Source: Owenia fusiformis (taxonomy: Eukaryota; Annelida; Polychaeta; Sabellida; Oweniidae). Taken from it: a stretch of 64,000 nucleotides of DNA. Location: positions 7,498,030 through 7,562,029 of the forward strand of contig CAIIXF020000009.1 of the NCBI GenBank assembly GCA_903813345.2, written 5' to 3'. Both the position numbers and the translations under genes were made by a program. Of the stretch, positions 1 to 64,000 are shown in pieces; position 1 is the first letter of the stretch; every line of letters starts with the position of its first letter. The notes beneath the pieces were generated by a model, which worked only from the letters and a program-made list of their open reading frames with translations, was not told the origin of the DNA and did not search any database.

Positions 1-2650
1 GGCTAGGGTGGGGCAGGTTATACGGTCACGTTAAAGGAATAAAAAATTGAAAATAAGGAATAATTAATCAACGAATACCATTTTGTGTAGCTATAAGAAG
101 TATGCTCAAAAATACATTTTAAGATACTAAATTACTATGAGCACATCCTAGATTTATTGGATGTATATTGCAGTGTCCCATTTCACATTTTCTGAAAATA
201 TTGCCCTTTGCATGTTATGTACTTTTGATGCCTGTCAGGTCAAACATTCTTGGCAATTTCTTTAACTGTGACTTGTCATGTTTTTGCCTCCCATGTTTGG
301 AGTTGTCATCCAGGGTCTAGTTACTTCTTTTAAATCACTTCTGCCACCTCATAATGTAGTTCTATCTGGTATATACTCCTAATATACTTTCTTCATGGTA
401 GCATAAGTTTTGCGTGGCTATGAGTCCAAGTGAAGAATGAAATTAGGCCACCAAACGGAAGGCCTTCTGTTATCAGGTGAGAATTGCAGCCATTTTTACG
501 AAGGCCCCCACGAAGTGGGCGGAGCCATTCGTTCTATGGACCAACTGTCGACCAGTCACGTGACCAAAAGTCCGCCATTATTACCTGATATTGCAAATCA
601 TCAAAGCAACGATCACGACGTCATATGTTGTGTTTGTGATGAAGATATGACGTAATATAACATAAACTATGACATCAGTTACTTATTGCCCTATCAACTA
701 AATAGACAAGAAAGCCAAACGTCACACATCACAGTGTTTATTATATTTTAATTTGTGACGTCATTAACATGTTACCTAGCAAACAGAAAACAAGCAGTAA
801 AATGTAGTTTGTTCATTGTCTTTCTCTGTGGTATTTCCATAAAAAGTGGATCAGATTTGTCAAAATAGCATTATGGCCTTCGTTTTTTTCTAGTGTCATT
901 TTCACTTGATTTTCTTGTTGCAATTTCTTGACTGTGACTGTATTTGAATTCGTGACTATTGAACTGTGGTATTGTGACATCACAGTGCTAAATGTCATTA
1001 TTTGTACTTGGTTAACATCATGCTAAATTAAATTTACAATTTTCCAAACATTTTGATCATTTAAAAGAAAGAAATATTAATAAATAAAGTAACAGTTTGG
1101 ATCTTTTCAAAATTAGAAAAATTAGTACCTGCCCCGCCCACCCCTACCCCCATGTTGCTATAGCAACCATATTAAGCAAACATATTAGTGTTTGATGATG
1201 AGACTTCAGGATATAATAGATAAAACTTCAATCGCTATATACACAAAATTTCAGCTGAATTGAAGAATATTAAAGAAAGTTAGAGCATATAGTGCATTAC
1301 TTCTAGGACAACCCTCGTAGAGTTCGTAAATGTTTACTTTTTCTGAGCTATCAGGGCAACATTTGGCTTAACATCTTCTTTGACATACCTTTTTTAAAAA
1401 TGTATGGATAAACTATCAATTTCAGCGTTAAGAAGTGTAAATTTAGTTTAAAGCTTCTATAAAGGGAGTCCCACGTTTCAAGAGGAATATCAGATGAAAT
1501 ATATCCAGGGGGTTTCTTTGGAGATAACAAAAATATACTTTAGTCTTGATGAAATATCCAAACTTAAATATACTTTTTTTGACACTGGTCCATGATTGTT
1601 GTATGGCCCCTCTGCACTAATTGTTGCACTTTTAATATACTTGAGTTCATCCCAAAAGACCAGATGCCCTGTTATCAACGATTCTCTTTCGCCCGATAAC
1701 CTATTCTTTGATAATATTTCTTATCCATTTAAACAAATACTTTCCAAAAATCATTTGAAGCCCTTTGGGTCCAAGGATCATATTCATACATCACATATGA
1801 CACCTTTGACATTTAAAACGACAGTTCTTTTGAATATATAAAAATATCAAAGTCCTATTCAGATGATTATGTTGACGATGGCGTCATACAAGAGGTAAAA
1901 TGCATTATATAATAGCACGTATTATCATTTATGTAGACATAGAAATATAACAGAAGTACTGAAAAGCTGAATACAAACATAAGCACTGAGCTGTAACTTT
2001 TCAAACTGTTTACACAAATTGGTCCGATTCGGTTGACGAGAAGTGTGAAGAATCTCCAAGTCGGTGCGATCGAATAGTTCACAAGACAAAGAATCATCGA
2101 TACTATAATTTCTCTTTTTTTACGTAAACGTATAACTAAAAACAGTCAACTTCTATACCTTTAACCGTTCCGCTTTAATAGCGAGTTGTTCGTTCGCAAA
2201 CGCTTATGTTTTATGAATCATGATGCTAATACGTTTGTGCCATAAAGCTCGTGAAGATTCTGCCTAGCTACAACTTGTGAAATCATCGAAGAAACAAAAT
2301 ATTAGCAAGCAAAATGTCAAAACCTGCCATTTATAAGACGCCGAACGCCATACACAAAAAGTAAGACATAAAAATCGTAACGCCAAGGCTACTCCATTTT
2401 GTTACCGAAACGATTCCGTTTTCATAACCAGTTTGTGTAAAGCTTGAGGTTTGCACAAGTAAGTCTCAAGAATGTCTCACATTGTTTCAGATATCTTTTT
2501 CGTTTTACTTCGTATTCCTGATCCGTTTTCGTTTAAAGTATACTTCTTCAAGCATTATAAATCTAATCATGGCTATGCCTCGCCCCAGTGAGTAGTGATT
2601 AATGAGATCTAAATGTACAAAGTGTTCCATATGTACAGCAGACAATAATT
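1..2650. other. Gene-free stretch, no recognised coding sequence
   Basis: AT-rich DNA with short open frames on both strands, none resembling a known protein or having paired splice signals. About 490-660 is a dispersed repeat (listed separately). At 2310-2350 there is a weak relative of the CAGGTGGTGACATTTTGC core repeat on the minus strand. I see nothing else that I can support. Confidence 0.6.
490..660 (+). repeat. Dispersed repeat, copy 1 of 2 in the window
   Basis: This block contains CCCACGAAGTGGGCGG, then a GACCAGTCACGTGACC-like segment, then an ATTGCAAATCAT segment. The same order of motifs recurs, diverged, at about 34310-34480 in peptidase intron 1. The block is GC-richer than its surroundings. 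A 72-codon open frame crosses it, but the second copy does not keep that frame, so I read it as a repeat rather than a gene. Confidence 0.55.
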
Positions 2651-2654
2651 ATAA

Positions 2655-3242
2655 ACATATTTAATGAAAGAAATAAAATACCTTAGGCATATACAGGGTG
2701 TTTCATATGTATGCACCCCCTCTAAACTCATACATGTAGCATTGCTTCCATATCATGTTATATATCATTTTGTGCCTTATGGACAGTTACAAGATTTCAG
2801 AATCCAGGGGTGTCACTGACAAAAGATACAATGTATCAAATATTGCGGGTACGGGTCATTTAGACAGCAATTTCTGGTTATTTTGAGGACAATTTAAAGG
2901 ACAATTTTTTCAAGGGATTCATGCAGTGGCTTATAGGGAGGTCAGGGCCCATGGTACCACCTTTATCACTAAAACAGGTAGCAGACAAAGTGAACAGATC
3001 ACCAGACTGGCTTAAAGATCCTTACAAAACTGCTATGACCCCATACCCACACATTCTGGCGGATTGTATCTTTTTCAGGGACAGCCCTTGATTCTGAAAC
3101 TTTCAAATCCTATGTAACTTTTGATATATATAATGATATATAACATGATAGAGTGGCAATGCTACATGTATGAGTTAAGAGGGGGTGCATACATATGAAA
3201 CACCCTGTATATGCCTAAGGTATTTTTTATTTTTTCATTAAA
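2655..3242. mobile_element. Fold-back/MITE-like element with long inverted arms
   Basis: The arms at about 2655-2815 and 3080-3242 are near-perfect inverted copies. Both include the block ACAGGGTGTTTCATATGTAT (reverse complement in the right arm), a GCACCCCCTCT block and a CATACATGTAGCATTGC block. The inverted identity continues outward through an AT-rich segment (ACCTTAGGCATAT and beyond). The loop of about 260 bp has no recognised coding sequence. It looks like a non-autonomous DNA transposon; the superfamily is not determined because the terminal duplication is unclear. Confidence 0.75.
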
Positions 3243-4430
3243 TGTTTAAAACTTTTGTCTGCCGTTGGGGAGCAGTTTAAAATGTGTAATACATTAAGAT
3301 TCATTATACATCTTTTACAACTACACTTTAGATGAGAAAACTTGTCAATTTGGGAAAGGGGTCCACCTAAGCCGACAAAGGAGGAGGGTAGATTTTGGCT
3401 ATTTTCTGAAGATTCAAACAGATGCATATGTTAGGCCAATGCATTACCTCCGGAAAAAGCACTCATAGAGATTATAAAACAGAAACAGGAAAGATGCAAC
3501 CAACCCAACCACATGTTTTTCTGAAATGGTGTCCTGATTTGCAACCCCCTCCTCAACCGCTTTTTCAATATTGTTGCATCAATATGATGCGTTTTGACAC
3601 AGTTAACCCCTAAAAAGGAATAAGTAATTCCTTTAAGATAAAGTGGAAAACAATATACCCCATTTTATTTTCCCATAGGAAAACTCATGCGATGCAGTGC
3701 TTTCAACTAATTTTAGTCACTCATAATGGATATTTTCAAAACCCCTGATGGAATTACTCAATCAGAAGGTAATTTTTAGTTTTCATCGAATTAAACATAC
3801 CGACAACTTTTAGGCCTTTTACATAAAGTATATGAATATATGAATGACACATCTCAATGTAAAACATACAAGTGGTCTTAATGCCTGTCAACAGATGACG
3901 ATTAAGTCAGTGGGTTTAATTGCCCCCTCGACCAGTAACACCAAGGCTGAACAAAACTCTGAATTCGTTTAAATACCCATCAATTTTGGGTGAATACTTT
4001 ACTAAAATACACTTCCATGAATATTGAGTAATAATCACATACAAAGCAGCATGATCCACAGCTAGCAATTACAATAATAAAATCTTATTTCCGTAATTTT
4101 ACGAAAATTAGGATATTCACATCTATCCCAGTGTTCCTTGTAATAACACTCGGGATGAAAAAATGAATGCGTCTATATACTGTTTCTCTTTATCCCTCGG
4201 GAAATAACAAATTGTTTCTCAGATCAAAATCCATATTAAACCCTTCAAGGCAATTTGATTATATAATTACATCCTATCCAGTGTCTAATCCCTGGATATT
4301 ACAATGGAAACACGGAATCCAATGATACAATATAATCCTGCCTGTATTACATGCGGATAAATCACATAAATGACATTTTCATCCTTAAAATGTAATTGAT
4401 AGCAGAAAATGTGGAAACATTTTAATGTTT
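3243..4430. other. Gene-free stretch, nothing recognised
   Basis: AT-rich DNA with only short chance frames. I find no splice-supported exon, RNA gene or clear repeat. Confidence 0.5.
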
Positions 4431-4434
4431 CTCT

Positions 4435-4960
4435 GACATAATGCAAACACTTGCATTACATTATGCAAACATTTCTTTGACATAATGCAAATATTTGTTT
4501 CCAATGATATAAATATTGATGTAACATGATGCAAACATTTGTTTTACATGATAAAACATTTGTTTTACATGATAAAACATTTCTAAATAACATTTGTGTC
4601 ACATTATACAAACATTTGTGTGACATAATGTAAACATTTGAGTGACACAATCTAAATATTAATGTTACATACTATAATGCAAACATTTGTTTAACACAAA
4701 ACACATACGGATATAATGCAAACATTTGTATGAAGTATTAGAAACTTTTGTTAATAGAAGTCAACATTTGTGTCAAGCATTTGTTTCACAAAATACTTGA
4801 TGTGACATTCCGCATACATACATTTAGGTGAAAAATTACAAACATTTATATGACATAAAATAGGTGTTTATATGACAGAATACCAATCTTCAAACATTTA
4901 TGTCACCTGTAACACATAATTACCGATAAACAAACATCTAAGGTGACAAAATCGAAGTTT
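4435..4960. repeat. Degenerate tandem array around an ACAAACATTTGT-type core
   Basis: A core like GCAAACATTTGTNTGACATAA recurs irregularly every 20-50 bp, best preserved at 4440-4700. The short core AAACATTTGTTT is close to palindromic. The 64-codon minus-strand frame here is repeat-derived (recurring Met-Cys-His-Asn words) and not a gene. Confidence 0.6.
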
Positions 4961-5339
4961 TACATTTTCATGCATATCAAAGTTCAAATGGATACAATTA
5001 TTTCTTACGAGGCTGACTAATCATTTTTAACCTTGACCTGATTTTCATCATAGCACCAAACAATCTTAGTAAAGGCCATTCGTCATAATTTCCTATTATA
5101 AATACTACGAAGCATCAATTTTCTTTATAAATCCAAATGACCAAAACCCCATAAGATTTAAGACAATAGAAATGCATCGCGTTCTTGGTGTGTACCTTAT
5201 AGCACCAAACAGTCGTAGCTGGACTACCAATTGTTATCTTTCTTGTTTACAAAATTCATCAATTCTACATTTTACAGATCCCAAAGTGTGCAGTGAATTG
5301 CCATGATATGAGTGTGCAAGTAAAGCAATCAGGCTCATG

Positions 5340-5645
5340 CAATATACACCCAAGACAGCAGTGGTGTACGCCAATCAGTTCAGGCACCCTGTGATTATAC
5401 AAACAGTGGTATTCAACAATGAGTTCAAGCACCCTGAGCACCCTGGCCTGTATTTAGACATGACATTAGTAATATACAGTAGTTTAGGCACTCTGGGTTT
5501 AGACATGACATCAGTGATGCACACTTATCCCTTAAATTCATGCTGTGTTTAGACATGACATCAGTGGTGTACAACAATTAGTTCAGGCACCCTGTAGTTA
5601 GAAATGCCATCAATGGTATGCAGGCCAGGCCTTATGACAAGCCAG
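5340..5645. repeat. Degenerate tandem repeat, roughly 70-80 bp unit
   Basis: The phrases CAGGCACCCTG and TAGACATGACATCAGTGGTG alternate about four or five times with substitutions and indels. A 71-codon plus-strand frame through it shows the same repeated words and is not a credible gene. Confidence 0.55.
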
Positions 5646-6003
5646 TGACAGTCTAATACACAGCATCAATAAAATGTCTCATGCAAATTAGGAAGGAGCA
5701 CTTGAATATGAGTCAATTTGGTGCTTTACTTCCAACTATCTGATCAGTTTCAGAAAAAACCACTGATAAAACATTTCATTGAAACACCTATATTGTACTG
5801 AAGCATTGATGAGAATGCAATGTAGGGTGATTATTTGGAATTGAAATACTCCCTTCATATATAATAATAATAATGATATCTATATATACACTATATACAA
5901 AATTTGAGCGAGAAACAGCAAGATATTTATTATCTCATGATATGATATTAAGTAGCAGTTATAAGACAGCGAGTGATGAAATGATGGGTGGGGTACTATA
6001 GAG

Positions 6004-6112
6004 GAATGGGTGGGGTTCTATTTAAGTGATGGGTGGGGTTCTATTTAAGTGATGGGTGGGGTTCTATTTAAGTGATGGGTGGGGTTCTATTTAAGTGATG
6101 GGTGTGGTAATT
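6004..6112. repeat. 23-bp minisatellite, about 5 copies
   Basis: The unit is GTGATGGGTGGGGTTCTATTTAA, nearly invariant. The low divergence suggests recent expansion. Confidence 0.85.
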
Positions 6113-6145
6113 TAGAATGAGCTAATAATGAGTTTGATTAAATGG

Positions 6146-6605
6146 AGCAATGGTTGTTTTGATGATAATGGAGTTGTTTTGATGATAATGGAGTTGTGCT
6201 GAAAGATAGATGGGTTGTGCTGAAAAGAATGCGAGTTGTGCTGAAGTGTGCTGAAAAAAGGGTGAGTTGTGCTTAAATATGAATTGGTTGTGCTGAAATA
6301 TGGATGGATTGTGCTGAAAAGAATGCGAGTTGTGCTGAAGTGTGCTGAAAAAAGGGTGAGTTGTGCTTAAATATGAATTGGTTGTGCTGAAATATGGATG
6401 GATTGTGCTGAAAAGAATGCGAGTTGTGCTGAAGTGTGCTGAAAAAAGGGTGAGCTGTGCTAAAATATGAATTGGTTGTGCTGAAATATGGATGGATTGT
6501 GCTGAAAGTTGTGGTGAAAGATGTTGAGCTGTGCCAAAATATGGATGGGTTGTGCTGAAATATAAATTGGTTGTGCTGAAAGATGGTTGATTGTGCTGGA
6601 ATACA
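6146..6605. repeat. GTTGTGCTGAAA minisatellite with higher-order repeat
   Basis: Short units built on GGTTGTGCTGAAATATGGAT and GAGTTGTGCTGAAGTGTGCT alternate. They form a higher-order unit of about 94 bp present almost identically three times between about 6215 and 6480. A 167-codon minus-strand frame spans the array with a His-Asn-Gln-Pro-rich repetitive product. It has no start context or homology, so I treat it as a passive open frame. Confidence 0.8.
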
Positions 6606-9085
6606 AGTATGCTACTGGACTGCACTGAGTGCAGAATGGGATCAGGAGTATGAAAATATATAATGAAATAACTCCAGTCTCTTGGAGACTATCACAGATC
6701 TAGAAAGGTGCAATAAAAGCCTACAAATGCCATAAAATATTATTCTATTGCTGCATAAATAATAATTCCTTTCAACCCATGACAGGGCAATACATCAGCA
6801 TTAAGCCATAGGGAATTAAGGAACATAAGGGTAAATAAAGTTAAAAATAATATTCATGTTTTTCCTCATCATGTATCCTTAAATATTCACATCTAAAAGA
6901 AATCCCGTCAAACTGGGCTAATGTAGTAATTGAAAACTTTATGCAATTTCTCGTAAATATCGATACCATGTTCACATTCATTTTTTGCAGCTCTTTCACC
7001 CGAAATAATAGCATTGGTGCTATCCATTTGAACAAAATGTAAAAATTTTCAAATTTCCTTAAACTATGCACATTGTGGCTTTATAGAGTACAGGTGCAAT
7101 GTGGATTAAAATATGATAAAAACATACTGAAATTGACATTATTCCACGAATAATTTGCCTCGAGGTCTGCTCCTATATATAATTGCTATAACGCAAGAAG
7201 GATATTAGATCATAAGCTTGTATTATCTCCTTCTCCATATATTCATTATTCGATAATACATTTTTATGGCAAGTCTAGGATCTTAAGACAGGTCTTCCAG
7301 ATTTATGACATGGTGTCAAATATCTACATATTCATGACATCGTATAACATGACATATATGAGAATATATGAAACAATGTTTCAGCAACATTAATAAAAAA
7401 AATTAACGACACCACAATTCAAAAATAATAAGTGTCAAAATCTAGTATACAGTTTGAATAGATTATCAAGAATACCTGACATCAAGCATATAGAATTATG
7501 ACATCACTCATCAGACAATTGAAAATAACTGACACCACCTTGTAAAATACATAAATGCACAATACAGTTTATAATAATCATAAATAATGCAATCTCTCTT
7601 GATCTTTTCTGATGGGGTTTCTGATTAAAATTTAAGATTAGCTACACGTTTTAAGAAAACCTTTGGTTATATGTGCAGAACCATTTTGGGGTTGTTACGT
7701 TTACTTGGCCAATTGAGTTCAAAGGTATAAGAAAAATAGTTGCAATTAGGTCCCTGGAAAAAACAACTGAGATGGGGTCAATAATCCCTGGGGTCATAAT
7801 ATTACGCGTTCACATTAAAATGCTCTTAAAAACGTGTAACTAGTCTAACTACAAGTACGTGTTACCCCCTCCCCCACTTCTTGACTACACACCTTTTTGG
7901 AGTGTAATGGGGAGGGGGGGGGGGGCTCACAAGGGCTTGTAGCTAACGTATAGCTAAGATCTCACTACTGACCTAGATCATGATTGAAGACATCATACAT
8001 TGTACTAAAAACTAAATTACATATTTATAAATCTCAATTCCAGTATTCTTTAATCCATAAAAGGAATCTCATATACAAAGCACAAATGAGTTAAAATACA
8101 AATAAATAACATAGTATTTGAAATGATCATTTTCAAATACTAGCTTCTGTCTCTTGTCAAGGCAAGCAATTACACTACTAATATCATTGCACAACAGCAG
8201 AAAATATGACCAATTGCATTTAAATAAACAGGTAATTGTATCAGTTCTGAATACAATTTCTTCTCACTTGACATGAGACGACGGCATGTTCCTAAAACTC
8301 ATTTTTGTTCTTTCTTGTACTTCATTTTTGTAAAAGTACCCATTTTCCCTCATGTTTATTAGTTTGTGCATTTTCAAATGTTGCTCTTTGGATAGTTCAG
8401 AGGAACCTAGATCAATGTCGCAATTTAACACCAGGTCTTGTAATATACATGAACGAACCCTTTTTATTTAAACACCTCAAAAACACCTCCTGATGAACAC
8501 CTCATGTGAAAGTCTACTCAGAGGTTCTATCAATTTTTACATATTGAGATTGACCTTCAAATATGCTTACTGTTGCTTATGCCTAAATAAAAGTGGGCGG
8601 GGTTTATTGTTCATGTTGTAATATTACTTGAGGAGGAAGATTTTTAATTATTTATGGAACTCGGGAATTAATGAATTGAAAAAAACAACATGCAACAATA
8701 CTCGCTCAAAATGTATTATACTACCTTACAGTACCTCAGCTATAATTTCACAGGGATTGTGTTTTGAAATGCAAAATAGAGTGAAAAAGAGTGGAATCAG
8801 CAAGGAATATATAAACAGGCATGTAATTAACACTCTAAATTGTATAGAAATCCAAGAAAATCAGGCAGTTCATTCAAATTTTAGAGAGAAATAGAGTGAA
8901 ATAGCCAAGACCAGACAGAAAATTTAGATAACGGGTGACTTTTGTTGAATGAAGCACAGTCAGTGTATATTTATCATGTGAAATAACAACTGCAGCCTCA
9001 ATACATTATATTCTCAAGTAACATTTTAAAGAGCAAAGTAAGAGTCAAAGTGACAATATAATCTGATGAAAATATATTTTTAGGT
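6606..9085. other. Gene-free stretch
   Basis: No gene recognised. About 7860-7930 has a C-rich block followed by a G run at 7909-7926. About 8765-8890 carries GCAAAATAGAGTGAAAA, which recurs at 20580 and marks a small dispersed repeat. The remainder is unremarkable AT-rich DNA. Confidence 0.5.
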
Positions 9086-9149
9086 AATGATGACGTCAAT
9101 GAGTTTCATTTCTTAAAATAGACTGGAAAGTGTGAATTAATATATGGAA

Positions 9150-9485
9150 GAATGAAAAAGGTATTTGAAGTGACAATCTGTGTTGTAAAGATATGATAGA
9201 GATGACACTGTGAAATAAAGACACATTGTGACACATAGAGATGACACTTTGTGACACAGAGATGACACTCAGCATGCAGTGAAATATAGATGACATTCTG
9301 TAACATGGAGAGATGACACTCTGTGACATATAGAGATGACACTATGTCACACAGAGATGACATTCTGTAACATGGAGAGATGACACTCTGTGACACATAG
9401 AAACGACACTATGTCACACAGAGATGACACTCTGTGACATAAACACATGACACTCCTTGACATGGACAGATAACACTCTGACACA
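9150..9485. repeat. GAGATGACACTCTGTGACA minisatellite
   Basis: Units of about 22-24 bp (GAGATGACACTCTGTGACA plus a short linker) recur about a dozen times with point changes. The overlapping minus-strand frames of 77 and 96 codons are translations of the array. Confidence 0.8.
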
Positions 9486-9535
9486 TAGAAAAGCCAAAAA
9501 TAAACAAGGAATCAACATGAAAAATGTGGCTGATA

Positions 9536-9735
9536 TTACAAATGCAATACTTTGTTACAAGTGCAATACTTTGTTACAAGTGCGATACTTTGTTACAAGT
9601 ACAATACTTTGTTACAAGTGCAATACTTTGTTACAAGTGCAATACTTTGTTACAAGTGCAATACTTTGTAACAAATGCAATACTTTGTTACAAGTGCAAT
9701 ACTTTGTAACAAGTGCAATACTTTGTAACATATAC
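9536..9735. repeat. 19-bp minisatellite, about 10 copies
   Basis: The unit is CAATACTTTGTTACAAGTG. Because 19 is one more than a multiple of three, every reading frame cycles through the same words, which explains two overlapping plus-strand open frames. No gene is implied. Confidence 0.85.
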
Positions 9736-9739
9736 CACA

Positions 9740-10420
9740 TGCTGATGCCAACCATTCACAGAAATGGTAACTAACAACATCTCAAAACTTCTTGCAATTC
9801 CTGATACAAAAACTACTCATGGTTGAATCAGAATCCATGAGCAAGACACGGGGAAGCCAAATGTCTCATTTAAGTTTGACTATGCCTGTTTTCGCTAATC
9901 CTTGCAGATTCCATTCTTTTTCACTCTAAATTGTATTTCAAAATGTGACCAAAATGATTAGCTGCTATTCTTCATTACTATTCACTCATTGATTTAAAAT
10001 ATGATCACAAATTTTAAACTTCCCATTTTCTGTTGTGAAAAAGCAGTATTGGTTATTTAGGATGTCCTTGAACTATATTACACTGAAAAAATACAATATT
10101 CTATATAAAATAAAGACATTTTAAGTGAATTAAAACATCTCCGTAGGATCAGTAATAACTAATAAATATGATGTCAAAAATGTGAAATATTTTGCAGGGG
10201 CGAATTTCTCAGTCATCAAGCGATTTGTCACAATATACAAAATGTTAACATTTTTCTTGTAAATACATAAACATCAAGTAATAATGTGAGAATGATGTCA
10301 TGTTAAATGTTAGTTAAGATAAATACACTGAGATAAACACTGGCAAGAGAAACAGTGAAGTACTCATTAGTGTTAAACATTTTCAAAATATAGCTCATAA
10401 AGGTTATTTGTATTTGTTAT
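9740..10420. other. Gene-free stretch downstream of the G alpha gene
   Basis: No exon or recognised repeat. It lies beyond the likely 3' end of the minus-strand G alpha transcript. Confidence 0.45.
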
Positions 10421-10424
10421 TTGT

Positions 10425-10860
10425 CAAATTTTCAATTGTTGAGGTGCCCAATTTTTTATTGTTGAGGTGTCTAATTTTCAATTATTGGGGTGTCTCATTT
10501 TTATCGTTGAGGTGTCCAAACTTTGTATTCTCTGGTGTGTCAATTATATTATTTGATGTGTCCACCTTTGTTTCATTTGAGGTGTCCATTGTAGCTACCT
10601 TAAGATGAGTTGAAGTGTCCAGCTGCTATGTCCAGATGATATGGTCCAATGAAGTGAGATGAAGTATAAAAATGTCTTCCAAAAAGGATGATCAAAATGA
10701 CGATGTCAAGCTGTTGATGTGTCAAGCTGTTGATGAGTCAAGCTGTAACATGTTATAAAGTCTGGGAAACAACAGCATCGATTAAAACTAATAACTTTCC
10801 GCACTGATTCTATATCATATCTTTGATGTGTCCAGTTGAAGTGTCCGCATCGGTGTTCTA
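10425..10860 (-). other. Likely 3' UTR / downstream flank of G alpha 12/13, with degenerate GAGGTGTCCA repeats
   Basis: This lies directly after the G alpha stop codon (minus strand). A TTGAGGTGTCCAATTTT-like motif recurs irregularly between 10435 and 10620, and CAAGCTGTTGATGTGT is repeated at 10707-10745. A minus-strand AATAAA lies at about 10456-10461, about 400 bases past the stop. It is a candidate polyadenylation signal; the real transcript end is not determined. Confidence 0.4.
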
Positions 10861-13800
10861 CTATTGGAGCATTAGTGATTTAAGGTTGTCTTGTAAAATA
10901 GTATCTTTGACTGCCTGGAACACAAACTTAATATTCTCTGTGTCAATGGCAGTGGTGAAATGATGAAATAACGGTTTGGACCTCTCACGACGTTTCGCAT
11001 CGAACATATTCAGCATGAAATTTTGAACGATGTCCAAGTCCCGTGGATCACCCTCGAAATCGGGAAAATAATGCTGTATGTTACTATGTTTGATCTTTGT
11101 CGTTAACAAGTCTGTTTTATTCAAAAATAATATAATGGAAACATTGGCGAAACATTTGTTATTGACAATTGTTTCGAAAATGTTAGTCGATTCAACGAGT
11201 CTATTTGTACTTCGATCCTCCATTAAGACCTGATCGAATTCACTAGATGAGGAGAGAAAGAGAATTGATGTGACGCTCTCAAAACACTGGAACCATTTTT
11301 GTCGCTGCGATCTCTGACCCCCGACATCCACAAATTTGAAGGGGATGGTTTTTATATCAATATCATATTCAACAATTCCTTTAGTTGCCTTCCTTGCATG
11401 CAGTATATCCTGTTTGGTTGGCCAGTAGTTCTGAAACAAAAAAAATTAGAATATATTTTTGTAACATTTTTTATGTTTATTTTGGGTTCTGTTTTTTGAG
11501 AGGTCTTCATGAATCTTAAAAATTGATCATTTGGCAGGACAAATTCAAATCTAAGACCATGGGAACCCTTTGGAAGGAGTTTGAATTTACAGCTCTATAG
11601 GAGATCTTCATCTTACTAGATAAATAACCCCGGATGTCAGGGTAATTATCTATTATCATATTTGACTGTACATGTACATTTAAAAAGCTACATATAGGCA
11701 ATAACATGCAAAATTTCACCACCTGCCATTTGTTACAGATACTGAACACAGACCGCTGAATGCCAAACACCATGAACTTGTGGTGATAACATAACTAGCC
11801 ATAAGTGAATAGGCCATGACTCTCAAACATATGGTCCAACGTACAAAGTAAAAGTGAAACCCCCTCTCCTCAATCACCAATATTGGGAATTGCAAGTCTA
11901 AAAAATTATTTTGATTCCCTCGAAATTCTAAGAATACACTAAATCTGTTTTAATAAATAAATTATATCCTATGATGCAGATGTATACAAAAAATCATAAA
12001 AAATGTTCAATGTAGTTGACTTCTCAATAGGAAGGTAATTGACCTTAAGATATTCCGCTATTACATATTTAACTCTATTTGAGCATGTCAATTTGATAAA
12101 TTATCAATTTCAGAGGAAATCCCTTGATGATTTCATGAGCATTCTACACCAGATTGAAAAATCGCAAAAGATCATTATATACTACAGAATTCAAACTATA
12201 TGGATTGCTCAATTTTCTGATATTTAATACAATATGAGAGATGTTTGAAGTTCATGCCCGTTTACTTGTTTTCTTGCTGTTTCCCCAATTTCCCAATCTA
12301 TGAAATCGATTACTGTGACATTTCCCTCTCTTGAGACAAATTACTAAATTGTAACATTTCTCTCTATCGTGACTTATTCCTCCATTTTGACATTTTCATT
12401 CACGGTGATATTTTCCTAAATTGTGACATTTCCCTCCATGGTGACATTTTTTTCACCTTGAGAATTTCCCTAAGGAGACATTACATCATTAAAATGAAAT
12501 TACTACATCTGATAAATAACATGATACAATAGAACACAATGAAATAACAAAAGATACTACGGGATAATAAGATAATAAAAGATAAGAGATGCCAGAAAAA
12601 ATATAAGCCCTTTATCCGTTCATCCAGGATTCTATTATTCTCTATACATCGCCCCTTTAGTAAAAAATGTTGGATTTCATTAATTAGAAAAAATAAATGA
12701 GCCATAAAGCAAGAAAAATTGGAACGTAAAAACATAAAATATATAACATGACCTCTAAATATTGTCCTGGAATACAAAAATAAGTTGGTGATTATTGCAA
12801 AGTAAAGTAAGAAAACGAGTAGATAAATGGATGTTGTTTTTTTGAAAGGAAATATCTGAAGGAAAAGCTGGATTTAGTTGCAGGATATCTTGATAAATTT
12901 TTCATGACAACCATGAGATTCAAAACGGATATCAGAATTTCTAAGAAAAATAATCAAGATAGCGTTTTAAAACACAGGTTATTTAATAAAGACCAGGATT
13001 TTATGATTTATGGCGCACATGACTGAACATTTTATTTTGTTCATTGTTAAAAGACCAAAATTGCGTAGCGATTGAGGTCTTTGGCAATGGCCAGAATAAA
13101 ATTTGAGGTCATATATTTGTCAAAAATTATAAAATTGAGGTCTTACGATTCTAAGATGATAAACGGAGAAGGAAAACAACTTTTTGCATTTCTGAATTTT
13201 AGCGGTCATATATACTCCAATATAGACCAGTTTATCAATTGTTTTAGCTATTGTGACGTCACGTATCATATTAGAATGTAAAATAAAGTTTTATAAAACA
13301 GGTTGTTTTCTGAAAATGAAAATCAATATTCCCCATTATCACATGGTTGCAAGGATATAGATCGAATATCACATGAAGATATATTTGCAGGGTTCTCACC
13401 AGGAAATTTTTAGACCCTGGATTTTTAGCGGTATTGTGACTACTTTTTTTTCGCGATAACGCAACTACTTCTCCCCCATGTGAGATCAGAGATATCCTAT
13501 TAGTATACTTTTCACCATACTTCTTAAGATTATCTTGCTATTTTAATCCCAATATTTATTTCTAAAAGGTTTCTGACTTCCTATTTCTTGTTTGTATCCA
13601 GTTTTATGTATTTTCTCAAGAGTTTTATCGCAAATAATGTGACAAAAATGTAAAATTAGACTCCGGAAAAAACACTTTAGACTCCGGAGAAGCTATTAGA
13701 CTCTGGAGCAAGAGATTTTAAGACATAAGACTCCGGAGAATCTCCGGAGTCTAAAAGACTAGTGAGAACCCTGTATTTGATATGTGGATCAAGATATCAT

Positions 13801-16800
13801 ATTTTAGCAAAAAATTCAAAAACCATCGAATATCACTTTTAAACTATCGAATATTACGTCTTAAAGAGTGATATTGGATGGTTTGAAAAGTGATATTTGA
13901 TGGTTTCGAATTTTTTTCAAAAAAAATCCTTTTTACATTTTCTAATTATTTTCAAAAATATTTTAAAAAAATTTCAACATTTTTTCACAATTTTTTTCAA
14001 TTATTTTTTCACATTTTTTCTCAAATTATATTTTCCACTTTTTTCGCTGATGATGATTTCCCATGGGACAAACAGACAATCCTATGGTTTTTCAAAAACC
14101 AAAAATTATCCACTCATGGATACAAATATCTTCACTCATTCACTGCGCTCACTCATGAAGATATCAATATCCACTCATGGATATAAATGATATTTTTTCA
14201 AAACCATATGATATTCTTATATTATTCAACGACAATGAAATTTCTAGCAATCTGATTGGATCATTTATCTTGTTAATGCAATAAATGATGAATCTTGTTT
14301 GTAAAATAATAGCTGATCAATAAAATTTTGCTGCTAACATTATCAAAAATAATAACATACATTTGTTCTACTAGTATTATTACTTCAATGAAATGAAGAA
14401 AAATTTCGCCAAATTATTGCAAATTGTTGCAGATGCTGAGCTACGACTGACAAACACTGAACAATATATCACACCCCAAAAAGTGTGAAAATATTTACCT
14501 TCTGACCAATTCTGTTTAAATTGTCCAGGAAATACTTCAGCGAATCACTCTGCAAACAGGAAAAAGAAACACATTAGTTTTTGATTTCATAAGTATAATG
14601 AAACTCATTAATGGTCATGCTTACTCTTTTTGGATCTTAGATGTTATAAACATGTCTAAGTAAACACTCCAGTGATCTCCCCAGGATTTTTTCGCAGGTG
14701 GGTGCAAACTTCTCATTTTCCTAATTAAGACCAAAATTTGTCAAAATATGCCAATTTTTCATGATTTTTTCTCATTTTCAAGTGGGTGCAAATGGATTTT
14801 CAGATGGGTGCAAGCCTATTTTCAAAATCTCATGTGGGTGCTCTGCTCACTTGCTTTAATGCTGGGGAGATCACTGCACTCATTTTCAGCACATATTCTA
14901 TTGACTTCTGTATAAAACTGTCTCACTGTAGTGAAAACTACCTACAGTGAACACATTTTGTAGCTAGGTAATCACATATGTTTTAATGTATGCTTATGTC
15001 TTATATTCAGAGCACGATGAAAGAGGCTCCAAAATTCAGAGTAGGGCATTGCATTACAGGCATTATTGTATTGTATCATATCGTATCGCATCGCATCACA
15101 TCGTATTGTCTCTGTTTTTAGATATTAACACAGCCAGATGATATCACCTTCATCAGTTTTATTATACGGCCGCTAGCTGAAATATGAGCTCAGATAAAAA
15201 ATCTCAATCTACTTTAAGTCAGAATTTTCCTGAATCAGCAAACTAATTTCTAAAAAATCATGCCAACGTTACCCTTTTCAAAAATGATATTACTTCTGGA
15301 TGCTTAATCTAAACTCTTGCAAAAGATAATCTTTGATCTGGCCATATAATTGGTCAATAAAAGTTTCAACTTAACATAACTTTCAACCTTCATCAGTAGA
15401 CAGAATTTATTTCTTTATCAAACTTACACGAAAAGTCAAAGTGGCTCCATTTGGGGTCATTAAGATTTCATTGCGATCACAATTATAAAACAAGTGAGTG
15501 ATTGCAATAGCTCACCATGTGAGCCAAAAAATTAATTGCCTGCTCTAGACAGAGAGGGTAGTGATAATTATTAGCCCCTGGGCAATAGGCTTTGACATCT
15601 TAGAAACAAGGCATTAAGCATACAAAATGTCACCACCTGCCATTTGTTACAGAGATTGACCGTTTTGTCATGATGAGAACTAGGAGATGCTACCCTGAAG
15701 TTTGAAGTAATAATTATGATGAAATACAGAAGGCATTGAATTATTGGCAACTCTGTAGTTACGAGCAACTGATGGATGACATAGACTTTCACAATGGGGG
15801 ATTATGATGTAATTGCATTAGGATGGAAATGGGAAGCTACGGGTACTTACCAAACCATGCGAAGATTAATCTCCACATTTCAAATCTGAGCCCCAGGAGT
15901 ATGTTATAAATTGTTTAAAGTGCCTTGGTGTACTTGGTATGAAATACTTTCACTTCAATATGGATGGAAAAGATGGAGAAATAGCAAAAGATTTGTTCAG
16001 AATCATGCAGTTTTTCAACATTCTGAGCATTTTAAAGTGGTTTTGGGCCAAAACTGTAAAATATGATCCTCCTGAAATTTTTGGAAAAGTGAATCCCTTG
16101 GCAAAGCTGGCAACTGGGCTGATTTTAATACATTTTATTAATGCATTCTTGAATCTTGGGCCTGTTTCAAATATTAAAGAGGTTAACTTTACTCGCATTT
16201 AAGAGAACTTAAATATAAACGTATGATTATATGACCCCAAGGAATTGTTGTCTACCACCTAATTGGTTTAAACATTATTACAACTTATTTCCTCACGCCT
16301 TCATACTCTATCGGGAAAATAAAGTCCAGTGATGTGAAAATAATCAATAGGAGACCATCATTTTACATGTTTCATATACTGTACATGTTCTTCAAACAGT
16401 GCCATATAAACCCTGCTATTTTATGGTACATCTAAAACTTCCAAATATCTATATTCAAACTAAAGGTATCTCTGCTCTATTATTCATTTGATGGTTTAAA
16501 CCACACAAACAATAAAATCATCCATAATAGCTAATTATTTATCATTTAACAATGTTTTGAGGTTCTTTAAATGATCAAGAAAATGTGGTAGGCCACACAG
16601 GGGACTAGAAAGTTAACCTTCTTAGCTTTTTCTATAAATTGTGGTAAACGGTTTAAAAAGCCATAAAACCTTTCAGAATGAAAAACCAATAATTGGCCTT
16701 GGTTCGTATATCAATTTGAACAAAACAAAAACTATTTCCTCATCTTTATAATTTATTTTAAGACTAATTGAGACTGATAGCTCAGTTTAATACAGCCTAC

Positions 16801-19800
16801 AGACACAATTCACACTTTTCTAAAAATTAAATAGTGCCACCCACATGAAGCCTGCAAGTCCCTTTATTGAAAATAAGGGGAGCTATAGATCTTTTTTCAT
16901 AAGGATCAAATTTTTTCACAACTAACTTTAACTTAATAGTGTTATCTCATTGTCAATCAAATTGAATAGAATATATGCAGTACAGTGGTACACCTAACAC
17001 AGACTAGAATTCCCTGATTCCCAGTCAACGCAGAAAAAACGCAGAATTTTTGCAGAATTTGATTTATTCGTACAGAATTCCACGGAAAACATGATTTTTC
17101 CAGTCAACCACCTCATCTCATCTCATATTTGTCACTCACCTTGACATCTCAGACAGTCATTAGTCACAAGAAACTGGTGTTGTGAGGATTTTGAAGGGGA
17201 AATGTGAAATCTGTTTACAGTTCTCAAACTTCCAGCTTTTGCACTTTTAAAGATTATGTCTAATATGTCATGAAATATGAATTCCATGCAATTTCATGAT
17301 AGTTCACAGGGATGGATCTGGGAACCAACTAGGGAGGGGGGGCCTTTCAACCCAAAAGTGGGCCCAAATTTTGTAATTAATGACCAAAAAGGCCCTCTTT
17401 TTGGAACCTTAAGGCCTTTTTTTGTCCCAAATTTTTTTTGTGGCCCAATTTTTTTTCTGCCCCCCCAGAACTGCCAGTGGTTCAGATGAAGCCATTGATT
17501 GCAGAATTTATTGTGGAATTCAGGATTTCATACATAATTTAACTTTTTCAAATCGAATTTCTGCGCCGAATATGCATTTTTCTCATGTAGGGAACTAGGA
17601 TGTGTGACCTCACAAAATGAACACACAGTGAAACCTGTATATCTGAACATCTCTCAATGTGAACACTTTTTCTCAGTCCCAAATTTGCTATTTCTTCTAG
17701 ATTTACATGTTTTATTGAAATGTGAACACCTACTTTTTCAATCACTTTTGGTCGGTCCCAGAGGTGTTTGCATAGATAGGTTAGATAGGTTTCACTGTAC
17801 AATCATAGTTTAGTTCTAATGTTGTCTTAACCTCATGAACACCATCTAAACTAAGATCAGTGATCTCCTAGGAAAGGAGATGCTGGATTCATTCTAGTCT
17901 TGCCCCAAGACAGTGGACCCCCCACCTACCTCTCCAACATAACACTGGTGTAAAGTAGATTGTGGGGGGGGGGGGTTCAGGGTCTCGAAGCAAGACTAGA
18001 TTCCCTTGATATGCTGAAATAGTACAAAACTAAAATCTGATTTGAACTCAATTGAATATTCAAAAAAACAAAACTCTAGGGTTAAACTGTATGTAAATAT
18101 CTAAATACAGTAGAACTTGCTAAGTAGAACACCTCTGTAAGTGGAACACCTCACAAGTGGAACAGTGTTTTTAAAGTCCCGTTGCCTATCTACTTCATGT
18201 AAATGAACCTCTCTGAGTGGAACACCTCCCAAGTGGAACAATGTTTGTGGCCCCAAGGGTGTTCCACTTACACAGGTTCTACTGTACCTCAGTACTAGGA
18301 CCTCCAATTGACTTAATTCTTTAAAGTAGAGTTCTTGTCCTTAAATACACTTTTTTTTAAATCAAAGAGCATGTATATATACCTTTATCTCGTATTATCT
18401 GTACCACTTAGGTTCAATGTATCACTAAATAACATAAAGGAGAAAATAACCTATAGTACATGACTGAAGACAATGTTGATAGCTAGAAATTTTTACAGCT
18501 TTAGTTAACAGATGGGAAATAAAAAATGGTGTGCCAGTTATATTTATTTATTTTTGTGTGTAATTTTCACTTTTGGGAAATTGAAAAAAAAAATTGTAAA
18601 AGTATCTTCCATGCAAAACTATTATACTTTAAGAAATAATATAAATCAAAGCAATTTTCTGCTTTTTATCATTTATCTTAAAAACATATATCTGATAAAT
18701 ATTCGTCCATCATTCCTTCATTTCCCACTTTAGGGCAATAGAGAGAATCACAAGATATATTATATCAACTGAAATTCTTTCCGCTTATCAAATTACGGTT
18801 ACATTTGACCTTTCAGTAATTGTGTTTATTCTTATAATAGGCGTATAATAAAGATAAATTCTTATTATGTCAGTGAAAGAGATCATTCAAACCAGAGAAA
18901 CGTCTTTCCAAATGTGCCGATTCAATGCCTTTTCTATCTATATTTCCATAATTCCTAAAGTTTTTGGCATTTCTACAATATCAAGATTATTGCGTGCCTG
19001 GCTGTATTCTTTATTTCCTGTTCAATCCATTATTTTGAAATATTTGCAACCTAAGGATATCGGACATTTTTCTTATGGGAAGACAAGCATTGCTTTTTAT
19101 TCATAAATTGCCTCAGGAAATTAGGTATTTTTTCTCGGGACTAGTCCTGCATTCTTTGATTTATCTTTAAATATTCATTTAATAAAGAGTGAAATTGTGA
19201 AATTTCTATCAAAAATGAATTTAATAAAAAAATTATGGAGTAATCATTATATTTATATATTATAAATTATATTATAATTTATATTTTCACCATAGATGGA
19301 ATACACTGATATATTGGCCCAATCTCTGAGAAACAATTTAAAGGTGTATATGATGAATATTATATTATAAGACTATGGTTAGTATGGCCTTTCTGATTGC
19401 TAGTATGACCTCATAAAGTCAGCAATCAAATCAAGCAGTTCCTGAAGATCCCTACACAAACTGTTTAAGTAAACATTACATCTATATTCACGTGAGCTCC
19501 ATAAAGTTTTTTCCAATATGAGATAATGATAGACCTGGTCCAGTGGTCCATCATTCCATTTTGACCCATACCAAATTCCTTGATACTAAGTTGAAAAATT
19601 AGAATATACCATGCATGGTCTCGGGGGGGGGGGGGGGGGGGGCAAACAATATTTTAAAATCATGCAGTGATCACCATTCTGAGCACTTTTTTAAGTGATT
19701 TGGGCCATTTTGGACCAAAATTGTCAAAATTGAATCCCTGGAAATTTCCAAAAAGTGAACACTGGCTACGGGCCTGAAGTGCTATCATACATGACAGTTC

Positions 19801-22800
19801 CATGTTAACCTTGAGGAACAATGCCTTATTCACTACAATAGCTACCTCTTTCTGAATAATTTGGTTCTGTTTCTTAAAAGAAAGCTTCATCTGAGCCATT
19901 TTCCTGCATTTGACTCGAAGTTAATCTAAGGAATCTAATCTTTATTTGGCAGAAGTAAATATTTCTAAAATAGCTTCCAAAACCTTGAAAGCCATTAAAC
20001 ATTTCATGGCCGTACTTCTTAACACATTCAAAATTTGCTTTTTCTCAAAAACAATAAATAACATAGATTCCTATTTCTTCTACATTAGTACATAATACAT
20101 ATCGATAGTATGACCATTCATAAAGCTGTAAACTCTTTCCTTTTTGTATTGTATTTTAAACATGATCTCATACATCTTATCCTTGGGTTATCTGTATTAT
20201 CTATCACTGCCTTGTATAAGGCTCTATACCTCCATTCATAGATAAAACATATGATTTAGAATTCACCTTTACATAACATAACATGCTTTTCATGTTAATT
20301 CCTTGCTTTGGAAGCAAACCAATTGAAGAAATACATCACTATGACGATCTGAGTCACAATTTTGAATGTCAAGTACAAGATACAGCGAAAGATCTTTAGT
20401 TTTTTTCATATTGAGTTCTGGATTCAAAGTCTAAATGAGGAAGGTAAAATAGTTAATGAAGGATTCTATATCTAAGACAGGTTAAACATTCCAGTGCTAA
20501 AACCTGCTTTTAGTTACAGTTTTGCAAAAAGATCTGATCCTGACTTAACACCATGTGTGGTCATATAATCTTATTAAAATGCAAAATAGAGTGAAAAGGA
20601 GTGGAACTGATAAGTAATAAAAGCTAGCATGTAGGCAAAACAGTAAAACCTGTATATTACAATGTGCGCAGTGTCTAGTTATAAACTGCCTCGTTTAGAC
20701 TATATTACAGTTTAGCAGCCCCGCCCCCAAGAGTGGTGCCCAGGTAATAATTTCAAATCTACAACGTTGACCCAATAAGTGAACTGGAAGGAACACATGC
20801 TAAAAGGGAGCTCATTAACTCTACGATTATGTCAGAGACAATAACCACATATAAGGACGGACGGATGCCTGGTCGATCCCATCTGTCTGTGAAATCACAG
20901 ATTTATTGTAAACTGAAAGAGTTAAGACGAAGCTCTCTTTAAAGAAGTGAAGTCGAACGAATGCAAAGTGTACCTGTATATATGAACACCTCTATAATCA
21001 GAACATATCTCAATCTAAATGCTTTTCCTGTCCCATTTTTCCAATCTGTTATACACTGCCATGTTAAGAACCTCATAATACAGCCCGGGTTATAAATAAT
21101 TTCAATCTATAACGCTGACCCTTTCTCAACCAATCAGCAAACTGGAAGGAGCACACACCCTCAAAATATGAACACTTGGCAATCTGAACACTTTACTGGT
21201 CCAAGTGGTGTTCAATTTGAAGAGGTTTTGTTGTACTAAAAATTATATAGAAGTGCCACCAGATATTTCAGATGTTTCATTAGGATATCTAACAACAGGG
21301 GAAACTTAACGAAAACAATAGGCAAAAGTATTGGTTAAATTATTGGATCTTAGTTGTGATTACGAGTAAACAGAATTAGCCCAAGATATTTGATTTTTGT
21401 GGAATAATCTTGAGCAATAGTGATGTAAATCTTGCAATAAGGAGATAAGTAAACTTGACCTCAAATCTGATTGTTTGGTTTAATAATGACTCTAAACTCA
21501 GGTTTATGTATACTGGAAGTCGAAATATTTGTTATCATCATCACCTGCAAGCAGGCCTGTTCTCAAGGTATTAGTGCTTCTTTAGATGGCCTTTTATTAT
21601 ACAAATTAACCTGAGTAATAGGTAGAGCCATAGTGGTGGGCAATGGTGGGCATTGTCCACCCTGATCAATACAAATAACGAGTTTAGGTGGTAATAACAA
21701 AAATATGTATGTAACTTCATTTCAGCGGGCAATTTGTAAAATCTTGGCCCAAGGGCCAAATGCCCCTTTGAAATGAGGTTATTGGTATGTTAATAGTCCA
21801 GATCCAAATAGGTCTATCAGGTACAGGTTTCAGATCCCTTTATACTATATGTTTTAAGGGGGGGGGGGGAGTCTGGCACCTTATATGGAAGGACGCAAAA
21901 ATATGAGTGATAAAAATTAAATGCCTTATGATGAGGGGTTATATACATTATGATTTGGGGTCATATACCTTATGATTTGGGGGTCATATAACTTTTGATT
22001 TGGGGCTTTTGGGGGTCATACAACTAATGATTTAGAGGATATGTACCTTATATTATGTTAAAGGGTCAAACACCTTTAGGTTTGGGGGTTATATACCTTA
22101 TGTTTTAAGGGTTTGGAAAGACTCAACTTGTCAGTGCAAAAATAGAGTGCTTTAATACTACTGAAGAAAATCTTCCAAAACATGATTCAGATGTTCTTTA
22201 TTTAGATTCTAAAGGAGCAAAGGCTAAGGTGAGCTCAACCATTGTTAAACAAAACAAAAATGTCATGATTAAATAAAGGATAGATGTTATACAATTTAGA
22301 AGACATTTTAATGCATTTTAATATACCCTTTCTCACTGAATAGTACTAGTACAATTGATGATGTGTGTATTTATCCTCTAGTCCTATGCAACAAATAGTT
22401 AAATAGTTGGCCCATCATATCAATACAAAGTCCTAGGATTGTTAGTGAAACCTGTGAAGTCGAATCCAATGCTAAAATTCATGAAGTTATCAAATATAAA
22501 ATTACTTGTTCAAGACAAGAGGGTGATCCAAAACAAAATCGCCAAAAAGGTTTTAAATGTTATTGAACAGATTTATTTCAAATATGATATCACTTTGACT
22601 AAATTTTGCATATTAAACAACAAATATCAAGATTATTTCTACTCACATTCCGTCTATTGAGACATGTGTGAGTATCATGAATAACATCATAAATAAATAA
22701 GTTATAAGTGACACTATGAAATCTAGAACAAATGATGAATTATACCCAAATAGCATCATGTCATTTATAATACTCTGTGAACAATGTCGCTTTTCAAATG

Positions 22801-25800
22801 CTGGCAGTAAAATATATCAGAAGGTTAAATGTTACCCTTGATTTATATAAACATCACATTATGTGTTGTGAGAATAAGTACTGACAACTTTTAGAGGATT
22901 CACTTGATAGGGAGAGTGAAGTTGAACACATAATAAATCAGGAGACAATGGATTGCTATATTCTACACTATGTACTTTGTTTATTTATGCTGCTATTTAG
23001 CATGGAACTGTCTTTTGTGACTTGTGTTGAAGGTTCTGCAGTTGCCAGTATCCCATGTGACTGTGAGCAATTTTCTGACACAGTTAACCAACTTTCAACA
23101 ACCATTGAGAAACTCCATAGTAAACTTGATGAACAAGCTACAGAGATTGCAACTTTACAAAGAGATGTTATAAAAAGTGAGATTCTCATTGAACAGTTAG
23201 ATGATACATGTACTCAGAGTTGCAAAGGAAAACAAGGACAACCAGGAAAACGTGGATTTCCAGGTAAAAAAGGAAAGAAAGGTGAATCTGGGCAGAAAGG
23301 TCAGAGGGGAGCGAGAGGATATAGGGGACCCAAGGGGCCAATTGGTGTCACTGGTGTTAACGGTAGTAAAGGAGAAAATGGTCTACCAGGAGAAAAGGGC
23401 AGTCCGGGTTCAACTGGGATGCGAGGAGAAAAGGGAAGTCCAGGAGCAACTGGGCCCAGGGGAGAAAAGGGAAGTTTGGGAGCAATTGGGCCACGAGGAG
23501 AAAAGGGAAGTCCAGGAGCAATTGGGCCGCAAGGAGAAAAGGGAAGTCCGGGAGCAAATGGGCTGCAAGGAGAAAAAGGAAGTCGAGGAGTAATTGGGCT
23601 GCAAGGAGAAAAAGGAAGTCCAGGAGCTACTGGCGCGAGGGGAGCAAAGGGAAGTCAAGGAGCAAATGGTCTGAGAGGTGAAAAGGGGGCAGCTGGCAGA
23701 TCAGGTACCAGGCAAAGATTAAAAGCTCTATACCCAATTTGGTTATTCCTATTAATTTCATTGATATTATTAGGAGGCCCTTCATGGCCCTATAGTTTTT
23801 GTAGTTTTTCTTCTTTTTGTTCTTCTTATTAGACTCCAGACCACAATCTACAAATTGGCAGGAGTTCAAATCTGACCTTACTTTTGACCTTTGGTTGACC
23901 TTCAATGACATCCGAAAGGTCAAAAGAGTTGATTTTTAGTTATCAAAGATTATGTTTTATTATGAAAAATTGACACAATTTTGAAATTTAGAGACCATCT
24001 TAAAAATATCTTCTTGAGCAATGTTCCTTTGTCCTTTGGCATCAGCATATAAAGTTTGAACAAAATCCATCAAATAACATTCAGGTTATCAAAGATTACA
24101 TTTTTCTATGAAAAATGGCAGCCATTTTGAATTGAATGGGAATAAGGTGAACAGATTGTAGGTCACCGTTACTTACTGCTATATAGGTGGATAAACCCGT
24201 TTTTTTAAGTCAGCGATTGGGTTTGATGCGATAGGTTGCAGCTACTGGGAAGCGCAGCAGGTACTCTTCATATTTAAATGAGTTTGCCATCAAATTGAAA
24301 TCAAACTGGTAGCCATTATTTGCATTACCAAATACAAGCTCAGCGACGGTCGCTTTCTTTTTTAGACTGTAAATGGTCAAGCTGGAGTGAGTGGAGTAAC
24401 AGGCAATGCATACGTAGTAATTGTTATACACACTCGGTGGAAGTTGTGAGAAGAAGATACCATTGCCTGTATGGAACAGTTCCAGAAACCAAGACTGTTA
24501 CATGCTATAAGGATCATAATTGTGAAAGAAATTAAAAGGTGAATTTGATCGAGTGGATTTGACTCATGTAAAAGGTGGATTGGATTTGAAATATTGAAAA
24601 TGTGGAATTTCTTTAAAGTTTTTTTCTGTTGATCTCCCTCTAAGAAATTTCCCTCGAAAGTATCTTGTGATCACTTGGGCCCCTTTGAGGAATCAGAACA
24701 AAGCAACAACAACAAATATAAAATCCAATTAGTTGATAGATACTCCTTAAGTATTAAACTGCTTTCCCTTGTATATCAACTTTTGTAAGACATAATAAAC
24801 ATAGATCTGTAGATAAAAGCTGTCATTCAAATTGATGTGTGGATGTTCCTAAAACATTTCTCCTGGTTTCTGTTTGGACTGAAAACAGATGATATGGATC
24901 TTCAAACCAGTCTGCCTTATGATTTATAAATGTCTCAAATTATACTTGGAATGAATAAGAAAGCGGGTACCAGTTCACTCTTCAAGCCAACCCAAGCAAA
25001 ATAATATTACATCTATTATTTGACATTGTCGAAGTGAGGAGAGCACCAATCTTTATAGAGGGAGATGAATAGAATTTTTTTAAGGAAAATCCATATTTCA
25101 AAGATTCCTGATCCAATCCACCTTTTACATGAATGCAATCCACTCGATCCAACCCACCTTTTACCATGGCAATTGACGCCACAAGAGCTAGACATTTGGA
25201 TTATTATCTGGAATTTTGTAATATTTACACAGGATGTCTGAGTCAACATTACATAATTATACATGTATATAAATAATACAATACACGTTAGGCAAGAATA
25301 GAAACTGATATAAAGCAAAAAAAACATGATAAGACACTTCAAAAATATCATCATACAGACATTTATGATTAATTTGTTCAAATGAAGTCAAATGGTATTT
25401 TTTGCCTATTTTCTATCCTGGGTAGATCTAGAATCAAGAATATTCACCTGAGGGTTAAAAGACACCTGCATTGTCATTTTACACACTTTATTAGCTTTAT
25501 CATAATGCCAAAACAGAACATTTTCAAGTATTGTCACCTGAGGCCAGACTCTTAATACTTCCTGATTAGAGTCAGTATAAATATTACAGTCTGTAGAATA
25601 TATTCTGTCATTAATCAGCCGGGCTAATGTAACGATGTGGTCGCAACTCTAGTGTATATTTTTCATGTCTTTCTGTGACTTTTTTGAATTTATTTTTGTC
25701 TCTTGCATATTTCTTGTATCTTTAAATTTAGAGCCATTGCTTAATTCGAAGAAATACTATTTATAGCTTTATTGTATAGATGCAATTTGCAAGGTACGAA

Positions 25801-28800
25801 TGATGAAATTATATCGAATATGATTGTTAGTACAGTGTAGATGGATGGAACGTACAAAATAAAATATTTTAACATGTTAAAAATTGTTTTTCTCTTAATT
25901 AAATCCTATTTTTGACAAATCTTCATTTGACACAATAAAAATGAAATTGTATCTATTATTTGTTAGATTCATCAATCTTGTAAATCATTATGATACAGAA
26001 CACCTCATCCGAAAATTGAGAATTTAAATAGAATCTATTTCTATTTATCTGAACATTAAACTAAAAGCTCTGACATTTCAGTTTTATATTAATTAGTAAA
26101 AGATGAATTAGAAAGGCATCAAGTGACATTTCCATCTGCATTATATTTGAATGCAAAAAACAAAACCTCATCATGTATGCAGCTTCGACAATTTCTGTTC
26201 TCATTATTCTAGTATATTATTACAGCAAAACATTCTAAAAGTGTTCATATTTCGAGATTGTGACAATATTTGAGTCAACTGGATAACAAAAACTACAATT
26301 ACATTTTGAGGTGTTCACATTTTGAGGTGTTTGTATCATATTTTGAAGTGCTCATTTTTGATGTGATTTCATTTTGAAGTGTATAAATAGTGGTTTTCAT
26401 ATCATGGGAGTCGATACAATTACGTAAAAAGGAATAAGCAAAATGTCACTACCTGTAAATGGTTACAAAAAAGTAAAAACTGTTACACTGACACTGACCT
26501 CTGGTAGAAAAACAAATTAGGTAAACATAACAATATGCAATCACTTCTTAAAAATAGAAAAGGTGTTCACTGTTCCCACGACTAGAGTGACTGTCACGCA
26601 GAATCAGAGGTATAGGGGATAACAAAATCATGTGTAACATATACATCTGACCGGCCTTATAATGATATATTGACCATGAACAAATTATCTCTGAATCAAA
26701 AGGCCATTCTTTAAATCTCATTCTCCCTTTAATCTCTGACGAAAACTCTATTGAGGTTAGATATGATAGCAGGATTTTGCTCATTTTCTTCTGCTTTGTA
26801 TCACGCTAATCAAGTATGTAAGTGAGATTTGTCACATACAGTGATAACTCTCCTCTTTTTCAATTAGATTCTAGCGCCAAAGGCAGTGCAGTTAATATGG
26901 AAATATTGCCAAAGGAATATCTAATAACAATATATTATTCAGATGCTAGAAATTGCTAGAATTTGGTTGAAACATAAGATACCTTTCAGAAGTTTTTGCA
27001 AATACATGTATGAACATTAATTTCAAAACTATTTTTTCTATATCTTTTTTTGTATAAATTACATGATTACATTAATCACATCTACTATGACGGTACATGT
27101 AGTTGATTTTCAAATAATCATTATTTTGCCATAGTTTCAAAACTCTTAACTTCTTCATTTATTTGCCCTTGCCTCATAACTCTTATAACATTTATTTGCC
27201 CTTGCCTCATAACTCTTAAATTTATTTGCCCTTGCCTCATAACTCTTAAATTTATTTGCCCTTGCCTCACAACTCTTAAATTTATTTGCCCTTGCCTCAT
27301 AACTCTTAAATTTATTTGCCCTTGCCTCATAACTCTTAAATTTATTTGCCCTTGCCTCATAACTCTTAAATTTATTTGCCTTTGCCTCAAAACGCTTATA
27401 ACATTTATTTGCCATAGTCTCATAACTCTTACATTATTTGCCCTAGCCTCTCAACTCTTATAATATTTATTTTTCCAAGGCTCAAAACCCCTCATTTGCC
27501 ACAGCCTCATAAGCTATATATTTATTCTACCAAGCCTCACAACTCCTACATTTAAGTCCAACATTTCGTTCTGTAATCACCAGAATGTTCAATTCAGCTT
27601 GTTTAACTGATATAAAAAGATAAAGAAAAAAGTGATTTGTTGGTTCATGTTTCTCGTATATGTGATATGCATTTTCAAGTTTAACAGAGCAGTAAAAACA
27701 TCAATATTTTATTTCTTTTTTATGCAGCTTCAAGTCAAGCATTTGACAGGGAACTGTTTATTGAAACAAGATGATAACCGAAGTTACATTAAAACATCAG
27801 AATTGACTTTCCTCTAATTTTGTTAATATATAGTTGTCCTTTTTAAAAGTAAAACCTGCACAGAAAAGAAGTTAAGCGATAAACTAAAAAATTAAGTATA
27901 GAAATGGTTGAGAAAAATGCATGAGAATTAAAATATTCAAAACTTTTAAATAAGGCAAGTAAATAGTGAATATATTTTATCGAGTTGTCATTTTATGTGT
28001 AGGAATTTACTCTTAATATAAACATATTAAACAATTAAGATTGTGGGTATTTTCACATAAATACTTGGCAACATTTTGCTATCCAAATATCTATTTCCAC
28101 AATTCCAAGAAGTAAATTCTGTAAAACTCTTAACACACCTTTTCAAGCTTAGAATTTTACTTCTCAAATGTTATACTCCCAAGGGGTTTTTACCTTGAGT
28201 TACCAATTTACCTCATTTACCTAAATTACCTCATTTTCACTATTCTCACCAAAGTTGACAAATATATGCCATTTTCAATTTTTTTACTTATTACCAGTGG
28301 GTGCAAAAAGGTTTTCAGAAGGGTGGAAATCTTTTGAAAGTTGCAAGTAGGGACACCACCTCCTACTGTTGCTAGGGAGACGTGCCAATGTTACCTATAA
28401 CAGTGATCCAGTTGTCCAGAATTTTGAACTGGCACCTTGATGTCAAATATGACATAATTAAATCAACTCCTTGTATCTCGCCAGAAGTAGTATCTATACA
28501 AAGGTATTTGAGGTGCCTTATGAAGAGTTTTCATAGAATGTCTGAAAACCTTTAAAGAATATGAGGAACTTTTATGAAATTGACTTCATTTCCCATGGGT
28601 GTCAAAATGTAGCGTTAATGAAGTGTTAGTGAGTATAATAAGGAAAAGTTTTGCATAGCAATATAGGAAGTGTATAATTATACCATGTACAAAATATAAT
28701 TCAGCTATAAATGTCTCATGTTTTTTTAGTTAATTGTAGGTTAGGGAATTCCATTATTCTTATAAGGTAGGCGAGATAAAGGAAAGTGGGTGAGAGTGTA

Positions 28801-31800
28801 GGGGCTCCCCGAGGGGGTATGTGACAAGGTGACCTGGGCTCCAAAAATGGGATTAAATGTGACTTGGGATATTTAAAAACGAACGAATGTAACAAATAAA
28901 TGCTTGCAAGTGACAATTTGGAACATTGATTTGACTGACAAGTGTTTTGAAAGAGACAGAAATAGACAATTCATTCTGAATATAAATAGATTCAAGTAAA
29001 CATGACTTATTCTAACCAGTAATCAAACAATGGAACATAACAGACCATTTGTTGCATTAAATGCTTTGACTGACTAAAACGGAATGATTCTGACAAAATA
29101 TGACAAATACAATAAAGTTTAAATGTGAAAAATGACAACTTTTAAATGACAAATTTTAAAAGTGACTCAAGCGAACTCAATGCCACCTATATGGTAGCCC
29201 TAGTGCAACTTAGCAACATCAAACTTTCAAAAATGGTAGCTATACCCCATATTTCATGTTCATGAAGTTTATAGAGAATTAAAGAGAAAATAATAGGTGC
29301 TGCAACCATTTGAAATAGGAAATATAGACTTGCACCTATTAATCTATATTGCAATTTGATTGCAAAATGCCCAAAACCTAATCAGATCTTCGCACTAGTC
29401 TGCCCCTAAATAAATATTTCTAGTTGACTGAATCCGGGAATTTTGATTTATGGTAGCCTTTCTGCCCAATGACAAAAAGCACTTTTTCAAAATACAATGC
29501 AATAAAAACGGGGCTAAATTGCCACAATATATTATTTACCAATTAAGGGAAAAAATTTTGTATTTCTGAATTTTGCACTTTTCTAAATGATCAAGAATTG
29601 GCGCAAATTAATTTTTCACATGGATGATTTAAAGCAGGTCCTGTTGAGAATTATGATTTTAATAAGATTATGAACTGATGCAGTAAATCTTTTTTTTCTG
29701 TTTGGTTTAACAATCTACAATTTAAAGATGTGTTACAATTGAATAGTCATGGTTATGACATGTTTCAGCATGATATCTAATTATATTGCCAATGCTGTAA
29801 TTACAATATTGCACAAAATCACTGTTCGCGAGTTTTTCTATTTACCTTAATTGTATATTACATCTTATTACATCGCCAAAGTTATAATTAGGCACTGTAC
29901 TTGTAAAACACTGTTTATAACTTTTCCTCTGTCCATCTTGTGTCTGAATCTTAATGTGTTGGAATTAAAAAATATAGACTAAAGAGCAGGTGTTATATCG
30001 ATGAATACATCCCGCAGGGCTCGACACAAATGTTTTTTGTACCCCAAATGACTGAAGGGAGTGAGGGGCTTGAAGGCCTCTGTGCCTAGCCCTAAGGGGT
30101 GTATTCATCAATATTACACCAGCTCTGAGGTCTATATTGCAATTCGAACATGAAAACTCACCAAATTTTTTTTCGAATATTCATTTAATGATCCGCTATT
30201 ACTATGGTCCATCGTAATGACATAATACATTACTTGTATTACCAGGGGTATTTTTGACAAATACATACCCGGGTGAAATGTTAACTTTGTTCACAGTTTA
30301 TAGAAGGCGTGAAGACAGTCATGATTGAATAAGAAATAAGGATGTTTAATTATTTAACATGAATTACAACATACTCCTTGTTGATTTTTTTGTCAATCGA
30401 GAAGAAATAAGTTACTAGATTGAAATATTTCAAAATTATGTACACTCCTAGTCCTACCTAGGAGTAATTATTTTCTCATTAACAAATTATTGACTATGCA
30501 AACATCTAATAAATACTTTACATCTTAATACTATACTACAGTATACTCAAACAAGTCAATGTTGACACATACAGTATGGCACATTATTTATGGATCACCC
30601 TGTAGTACTTAAATTTAATTCATTTAAGTAATCAATCAACATAAGAATAGATGAGGGTCCCTGACTTAGTATATGATAGCAACTTGAATGTATGCATGAG
30701 ATCAACAGCTGATTTTTATTACGATAAATATTAATTTACTGTTGGCTATTTGACAGCTGTATAACGGCTAAAACTTTTTTTAGAAGTAAACATACTTTAA
30801 AACAGCACGAAGAGACTTTACATCAGTGTTGCATCTATTTTTAAATGAAAGGGGTATATTGTGTAAGGTGATTCTTAAGTCTAGTATGCTTAATTCTAGA
30901 TATCTATTCAAAAGTATTAAACAGATCACTTTTTAGATTCTTTATTGATTTCTAAACATAAATGATAGATAGAACAACCTATCACATTTTAATGTTCCTT
31001 ACCGTGGATAAAGGCACCTAAGACCTTCACTCACCAATGAATTTCTAGTCTTTATAATACGCTACAGTGATCTCCCCAGGAATTTTTCTCAGGTGTTTGC
31101 AAATTTTAATTTTCACAATTCAGACTCAAATTAGTCAAAATATGCCAATTTTTCATGATTTTTCTCATTTTCAAGTGGGTACAAGCATTATTTTTTCAAA
31201 ATCTCAGGTGGGTGCTGCACCCACTTGCTTTAATGCTGGGGAGATCACTGCACTATCATAGTATCCTGGACAAAAGTTATCTTATATAGTCCCAACATTC
31301 ATTAATATGGCATGCTACCAGTAATCTAAATCATTTCTGTAAATGAAATGTGACCCAACATTGAGAAATTAATGGTACTGGAACAGAGCAAGCTGTAATC
31401 ATTTGAGGTATCATGACTTGCAGTTGCATGATAGAAATGATATCCGGATATGTCACACAGGAAATTACAAGATAAAATGAATTAGGTTGAGCATACAGTG
31501 TATATGCAAGTACATGTATATTTCAGGAGTATTGTTACATGTATATACAATATACATGTATATGCAAGTACATGTACTCAAGATTTAAAGTATATATATC
31601 GATTTAAGATATGTAATTTTCATTATGATAATTAGTATTAATTACAATTCTAATATGATACGTGACGTCACAATAGCTAGAACAATTGATTAACTGGTCT
31701 ATATTGGAGTATGTAAGACCGCTAAAATTCATAAATGCAATTGTTATGTTTCTTGTCTGTTTATCATATTAGAATAGTAACAAAGACCTTGATTTTATGA

Positions 31801-33729
31801 TTTATGTCAAATATATGACCACAAATTTTATTCTGGCCATTGCCAAAGACCTCAATCGTTACACAATTTCAGTCTTTTAACAATGACCAGAATAAAATTT
31901 TCGGTCATAAATCATAAAATCTTGGTCTTTATTCCAAGAATAAATATTCCAAATAGCACAATATGAATAGAATACAAGAATACAATTATTCAAAATCAAA
32001 ATATTTTGATAAATGTCTAAAAGACATTTCCCTTTTTTCGAAACAGCAGAACTACCTTATCAAGGAAACAAATTTCTGACCAACAATAACACCTATAACA
32101 ATAACATGCATCATATAGCTAGGTCCAGAATTTTGATATTCCACTCCTGAATAATTTCATGAGTTTTAATTTCGCGAATTTTGAAAACATAATTGTGCAG
32201 CTATTAAATTAAGTTGATTTTACAACATTAAATTTCCTTATTCTATGATTCCTCAAGGTATCTAAACTAATGAAACCTCATTCCCAAATGTAATTATTGG
32301 TCAACCGCACACTGAACCTCAACCTCTATTACATTTATGTTTTATTTGATCTAATAAGCCAAGAGTCATTGTTGCTAGTATCTCATTATCACCCCATAAC
32401 ACTGAACTCGCATTTTACACATTTTCATCTACTGATACATCCAGGCTCCTCTACTGTATCCTACCGCCATCTTGACAGATGAGCGATTTTTCTAAAATAC
32501 TCAGGAATTTTTATTGAGGTTTATTATTTTTGTCACTTATTCATGCCCCTAACACCAACAAAGTATACAAGTGCAGGACTACAGTGCTGGTATATATTAA
32601 TTGATCAGTCGTTTAATTGGCATATTTTCTTGAATTTTAACATTTAATGTCCCAAACTCCCACAAACTGCAGAAAAGTATACACCATAAATCATATTTAC
32701 CAAAATTAGTGTCTCCAAGGCTTCACACCAGCGTATGCATTATGCATTTGTCACGAGTTTGAGCTGAAATTTCCCCAAAATGAAGTAGGCTAAGGGTAGT
32801 CTCTGCCAGGTTTGTTTATTGTGGTAAGCTTGTAAGTGCTCAGAAGCAAATAATTCACGTGCGCAAAAAATCAAATAATATGATTGGTTCAAACTTTGCT
32901 GCACATGCGCACAATATGTGCCAAATTTTTTCTAGTGATTTCGTTTCGTTTCATGGAGTTTCCGTTTCAGTGTATCTTCCGCAAAAATGGCTGACCATGG
33001 ACAGAATTAACAGGTAAAATCACTTCGAAATTTCAAGAGAACTTTTTACCTATAATAGCAAAACTTTTGTTTTATTTGTGCATTCTATCTATCAGATAAG
33101 AGTCTCAGGGGTATGTAGGCAAATTCATTTTGGTAGGAGCACTCTGTTTAGTTTGAAAACGCACCCTTAATTATTATATATCAGCACTATACTTGAACTG
33201 GAAAATGGACAATGATTGTCCGCTACTATAATTATTTCACAATTTTAGGGATAAAGAATCTACGTACCAATTGAAATTCACGGCGACGATCAAAGGCAGT
33301 TTGAATTCCGCTGTCATTCCACAGACTTTTTATCGAAGGCACATATTCGGCAAAATTCTGTTCATCTAATTTCATGTTGTTATCGTAACTGAAAACATGT
33401 TTTGCGTGAGTACGATTTTCGTTATCTCCATAAGGTATGTTCAGCTTTTCAGAAGCGTCTATTAATACTTTCATCCCTTTTACCACATTTTGGTAAATAA
33501 CAACTTTGAATTCCAAAATATCTTGATCACCAAATTCTTTCCCATGGATGATTTTCATTTGTTTCAAAAATGTACTTTTTCCACTTTCACCAGAGCCCAA
33601 AAGTAAGATTTTTACGGTTCTCCTGAAATGTATCTTCTCTTTGGCTAGTTGTTTGTCGATCATTTTGCTCTTGTGTCGCTGTATTTGGGTATCTTCCGAG
33701 CCACAGCAAGACATGATGATGTCCGCCAT
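10861..33729 (-). CDS. GNA13-like: Heterotrimeric G-protein alpha subunit, G12/13 class
   Basis: The product is a membrane-associated GTPase that couples receptors to RhoGEF/Rho signalling (family knowledge). Three coding exons on the minus strand join in frame: 33729-33268, 14549-14499 and 11430-10861, giving 360 aa. Each boundary has GT/AG; exon 1 ends before GTACGT and exon 2 before GTAAAT. Visible hallmarks are the P-loop GSGESGKS (45-52), DRRREFQL ending exon 1, the switch I ARKATKGI region with Arg184 and Thr187, switch II DVGGQ (206-210, catalytic Gln210), NKTD (275-278), TTAIDTENI and the C-terminal LMLQ typical of G alpha 13. The N-terminal Cys8-Cys9 could be palmitoylated. Met6 is an alternative start. 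Human GNA13 is 377 aa, so the length fits. Intron 1 (18.7 kb) holds the antisense collagen-TSP1 gene. The gene shares a promoter with the peptidase gene. Confidence 0.95.
11690..11772 (-). repeat. Core dispersed repeat copy (CAGGTGGTGACATTTTGC family)
   Basis: The minus strand reads GTAACAAATGGCAGGTGGTG followed by an ATTTTGCATGTTA-like tail, the same core seen at 15600, 44940, 52340, 58900 and 62890. It lies in G alpha intron 2. Confidence 0.7.
12290..12482. repeat. Degenerate GTGACATTTCCCTCC array
   Basis: About seven imperfect units built on GTGACATTTCCCTCCAT, spaced roughly 20-30 bp, in G alpha intron 2. No coding potential. Confidence 0.6.
12483..12980. other. Intronic AT-rich stretch, nothing recognised
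   Basis: Part of G alpha intron 2. The 98-codon minus-strand frame (Phe/Ile/Leu-rich) has no recognisable homology and looks like AT-rich chance coding. Confidence 0.4.
12985..13285 (+). repeat. Dispersed repeat of about 300 bp, copy 1
   Basis: Related in inverted orientation to 31630-31935. Shared blocks are AAGACC...GATTTTATGATTTATG, GAGGTCTTTGGCAATGGCC, CCAATATAGACCAGTTTATC and CTATTGTGACGTCACGTATC. The block carries internal inverted words (CATTGTTAAAAGACC against GGTCTTTGGCAATGG), suggesting a hairpin MITE. It contains a full CRE palindrome TGACGTCA. The 69-codon frame here is not preserved in the other copy. Confidence 0.7.
13388..13773. mobile_element. hAT-like MITE with 6-bp target duplication
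   Basis: The left end is CAGGGTTCTCACCAG and the right end is the reverse complement CAGGGTTCTCACTAG, flanked by an identical TATTTG on both sides (13382-13387 and 13774-13779). The subterminal part holds repeated TTAGACTCCGGA words (13655-13755) ending in the palindrome ACTCCGGAGAATCTCCGGAGT. No transposase is present, so the element is non-autonomous. The CAGGG terminus is typical of hAT-type elements; the 6-bp duplication is shorter than the usual 8. Confidence 0.75.
13790..14215. repeat. AT-rich low-complexity block with inverted words
   Basis: The segment contains CATCGAATATCAC and its inverted counterpart GTGATATTTGATGG, long TTTTTTCA runs, and CCACTCATGGATA repeated around an ACTCATTCACTGCGCTCACTC centre. 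The two overlapping plus-strand open frames of about 98 codons are Phe-rich translations of the T runs and not genes. Confidence 0.5.
14670..14876 (+). mobile_element. CAGTGATCTCCCC-type MITE, copy 1
   Basis: Terminal repeats are CAGTGATCTCCCCAG on the left and its near reverse complement CTGGGGAGATCACTG on the right. Inside are repeated GTGGGTGCAA words and CCAATTTTTCATGATTTTT. The same structure is at 31065-31250 and, inverted, at 49475-49735. It sits immediately upstream (minus-strand sense) of G alpha exon 2, about 120 bp into intron 1. Confidence 0.8.
14900..15590. other. Intronic stretch with a small pentanucleotide tract
   Basis: 15065-15115 is an irregular ATCGT/ATCGC/ATTGT pentanucleotide tract. 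Otherwise no repeat or gene is recognised in this part of G alpha intron 1. Confidence 0.5.
15594..15665 (-). repeat. Core dispersed repeat copy
   Basis: The minus strand carries TCTGTAACAAATGGCAGGTG followed by GTGACATTTTGTATGCTTAATGCCTTGTT-like sequence. It matches the core at 62890-62945 closely. Confidence 0.75.
15985..16150. repeat. GGCCGTAGCC-family relic
   Basis: ATCATGCAGTTTTTCAACATTCTGAGCA followed by GTTTTGGGCCAAAA and a CTGAAATTTTTGGAAAAGTGAA-like segment is related to 19655-19785 and, inverted, to 47872-48010. The two overlapping frames of 82-87 codons in both directions come from this repeat. Confidence 0.55.
16200..17280. other. Intronic stretch, nothing recognised
   Basis: G alpha intron 1. 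AT-rich, with no exon, RNA gene or recognised repeat. Confidence 0.45.
17295..17475. repeat. GGATCTGGGAACCAAC relic with G/C runs
   Basis: GGATGGATCTGGGAACCAAC followed by a G run, repeated GGCCCAAATTTT words and a C run. A related GGCGGATCTGGAAACCAAC lies inside the element at 49550. It is probably a decayed MITE; the open frame of 70 codons is spurious. Confidence 0.45.
17636..17797. mobile_element. CAGTAGAACC-type MITE, diverged copy
   Basis: The left end is CAGTGAAACCTGTATATCTG and the right end is the inverted GATAGGTTTCACTG, with TA following on the right. The internal words GAACAC and GTCCCA match the family at 18108 and 48658. Confidence 0.7.
17893..18004. mobile_element. Short fold-back element, about 110 bp
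   Basis: ATTCTAGTCTTGC at the left pairs with GCAAGACTAGATTC at the right. The interior has a C-rich/G-run pair (GTGGACCCCCCA against GGGGGGGTTCA), so most of the element can fold on itself. Confidence 0.6.
18108..18284. mobile_element. CAGTAGAACC-type MITE with TA duplication
   Basis: A 177-bp element. The left end is CAGTAGAACTTGCTAAGT and the right end is the inverted ACACAGGTTCTACTG, flanked by TA at 18106-18107 and 18285-18286. Internal GTGGAACACCTC words repeat. TA target and CAGT terminus are typical of pogo/Tc1-mariner MITEs. It is close to the copy at 48658-48835. Confidence 0.85.
18290..19610. other. Intronic stretch, nothing recognised
   Basis: AT-rich DNA in G alpha intron 1, with short chance frames on the plus strand (73 and 79 codons) lacking homology or splice support. 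Confidence 0.45.
19620..19790. repeat. GGCCGTAGCC-family copy with G run
   Basis: A run of about 20 G, then ATCATGCAGTGATCACCATTCTGAGCAC, TTTGGGCCATTTTGGACCAAAATTG and a GGCTACGGGCC-like end. It is related to 47872-48045 in inverted orientation. Confidence 0.65.
19800..20640. other. Intronic stretch
   Basis: No gene. About 20578-20625 repeats the GCAAAATAGAGTGAAAAGGAGTGGAA word seen near 8770. Confidence 0.45.
20641..21235. mobile_element. Larger, decayed relative of the CAGTAGAACC family
   Basis: It starts CAGTAAAACCTGTATATTAC and ends with the degenerate inverted GAGGTTTTGTTGTA. Inside are GAACACCTCTATAATCAGAAC and GTCCAAGTGGTGTTC, as in the short copies. The extra internal sequence includes two related blocks ACAACGTTGACCCAATAAGTGAACTGGAAGG and AACGCTGACC...CAAACTGGAAGG-like, suggesting an internal duplication. 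Confidence 0.5.
21240..21930. other. Intronic stretch, nothing recognised
   Basis: No supported feature other than a short G run near 21857-21868. Confidence 0.45.
21935..22115. repeat. Degenerate TTATGATTTGGGGGTCATATACC array
   Basis: About six imperfect units of 23-35 bp based on TATGATTTGGGGGTCATATA. Confidence 0.65.
22116..22840. other. Stretch upstream of the collagen-TSP1 gene
   Basis: No repeat or exon recognised. The 73-codon plus-strand frame at 22439 has no support. Confidence 0.4.
22844..22851 (+). promoter_or_regulatory. Candidate TATA box of the collagen-TSP1 gene
   Basis: TATATAAA lies 97 bp upstream of the start codon. This predicts transcription starting near 22875 and a 5' UTR of about 70 bases. 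The call rests on motif and spacing only. Confidence 0.45.
22948..24535 (+). CDS. Secreted coiled-coil/collagen/TSP1 protein
   Basis: Two exons, 22948-23704 and 24366-24535, join through a phase 1 intron (TCAG|GTACCA ... TTTTTTAG|ACTG) to give 308 aa. In order: a hydrophobic N-terminus (about 1-27), read as a signal peptide or signal anchor; a Cys pair C37/C39; a heptad-like segment (about 40-85) likely to trimerise; Cys88/Cys92; an uninterrupted Gly-X-Y stretch (94-252, about 53 triplets), the second half built from a 12-residue GEKGSPGA-type repeat; and a C-terminal domain starting [15 protein letters not shown] with six cysteines, a thrombospondin type 1-like module. The probable role is extracellular matrix or a soluble trimeric lectin-like protein; partners are unknown. 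Reading through the donor gives a false 294-aa end. The gene is nested antisense in G alpha intron 1. Its stop codon abuts a long-TIR transposon. Confidence 0.85.
23391..23690 (+). repeat. 36-bp tandem repeat inside the collagen exon
   Basis: The DNA repeat GGAGAAAAGGGAAGTCCAGG plus a variable 16 bp recurs about eight times, encoding 12-residue Gly-X-Y blocks. Unit length is a multiple of nine, so copy-number change preserves the collagen register. Shadow frames on both strands (66-130 codons) come from this array. Confidence 0.85.
23710..24365 (+). other. Intron of the collagen-TSP1 gene
   Basis: The 661-bp intron contains two related blocks beginning TATCAAAGATTA (23941 and 24089), each followed by a TATGAAAAATTG/TATGAAAAATGG segment. 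Otherwise it is unremarkable. Confidence 0.5.
24537..25168 (+). mobile_element. Long-TIR DNA element, copy 1
   Basis: The left arm AAAGGTGAATTTGATCGAGT... and right arm (ending GATCCAACCCACCTTTTA) are inverted copies over more than 100 bp, including ATGTAAAAGGTGGATTGGA and TGTTGATCTCCCTCTA. The middle has no transposase. A second copy in opposite orientation is at 39935-40600. This copy begins two bases after the collagen-TSP1 stop codon, so it supplies that gene's 3' UTR. Confidence 0.8.
25170..27120. other. Intronic stretch, mostly featureless
   Basis: G alpha intron 1. 26435-26490 is a weak core-repeat relic (AAATGTCACTACCTGTAAATGG). 26290-26395 has a loose TTTTGAGGTGTTCA repeat. No gene recognised. 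Confidence 0.45.
27150..27425. repeat. 30-bp minisatellite, about 8-9 copies
   Basis: The unit is ATTTATTTGCCCTTGCCTCA followed by TAACTCTTAA, almost identical across the central copies and degenerating toward 27540. A 30-bp unit keeps one frame, so the two minus-strand frames of 86-100 codons are simple translations ([10 protein letters not shown]-type words). No gene inferred. Confidence 0.85.
27550..28190. other. Intronic stretch, nothing recognised
   Basis: AT-rich DNA with no supported feature. Confidence 0.45.
28195..28395. mobile_element. Probable relic of the CAGTGATCTCCCC MITE family
   Basis: ATATGCCATTTTCAATTTTTTTACTTATTACCAGTGGGTGCAAAAA-like sequence and TGTTGCTAGGGAGAC match the order of words in the intact copies (14670, 31065). 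The ends have decayed. Confidence 0.45.
28400..29975. other. Intronic stretch, nothing recognised
   Basis: No gene or clear repeat. 28900-29170 is rich in GACAAAT/TGACAA words without a regular period. Confidence 0.4.
29982..30128. mobile_element. Fold-back element, about 147 bp
   Basis: The left arm GAGCAGGTGTTATATCGATG and the following AATACATCCCGCAGGGCT pair with the right arm AGCCCTAAGGGGTGTATTCATCAATATTACACC. Arms are about 44 bp with a few mismatches and a short loop. Confidence 0.65.
30130..31060. other. Intronic stretch, nothing recognised
   Basis: AT-rich DNA in G alpha intron 1 without supported features. Confidence 0.45.
31065..31250 (+). mobile_element. CAGTGATCTCCCC-type MITE, copy 2
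   Basis: Ends CAGTGATCTCCCCAGGA and GCTGGGGAGATCACTG. Internal words match copy 1 at 14670 in the same orientation (ATATGCCAATTTTTCATGAT, GGTGGGTGCT). A 64-codon frame from inside the TIR is a shadow. Confidence 0.85.
31495..31590. repeat. Short palindromic TACATGTATATGCAAG block
   Basis: TATGCAAGTACATGTATAT occurs at 31501 and again at 31560, with the self-complementary GTATATACAATATACATGTATA between. It could form a cruciform; function unknown. Confidence 0.5.
31630..31935 (-). repeat. Dispersed repeat of about 300 bp, copy 2
   Basis: Inverted relative to 12985-13285, with the shared blocks GATACGTGACGTCACAATAG, GGTCTATATTGGAGTAT, GGCCATTGCCAAAGACCTC and CATAAATCATAAAATC. It contains another TGACGTCA palindrome. 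Confidence 0.7.
31940..32880. other. Intronic stretch, nothing recognised
   Basis: No gene, RNA or repeat recognised within G alpha intron 1. Confidence 0.4.
32930..33020 (+). other. Possible orphan first-exon-like segment
   Basis: CG-containing sequence GATTTCGTTTCGTTTCATGG leads into AAAAATGGCTGACCATGG and then AACAG|GTAAAATC, a donor-like site. The frame from the ATG stops after seven codons. It resembles a 5' exon/promoter, but no downstream partner was found, so it may be chance or a decayed duplicate of the start at 33939. Confidence 0.2.
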
Positions 33730-33938
33730 GATCGAGAATGTTTACCCCGCCCATGACGTCATCGCCCTACTTCCGGTTTCGATGTAACCAGATTAATCCG
33801 TTTTAAAGGTTTTAAGGGATGCACACAACATATCAAATATATTATCAATCGATTTGGCTATTCACTTTATTGATTCAGAGCTGTAATAATAGAAGAAAAC
33901 GGTTGTGAAATGATTATACCCAGAATGCATCATTCAAA
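33730..33938. promoter_or_regulatory. Bidirectional promoter of the G alpha 12/13 and M3 peptidase genes
   Basis: Only 209 bp separate the two start codons, which face away from each other. Near the G alpha side lie CCCCGCCCA (33745-33753, GC box), TGACGTCA (33754-33761, CRE) and ACTTCCGG (33769-33776, ETS/GABP type) within 32 bp. There is no TATA box. Both start codons sit in ATGGC contexts (CCATGATC..GTCCGCCATG on one side, AAAATGGCAGCC on the other) resembling YY1 sites. This combination is typical of divergent housekeeping promoters (established knowledge); activity is inferred. Confidence 0.7.
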
Positions 33939-36900
33939 ATGGCAGCCTCCATGATTCGGTGCAGATTTTGTAACTTGTCTAATTCTTGGGCAAAAACACA
34001 ACTAAGGAACAGTTCTGGCCAGTATTATGTATTGTAAGTATTTCCTCAAGTCAGTAAGCTTATTTGAGATCAATATTATTGTTAATCTAACTATATTATG
34101 AACAAAATCAGAGTATTACGAAATCTTTGATTTTTTCTGAGATTTTTTCCAGCTTCATTTTTCCCTTAGCCTAGCACTTAGGCACGTAGTCCATTTAAGT
34201 GTGAAGCAACTCAAATGTCTTACGGGTTATCATTAGTAATGAGTTTGCAAGACTGACACACAAATAAATTTGTTGATCACTTACTAAAATTGTGCAGGGT
34301 TTGTTTGTTTTGGAAGTCCCCCATGAAGTGGGTGGTGCCTTTCAAACTATTGGATGGCTTTGAACCATTCACATGACCTAAGTCCCGCCTTTAATAGTTT
34401 ATATGGCAAATCATAAAGGTAACTACCAAGCCATCATGTGTTGCAATTGTGATTAGAAAATATGAAATATCACAGATGAAGTATGACAGTCACAATCAGT
34501 TTATATCGTTTTTAAGTCCATTTCACTATTTCTCCTTGTCAAATCTAAAAAATCAGATTTTGACATTGAATGTAAATGAGATAAGTATAGAGCCCATCTC
34601 TTGAAAACCCATGATAGAGTCGAGAAAAATGAACAAATCCTTTCTTAGGGAGGTTTTAGATACATTTGAGTATGAAGGATTTTTAGTACAAAATGGTAAA
34701 CTAGAAGTTTCTAATCTAGACGTGTATATCGTATATTTAGATCCAAAATTAGAATCCATAGGACAACAGACTTATGACAATCTTTTGAATGTTACCAAAT
34801 GTGTTTTAACTAGCTACCTAGGTTCAACAAAATGTATGATACGGTTAATTGAACAAATTTTTTAGTCCATTTTCAACTCCATGCTCTGATTTAATTTTTC
34901 AAGGGTTTCATTATGTTGGCTAGTACCATATCGCGATCAATCAAGGTATTTCACATTTCTTATAGATACGAGTAATTATCTGTATCACTAAATCTTTAAT
35001 ATATACATTTGAGATGAAGGGTATAATTACGGTATCATATGTATGGGTTAACCACCACAAATAATATGGGTTAACCATCATAAATAGTATGGGTTTACCA
35101 CCACATATAGTATGGGTTAACCACCAAAAATAGTAAGGGTTAACCATAAATTTGTGGCTATCATAACACATCTTTCTATAAGATTCAATGGTTCATACAT
35201 TTAAAGTCTTTGTTTGCTTTAAGAAAACACCATTTGCACTCATATGTATCTTTGTTCTTGGCTAAAGAGGAACATGTCTCTTGCAGGTACAGTAGAACAC
35301 AATCTATTGTAAGTTTGTTCTTGTTATCGATGAACAAGTCTCTTGCTCTTACATTAGATAATTAGTATCTAACTATGCCTTTGTTCTTGGCTAAAAAGGA
35401 ACAAGTCTCTTGCTAATGCTCTTATATTGGAACACTAGTATACCTTTGTTCTTGCCTAAAGGAGGAACAAGTTACTCTCATTTTCACTCTCATTTTGGGT
35501 TATTGCAGGCTGCCGGAGGTTCCTCCCGACACCCCAGAGACGAACTCTGTGATGAGGACAAACGATCTGCCAGTATTCAGTGAAATAACCCCAGAAAAGT
35601 GCATATCAGGAGGTGCCAAGTTAGCTATCCAATATGAGACTCAGTTGGGAGAACTGGTAGAGAAATTGAAAGGTACATAACTGTCTTCTGTTTTTTTCTT
35701 AACTGATCAAAAGAATGAGTGCCATAGTGTTAAAATGAGTACCAGAATGTTAAAGGTGTACCACAGTCTATAATCCTAGCAAGAGTCCTGCATTACCTTT
35801 GGTAAATGAAAACAGAGAATGAAATTCCCTTTATTTAATTGTACATTTATTTAGTTCAATGTTTACTAATTTTCAACCAGTCCAAATGCATACTATTTAA
35901 GTGATATGTTACCCATATTTTGCAGATCCAAATTACAAAAAGACGTTTGAAAGTGTCCTAGACCCAATAGAGGGCATCTCAGTCCCTATGAGCTGTGCCT
36001 GGAGAACAACAAAAAATCTTAACTACGTTAAAGGAACAAAAGATTATAGGCATGCATTTTCACGAGTAAGTCAGGATCTGTTTTTACGGGATATGCAGTA
36101 TATTCATGAAGTAATGCTGGACCACTCAGGTCCCATTTTTGTAACAATGCAACCATTCATCATGATGTCTACATATGTCACAAGGAATGTAAATAGGAAT
36201 GCTTTAAGTCTCAAATTGTATAAAAATGAGATAACAAAGTAGGATTGTAAAATGTTGTATTTTGAATAGTGGGCAGGATATGGCTTAAGAAATATGGCAT
36301 TTCGGTGATTTTATGCATTTGATCACTGGCTCATGTAATGTAAATGTTTGTTCCACAAACTTATTCTTCAAGTTATTGAAATTATTCTTTTCATATGTAT
36401 GGCAGGATATATTGAAAGATCTATTACCTAATGATCGGACTAATTTCCTCCTCATGTATATTATAACAGTTTTTCAAACAAGAGTTCTCAATTTCAGATT
36501 CACCCTCAAATAGAGAGAGCAAAGAACGAACGCTGGTTAAGTGAACCACTCTATAATGCAGTAAAAGTAAGGAAATCTACATTGCTTTTCTGAATTCAGA
36601 TAGTCATTGGCAGATGTCTTCAAAATGTGTACTGGTATTTTCGATGAATATACTCAAGAAATGCTGGCACTGTGTCGTTTATTTGAATTGTGAAGCTATG
36701 ATACGTCTTTGTTACAAATACTTCTGTATTGGAATAGACGTTTCCGATAAATCGTGCCATCTTTTAATCCATCAGGGAAACTATAACTTATTGGCTAGAT
36801 TGATGATGTCATTGGCTGTAGGTATCAAACTGCCCATTCAAAAATGGTATCAACTTTAAGCCAATTTTATAAAGATACAACCTATGACATCATCAATCTA

Positions 36901-39900
36901 GCCAATATATTGTGGTTTCTCTGATGGATCAAAAGATGGCACGATTTATCGGAAACGTCTATTGCTGAGAGATATTCTAAACATTTTCTTAAACATTTTG
37001 AGTAATAAATATGTTGAGTAATGAATATGTTGAGTAATAAATATGTTGAGTAATAAATATGTTGAGTAATGAATTGAATTGCACAAAAATGGCTTGATTT
37101 TTATCCAAATTATGGTCTCAACATTTCACTTTCCTTGAGCTTTTCCTTAGACTTTATTAGACCTTGAACTTATTTAGCACATCGATATAAGTCTTACCCA
37201 AACCAAAATTTATCCTTAAGGTCATATCAAATAAATTATATTCCTTAAATAATCTATTTATAATTCAATAAAACATAATTAACTCCAACTTGATTATACA
37301 TCAAACTGAACATAATCAAAAATTCATTTGTGAAGTCAGTATGAATTGAGTAAAACTTTGAATAATATGTCCAGTAATAAGATTTTGAGTCGTGTATTGA
37401 GTATTTTGAGTAATGTATTGAGTGAACTGTTTTGTTACAGGAGCTAGGTGCAGACAGGTCAAACCTGAATAACTTCCAAGAACGACTGGTAGACATGTAT
37501 CTACTTGAGGCAAGACTTAACGGAATTGAACTACAAGGAACCAATAGGAAACGTTTTGTAGAAACTCTCAAGAAATTATCGAATGAAAGACATAATTTTA
37601 GGTAAGATTTGCTACTTTTAATACATTTTTCATTATCCTACAATTGAAATACCCAATACAATTATACTTGAATTTTGCATAAAATATTAATTACAACTAT
37701 TAATTTTGTTTAGATACTGATAGTAATATATTAAATTCAACGTCACATATTCAGAATACTTTTACTGACCACTATTTTAATGGATAGGCAAAAAACAGAT
37801 ATGGAAGCAATCCATATTAGGCTTTTCTTATGAATGTTGAGCGTGGGTTACTTCATGACCATATATATTCCCATCCTGCTTATTGTAACTGGTGTAAATC
37901 TTAAAAATATACCAAATTAAATAGAATTTTCAACTTGTATTGTTATGTGGCACTTTCATGATTTCTCTCGAACTGGGATTACAGATTTTATTGTTGTGGC
38001 AGATTGCCGTCAAAAGTCTAATTTGCCACAAAAATGATCGAGCACTTTAATTCATTCCAGGAATAAAACTCATATCTGCACAAATCTATTCTCACAGCTG
38101 ATTGGTTCGCCTCAGATGATGAAAGATTTCCCGAAGGATGCCTTACGTGCAATGGCTGCAAACAAGTAGGTGACACTGGCTCTGATAATTTAAAGGCTGG
38201 TATCTAGGTTTGATTTCATGTAACATGTCATTGTACACATTACATGTATTAAGACTTGAAATAAAAACTGACTGAAACTGTAAAAATACTGACTTAACAA
38301 TTATGGTGAAAATTTGAATCCTCGCTAGTTCAATATGGTTATAAGTGGTATATGCACCAATAGTATATCTGGTCACCAACCTCAGAAATAAATTAATTAA
38401 TCAATAATTGATTGACAGATTCCTTAAACTTTTGGCTGGTATTGACAGGGGTCCAGATAACCTTAAAAAAATTATTAGCCACTCTGAAAAATAATTAGCC
38501 AAAATATTTTTTATCAAATGACATAAAAAGCATACTTCTAACAAATTTCACATGTCATGGTCCCTCTAACGCTACTGTATGTTAGCCAAGGCTGCCCTGC
38601 CTACTAATCTAGGTGTAAAGACCTCAATGCCCAGGCCTTGGTCTTTGCAAGAGGTAATGCTTACCATTTTGGTTTGTCTGAATTCCCATTGGCTAGTTTT
38701 CAAATAAAACACATGGCTAGGATGTTTAATCAATGAGCATATTCCTTACATCTTTCTTTATCTTGATGTGACATAAAAAGCTATGATATAGGTTCACACG
38801 CCAGAGATCTCACCATATTATTATTCGAAGTGTTTTTAGAATCTTTTTAATTTGGCACGACAGCATGAATGCAACAGAAAAACGAACGAAACAAGTTTGC
38901 AAATATGATCCACTGTCAAATTTACATTGACCCAAAAACAAGTTCTGGCGTCTCTACATCTCATGGATGAAATTATGAACATTGACGACAAAGAATTTCC
39001 CCCTATAATATATCTGTTTCTCTAGTAGGTTCAGTACAAATGCAAAAGATCTTCGCCAACTTTGCAAATATCTAGATCAATATCTTCGCCAGGTGCTAAA
39101 AATATTCGCAATTGGCGAATGGTGACATCTTATCTAGACCTCTGATATTGAAGATTAATTTTTATGTAACCGGCACAAGTAGCAACATATTTTTATAGGC
39201 TTCAACTTTTTTGTGATGTTTGGTATCTGTATCAAATGGCAGGTGGTGATATTTTGTTTGAGATAACAGTTAATGAGAGTCAAGAAGATTAATCAGTTAA
39301 GCATGCCTCAGTCAATTAATCAATAATTCATAAAATTTTAGATCCCTATAATTGTTATGAAGATATTTACATTTATTTTCAGATCCCGTCCAGATGTGGG
39401 ACCCTGGAAGGTGACCCTGCAACCTGACATCTATCAGACTTTCCTGACACACTGCCCCGACAGGATGATGCGCTGGAATGTATGGCAAGCTTACAACACA
39501 AGGGCAACTGATGCTAGAACTGATCAAAACTTATCCAACCATAAAATTATTACAGATATCAGAATGTACAGGTTTGTATTCCACTAAAATATGAAATTAC
39601 TTGTCATCTATTTAGTTGGGAGGTGAATGTTATACAGAGGTGTCAGGGATCCCCGATTTTGTTCCGATTTGGGATTTAGGCTCTCGGGTTGGAACATGGA
39701 ACAAAAATTCAACTTTCAGTTTGCTTCCGGAACAAAAAAATCTTAACCTTTCACAACTTTTGGCCGCACAAGACAACATTCATCTTTCAATTTTTGCGCC
39801 GAAAGATATTCATTTTTCACTCCTTCTCATTGAAGAGTTTTGAAGAGCTTTTCACTACCAAATAGACCTAGACGAAAAACTTATTGCATTCTAATACAAG

Positions 39901-42900
39901 CAGTCACTCTGTTATGAACCTTTCCGAAATAGTGCCATTCCGAAGGGTAAAGATTAAAAGGTGGATTAGATCGGTGGATTTGATTCATGTAAAAGGTAGA
40001 TTGGATTGGCTATCTTCAATATATGGATTTTCCTTTAAAAAATTCTATTGATCTCCCTTTAGGAAGATTGGTGCTCTCTTCACTTGCACAATGTCAAATA
40101 ATAGATGTAATATTATTTTGCTTGGGTGGGCTAGAAGGATGACCTGGTACCCGCTTTCTGATACATGATCTTATTCATTCCAAGTGTAATTTGAGACATT
40201 TCATAAATCATAAGGCAGACTGGTTTGAAGATCCATATCATCTGTTTTCAATCCAAACTGAACATACCAGAAATGTTTTGTGTACATTCACACATCAATT
40301 TGAATGACAGGTTTTCTTTTTCTAAAGATCTATGTCTTACAAAAGTTGATTTACAAGGGAAAGCGGTTAAATACTTAGAGTTTCCATGAACTAATTGGTG
40401 TATGTATTTGTCATTGCTTTGTTCTGATTTTTCAAAAGGGACCTCTAATACTGTAGAGGGAAATTGTTTAGAGGGAGATCAACAGAATTTTTTTTATAAG
40501 AAATTCCACATTTTGAAGATTCCCGATCCAATCCACCTTTTACATGAATCCAATCCACTCGATCCAATCCACCTTTTAATCTCTACCTTCCGAAGCCAAA
40601 TGTTTTTGACCAAACTGATGAGATTTGTATGATGTACATGTATGTATATATGACAATGATTTGGGTCAGAGCCCTTGTAGCTGAAAAATATTGCTTGATT
40701 TTTTATTACTCATTCATTTACAGGAGGGATATTGCTATGTTGCTCGGCTACGAGAACTTTGCACAAATGTCCATGGAAACCAAGATGGCTGGAAGCATCG
40801 AGAATGTCATGAACATGCTTGACAGGTAAGACATCATAGATGGATTTATTAATGGGTGAAACATGATTTATGAATAGATGAAACATATTCATTGATGGAA
40901 GAAACATGATTTATGATTTATTAATGCCTGAAACATGATTTACAAGTACCGTATTCTCTGTAATTAGCGCCCACTCTCTAATAAGCGCCCATCCCGCTTC
41001 ATAAATTTGGTAGAATAAGGAGGAAAGACAGAGGAATGTGAAAATATCAGTTTTATGGAAAAATCAGATGGGCGATAATACAGGAGTCTGCCACTTACCT
41101 GAGCTAACGTTGAAGTTTACACTTCCCCAGTATATTTTCAAGTTTAGAAATATCGTCCTTGTTTCCTTGGAATGTATATTTAGCAGGCAGTTCTAGTCCT
41201 TTGCCATTGTTTTGGCGTTTACCTTTGATAATGCCAGTTATATGTCCACCGCGTTTTAGGAAAAAATTGAAAACTTTTGAATATTCTCTCGGAACATGGC
41301 CAATTATATTGTTATTTTCAAGCACTTGTGTTGCATATTTGTCGAAGGGATTATCTTTCTCTATTCGGCAATATACTGAGGTATTTTCCGATGCATTGCA
41401 TGTCCCAATATAGTTATGATAGCCTCTAATAACTGACGAAAATGTGAATGCTTCAAGTTCCTTCCCCGTCGCCATTTCCAGCACATGAATTCGCCAATGC
41501 GCATGTCTTCTGCGCATATAGCCAAAAATTAATAGGGACGGATCAAGCAAACGTAAGAAATCAGGTGATATGGTTAATTTGTCGTCTGGGCTAATCTTGA
41601 CTCCAAATAAGGTAACTAAATCGTACATGTCTTTGTTCTAATAGCATTGCAATCAAGAGTCACAAAGAAAAGGTAGGTACAGGTATACTCCAAATAAGGT
41701 AAGATAACATAAATGCCTTTGTTTTAAATGTCAGAATTGTGTCAATCAAATGTCAACTTGAACAGGTAAGAAAATGGGAGGTACTAGAAATTTGAAAATT
41801 GGAACAAAGACTTGGCACTAATAGTCCCGACCAACAGTCAATCCAACGACATGGAAGGTGAAAGAGCAACAAGCAGCCACAAAGGACAAAAGATCAGAAG
41901 TTTTACAATGAAGTTCAAGTTAAAAGTTTGTGAATACGCTAAAGTGCAAAGTATAAATGCAGCAAGCAAAGAGTTTGATGTTGATAGGAAGTGTGTACGG
42001 GAATGGCTAAAACAGGAAGATAAGCTTAAAGAAGAAAGCAAAGAATACACCACCAGGAGAAGATGTCTAAGTGGAGCCGGGAGGCGGGTAGAGTTCTTAG
42101 ATATAGAGAAGTGGGTGTTAAGTGAAATCGTTAGAAGGAGAGAAAAGGGTGAGTCATGTTTTTATATTACCCTCCCCCTCCCGATATTACCGTATTAATT
42201 TTAAGCTAAAATGTAGTAAAATACATCGGAAATCCAATCCCCATTCTTTTGCTTTCATCAAATGCATTATTTTTTAATTTCTTTTTTGATAGGAGGTCGC
42301 GTGACTGGAAAAATGATTAAGAAGTTGGCCCTTAGGCAACACAAAATTAATGGTAATCAGCAGTTCAAAGCCAGCTGCGGCTGGCTGAGAAGTTTCATGA
42401 AGAGGAACAACTTGTCCTTTCGCAGAAGCACCCATGTAGCCCAGAAGTCCAGGTCTGAGTTGGACGACAAAATCTATAGCTACTTACGCTTTATAAACCA
42501 ACTGAGAAAACACAGAAACTATGATATCTCTAACATAGGAAATATGGACGAAACCCCAGTCTGGGTAGACATGCCGGGAGATTCGATGGTTGACACTAAA
42601 GGCCTGAAGACAGTCAGTGTATCTAGCACTGGCCACGAGAAATCAAGGTAAACATTTGATCCGTCCCCGTAATAAAATCTCTGTTCTATTTACGGTCATA
42701 AAAACCAATAAAATATTGAGGGGGGCATTTCTTTTATTGTAATTTTGAGCGGACTACTTTTCAGAAATGTCAGGGGGGATTTAGATTTGATCCCGTGTTA
42801 TATATTTGCAATTCGCATGTTCTATATTTTGCTAATTTCAGGATGTCAGTTCTTCTCACTTGTATGGGTGACGGCACCAAGAAGCCACCGTTGGTTTTTA

Positions 42901-45900
42901 TTAAAAGGCAAACGACCACCCAAAGAGATTCCCCTTGGTGTGCAGGTTCTAATGACACCCCAAAGCTGGTGCAATGAGAGCGTGTGCCACTACTACCTAA
43001 AGAATATCTGGAGGAAGAAGACGGATAAAAGACTTCTTGCGTGGGATTCTTACAGGGCCCATATAACCCCTGGGGTTAAGATGGCCACAAGGAATGCCTT
43101 TAATACAGACATGGCTGTCATCCCAGGAGGCTGCACGAGTTATTTGCAGCCCTTAGATGTCAGCATAAATAAACCATTCAAAGGTATGATTAAAGTATGA
43201 TGATTAATACTATTATGCATGTATTAAATGCCAGACAGTAAAGAATTACTGCCACATGTAAATTGCTACAACTTGATGTTTTAGACCGCTTCCGGGATGA
43301 GTACGATGAGTGGCTGGTGGATGGCCCTGTGGATCTTACCAAGGGAGGCAACAGACGCCCACCAGACAGGCCAACTCTCCTACGCTGGATAAAGTGTGCA
43401 TGGGATTCAGTCAGGCCAGAGGTAACCTAAAATGTTTCCATTTTAACCACTCCTCATTTAAATTAAAATATAATAAAAAGTTTAATAGCCTACGCTGGTA
43501 TATTTTCTATTTTTTAGATTATCAGGAAAGCATTTCTTAAGTGTGGGCTAACTGTAGCCATGGATGGTTCCCAAGATGATTTCCTATTTAACAATGAGGA
43601 TGATGATGATGATGATGATGATGGTGATGATCCATTTGAGGGGTTTTGCCAAGGCTCCATAGATGCTGCTGGTCAACTAGTAGAGAATTTAAGATTTGAC
43701 GTTGATGAAGACATGTACAACTCATCAGATAATGATGAAGTATCTAAGTATGAGAATAGTAACAATGAGGATGACGATCCCATGTCGCCAGGGCGATAGA
43801 CTAGCTGTATGGAATATATGTTCAATTCAAATAAAAAATTTGAAGCACCTCAAAACGTTTCTATGTTGATTGTTGAGTAATTTTTTATTTACTAGTATAT
43901 TAGCCCCCCCCAAGGAGGATTGCCAATCCTCCTTGAGCCCCCCCTTGGGACGGTCCACGATATTTCGAATTTCAAAGCGAGGCTTACTAAAATACTAAAC
44001 TGAAAATGTCGGTTCGTTTCTTTTCCATCGAATGCTACATTTATTGGTAATATATCGTGAAATTGTGGTAAGTACAGCATTGACCAGCTTTGTTTCGAAA
44101 TACTGGCTTTAAATGAATGAAATAAATGTTAAAATAGCATAATGATTCGACATTAGACAAACTGGATTTTCTCAATTTCTGCCCAGGTCCAAAATATCGG
44201 CATGTCAAGGTCGTGAACTTTCTAGTTTCTTTTTAACGATTCTTGACTTTTACACGAAAATGATGATCTGTCATCAAATTAAAGAAAAGGTGTAACTTTG
44301 ATCGATATCCAACAGTCTCTAGTAGAAAAATTGAAGGTAATGGTCGATAATGACAAAGTGGGCGTGCCGAAAATAAATTAGACAAATATCACTGTCAATA
44401 TTGTCTAAGCGATCTTTACCGTATTCTCTCCAATAACAATACTTATCATTATTTTAAAAATATGTTGAAAATAAGAGCATTCTTGACAAGAAAAATTGCC
44501 ATACATGAAATTCCCCGGGATTTCTGATTTTTTCATACATGGGCGCTAATTAGAATGGTCTAAATGATGTATTTTCAATTTTCTAACCGCCCTGGGCGCT
44601 AATTACAGAGAATACGGTAATATGTTTTTGGCTTGATCGAGTCACAAATAATATTCATGATGAATCTTGATTGATGTCCGTGACATAAATAACAAACAAG
44701 ACAAATGTCATGGACATTTTTCTTTTATATTTCAAAATAAATGCAAATTCAGGAATAGCTGCTCATATAGATGGCAGATATGAGTGGTTCTTCACACTTG
44801 TGCCATTCATTGGTATGAGTGTAAATATTGCGGTCTCAGTACTTCACATGCACTACAAATCAATCTTACATCAAACTTGTATTCTTTGAGATATTTCTTC
44901 ACAATTTTTGTTATAGTCTTTTTTTGTGGATGGTGTTGGCATTTGGTGTCTGGTTCTCAGCATTTGCTGCCTGTAACAAATGTAACAAATGACAGGTGGC
45001 AACATTTTGCATTTTAATGCCTTGTTATTTCTTTATTTTTCTGAGGAAATCGGACAACAATGGTTCAGGTAAATCGTAATAAATCCTATCGATGTCATAA
45101 TTATTCCTGACATACACCATGTCATCTGAGTTGACATTATCATTCTTAGAGCTCCATATAGTGAGTGTATAGGAGCGAGACTGATCCAAAAGGTACGACA
45201 AGTTTTCCCATGATGCCTTGACTAGGGAGGCTCTTATTGGAAATGTGATTGGTTGTTTAAACTCCTTGGCATAGTCAGCCATTTCTTGTACCATACCTCT
45301 TGTGTAAATCTCATTCACTCCAGAGTTGTTATAACCTGTTGTCCAACCAATTGATAAAGTGCATTCTGGGAAATATTTCAAAACGAGGCGCTTGAATTCT
45401 GTAGCGTTAACAGGTTGTGCTTTACCATTAGGACCCGCAAGTATATCTGCATTGATCCAAACTGGTCTCTTCAGGTTTGTTTTTGAGTTATTCAAAATCT
45501 TGAGGGATGGTTCGAATACTTCAATAGATTTAAAATCCAGTTTAATTCCCTTGTTTGAGGGTATTACAGATTTCAGCCATTCTTCTAATGTGTTATCACT
45601 ATCAATCAGGGGAGGATGTGCCATTATTGGAATGTCTGTCTGGTTGGCTGTTCCCTGGCCCCTTAGAAGAACATCAGCCTCAAGCATCATAACTTCACCT
45701 TGAAACAAAATTAGGCTTGGATTAAATATAGAATTGGATTGAATAATATGAAATACATGTAATAGCATCATTGCAATATGCAACAACAATTATGCTTTGA
45801 GCATATAATGGCATTAGACTTGTCTAGTGTGAATCAGTCTCTGATAATCTCAAGAGAAAGATTGTCTTGGATTTAGTCAGCCCTGACGATGTTTACTTAC

Positions 45901-48900
45901 TGTTAAGAGCATTCTTAAGTTGCTGCTTGCTATTTGCTGCATGTGCCCATGTGACTTTAACCCCATCTCTCTCTGCCGCTAGTCCGGGCAGATAATTAAA
46001 CAAGCTACCTGCCGTTTCAGCCAACTGTTGAAATATGACATATTTTGGACCTTTCAGATCGTAATATATCTTTTTCTTATCGCAATCGTTCCTGACGTAA
46101 AGTAAATCATAAGGATCGGCACCTTCCCATGATACCTCTGCACTCGCGGGTGTCCATGCAGTTATAGTGTACCCATTAGATTTCCCGAGCAGCCATTTAA
46201 AATGTGTCCAGGCATATTTGAATGACGATGCTCTTGCTGGGAACGTTATTGGCTGAGTCACATTCTGTATGAGTTGCCATAGTGATTCAATGTGTTGTTT
46301 TGTGTAGTTATAGCCGTGACTAGTGGTCCATCCAAGTGACAAAGTCACACGTGGGAAATGTGTGTTGACGGCTGTGAAGAACCTGTTCAGTATACAAGAA
46401 GATTTCATCATATTGCCTTGTTTTGCTGGGTATCAGGCCTGTCAACTTGGGAACACTAAAACGAGTGACTTACAAATGTTGGGGGTAGGGATAAAAAAAT
46501 TCGAGGAAATGCGTGACATATATGCAATTGGTGGGAAAATTCCAGTTTTTCCATTGTTCTTTATGTTTCTGAGCCTTCATTTTTTATGAAGATTTTTTAC
46601 ATGACAATAATCAGAAAAAATGGGGATTCACATGACAAGGGTGACTTTCTTCAGCAAATGCATGACAAAATACACAAATTTTGGGACAGTTGACAGGCCT
46701 GGGGTATGTGTGTGGGTGGATGTCACATAAATCTTGTCATCAAAACTTACTATATAGTATCTGTGTAACCTGAAATTTTTCATCTGATTTATAGTCTAGG
46801 TACATTTACGTATTTTTATGCTGATTGCAGTGGTCTTTGCCATTGCACTCTGCTACACATTCAAATTCCATATTGAACCATCATAACCAATATCATCAAA
46901 TAGATAAAGGCCCGATGCAAATTTTGAAACCACTATAACCAATTATCAAATAGATAAAGGCCCCACGCAAAGTTTGAAGCCACAAAGTTGATGCTGCTAT
47001 GACCAATTTTGAAAGATAAGTTTCAGTTTTACCTTGCAGCATTAAAGTTTGGAGCATCTCCCCCAGGCCCCTTTACTAGATCTGCATTCACCCACACTGG
47101 CTGTGACACCTTTTTCCCCTTGGCTTTCAACATCTGTAGGGATGGGGCTACGACTTCTTCATTCTGTAATACGATGGTGTAAGACTTAAATCACCCTATA
47201 CATGGCACAAAAGGCAGATTTAGCTTTCATATGATATATCATTTTCAGAATAACTCCTTTTAGATTTGAGGGTAAGACCATTTTTGAGTCAATGGAAGTT
47301 TTCAGTTCATTTCCGCAAGAGTAAAGTCTGTGCTTGACCAATCAAGATCAAGTACATAAACATCGAGGCTCGACCAAAATCAAATTTATTATGAAAATTA
47401 AACAATTCTTACTTTAAAGTCAAGTTTTGGTGCCTTGTCATTTCTGTTGAGTATGTCATTTAACCACTCGCTCAATGTCAGGTCGCTGTCAATATTTGGC
47501 GGGTGGGCCATTATAAGCTCTGATGTCTGATTGGTCAGTCCCTGGTACCTATATACTATATCTCCTTCAATCATTTTGTAATTCCCCGCAAGGGCCTCTT
47601 GGATCTGAGCTTTGCTATTGGCTCCATGGTACCATGTGACCTTCATGGCATCATCCAGTTTGAAATATTTTAATGGATCCCCAGCTGAATCAAACGCTGT
47701 AAATAAATCAAGAATTTAATAAACACCCTACAATATAAATCTTTTTATGTTACCACCAGAAGTAAATGCTAAAGTAAATGCTAAAAGTCATATTGAATGA
47801 AATGAAATGATAGCATATTGGATTTTCCGCATTATTATAAAATGTTAATGACATAGTTTTAGATAAAACCCCAGGGCCGTAGCCAGCTTTCAGTCGGGGG
47901 GGGGGGAGATTTCCAGGGGAGGTTCATTGTTGACAATTTTGCTCCAAAAATGGCGAAATCACTTAAAAAGTGCTCAGCATGGTAAAAAACTGCATGATTT
48001 TGGAAGAGATTTTGGCCAGGGGGGGGGGGGGGGGGGGTGGGGGTATGCTTAGTAAGTAGTTCTCTATCCAGGTAAATATTTGCTTAGATAGAGAAATTAA
48101 TTGATCGCCCCTTGTATATGTTACATATATTGTCACATTTGATTCGAAAGTTTCAATCTAAGTACACATTTTAGAGGAAATGTGAGTTATTTTTAAAATA
48201 AAAAATTGCTTACAGTAATGTTTTATTATACATTTTTACCTGGATCTGTCTGTTGTTGTAGCGACACTACAATTAATGTAATCACTATGGCAACTGCTAT
48301 AATCGCTAATACAACTGCGATAATTGCATTCCTGAGCCTGTTTCTCTTCACTTTGCCATTTGTTAAGGTAATATTGTAATCTTTAGCCATCCTGTGAACA
48401 CCAAGTTATAACTAGGTTATATTTAGTAATATAATCAAGAGCACAGTATTGTCAATTATAATGTGTTAATCCTTTTCATGCAGCTCCACTAATGATGTAC
48501 ATTTACATGTATTTTAGTGTACAATCATGTATATGTCTGTTGCATATCAGTGAATTCATGGTTAAAGATAGACTTCGTTTTGATCATGTATTCAGGCTTT
48601 TGCTACAGTTTTTTCCTTAAAATCCTAATTCCATTTTCAGAAAATAGAATTGAAGTACAGTAGAACCTGCTAAGTCCAACACCTCTGTAAGTGGAACACC
48701 TCACAAGTGGAACAGTGTTTTAATAGTCCAATGGTCTATCTACTACTTGTTAATGAACACTCTGTAAGTGGAACACCTCCCAAGTTGAACACTTTTTGTG
48801 ATCCAAAGTGTGCTCCACTTACACTGGTTCTACTGTATTGTCAATTTCATTCAGATTTTATTTTAATTTAGAATGCAGAAATGTCTTAGTTCATTTGATT

Positions 48901-51900
48901 CATATTTGACAGATAATCCTAAAAATGTCAACAGTTTTTCTTTTGAAAATAGGCATTATGTAAAATGATGAAAGCAAAAAATATTTCAAAATTGTGACAA
49001 TTTTTTGGAACTTACCCCCCCCCCCCCCCAACTCTGATCTCTATCCCTTCTGATTCTTTTTAAAGTATGTCTAAGTTAATATTAAATATTATAGTTTTGT
49101 TAATATATTTTCATATTCATTTATTCAAATAAATATTAATTTTATTGAATATAGAGTTGTAATAATTTTCAAGAATACTCTAATACTGAAATTTAAACAT
49201 TGAACTACTTCAATAGTAACAGTTTAGACAGTTTATAGCGGAACATTTATGTTGTTAATATTTGTTCAAGTATTATTCAAGTGTATTGTCCTTAAAGGTT
49301 CTAAGACCTCTTCTGAATTTAAGATAACTAGCAGTTGTTAGAGTGTACTAACTACTTATAAATTGATATCTCTTTTATCTCATGTACCCTGAAGTATTTT
49401 ATACATTTGTATATGATAGAAAAGTAAAACGAATAATTTTTTTTTATTAGAATTAGTTTAGCTGTAATATCAAAGGCTGTGATCACCCCAGCATTAAAGC
49501 AAGTGGGTGCAGCACCAACCTGAGATTTTGAAAATAGGCTTGGACCTAAGGGCGGATCTGGAAACCAACAAGGGGGGGGGGCATATTTCAGGTCTGAGAA
49601 AAACCTTCCGCACCCAGCACCCACTTGATCATGAGAAAAATAATGAAAAATTGGCATACATTGACCAATTTTGGTCTGAAATTGTGAAAATGGGAATTTT
49701 GCACCCATCTGAGATAAAATTGGGGGGAGATCACCGAAGGGTAAGGATTAGATGAACATTGTCCCTAAAATGAACATGTATTTTGGCCTTTCTATGAATA
49801 TAGTTTCAGGTCAAAATTTTGTTTTGTTTACTTTCCATTTTGTACCTTTCAAACATTGTGACCCCCTTAAAGATAGGTTGCTGGGAAGGGGGCAGAATCA
49901 ATAATTTCTTCTCAACTATGAAAAAAACCAAAAAAAAACCTATGAAATTCAATGTAATGATAAAAATTGACTCATGATTTAGGATGAAAATTATTTATCT
50001 AAGTTGGTTTAAACGTAGGAATGCTAAATAGTGCTTTTTTAGTCTCTAACCCAATCAGGTTATCATTATTAAATATATGGTTAAAAAGTGCTTCATGTGA
50101 GTGTGTTTAAACCCGATCTACATACATGACTTGAACATAACCCTCTTGGAGTCTCCATAAGTGAATTCTTCAGAAAGGCTTAGTTGCACAATCATTGTAA
50201 CCAATGTTTCATTCATTTCAGTTGCAAAAGTGTATTCAAGCCATTCGCTGTGGATGAGATAGCTACCCTGCAAGATTTTGCCCTATCACGGGGTGGGGAC
50301 TACAACTTACAAGCCTGGGATATTCCATACTGGAGAGAACAACAAGCTAAAGAATTATTCCAGTAAGTGTTCGATACAGCAGAATCCCTGTAATTTATTA
50401 TGAATTTAACAAAATATTTTGTGCGTTTCTTTATCCTGTGATAATTATTGAGAATTGAAAAACTTATCAGGAAAAGAAAGAGGAATGACTTGTTCTGTCC
50501 GGCTACTATTTACTATATATTTATTATATTTATCTATTTACTATTTATTTACTATTTATCTATTTACTATTTATATATTTACTATTTATCTATTTAGTTG
50601 TCCATTGTGTCATTTTGATGCATACCACTACAGTATTATTATATCACCTGAAGTATTGTTTGTTTTCTTGACTGGCATTCCATTATCTTGTTTATGTCTA
50701 TTTCCAGTTTAGATTCCAATGAGGTAGCGCAGTATTTCCCACTTCCCAGTGTACTTGAAGGCTTATTTGAAATCTGCTCTGAACTTTTCCAGATATCATT
50801 TAAGGTATGTAGAAATTCAACTAACCCTGGTATATATTCTTGATTCAGAAACTTTTGGAATTTTCTGAAAAGGGCAAAAACAGTTTCTGGAAAATGATGC
50901 AATTTGAATGTAGAAATTCAACTAATCCTGGAATATTTTCTTGAATCAGAAACTTTTGGAATTTTCTGAAAAAGGGAAGAAACAGTTTCTGGAAAATGCT
51001 GCAATTTGAATGTAGAAATTCCACTAATCCTGGTTTATCTTTTTGAATCAGAAACTTCTGGAATTTCATTGAAAAAGGGAAAATACAGTTTCTGGAAAAT
51101 GCTGCAATTTGAATGTAGAAATTCAACTAATCCTGGAATATTTCTTTGAATCAGAAACTTCTGGAATTTTCCTGGAAAAGGGGAAAAAAAGTTTCTGGAA
51201 GATGCTGCAATTTGATAAAAACTTCGACAATGAATGAACTTTTAGATATGCCATGAATGAGAAAACGAGGCACCAAATGTAGAAATTATGAAAATTAGAT
51301 CAAATATAATGTAAACATATATTTATGCTTTTAAAAGCTGACACTGCGATTCTCTCTTAACATAGACTTACAAGTAATGCCCATTGCTGATTAATCTTGT
51401 ATTTAATCTTGTGTTAACTTTATGGACTGGTAAATTGATGGAAAAAGACAGATGAGTGGGAACTTCCATAGGCTGACCATATGAGCCAAAAACTGTTTGC
51501 TCGGGAGTTGTTCTATCTTGGTGACATATTGTTTTAGTCTCCAGCTTATTATCCCAACGAACGAAGTTCGGTAGGGATATAGTGAAGCCCTCCGTCCGTC
51601 CGTCTGTCCGTCCGTCAGTCAGTCAGTCAGTCCGTCTGTCTGTCCGGAAGATAACTCAAATACTAGTAGACGGATTTTCTTCATATTTAGTGGAAAGATG
51701 TATATTGGTGTTTAGTTTTACGCAAAAAAAAATTTTTTCAAGATGGCCGCCGCTTTAAAAATGACGGGACTTTTTCGCAAAAATCATAAATTTTTCATTC
51801 TGAACCAAAGTAATTAATATTATTGTTTGAAATTTTGGTAGTATATTCACAACATTTATCTATTTCACATATATTCCGTGTTTTTCATCCTGACCACCAG

Positions 51901-54900
51901 GGGCCGTGTATGGGGGGAAAAGGAAAACAGAAATTTTCGCTTATTTTTAGATCTTTCTAAAGTATAGCTTTAATATACTCAAATGAAAGGCAATTAAGAG
52001 TAGATTGCAAATATTGTATTTTTTTCCTGATTCGAGCCTCGTAAAATTCAAAATGGCCGTCTAATGTACGATTTCGCAATAATTTTTTGATCCCTTCAAA
52101 GTTGGCTATATTATACTCAAATTGAAGGAATTTTGGAGTAGATCACAATTATGGTATTATTTTTCAGATTTGTATCTCAGAAAATTCAAAATGGCTGCTT
52201 TGCAGGAATTCGCAATTCTAAAATCTAATTTTTTCAATTTTAACCAAAGTAATGAGTATAATTGATTGGAATTCGCTAATTGATATTTTGTTCGTTGGGA
52301 TTTGCTACTCCGCGGAGTTGCCGTTATCTAGTTTTGGACAGTGTTGGGCAGTTGGTGTTCGGCATTCTGCAGGTGGCATCTGTAGCAAATTGCAGGTGGT
52401 GATGTTTTGCATGTTAATGCCTTGTTAATGTATTGTGTTTGTGTACATTGTAAGAATACTGTCTGTTTACAGGATGTGACTGCTGATACAGATGTTTGGC
52501 ATCCAGATGTTCAGGTGTTCCAAGTGTCAGACTCTAACACAGGTTTGTATATATTTAATATTTGGGGGGGGGAGTTTAAGCTTGCAGTGTTTTTCACAAA
52601 TGGAAAATATTTAAGCGATGCATTTGTATGGGTAATTGGTCATACATATAGGTTGGCGTTTCCATTTTGTGTGCAAGCTTTAACTCCCTACTATACCTGG
52701 TATACTGTTTTGGTAAGTTATTACATCCCCTCTCCCTCCTCTCTCGACTCCTCCCCCTCTGTTCTTCAGACCCTCTTGTTCCCTCCCTCTCCCTCATTAA
52801 CTCCCCCCCTCTATCTCACTCCCTCTCTCCCTCCCTTTTCCATCCATTGGTCTCCTCTAAACCCCCTTGTCTCTCCCTCCCTCTATCCCACCCTTGCTGT
52901 CCTTTCTCTTGCCCCATCTCTATTTCTCTTTAATTGATTGAAACAAGAGAGGTCATGTGTACCATATTGTTACAACCACCATAAGGCAGAGGCATCTGTA
53001 ACAATTGTCACAATTTTGTTATTTGCAATTACCTCAAGATTTTCACACATTTGATATGTTATAGGCTCAAACATATCATTATTAAAGATTATCATGGCAA
53101 CAAATAAGGTAACCTGTTGTTACTTATTGAATGCCCATCGTTAAATACTACTTCATGATTATATTATTGAACACCCCTTGTAAAATACTACTTCTTCATT
53201 ATTATGTTATTGAACACCCCTTGTAAAATACTACTTCTTCATTATTATGTTATTGAACACCCCTTGTAAAATACTACTTCTTAATGGTTATATTATTGAA
53301 CACCCCTTGTAAAATACTACTTCTTCATGATTATATTATTGAACACCCCTTGTAAAATACTACTTCTTCATTATTATGTTATTGAACACCCCTTGTAAAA
53401 TACTACTTCTTAATGGTTATATTATTGAACACCCCTTGTAAAATACTACTTCTTCATGATTATATTATTGAACACCCCTTGTAAAATACTACTTGTTCAT
53501 GATTAATTTCAGGTGATTACATTTCCACATTCTACTTGGATGCGTATGCAAGGCCAGGGGAGAAGTTGGCAGGCAGCTGGATGGAAACAGGAAGAGGTAT
53601 CACTCTCAATTTTGCAATCTCAATATGCCCAAATGGGATCTCAGATCAATTTCAATTTTCAATTTTTTTAAAGAAGCTATTTAAACTTTGAACATTGCAT
53701 CAATGACAAAAGAAATGAATGTTGTTTAGTTTTTATCCAATAGATGGACATGCACAATGCTCCAGTGAAGTTTCTAACCATCTCACCATATGAAAGCTAC
53801 TTTATTTCAAATACCTTTTTAAATGCTTATTTGTTTGTCATTTCAATACAATTAGGAATGTGAACTAAATGCCTTACTTTTGTCTTTGTTCTGTCAACTA
53901 CTTTTTTCTGTCAATTACTATTACTCAGTAATTTGATTTTTAGAATTCATTGAAAATTGAAAATATTGAATTGATTAACATGACACACGATAAAACAGAT
54001 GACACATGATTTCGTGTGTTACATAAAATCAAAGAGCCATATCAGATGATTTGTGATTTATGCATTATGGAAATATATGCAAATTTTATGTAATTTTAGA
54101 GAGGAGTGACAGTTATGGTACCACCCCTTTCTCATATCTAAATATGAGCCTGCCACGCCCACTTCCTAGCAGAGATGCCCTATTAACAATGCAACAGCTT
54201 TCTAGTCTCTTTCATGAGGTATACTTACACTCCCTCTATAAGTAAATAGTGAAGTACACTCCCCTACATAAGTAAATAGTGAAGTACACTCCCCTCTATA
54301 AGTAAATAGTGAAGTACACTCCCCTCTATAAGTAAATAGTGAAGTACACTCCCCTACATAAGTAAATAGTGAAGTACACTCCCCTCTATAAGTAAATAGT
54401 GAAGTACACTCCCCTACATAAGTAAATAGTGAAGTACACTCCCCTCTATAAGTAAATAGTGAAGTACACTCCCCTACATAAGTAAATAGTGAAGTACACT
54501 CCCCTCTATAAGTAAATAGTGAAGTACACTCCCCTACATAAGTAAATAGTGAAGTACACTCCCCTACATAAGTAAATAGTGAAGTACACTCCCCTCTATA
54601 AGTAAATAGTGAAGTACACTCCCCTCCATAAGTTTGGAAACCAGAAGTCCCATCTTGGATCACTATTTATTGTTGGGTTGGTGATATGACAAACCCCCTT
54701 TTAGTCACACACATACATAGGAATTGTTTAATATTGTATTTTTGATCTATTTATATATATATTATTTATATCATATGTCATTTTATATATATAAAGACAT
54801 GGCTAGTAATGCCAGTATGGCACAGCCATTGGAATAAATTTATAAATAAAAAAAATAAAAAATACATTTATTCATCATATATTGTAATTAAGGACATTGT

Positions 54901-57900
54901 GGACTAAATCAAACCTGGCGTGATGTCATCGCGTTATTGTTATGATACAAGAACTACTTTATGGTAATATCGTAAAAATATGATGCATATTGCTGTTAAT
55001 AAATATGATCAATAAATGCACTAAGATTGATAGGCGTTAATGCACTATCCAATGAAAACTTCTTATTGCCAATCTTATGGACGGTAGTGTATATTTCATT
55101 AAGAAATATACATGTATAGATAACTTTTTCCAGGATTCTGATTAGTTTTCCGAGTTGTTACCAATTATGCTCAAATAATTACTGTTTTCCATGAACTATG
55201 CACAAATGTTTTCATCATTGAAAAACAAGTACTCATTTCATTCAATAACTGTGACATCACCTCACAACTCCCCAGAGATATGACGATATATTTTCTAATT
55301 ATTATTTCTAATGCATTTTTAGTTTGGCCATGGCTTGCAGCAAATGTTAACAGAGGTGCCATACAGTGAGCTAAGTGGTCAAAGGAACATTGAGTGGGAT
55401 GTCTTACAGGTCTGCTCAACCCTAATGACTAGGTACGTCCTAATAAAATACTTTGTGCAATACATTTAGTTAAGGTGAGGGACTTGTATCTTATATCAAC
55501 CCTTATGAGCTTTTTTCTTCATGTAAATAATGCCATGTCATAAAAATGATAATATAAACCTTGATTATGCATGAAAATGTGAATTCAGTCCGAAAAGGAA
55601 TTCTGTGCAATTTTTACCACTAGATGCAATTCATTAAAGGAATATTCCTTGCCAAACCATCTCTCTCCTCATATGGTAGCTATAACCATATATATGCTTG
55701 CCATGTTTAGCAAAACCTGCAAAAATGTTTTGATATGGTCAAATTTGATCACTTAGAAATGTGATGCTCAATTCCAGTAAGCTGCCATCTTTTAAAATTT
55801 CACACAGGAAGTGATGTCATCGACTCTCAACTTTGCATATAGCATTAGGTGAGGAGCTATTAAGAATTACAAAACCAGCTAAATATTCTTTTTCAACTTT
55901 GTATCTTATTTAATCCTTCTGAAAATCTCTTCTTTTATTCTAAGTTGACAAGCCCTGAAAATATTTTTGCACAGAAAGTAATGATCACTTGTCTAGAAGT
56001 GATTTTGTGCTACTTTCCTATACTGTTATGGGCAAGGTTATAGAAGTTGAGAGTTGATGACATCACTTCCTGCAAGAAATCTTAAAAGATGGCAGCTCAC
56101 TGGAAATAAGCACTAGATTTTTAAATGATCAATATTGACCATATTAAAACATTTTCCCATGTTTTGCTAAATATGGAAACTATATATATGATTATAGCTA
56201 CCATATCAAGAGAGAAAGGGTCTGGCAAGGAATATTCCTTTAAATAAAATCTGGTCAAATATACATATATTGCACTTAATGTGAGTTACATACCATAGAT
56301 TGCTCTTACAGCTTGTCAGCTGGATGTAGTTGTCAGATATGACATAAGGATTTCAGATACATTGACTGATTTTCTAATGACTAAGTTATGATACATTAAA
56401 ACCTGTGTATAGTTAACACAAAAAGTGTTCACTGTAGGTAATAGAGGTGTAACTCCCGAGTCAGTAACTCGAGTACAGCTCGTCAGAGCTGCCTATACAT
56501 CGGCTCGAGTTGTCCTCTAGAAACTCGCAATCTATTTCAACTCGCGAGCTAGCTATAACTCGAGTCAACTCGCGAGTTTCGCCTATCTTGCAAGCATGTA
56601 AAATGAATTCGGGTCCCAGAGATCGTGCAACATTACTTCATTAGTGGAATAAATTTACCAATGATTGCCATATTTCATCACCTAAAAAACACTCTCAAAG
56701 CTTCACAAAGTTCAACAAATATCGAGTTACACCAAAAAAATCAGAAAAAGATCGACTATCGAAGGAACTCAACGGGTGATAATAGAGTAGTCACTAAAAT
56801 TGAATAAAAATGGTGCCCTTATTCTCATGTCGTTTACACGACTTTTACATAAAAAAAATGATCTATCATTAAATTAAGATCATAAGTCTTAACTTTAGAT
56901 CGATAACCAGCAGTCTTAAGTGTAAATAATGAAGGTAATCCGGGAAAACCATTCATTAATTTGAGGGGCCCTTCTGGGTTTTCTAAAATATTGTTTGGTT
57001 AGATTCTAGCGATCTCTTGTCCTTACCGTATGCAGCGACGTCTATACAAGATCATTTTTGATTGAAATATGAGATAACTGCAATGAATACCACACTTTCT
57101 TATGGCCCCAACATGTTAAACACCTTTTAGATGTGACTTAACCAGAGAAACTTGCTGCTTGAAGTTACAGTAATTTTGTATACCTGGGTTTACAATATGT
57201 ACTGGACGAAATGAATGAACTCGAGTTTTGGAAATATTTGGCAAGTTGAACTCGAGTTGGATTTTTCTGGCGAGTTACACCTCTAGTAGGTAGGTGTTCA
57301 CTTGCAAGGGGTACTTTTACACAGAATTTAGAGTATGTGCTAAGAAGGGTTTTTACAATACACAGGTGTCCACTATATAGAGGTGTTCACCAAGACATGT
57401 ATTTTCTCTGTAGGTTACTGTACCAGCCAAGTACATTAAAGAGAATATGTAAACATCACGAGACAGGGAAGTCAATGCCTGATACAATGATACAACAAAT
57501 TATAGAATGTAGGTATATTTTTATATATTTTCATCCCTTATGTTATCTAAGTACAATAAAATCATAATTTTTATCAATAGATTTTTCAGCAATCAATCTT
57601 TTATCACACTTATATTGTTATCATCTTGTGCCGATGGTGTGTGTATGTGTCATCAAAAATTCCAGGAAAACCACTTTTTCGTTCAACTTGACATTTGTTT
57701 CACACTTTAAAAAAAGTGTTATATTGTCTTCGTATTGTGTTGATGGGTGAGTATGTGGATGTGTGGGTGTGTGCCACATGAATCAAATGTTACAAATGGA
57801 AGAGCAGACCACTGTCATATCTGATTGATTGATGTCATGTGATAGATATTTATCAATGTGTGTCTTGTTATGATTGATGTCATGAGATAAATATTTATCA

Positions 57901-60900
57901 ATGTGTGTCTTGCTATGATTGATGTGTGTCTTGTTATGATTGGTGTCATGTGATAAATATATATCGATGGGTGTCTTGTTATGATTGATGTCATGTGATT
58001 AGTGTTAATCAATATGTGTCTTGTTATGATTGATGTCATGTGATAAGCATTAAACAATGTGTGTCTTGTTATGATTGATGTCATGTGATAAGTATTAATC
58101 AGTGTGTGTCTTATTATGATTGATGTCATGTGATAAGTATTAATCAATGTATGTCTTCTCTTGTTATGATTGATGTCATGTGATAAGTATTTATCAATGT
58201 ATGTCTTGTCTTGTTATGATTGATGTCATGTGATAAGTATTAATCAATGTATGTCTCGTTATGATTGATGTCATGTGATAAGTATTAATCAATGTGTGTC
58301 TCGTTATGATTGATGTCATGTAATAAGTATTAATCAATGTGTGTCTTGTTGTGATTGATGTCATGCGATAAATATTAATTAATGTGTGTCTTATCATGAT
58401 TGATGTCATGCGATAAATATTAATTAATGTGTGTCTTATCATGATTGATGTCATGTGATAAATATTTATCAATGTGTGTCTTTTTACATTTGATATCATG
58501 AGATAGAAATGTCACACATTAGTGAGTATTGAATACTAGTTCTATCCTTGAGGAATAATATGAAATCCCACCCCGATAGCCTGGGCCAGATCTCATACCC
58601 CCTGGATAGAACCCATATCTGATCCCTCCTTGTGAATATCCTCTTCAGGAAATATATGATCATGTTTTGAAAAGCAAAAAGGGTAGGACTGGGTAAAGTT
58701 TATCTTAACATTTTTGTTCCTTTTCAGCCTCAAAACATATGTCGAGCTATGACATGGTACGTCAACTTTACTTTGCTGCCTACGATATGGAAGTTTATGT
58801 TAGGTAAGCTAAGTTTTTATGTCACCGCCAAAAGTGATGACACATTGTTACGGGCTCAATCTTTTGGTGATGGCGGTTGGCATCCAGCATCCGGTGTTCA
58901 GCTTCTATAACAAGTGGTGGTGACATTTTACATATTAATGCCTTGTTCATATATCAGTTAATTATTTACGCTGAACATAAGGCAAACACATTGTTTTTCA
59001 ATATTTTTAATAAGCATATTCAAATGATTTTTTCATGATATGCTTACATGTTGTTCAAAATTTGGTAAAAATATGAAAACGACATTGATAACATTGAAAT
59101 ATGCAGTTAAATTTGGTTCTCCAAACTGAAAATCGTTGTTGCTTCTCCAAACCAAAAATTGTCTTTGGTTCTCCAAACTGAAAATCGGCTTTGGTTCTCC
59201 AAACTGAAAATCGTCTTTGGTTCTCCAAACTGAAAATCGTCTTTGGTTCTCCAAACTGAAAATCGTCTTTGGTTCTCCAAACTGAAAATCGTCTTTGGTT
59301 CTCCAAACTGAAAATCGTCTTTGGTTCTCCAAAGTGAAAATCGTCTTTGGTTCTCCAAACTGAAAATCGTCTTTGGTTCTCCAAACTGAAAATTGTCCTT
59401 AAAGCTTACTTCATACTGAGAGTAATGACTCTTAAATGATACATTCTTTTTATTATTTACATTTCTCGGTCTTGAATTTACAGGGTGTCAATAGACTTTG
59501 TTATGGAATTGTTAAGATATTCCATAGAGACCAATGGGTATTACAAGCATGTAATAAATCTCCACTATAAAAGTATTTCTCCTTTACTAAAACATATGTA
59601 CTCATTTCAGCAAGGACTACTGGGCAGATATAATGAGGCGACTATGGCCAGAATTCATCCCTGTTCCTCTGAATGAAGAAGATTTCCACCCTTGTTCTAT
59701 GACGCAGATATTCTCAGACCAATATCCCGCAGCCTACTACTCTTACAAATGGGCAGAGGTATGACAAATTAATTCAATTGCACTTTGAAAAGTGCTATGT
59801 TGTCATCTTGTGCTGATGGAAGTGCGTGTTTGTGTCGCACTGACTTGAAATTTATACAGACACAAGAGCAGACTAGTGCCAAAATTTCAATAGGCTTCAG
59901 ATATGTTGGGGGTAAATTACATGGTGGCCATAAGAGCGATATTTATCACTGTGTGTTTTATTGATAAAACTCCTCTAAAATGAACACACTTTTGGCCTAG
60001 AAACAAGGCAGTACAGTAAAAAGGCAAGGCCAATTTTTGAATTGAATAAATCTTTCAAATCTCATTGCCATGGATTTCATGCTAGACCATCTTATGATAA
60101 AAATCTTATCGTGCTTCAGAATGCTTAAGAGACTGATATCAAAAGGCAGTTCTGTTGCCAGTTACATTCATTGTCAAAATAATGATGTCAAGGTCAAAGG
60201 GTCAAGGTCAAGAGGAAGTAGGCCTTTTAATATGGATCAAAGGAACAAAGGCCTGAAACACTGTAGATATGTATTGGGCCTTTGTAAAAATGGTCAGGGC
60301 GTCATTCTTTGGGTAGTGGAGTCAGCATCTGTTAACCCAGTGGGACACAGAACAGGGAATCTTGAATCTTCTTATTCAGAAGTTTACATCTATTATATTT
60401 GGGAATATTTTGGATACAAAACTTTTGTATTTTACAAATAGTTAGTTTCATTTTGTAATTTAAAGAGTTGGCAATGTTATTATTGATGCCACAAGAGACA
60501 TCGTAAATTCAAAATACAAGAGACGACGCATGGGTTAACTTAAAACACCAAGAAATCCAAAATATACAATAAAAATATTTTGCATCTAGAAATGAATGCA
60601 TTTTTCTTTCTAATATTATACTGTGGTCTTTTGATTGGCTCCTATCAAAATGGGTTTGACCATTCTTTCTGTTGTTGATTTCTTTTGCACTAAATATAAA
60701 GTTGTTAATAGACAGGATATTAATTTCTCGATGAAAACGTCATGGCATCCTCATTCTATTCTTGTCAATTCAATGCATTTGTAATCTCAAGACAGAATGG
60801 AACAACCTAATACATATAAATTCTATGGATGCTTATCTTTAGCAACAAATTAAAAGCTGATAATAAATTGGAGATTCATTTCCTGACAGAATGTATCATG

Positions 60901-62047
60901 GTAAACATGTGAACACATGAACATGACTCATGTGAGAATGCTTCCCGTACTTAATCTTGATATACAGGCTTGTGGAATTTAAAGAAGGTTCACAAGCCTC
61001 TTTTTTAAGCTTACGTTTTTGTTTATTTATTTGCAAAAATTTTGTGTTACATTATTACAAATGAGGAAGGCCTGGGTAAAAATTGCAATTTTGAGCTCAT
61101 AATGTTTCTGTTTTTGAATCAACAATTTATGAAACTATATTTGATTGATTTTGGAAAACATTTTGCCAATCACAACATTCATATTTTTTCCAATTGGGTG
61201 TCCTAATTTCCAATTGGGTGTCCTAAAGGAATTGGATTTGGTTCTGCCACTGAGTGAAGGACCGCTTTTTCTTAATTTTTGATCAATCATATTGATTCAG
61301 ATGGCCTTGGATTCTGAATTATGTGAAAACAAAAAGTTATTTTTAATTTTTTAACTTGCAGATGATATCGGCAGATGTGTTCAGCCAATTTGAAGCTGCT
61401 GGTTTTGAAAACAAGAAAGAAGTGGCCGAAGTTGGCAAAAGGTGGGAGCATAACTTTAAAAACAACTTTTTATAGATGGTCAATTTAGTTCATCATTTCT
61501 ATACTTGTACAGCAGGGCTTGTTGCCTTTAGTAACAACCAGGCAAGCAATTTAATAGTCCAAGAAACATTGTATTAGATTTATGTAATTATGCAATATAA
61601 ATGGAAGCATATTTATTTCAATCTACATCTTCAATTAGGAGGTGCACTTTACAGTTATATAATACATCATTATACAACTAACGATTTCATTGGCTCATAG
61701 GCATCAATTTGTTGGTATGGCAACAATTTGTTGATATGACAACAGTATTTATTTAGCCAGAGAGAGAAGTCATAAAATGTTGATATTGGAGTTATAAAAA
61801 CCCCATTCAAGTCTAAAAAGAGGATATTTTGGTAAATGACTGGTTTTTAGGCATTTTAAAATTAAATAGTCCAGTAATTAATTACTATTTGAAATTATAT
61901 GTACCTTATTTCAGATTCCGCGATACTTTTCTGGCATTAGGGGGCGGAGTTCCAGCGAGTCAAGTATTCCGTAAATTTTGTGGCCGTGACCCTGCATTGG
62001 ACTCATTACTAAATCAATACGGACTTAACAATAATGGAGGTCACTGA
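33939..62047 (+). CDS. M3-family metallopeptidase, oligopeptidase A-like, with altered zinc site
   Basis: Nineteen exons join in frame to 725 aa: 33939-34033, 35509-35672, 35926-36065, 36498-36566, 37441-37601, 38061-38165, 39383-39571, 40724-40825, 50222-50362, 50708-50804, 52473-52542, 53513-53596, 54100-54218, 55323-55432, 57414-57508, 58728-58803, 59611-59758, 61362-61441, 61915-62047. All are GT-AG. The N-terminus (MAASMIRCRFCNLSN...) is basic without acids until residue 35, a plausible mitochondrial presequence. The body follows bacterial OpdA and plant organellar oligopeptidase A colinearly, including DVWHPDV, HEFGH (511-515), YYSYKWAE and the C-terminal FCGRDPALD. Family members degrade short peptides. 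Here the third zinc ligand expected at 541 is Gln, and the His expected at 638 is Gln, while Tyr644 and Tyr651 remain. It may be weakly active or a pseudoenzyme. Intron 8 holds the FAM151 gene and a Tigger transposon. Confidence 0.9.
34310..34480 (+). repeat. Dispersed repeat, copy 2 (pair of 490-660)
   Basis: CCCCATGAAGTGGGTGGTGCC, ACCATTCACATGACC, a TAAGTCCCGCC segment and GGCAAATCATAAAGG follow in the same order as at 490-660. Confidence 0.55.
35041..35157. repeat. 23-bp minisatellite, about 5 copies
   Basis: The unit is ATGGGTTAACCACCACAAATAGT, in peptidase intron 1. Confidence 0.8.
35245..35482. repeat. TTTGTTCTTGGCTAAAGAGGAAC degenerate tandem repeat
   Basis: About four units of 60-80 bp, each with TTTGTTCTTGGCTAAA, GGAACAAGTCTCTTGC and CTTATATTGGAACACTAGTAT-like parts. 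It ends about 25 bp before the exon 2 acceptor (35508), so it abuts the branch point region. Confidence 0.65.
36733..36963. mobile_element. MITE hairpin in peptidase intron 4
   Basis: The arms AATAGACGTTTCCGATAAAT... (36733-36825) and its reverse complement (36870-36963) pair over about 90 bp, including CGTGCCATCTTTTAATCCATC and GGCTAGATTGATGATGTCAT. The loop is about 45 bp. TA dinucleotides at both ends fit a TA-targeting element. Confidence 0.8.
36990..37075. repeat. 16-bp minisatellite, about 5 copies
   Basis: The unit GTTGAGTAATAAATAT varies at one position (AAT/GAT). Related GAGTATTTTGAGTAATGTATTGAGT words recur at 37385-37430, just before the exon 5 acceptor. Confidence 0.8.
38446..39144. 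mobile_element. hAT-like non-autonomous element
   Basis: The left end CAGGGGTCCAGATAA and right end (reverse complement CAGAGGTCTAGATAAG) are inverted. Flanks GTATTGA and ATATTGA look like an imperfect duplication. Internal TTAGCCAAAATATTTTT and AAAAATATTCGCAATTGGCGAA are partly complementary. No transposase reading frame. It sits in peptidase intron 6. Confidence 0.65.
39215..39265 (+). repeat. Core dispersed repeat, weak copy
   Basis: GTATCAAATGGCAGGTGGTG followed by ATATTTTGTTT, a short match to the family core only. Confidence 0.5.
39935..40600 (-). mobile_element. Long-TIR DNA element, copy 2
   Basis: Inverted relative to 24537-25168. Arms start ATTCCGAAGGGTAAAGATTA on the left and end TAATCTCTACCTTCCGAAGC on the right. 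The TIR continues inward through GATTAAAAGGTGG, ATGTAAAAGGT and TGATCTCCCT for over 120 bp. The middle shares AATAATAGATGTAATATTAT and ATTTATAAATGTCTCAA-like words (reverse complement) with copy 1. It lies in peptidase intron 7. A 76-codon frame is spurious. Confidence 0.8.
41104..41628 (-). CDS. HIRAN-domain protein encoded within the transposon
   Basis: The ORF is intact and intronless, 174 aa from Met at 41628, or 123 aa from Met52 at 41475 (MATGKELEAF). I favour Met52 because the HIRAN-like homology begins just after it (SSVIRGYHNY). The core shows YCRIEKDNPFDKYATQV, then GHVPREYSKVFNFFLKRGG and ITGIIKGKR, ending GLELPAKYTF. The pattern basic-x-NPxDxxAxxV and GxxPRE is that of HIRAN domains, which in HLTF bind single-stranded 3' DNA ends (established). 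Stand-alone HIRAN proteins of this RGYH type are, from memory, abundant in invertebrate genomes. Upstream lies an imperfect duplication of CTCCAAATAAGGTAA (41600 and 41688), and the divergent transposase starts 222 bp away. The role in transposition or repair is inferred. Confidence 0.75.
   Translation of the reverse strand: MYDLVTLFGVKISPDDKLTISPDFLRLLDPSLLIFGYMRRRHAHWRIHVLEMATGKELEAFTFSSVIRGYHNYIGTCNASENTSVYCRIEKDNPFDKYATQVLENNNIIGHVPREYSKVFNFFLKRGGHITGIIKGKRQNNGKGLELPAKYTFQGNKDDISKLENILGKCKLQR
41851..43799 (+). pseudogene. Tigger/pogo-type DDE transposase, spliced, one frameshift
   Basis: Exons 41851-42148, 42293-42647, 42842-43183, 43285-43421 and 43518-43799 have GT-AG borders and matching phases. 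The order is an N-terminal helix-turn-helix (IRSFTMKFKLKVCEYA, then KEFDVDRKCVREW), a CENP-B-type HTH (NQQFKASCGWLRSFMKRNNL) and a DDE domain with NMDETPVW, LLAWDSYRAH and LQPLDVSIN carrying the three acidic residues. The C-terminus is Asp/Glu-rich. In exon 3 the frame changes near 42905-42922 (from PPLVFIK to PPKEIPLG), consistent with one inserted base. The full-length product would be about 470 aa. The frameshift makes this copy probably inactive. Numerous shorter open frames here are fragments. A plus-strand AATAAA follows at about 43829. Confidence 0.85.
43800..44617. other. 3' non-coding part of the Tigger element
   Basis: Contains the 11-bp inverted repeat AAGGAGGATTG/CAATCCTCCTT flanked by C runs (43905-43941). 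Sequence from about 44240 to 44430 is also found, diverged, inside the hAT-like element at 56820-57040. Confidence 0.65.
44925..45022 (+). repeat. Core dispersed repeat copy abutting the FAM151 stop codon
   Basis: TTGGCATTTGGTGTCTGGTT, then ACAAATGACAGGTGGCAACA and TTTTAATGCCTTGTTA, full-length for this family. The minus-strand FAM151 stop (45027-45025) falls in the TGCCTTGTTATTT tail. Confidence 0.75.
45025..48390 (-). CDS. FAM151A-like: FAM151A/menorin-like type II membrane protein
   Basis: Five minus-strand exons, 48390-48240, 47696-47413, 47163-47033, 46382-45901 and 45698-45025, join in frame to 573 aa with GT-AG borders. A short basic cytoplasmic segment (KVKRNRLR) precedes one hydrophobic helix (about 22-44), giving a signal-anchor topology. 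Two FAM151 domains follow. Domain 1 has WYHGANS (His74), EGD (94-96), AHPP (115) and KLDFK. Domain 2 has WAHAANS (His336), EAD (356-358), AHPP (377) and KLDFK. Both contain the LGWTT or IGWTT, TFPxRAS and LYVRND/VYVRNN blocks. The fold is related to glycerophosphodiester phosphodiesterases; worm MNR-1 acts as an epidermal cue for dendrite branching (established for that protein). Human FAM151A has two domains and similar length. The gene is nested antisense in peptidase intron 8. Confidence 0.93.
46434..46701. mobile_element. CAGGCCTGTCAAC MITE in FAM151 intron 3
   Basis: Left end CAGGCCTGTCAACTTGGGAA, right end GGGACAGTTGACAGGCCTG, with an identical GGGTAT on each side. Internal ATGCGTGACATATATGCAATT words. 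Non-autonomous, hAT-like by terminus. Confidence 0.75.
46702..47030. other. Remainder of FAM151 intron 3
   Basis: A short imperfect direct repeat ACCAATATCATCAAATAGATAAAGGCCC / ACCAATTATCAAATAGATAAAGGCCC-like is seen at 46889-46963. Nothing else. Confidence 0.5.
47872..48048 (-). mobile_element. GGCCGTAGCC-family element with G runs
   Basis: CCAGGGCCGTAGCCAGCTTT, a G run, TTGACAATTTTGCTCCAAAA, ATCACTTAAAAAGTGCTCAG and CTGCATGATTTTGG, ending in a 20-base G run. Matches 19620-19790 in reverse. Located in FAM151 intron 1. Confidence 0.65.
48658..48835. mobile_element. CAGTAGAACC-type MITE with TA duplication
   Basis: 178 bp, left end CAGTAGAACCTGCTAAGT, right end ACACTGGTTCTACTG, TA on both sides (48656-48657, 48836-48837). 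Very similar to 18108-18284, including CTCTGTAAGTGGAACACCTC. It lies just upstream of the FAM151 start (about 270 bp). Confidence 0.88.
48840..49470. other. Intronic stretch
   Basis: Peptidase intron 8. A C run at 49015-49029 and AT-rich sequence; no gene recognised. Confidence 0.5.
49475..49738 (-). mobile_element. CAGTGATCTCCCC-type MITE, inverted copy with insert
   Basis: GTGATCACCCCAGCATTAAAGC...GATTTTGAAAATAGGCTTG on the left and TTGGGGGGAGATCACCG on the right, opposite in orientation to 14670 and 31065. About 70 bp in the middle (GGCGGATCTGGAAACCAAC plus G run) is absent from those copies and resembles 17300, so it is a nested fragment. Opposing frames of 82 and 118 codons are shadows. 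Confidence 0.75.
50808..51215. repeat. About 100-bp minisatellite starting at the exon 10 donor
   Basis: Four units of about 100 bp: GTAGAAATTCAACTAATCCTGG, a GAATCAGAAACTTTTGGAATT segment and CAGTTTCTGGAAAATGCTGC. The first unit begins at the donor itself (GGTATGTAGAAATTC, exon 10 ends at 50804). Minus-strand frames of 87-93 codons are translations of the array. Confidence 0.82.
51548..52312. mobile_element. Dispersed element with CCCAACGAACGAA / TTCGTTGGG ends
   Basis: The left boundary TATCCCAACGAACGAAGTTC and the right boundary TTGTTCGTTGGGAT are inverted. Next to the left end is a CCGT/CTGT/CAGT tetranucleotide tract (51590-51645). Three internal blocks resemble each other (AAGATGGCCGCC, AAAATGGCCGTC, AAAATGGCTGC each after TCAAAATTC-like words), spaced about 150 bp. 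No transposase. Peptidase intron 10. Confidence 0.6.
52318..52435 (+). repeat. Core dispersed repeat copy
   Basis: GTTGGTGTTCGGCATTCTGC, CTGTAGCAAATTGCAGGTGG, GATGTTTTGCATGTTAATGC. It sits about 40 bp upstream of the exon 11 acceptor. Confidence 0.75.
52725..52932 (+). repeat. Polypyrimidine (CT-rich) tract
   Basis: About 200 bp of CCCTCTCTCC-type sequence on the plus strand, purine-rich on the other, in intron 11. Several overlapping frames here (67-176 codons) are low-complexity Ser/Pro/Leu or Arg/Glu translations; the 176-codon frame also includes real exon 11 at its start. Confidence 0.75.
53125..53508. repeat. 43-bp minisatellite ending at the exon 12 acceptor
   Basis: About nine units of TTATTGAACACCCCTTGTAA plus a variable TTCTTCATTATTATG-type end. 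The last unit runs into the acceptor (ATTAATTTCAG, exon 12 starts 53513), so the array makes up the branch point region. Confidence 0.85.
54219..54632. repeat. 30-bp minisatellite starting at the exon 13 donor
   Basis: About 13-14 units of GTGAAGTACACTCCCCTCTA plus TAAGTAAATA, with CTATA and ACATA variants interspersed. The donor GTATAC of exon 13 lies at the first, partial unit. Each unit also contains the donor-like word AAGTAAAT. The 153-codon minus-strand frame is repetitive TYRGECTSLF words, not a gene. Confidence 0.88.
54640..55320. other. Rest of intron 13
   Basis: Purely AT-rich sequence with TATATA-type simple tracts at 54750-54800. No feature supported. Confidence 0.45.
55638..56239. 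mobile_element. TTAA-flanked fold-back element (piggyBac-type target)
   Basis: Both ends read inward AGGAATATTCCTTGCCA and are flanked by TTAA (55634-55637, 56240-56243). Inverted arms of about 205 bp share TGATGTCATC...CTCTCAACTT, AGCTGCCATCTTTTAA and ATGGTAGCTATAACCATAT. No transposase inside 602 bp. A TTAA duplication is typical of piggyBac and also Kolobok elements. It lies in peptidase intron 14. Confidence 0.8.
56395..57400. mobile_element. CAGTAGAACC-family copy split by a hAT insertion
   Basis: Left part ATTAAAACCTGTGTATAGTTAACAC...GTGTTCACTGTAGG-like, right part GTGTTCACTTGCAAGGGG and CACAGGTGTCCACTATATAG. The two parts are separated exactly by the element at 56442-57285. The words match the GAACAC/GTCCAC theme of the family; the outer ends are decayed. 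Confidence 0.55.
56442..57285. mobile_element. hAT-like element, TAGAGGTGTAACTC ends
   Basis: Ends TAGAGGTGTAACTC and GAGTTACACCTCTA are perfect inverted repeats. The 8-bp flanks GTAGGTAA and GTAGGTAG differ at one base, as expected for a hAT duplication. Subterminal regions are rich in CTCGAG/ACTCGCGAG words. About 56820-57040 is related to 44240-44430 in the Tigger element. No transposase. Confidence 0.82.
57690..57825 (+). repeat. Dispersed repeat, GTCTTCGTATTGTGTTGATGGG type
   Basis: Shares GTGTTATATTGTC, TTGTGCTGATGG(G/A), GTGTGTG...CACATGAATC and AGAGCAGACCA words with 59785-59900. Just upstream (57600-57655) is a second partial copy (TATCATCTTGTGCCGATGG). Confidence 0.5.
57830..58498. 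repeat. 43-bp minisatellite, about 15 copies
   Basis: The unit is TGTGTCTTGTTATGATTGATGTCATGTGATAAGTATTAATCAA (split here: TGTGTCTTGTTATGATTGAT then GTCATGTGATAAGTATTAATC). It contains short palindromes such as TTGATTAATAC. Minus-strand frames of 101 and 110 codons are repetitive RHTLINTYHMTSI translations and not genes. Confidence 0.88.
58845..58955 (+). repeat. Core dispersed repeat copy
   Basis: TTATGTCACCGCCAAAAGTG, TTGGCATCCAGCATCCGGTG and AAGTGGTGGTGACATTTTAC, then TTAATGCCTTGTTC. It begins about 10 bp after the exon 16 donor. Confidence 0.7.
59105..59398. repeat. 26-bp minisatellite, about 11 copies
   Basis: The unit TTCTCCAAACTGAAAATCGT plus CTTTGG is nearly perfect. Because 26 is not a multiple of three, all three minus-strand frames are open with the same words (GEPKTIFSLENQRRFSVWRT), giving three overlapping frames of 83-109 codons. 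Not genes. Confidence 0.9.
59785..59905 (+). repeat. Dispersed repeat, second copy of the 57690 type
   Basis: GTGCTATGTTGTCATCTTGTGCTGATGG, GTGTTTGTGTCGCAC and ACAAGAGCAGACTAGTGCC. Directly downstream of exon 17. Confidence 0.5.
59910..61355. other. Intron 17 remainder
   Basis: Includes an unrecognised 123-codon plus-strand frame (60070-60441) without homology or splice logic, and a 22-bp duplication CCAATTGGGTGTCCTAATTT at 61194-61230. The rest is AT-rich. Confidence 0.4.
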
Positions 62048-62980
62048 TAGTGGGTCACCCTATGTGAATAATCAATTCATGCAAATGTCCCGAATGATGC
62101 CTGTAAGAGGATAAACCAGAAGTGCATTTCCGTAAACAATCTTCATTTGGACTCTGTTACACAAACATGGGCCAATGTGGTCATAATATCCCCACATTTT
62201 TGAAAATTGTTTGAGGTTTAGAGCGGGCTCATTTCTCTGATATTTAGAATGACTAGAGGTAGACTAAGGAGTGTCTAATACTCCGGTACTGAACACAGCT
62301 TAATTTCACTATTTTGGTCGAATGAAATGTACCCACGCTAATATTATCATTTTGTAATGCACAGGCTTCATTTCACCATTTGAACTCCTTTTGTGTATAA
62401 AACTCATGCAAGACGGTTTAATGACATTTTTTGTCACCGCTTAAAAGTGGAAAATATGTAATGTAAGTGAATCTTAGCCTTGGTCTTATTTCCTAGAAAA
62501 GTACACTTTTCTTGGCCTATTAATTACATTTTTCCTTGTAATGAGATATTACCCACAATCCATTAGGTGATTTTCTGATCTTGGTAGCACTACTCACCAA
62601 GGACCTTTCTTGCTTACCATACTTCTAATTAATTTAGTGGCTGTTTTTATTTGGCGCATTCGCCAAATTGTTTAAGTCCACCAAATTAAGTAACTGCCAA
62701 ATTCAATATTCCAAGCATTTTGATGCAATATACATTTCAATGTAGCAATTGCGCCAAATGTGTCACCAAATTTTCAAAACAAAAGAATAAAGGAAACACA
62801 TGTTGACTGATGGAACGATTTAGTGGATATTATTATGTCACCATGGTAAAATCTCCAGTTTTATTGTGGCAGTATTCAGTGGGTCTGAATTTGGTGTCTG
62901 TAACAAATGACAGGTGGTGACATTTTGCATGTTAATGCCTTGTTTATAATTGATGTGTACAGTGTAAATAAAATACTTAA
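62048..62980 (+). other. 3' UTR and downstream of the peptidase gene
   Basis: Follows the TGA at 62045-62047. AATAAA occurs at about 62783 and 62966; the latter directly follows the core repeat and is a candidate polyadenylation signal. Confidence 0.4.
62815..62948 (+). repeat. Core dispersed repeat, best-preserved copy
   Basis: TTATGTCACCATGGTAAAAT, TTTGGTGTCTGTAACAAATG, CAGGTGGTGACATTTTGC and ATGTTAATGCCTTGTTT. It serves as a reference for the other copies. Confidence 0.78.
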
Positions 62981-62984
62981 ACTA

Positions 62985-64000
62985 TTCATTCATATGTTTT
63001 TTATTAATACTTTTATTGTTCAAAATGTAGTTCTATGTTTTAAGTACAACTTTTAGAATTTCTAATGCTATGTCCCAAAAAGCCATTCAGAGTAAGAGTT
63101 TGGTATTTGTTTTAGGTTACGGCTCGTCATTAATACACATGTAGCCAGAGATTCTGTATTTTAATAACATGGTGGGGTTGAGAATTAAATATAAATATAT
63201 CATACATGAGCGACATTCAGACTCCAAACAAAAAATTGATTTTCTACAATCGCCTGGAAAGCGAGGGGTCGTGGGTTCGATCCCCACTGGGGTGAACTTA
63301 CATTTTCAGCCAATGAGCACAGGATTTCGTTCTGTGTTTTCATTAGCTAATGATTAAGGAGCTCAGAAATGAGCCAGTATTTGATATTGTATATTGTATT
63401 TCTTTAAATTCCCTTTGATACCATAACCTCTGAAAGTCGCATTTTTTGGCAGAACCAAGGGCATTCCACAAACACAGGCTTTCCTGTTCTTCAGATGTTC
63501 TATGCGTGAGTCCAATTGCCAAGTTGCCTAAATCAGTTAATAGAGAGTCAATGTTTGATATTGTATTTTGGTACTTCCAATCTTGTGCTGTGTGTACATC
63601 CAGTAAGTCGCCTAAATCAGTTTATTCATAGTTGAAGGAGTCCTCATAAGTTCAGTTCTGATATAGAATCTAAGGAGTCTTTATAACGTATTAGAGCTGG
63701 TTTTACTTCTGCATCCAGAAAATGGGCAACCTGAAGATAAAACAAAAAACAAATTCTGATCATACAGCTAAACATATGATGTCTAAAACTATCCTTTTTA
63801 CTCTGTTCACACCCATATACATATTTTAATCCTAAAGGGACTAGTACGGATAAAGACGAATTGAAAGGGGATGTAAGTCTTAATGAATAAATCTACATCT
63901 TTTCGGGTGATTGGGATTCCGGCAAATGGGATTTGGATGATCGGGACTTGGAACAATGGGATTCAAACCATTAGGATTCTAACCAATGAGTCTGAGATTC
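62985..64000. other. Right-hand gene-free stretch
   Basis: Apart from the tRNA-like fragment there is a loose TGGGATTC/TTGGGA word repeat at about 63905-63985, running toward the window edge. Two plus-strand frames of about 61 codons are unsupported. Confidence 0.45.
63245..63296 (+). other. tRNA-like 3' half (tRNA-derived SINE fragment or tRNA pseudogene)
   Basis: The T arm GTGGG-TTCGATC-CCCAC (63271-63287) is perfect and contains a B box. Upstream, TCGC-CTGGAAA-GCGA (63250-63264) folds as an anticodon arm with GGA in the anticodon position. No D arm, A box or 5' acceptor strand pairs with the 3' GGGGTGA, so it is not a functional tRNA gene. Confidence 0.5.

Follow-up and report, generated by a model that had tools for sequence, protein, structure and literature searches.

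Findings

The window analysed here, a stretch of 64 kb of DNA, contains a pogo-type transposon (40947-44619) whose inverted termini, identical at 27/27 positions with the TA included, enclose a transposase gene and a HIRAN ORF that point away from each other (Table 1). Judged from its sequence relatives, HIRAN is very probably an ancestral accessory gene of this pogo lineage, maintained under selection. What we observe directly is a two-gene anatomy in three diverged elements, a HIRAN gene adjoining the terminus, and selection; the evidence for a two-gene lineage comes from one genome.

An earlier sequence-only reading of this DNA had recognised that matching inverted termini with TA duplications enclose both genes (as 40949-44617, which omits the TA), and its figure of 222 bp between the two starts is also what the ORF coordinates give. 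It had seen no separate set of inverted repeats around the HIRAN ORF; in agreement with this, none of the 25 listed among 27 inverted pairs encloses that ORF without transposase sequence. The terminal 27-mer has 189 exact copies in the source genome (498 Mb; 88 forward and 101 reverse, the element's own two included), whereas the same pattern read backwards has 0 matches there, so that it can be taken as a real repeat terminus. The 18-bp tandem repeat within the left end is a possible transposase-binding repeat, and the spacer between the start codons is a candidate two-way promoter.

Table 1. Features of the element in the window
Feature	Position	Strand	Basis
Left terminal inverted repeat of class A on the HIRAN side, including TA target duplication	40947..40973	+	27/27 complementary to 44593-44619
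Tandem 18-bp repeat within left end, consensus CTCTCTAATAAGCGCCCA	40956..40991	+	TRF, period 18
Open HIRAN-domain ORF of 174 aa, taken as single exon	41104..41628	-	Pfam HIRAN above cut-off; purifying selection
Spacer between divergent start codons, 222 bp	41629..41850	.	ORF coordinates
Transposase exon 1, BrkDBD	41851..42148	+	BrkDBD 3.6e-08, above cut-off; exon end set visually by GT/AG
Transposase exon 2, HTH_Tnp_Tc5 and first catalytic Asp (NMDETPVW)	42293..42647	+	HTH_Tnp_Tc5 5.2e-09, above cut-off; ends by eye
Transposase exon 3, DDE_1, second and third Asp (DD36D), early frameshift	42842..43183	+	DDE_1 5.5e-11, above cut-off; ends by eye
Transposase exon 4	43285..43421	+	59% identity to C134 exon over 44 columns; ends by eye
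Transposase exon 5, with stop after acidic C-terminus	43518..43799	+	tblastn matches in C6, C2 and C134 copies; open frame; start by eye
Internal terminus copy close to right end	44416..44434	+	89% complementary to 44602-44620
Right terminal inverted repeat with TA	44593..44619	-	27 nt, 100% complementary to left arm

The pairing recurs in distant relatives

A second element, on contig C134 (L016 2650-5871; 3.2 kb), likewise has the two genes diverging from each other within TA-flanked termini of its own (26/27 complementary), with a spacer of 57 bp instead of 222 bp. It is well diverged from the window element: HIRAN is 50% identical over 121 residues and the transposase exons 54-62%, and its HIRAN protein scores 36.4 bits with Pfam PF08797 (cut-off 24.7). 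At the DNA level elements A (window) and B share four alignable stretches, the longest of which is HIRAN (202 bp, 67%). A third element, on C2, has been the target of nested insertion: the 10 kb between its ends contain later insertions, one with an ORF that we read as reverse-transcriptase-like, and HIRAN and transposase show the same divergent pairing. Its outer ends were compared with five short copies of class C, which are deletion derivatives, and both match in every one of them (79% and 86% for L010), so that the HIRAN end and the transposase end are those of a single element. The HIRAN proteins of C134 and C2 are 50-64% identical to that of the window.

In all, 21 HIRAN loci were found in the source genome, and every one of them has at least one related terminus of the TACCGTATT... 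kind, in four terminus classes (class D being known from HIRAN fragments only). In 15 of the 21 an outward-facing terminus lies 101-166 bp beyond the 3' end of the HIRAN match; for L001 and L005 this count picked inner repeats, the true distances being 133 and 141. Reversed A-C terminus patterns gave 0 matches in the 21 loci, the D pattern, when reversed, none in the two class-D loci, and the true patterns 0 in the 60 kb of the window outside the element. HIRAN copies consistently bounded by other termini, which had been named as grounds for rejecting the association, were thus not what we found.

These data bear on the simplest alternative, namely that a single copy acquired a host HIRAN exon, by capture or by insertion, and carries it as a passenger. 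Such a one-off capture could be argued from the fact that the window element is the only class-A copy with HIRAN: its left 904 bp has 41 genome matches, of which 37 cover the first 62 bp only and are copies without HIRAN, and no second full-length class-A element was found (40 of 248 candidates scored, in both cases). However, the doubt is answered by C134 and C2, which carry the same divergent pairing, and together with the termini at all 21 HIRAN loci and the purifying selection described below they refute one-off capture within the source genome; we consider it highly improbable. Nor did full-length copies with the same termini lacking HIRAN turn up among the 40 of 248 candidates scored, and C134 and C2 retain their ends, a transposase and a divergent HIRAN. 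Since the pairing recurs in distant relatives within the genome, HIRAN is better seen as a long-kept helper than as an accident, and on present sequence comparisons the gene predates the split of at least three sequenced element classes (A, B and C). Two further readings, elements that landed close to a host HIRAN locus and HIRAN as a neutral passenger, were likewise set aside, on the selection, the termini and the ends of the C2 element.

The fetched stretches around five relic transposases (C10:35601k, C12:9455k, C12:9477k, C6:21165k and C78) contain no HIRAN; because these relics are truncated, scrambled or devoid of a recognised HIRAN-side terminus, they neither refute nor support the pairing. 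A BrkDBD-like ORF at C8:8225k is uninformative in this respect. Among viral_contigs, 46 stretches matched a pattern and 0 relatives were confirmed.

A HIRAN protein under purifying selection

The window protein matches Pfam PF08797 at 7e-08 (32.6 bits, against a curated cut-off of 24.7). A phmmer search against sequences of solved structures gave 12 matches, the best four being HLTF HIRAN (E 0.0007-0.0017); seven STAT1 rows (E 0.007-0.015) were taken as chance. A single-sequence structure prediction reached a pLDDT of 36.5, too low for a fold comparison. In HLTF the HIRAN domain folds as a six-stranded barrel, and Y72 and Y93 flank its dinucleotide pocket. Aligned with HLTF, the window protein is identical at 24 of 86 residues, and the only pocket residues kept are N91, an aromatic residue at 93 and the following Asp. 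Where HLTF has its stacking residue Y72, A has N; alignment to A places E there in B and C, and D in class D. N90 has become D in A, B and C (HLTF numbering after PMC4666394 and PMC11237066). Hence the HLTF-type DNA pocket appears only partly conserved. The element protein also differs from HLTF and Rad5 in standing alone, without helicase or RING.

Between classes, pN/pS of HIRAN is 0.44 (A-B), 0.41 and 0.26 (A-C) and 0.35 and 0.34 (B-C), and that of the transposase exons (A-B) 0.29, 0.33, 0.43 and 0.41, values in which synonymous sites are saturated and codons taken from the best protein alignment favour a low pN; no dN/dS is claimed. On these ratios HIRAN is under purifying selection between classes, similar to the transposase. 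The earlier reading had noted that HIRAN is open while the transposase is frameshifted. Both observations stand (the early part of exon 3 is in another frame than the remainder), but the reading as action in trans, drawn from this one copy, gains no support, 19 of the 21 HIRAN copies being partial or broken themselves; whole-length open HIRAN occurs in the window and C134 only.

Which pogo family?

TA-flanked TIRs, HTH domains and a DDE_1 domain with a DDD triad, its D residues in exons 2 and 3, place the element in the pogo superfamily. In the window transposase BrkDBD (33.6 bits versus 23.4), HTH_Tnp_Tc5 and DDE_1 are each above cut-off and CENP-B_N is below (16.6 versus 21.2 bits); in C134 BrkDBD is above cut-off and HTH_Tnp_Tc5 below (18.9 versus 22.2). 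BrkDBD with HTH_Tnp_Tc5 has been assigned to Passer and CENP-B_N to Tigger (PMC7386202), so that the first pairing suggests Passer membership. The TA duplication, the TIR, 25 bp long without the TA (Passer TIRs mostly being <30 bp), the presence of DDE_1 and the length (3.2-3.7 kb, Passer being 1.6-4.0 kb) resemble Passer as described (PMC7386202; PMC9976928). The differences are an interval of 36 residues separating the second D from the third in elements A and B, where almost all Passer members are DD35D, an intron-split transposase, and the second, divergent HIRAN gene, a figure legend of the Passer paper giving a single transposase gene. Tigger, the label first proposed, shares the pogo-type transposase and TA duplication, and its range (DD29-36D) takes in DD36D; the label is nevertheless doubtful, since Tigger is described with CENP-B_N and HTH_Tnp_Tc5, or with HTH_Tnp_Tc5 alone, and not with the window's combination.

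What the HIRAN protein may do

We favour, with moderate confidence, a two-gene autonomous pogo lineage whose HIRAN protein would act at the 3' ends made by transposition, or in their repair. The autonomous form would encode two proteins, the transposase and a HIRAN-domain protein that stands alone, both expressed together from the intervening spacer; the latter would bind free 3' DNA ends, either of the cut element or of the donor gap, and protect or steer the strand-transfer complex and its repair. That the HIRAN protein acts on DNA ends or forks during transposition is a tentative proposal, to which we give not quite even weight. The HIRAN domain of HLTF binds 3' ends and, in isolation, keeps HLTF from removing Cas9 from cut ends (PMC11237066). 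In the variant that we prefer, though we hold it to be rather improbable, the element's protein would occupy 3' ends otherwise gripped by host HLTF/Rad5-type translocases that strip off the transposase.

Protection alone, with the protein acting at the cut element ends as a dominant negative against host HLTF/Rad5, seems unlikely to be the whole account. HLTF 1-180 by itself inhibits HLTF-driven removal of Cas9 and resection (PMC11237066); Vpr binds HLTF at its HIRAN domain and degrades it, and in primary CD4 T cells competition assays showed HIV-1 to benefit from HLTF depletion, although earlier tests in other cells gave no benefit to HIV-1 from HLTF loss (PMC11360348). Against it, Y72 and N90 are not kept, and a host HLTF HIRAN match was not seen in the source genome: the genome-wide Pfam HIRAN search (4/4 candidates scored) found three places, all in these elements, a search in which an intron-split host HLTF could be missed.

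The protein might instead bring the transposase or the excised element to 3' ends at forks, movement then occurring during replication. The precedent is Drosophila pogo, whose transposase binds PCNA and contains a PIP-box that Tigger and Lemi1 reportedly retain, its function unclear (PMC5371812). Read in all six frames with introns left in, elements A and B show no PIP-box pattern, and HIRAN could therefore stand in for it; but this is a candidate interaction only, and a missing PIP-box pattern is compatible with PCNA binding. We hold this scenario to be rather improbable. We would give similarly little weight to a DNA-binding regulator of the element, acting at the shared promoter or the ends and unrelated to 3' ends. 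Divergent genes 57 bp (C134) or 222 bp (window) apart would lend themselves to cross-regulation and the 3'-end pocket is kept only in part, but HLTF's domain binds ends and we know of no HIRAN protein with sequence-specific regulation.

Significance

The pogo reviews consulted describe elements that encode transposase, and HIRAN has 0 occurrences in PMC7386202 and PMC7325037. No publications were found that combine HIRAN with pogo or with DNA transposons, and those that combine it with transposase, transposon or transposable element report no such element, as far as their titles and abstract openings go. A parallel is TBE/Tec of ciliates, DDE-type transposons (Tc1/mariner group) with extra ORFs, one in the complement; they differ in that the named extra Tec ORF is a site-specific recombinase and their branch is other than pogo (PMC7325037).

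A second gene, from a DNA-end-recognition family and retained by selection across deep divergence, would show that eukaryotic cut-and-paste transposons too evolve dedicated end-handling helpers, and would offer a way to test directly whether host HLTF hinders transposition. Stray HIRAN-only genes of animal genomes might also have arisen from such elements. Finally, should the HIRAN protein counter eviction of the transposase by HLTF/Rad5, for which we see a small chance, this would be the transposon counterpart of viral HLTF antagonism.

Results

Three elements, together with four classes of terminus, show in one genome a two-gene pogo transposon lineage that is real and unexpected. The sequence-only reading had described matching inverted termini with TA around a minus-strand HIRAN gene (HIRAN being a DNA-end-binding-type domain, as in HLTF/Rad5) and a frameshifted transposase, and an inverted-repeat search with direct reading of 4.6 kb around the window element bears this out: the arms are identical, Pfam recognises the HIRAN domain, and the start of transposase exon 3 lies in another frame than its remainder. 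Absent from that reading were the introns interrupting the transposase, with GT/AG ends as judged by eye. Because a Peptidase_M3-like exon lies about 120 bp to its left, the element may itself sit within an intron.

Coordinates of the elements, relics and neighbouring genes (joined, adjacent C2 stretches L017 and L018 in one coordinate system)
Feature	Position	Strand	Remarks
Window element, class A	40947-44619		
Terminal inverted repeats (TIRs)	40947-40973, 44593-44619		longest perfect arms, identical over 27 nt including TA
HIRAN ORF	41104-41628	minus	174 aa, between TIR arms; Pfam HIRAN 32.6 bits, cut-off 24.7
Transposase pieces		plus	between TIR arms; Pfam BrkDBD, HTH_Tnp_Tc5 and DDE_1, each above its cut-off
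Peptidase_M3-like exon	window 40629-40829		21 bits, under cut-off 27
Menorin-domain ORF	window 45025-46432	minus	right of element; Pfam 3.9e-88
Similar-looking ORF	window 45893-46432		candidate, resembling the Menorin-domain ORF
G-protein alpha subunit, C-terminal part	window 10861-11445	minus	22 kb from N-terminal part
G-protein alpha subunit, N-terminal part	window 33232-33741	minus	
Collagen-repeat ORF	window 22885-23832		Pfam Collagen 6.1e-30; hydrophobic N-terminal stretch by eye
C134 HIRAN, class B	C134 10308-10811	minus	open; Pfam 36.4 bits
C134 DDE exon	C134 11817-12149	plus	
C2 transposase exons, class C	L017 2044-3726	minus	
C2 HIRAN	L018 5094-5428	plus	stop and frameshift
C2 ends	joined 1620-1931 (left), 14281-14577 (right)		
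C2 inverted repeat pair	joined 5194-8923		1.2 kb, 83%
C2 reverse-transcriptase-like ORF	joined 10570-11781		404 aa; label is our reading of the ORF
C10 relic	L030 (C10:35596500-35605500) 4451-5156		
C12 relics	L033, L034 (C12:9450000-9459900, 9472000-9481900)		22 kb apart
C8 ORF	L035 (C8:8221500-8230500) 4156-4416		224-aa open frame

The same divergent pairing recurs between termini on contigs C134 and C2, as the sequence-only reading had proposed to check. The C134 element (3,222 bp, TA at both sides) keeps the order and orientation of the window element, with 57 bp between the two start codons and the conserved transposase exon pieces in open frame; its termini are TACCGTATTATCTCTATTAAACGCACA, the two ends agreeing at 26/27. 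In C2 the divergent genes are 10 kb apart, HIRAN is disrupted and the left terminus is degenerate (6/27 mismatches). Because both outer ends recur as the ends of all five class-C short copies tested (for copy L010, 79% identity left and 86% right), they belong to a single element, in which the reverse-transcriptase-like ORF and the repeat pair are later, nested insertions. Next to each end of the C2 element lies one of a pair of roughly 121-bp direct repeats (84%).

Searched against the genome at E <= 0.001, the window HIRAN protein gave 23 matches at 21 loci, two of them split in two (29/29 candidates scored); neither the C134 HIRAN query (15 matches) nor the Pfam HIRAN model (three) added a locus to these 21. 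The DDE exon of the window transposase gave 8 matches (15/15 candidates scored). The class A terminus pattern was set first, and B and C were defined post hoc from its matches; with these three, 19/21 HIRAN loci have a terminus at six or fewer mismatches in 27, the true patterns matching 33 times in 62,678 bases, the reversed ones never, and the true ones nowhere in the window beyond the element itself. The remaining two loci (C8:11240k, C10:17140k), HIRAN fragments only, share a fourth terminus, D (TACCGTATTATCGCCTATTGGCGCACA), derived from one of them, which recurs with 3 mismatches at that copy's other end and with 1 in the second locus; reversed, it has no match in either and one, with 9 mismatches, in L030.

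The classes thus count 1 (A), 4 (B), 14 (C) and 2 (D) loci. At 15/21 an outward-facing terminus follows 101-166 bp after the HIRAN match ends on its 3' side, the scan having chosen inner repeats in stretches L001 and L005; the other six have one solely on the opposite side; at 12/21 both ends fall within the searched stretch, 393-3,222 bp apart. Most class-C copies probably stem from few deletion events, and it is therefore the classes, rather than the 21 copies, that count as independent evidence.

Copies without HIRAN

Full-length copies with the same TIRs but lacking HIRAN were one of the findings that the sequence-only reading named as counting against the pairing. HIRAN is present in 3/3 transposase loci known to retain the HIRAN-side end, an end recognised partly via HIRAN. 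Many class-A copies are short forms without it. The class-A 27-mer has 189 exact copies genome-wide (none backwards), and among 100 listed places at least six end pairs are spaced 784-790 bp; of 41 matches to the left 904 bp of the window element (40/248 candidates scored), 37 are confined to bases 1-62. It is from this spacing and from these short matches that we deduce the short forms.

Exon 2 (12/12 candidates scored) and exon 1 (7/7) queries add relics at C10:35601k, C12:9455k and C12:9477k to those at C6:21165k and C78, and an ORF at C8:8225k with 31% identity. In the stretches fetched around these loci no HIRAN was found (the strongest match, put down to chance, has E 0.11 and lies in L034), and no recognised HIRAN-side terminus is kept at the relics: the single class-A terminus at C78 (1 mismatch) is by eye that of the opposite end, and the C10 and C12 relics have only lone matches with 8 or 9 mismatches. 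The C10 relic reads across the intron positions, with the first catalytic Asp altered, and resembles a sequence copied from spliced RNA; such a copy would not carry the antisense HIRAN. In the C12 relics, which have no termini, pieces of exons 2 and 3 lie near each other, and one relic has its exon 1 piece on the opposite strand. The C8 ORF, matching the Brinker-type first exon and also without termini, may be a host gene or another element.

Selection

Synonymous sites are saturated (several pS > 0.75), and we therefore give pN/pS and make no dN/dS claim; saturation raises the ratio, and picking the best protein alignment lowers it. For HIRAN, pN/pS is 0.44 between A and B (121 codons, 50% amino-acid identity; bootstrap interval 0.33-0.60; 42% over 161 columns in the longer tblastn alignment), 0.41 and 0.26 for two parts between A and C, and 0.35 and 0.34 between B and C; the transposase exons give 0.29, 0.33, 0.43 and 0.41 between A and B. 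A-B identity per codon position in HIRAN (0.59, 0.75, 0.38) has the pattern of coding sequence. Four stretches of the whole A and B elements align as DNA: HIRAN (202 bp, 67%), both ends and a 44-bp transposase piece. HIRAN and transposase identities agree loosely, A being nearer C than B. Between B and its short derivative on C6 (L020) the changes are too few to judge selection.

Discussion

By its domains the two-gene element belongs to the pogo superfamily, as first read; the Tigger label is doubtful. In PMC7386202, BrkDBD with HTH_Tnp_Tc5 is assigned to Passer and CENP-B_N to Tigger, and in the window transposase BrkDBD is above its cut-off, as in Passer, and CENP-B_N under it. Unlike the DD35D of Passer, however, both A and B elements have DD36D spacing. 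PMC7386202 describes pogo elements with one or two ORFs, said to encode transposases, and does not contain the word HIRAN; Passer elements are described with a single gene in PMC9976928.

What might the HIRAN protein do? The HLTF domain binds a single-stranded end with 3'-OH, and HLTF 1-180 alone impedes both resection and the removal of Cas9 from cut DNA by HLTF (PMC11237066); Vpr binds the HIRAN domain, and HIV-1 gained from HLTF depletion in primary T-cell competition assays, with no gain in earlier tests in other cells (PMC11360348). On these precedents, a lone transposon-encoded HIRAN could keep the host translocase away from the cut ends of its element. The residues are only half encouraging for such protection: with B, C and D aligned to A, N91, the aromatic residue 93 and the following Asp are conserved in all four classes, but the position of Y72, one of two stacking tyrosines in HLTF (PMC4666394), is N, E, E and D in A to D, and classes A, B and C have D in place of N90. 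The Pfam HIRAN search, which can miss split genes, showed no host HLTF HIRAN. Beside end protection, fork targeting and regulation of the putative promoter shared by the two genes remain as readings; no PIP-box pattern occurs in any frame of elements A or B.

We think that an accessory role of the HIRAN gene is well supported, and its mechanism not well supported. We found no description of a HIRAN-bearing pogo element in the literature covered, which lies outside Repbase and most subscription journals. Animal gene sets contain many uncharacterised HIRAN-only proteins, and these may be of the same kind as the HIRAN protein of this element.
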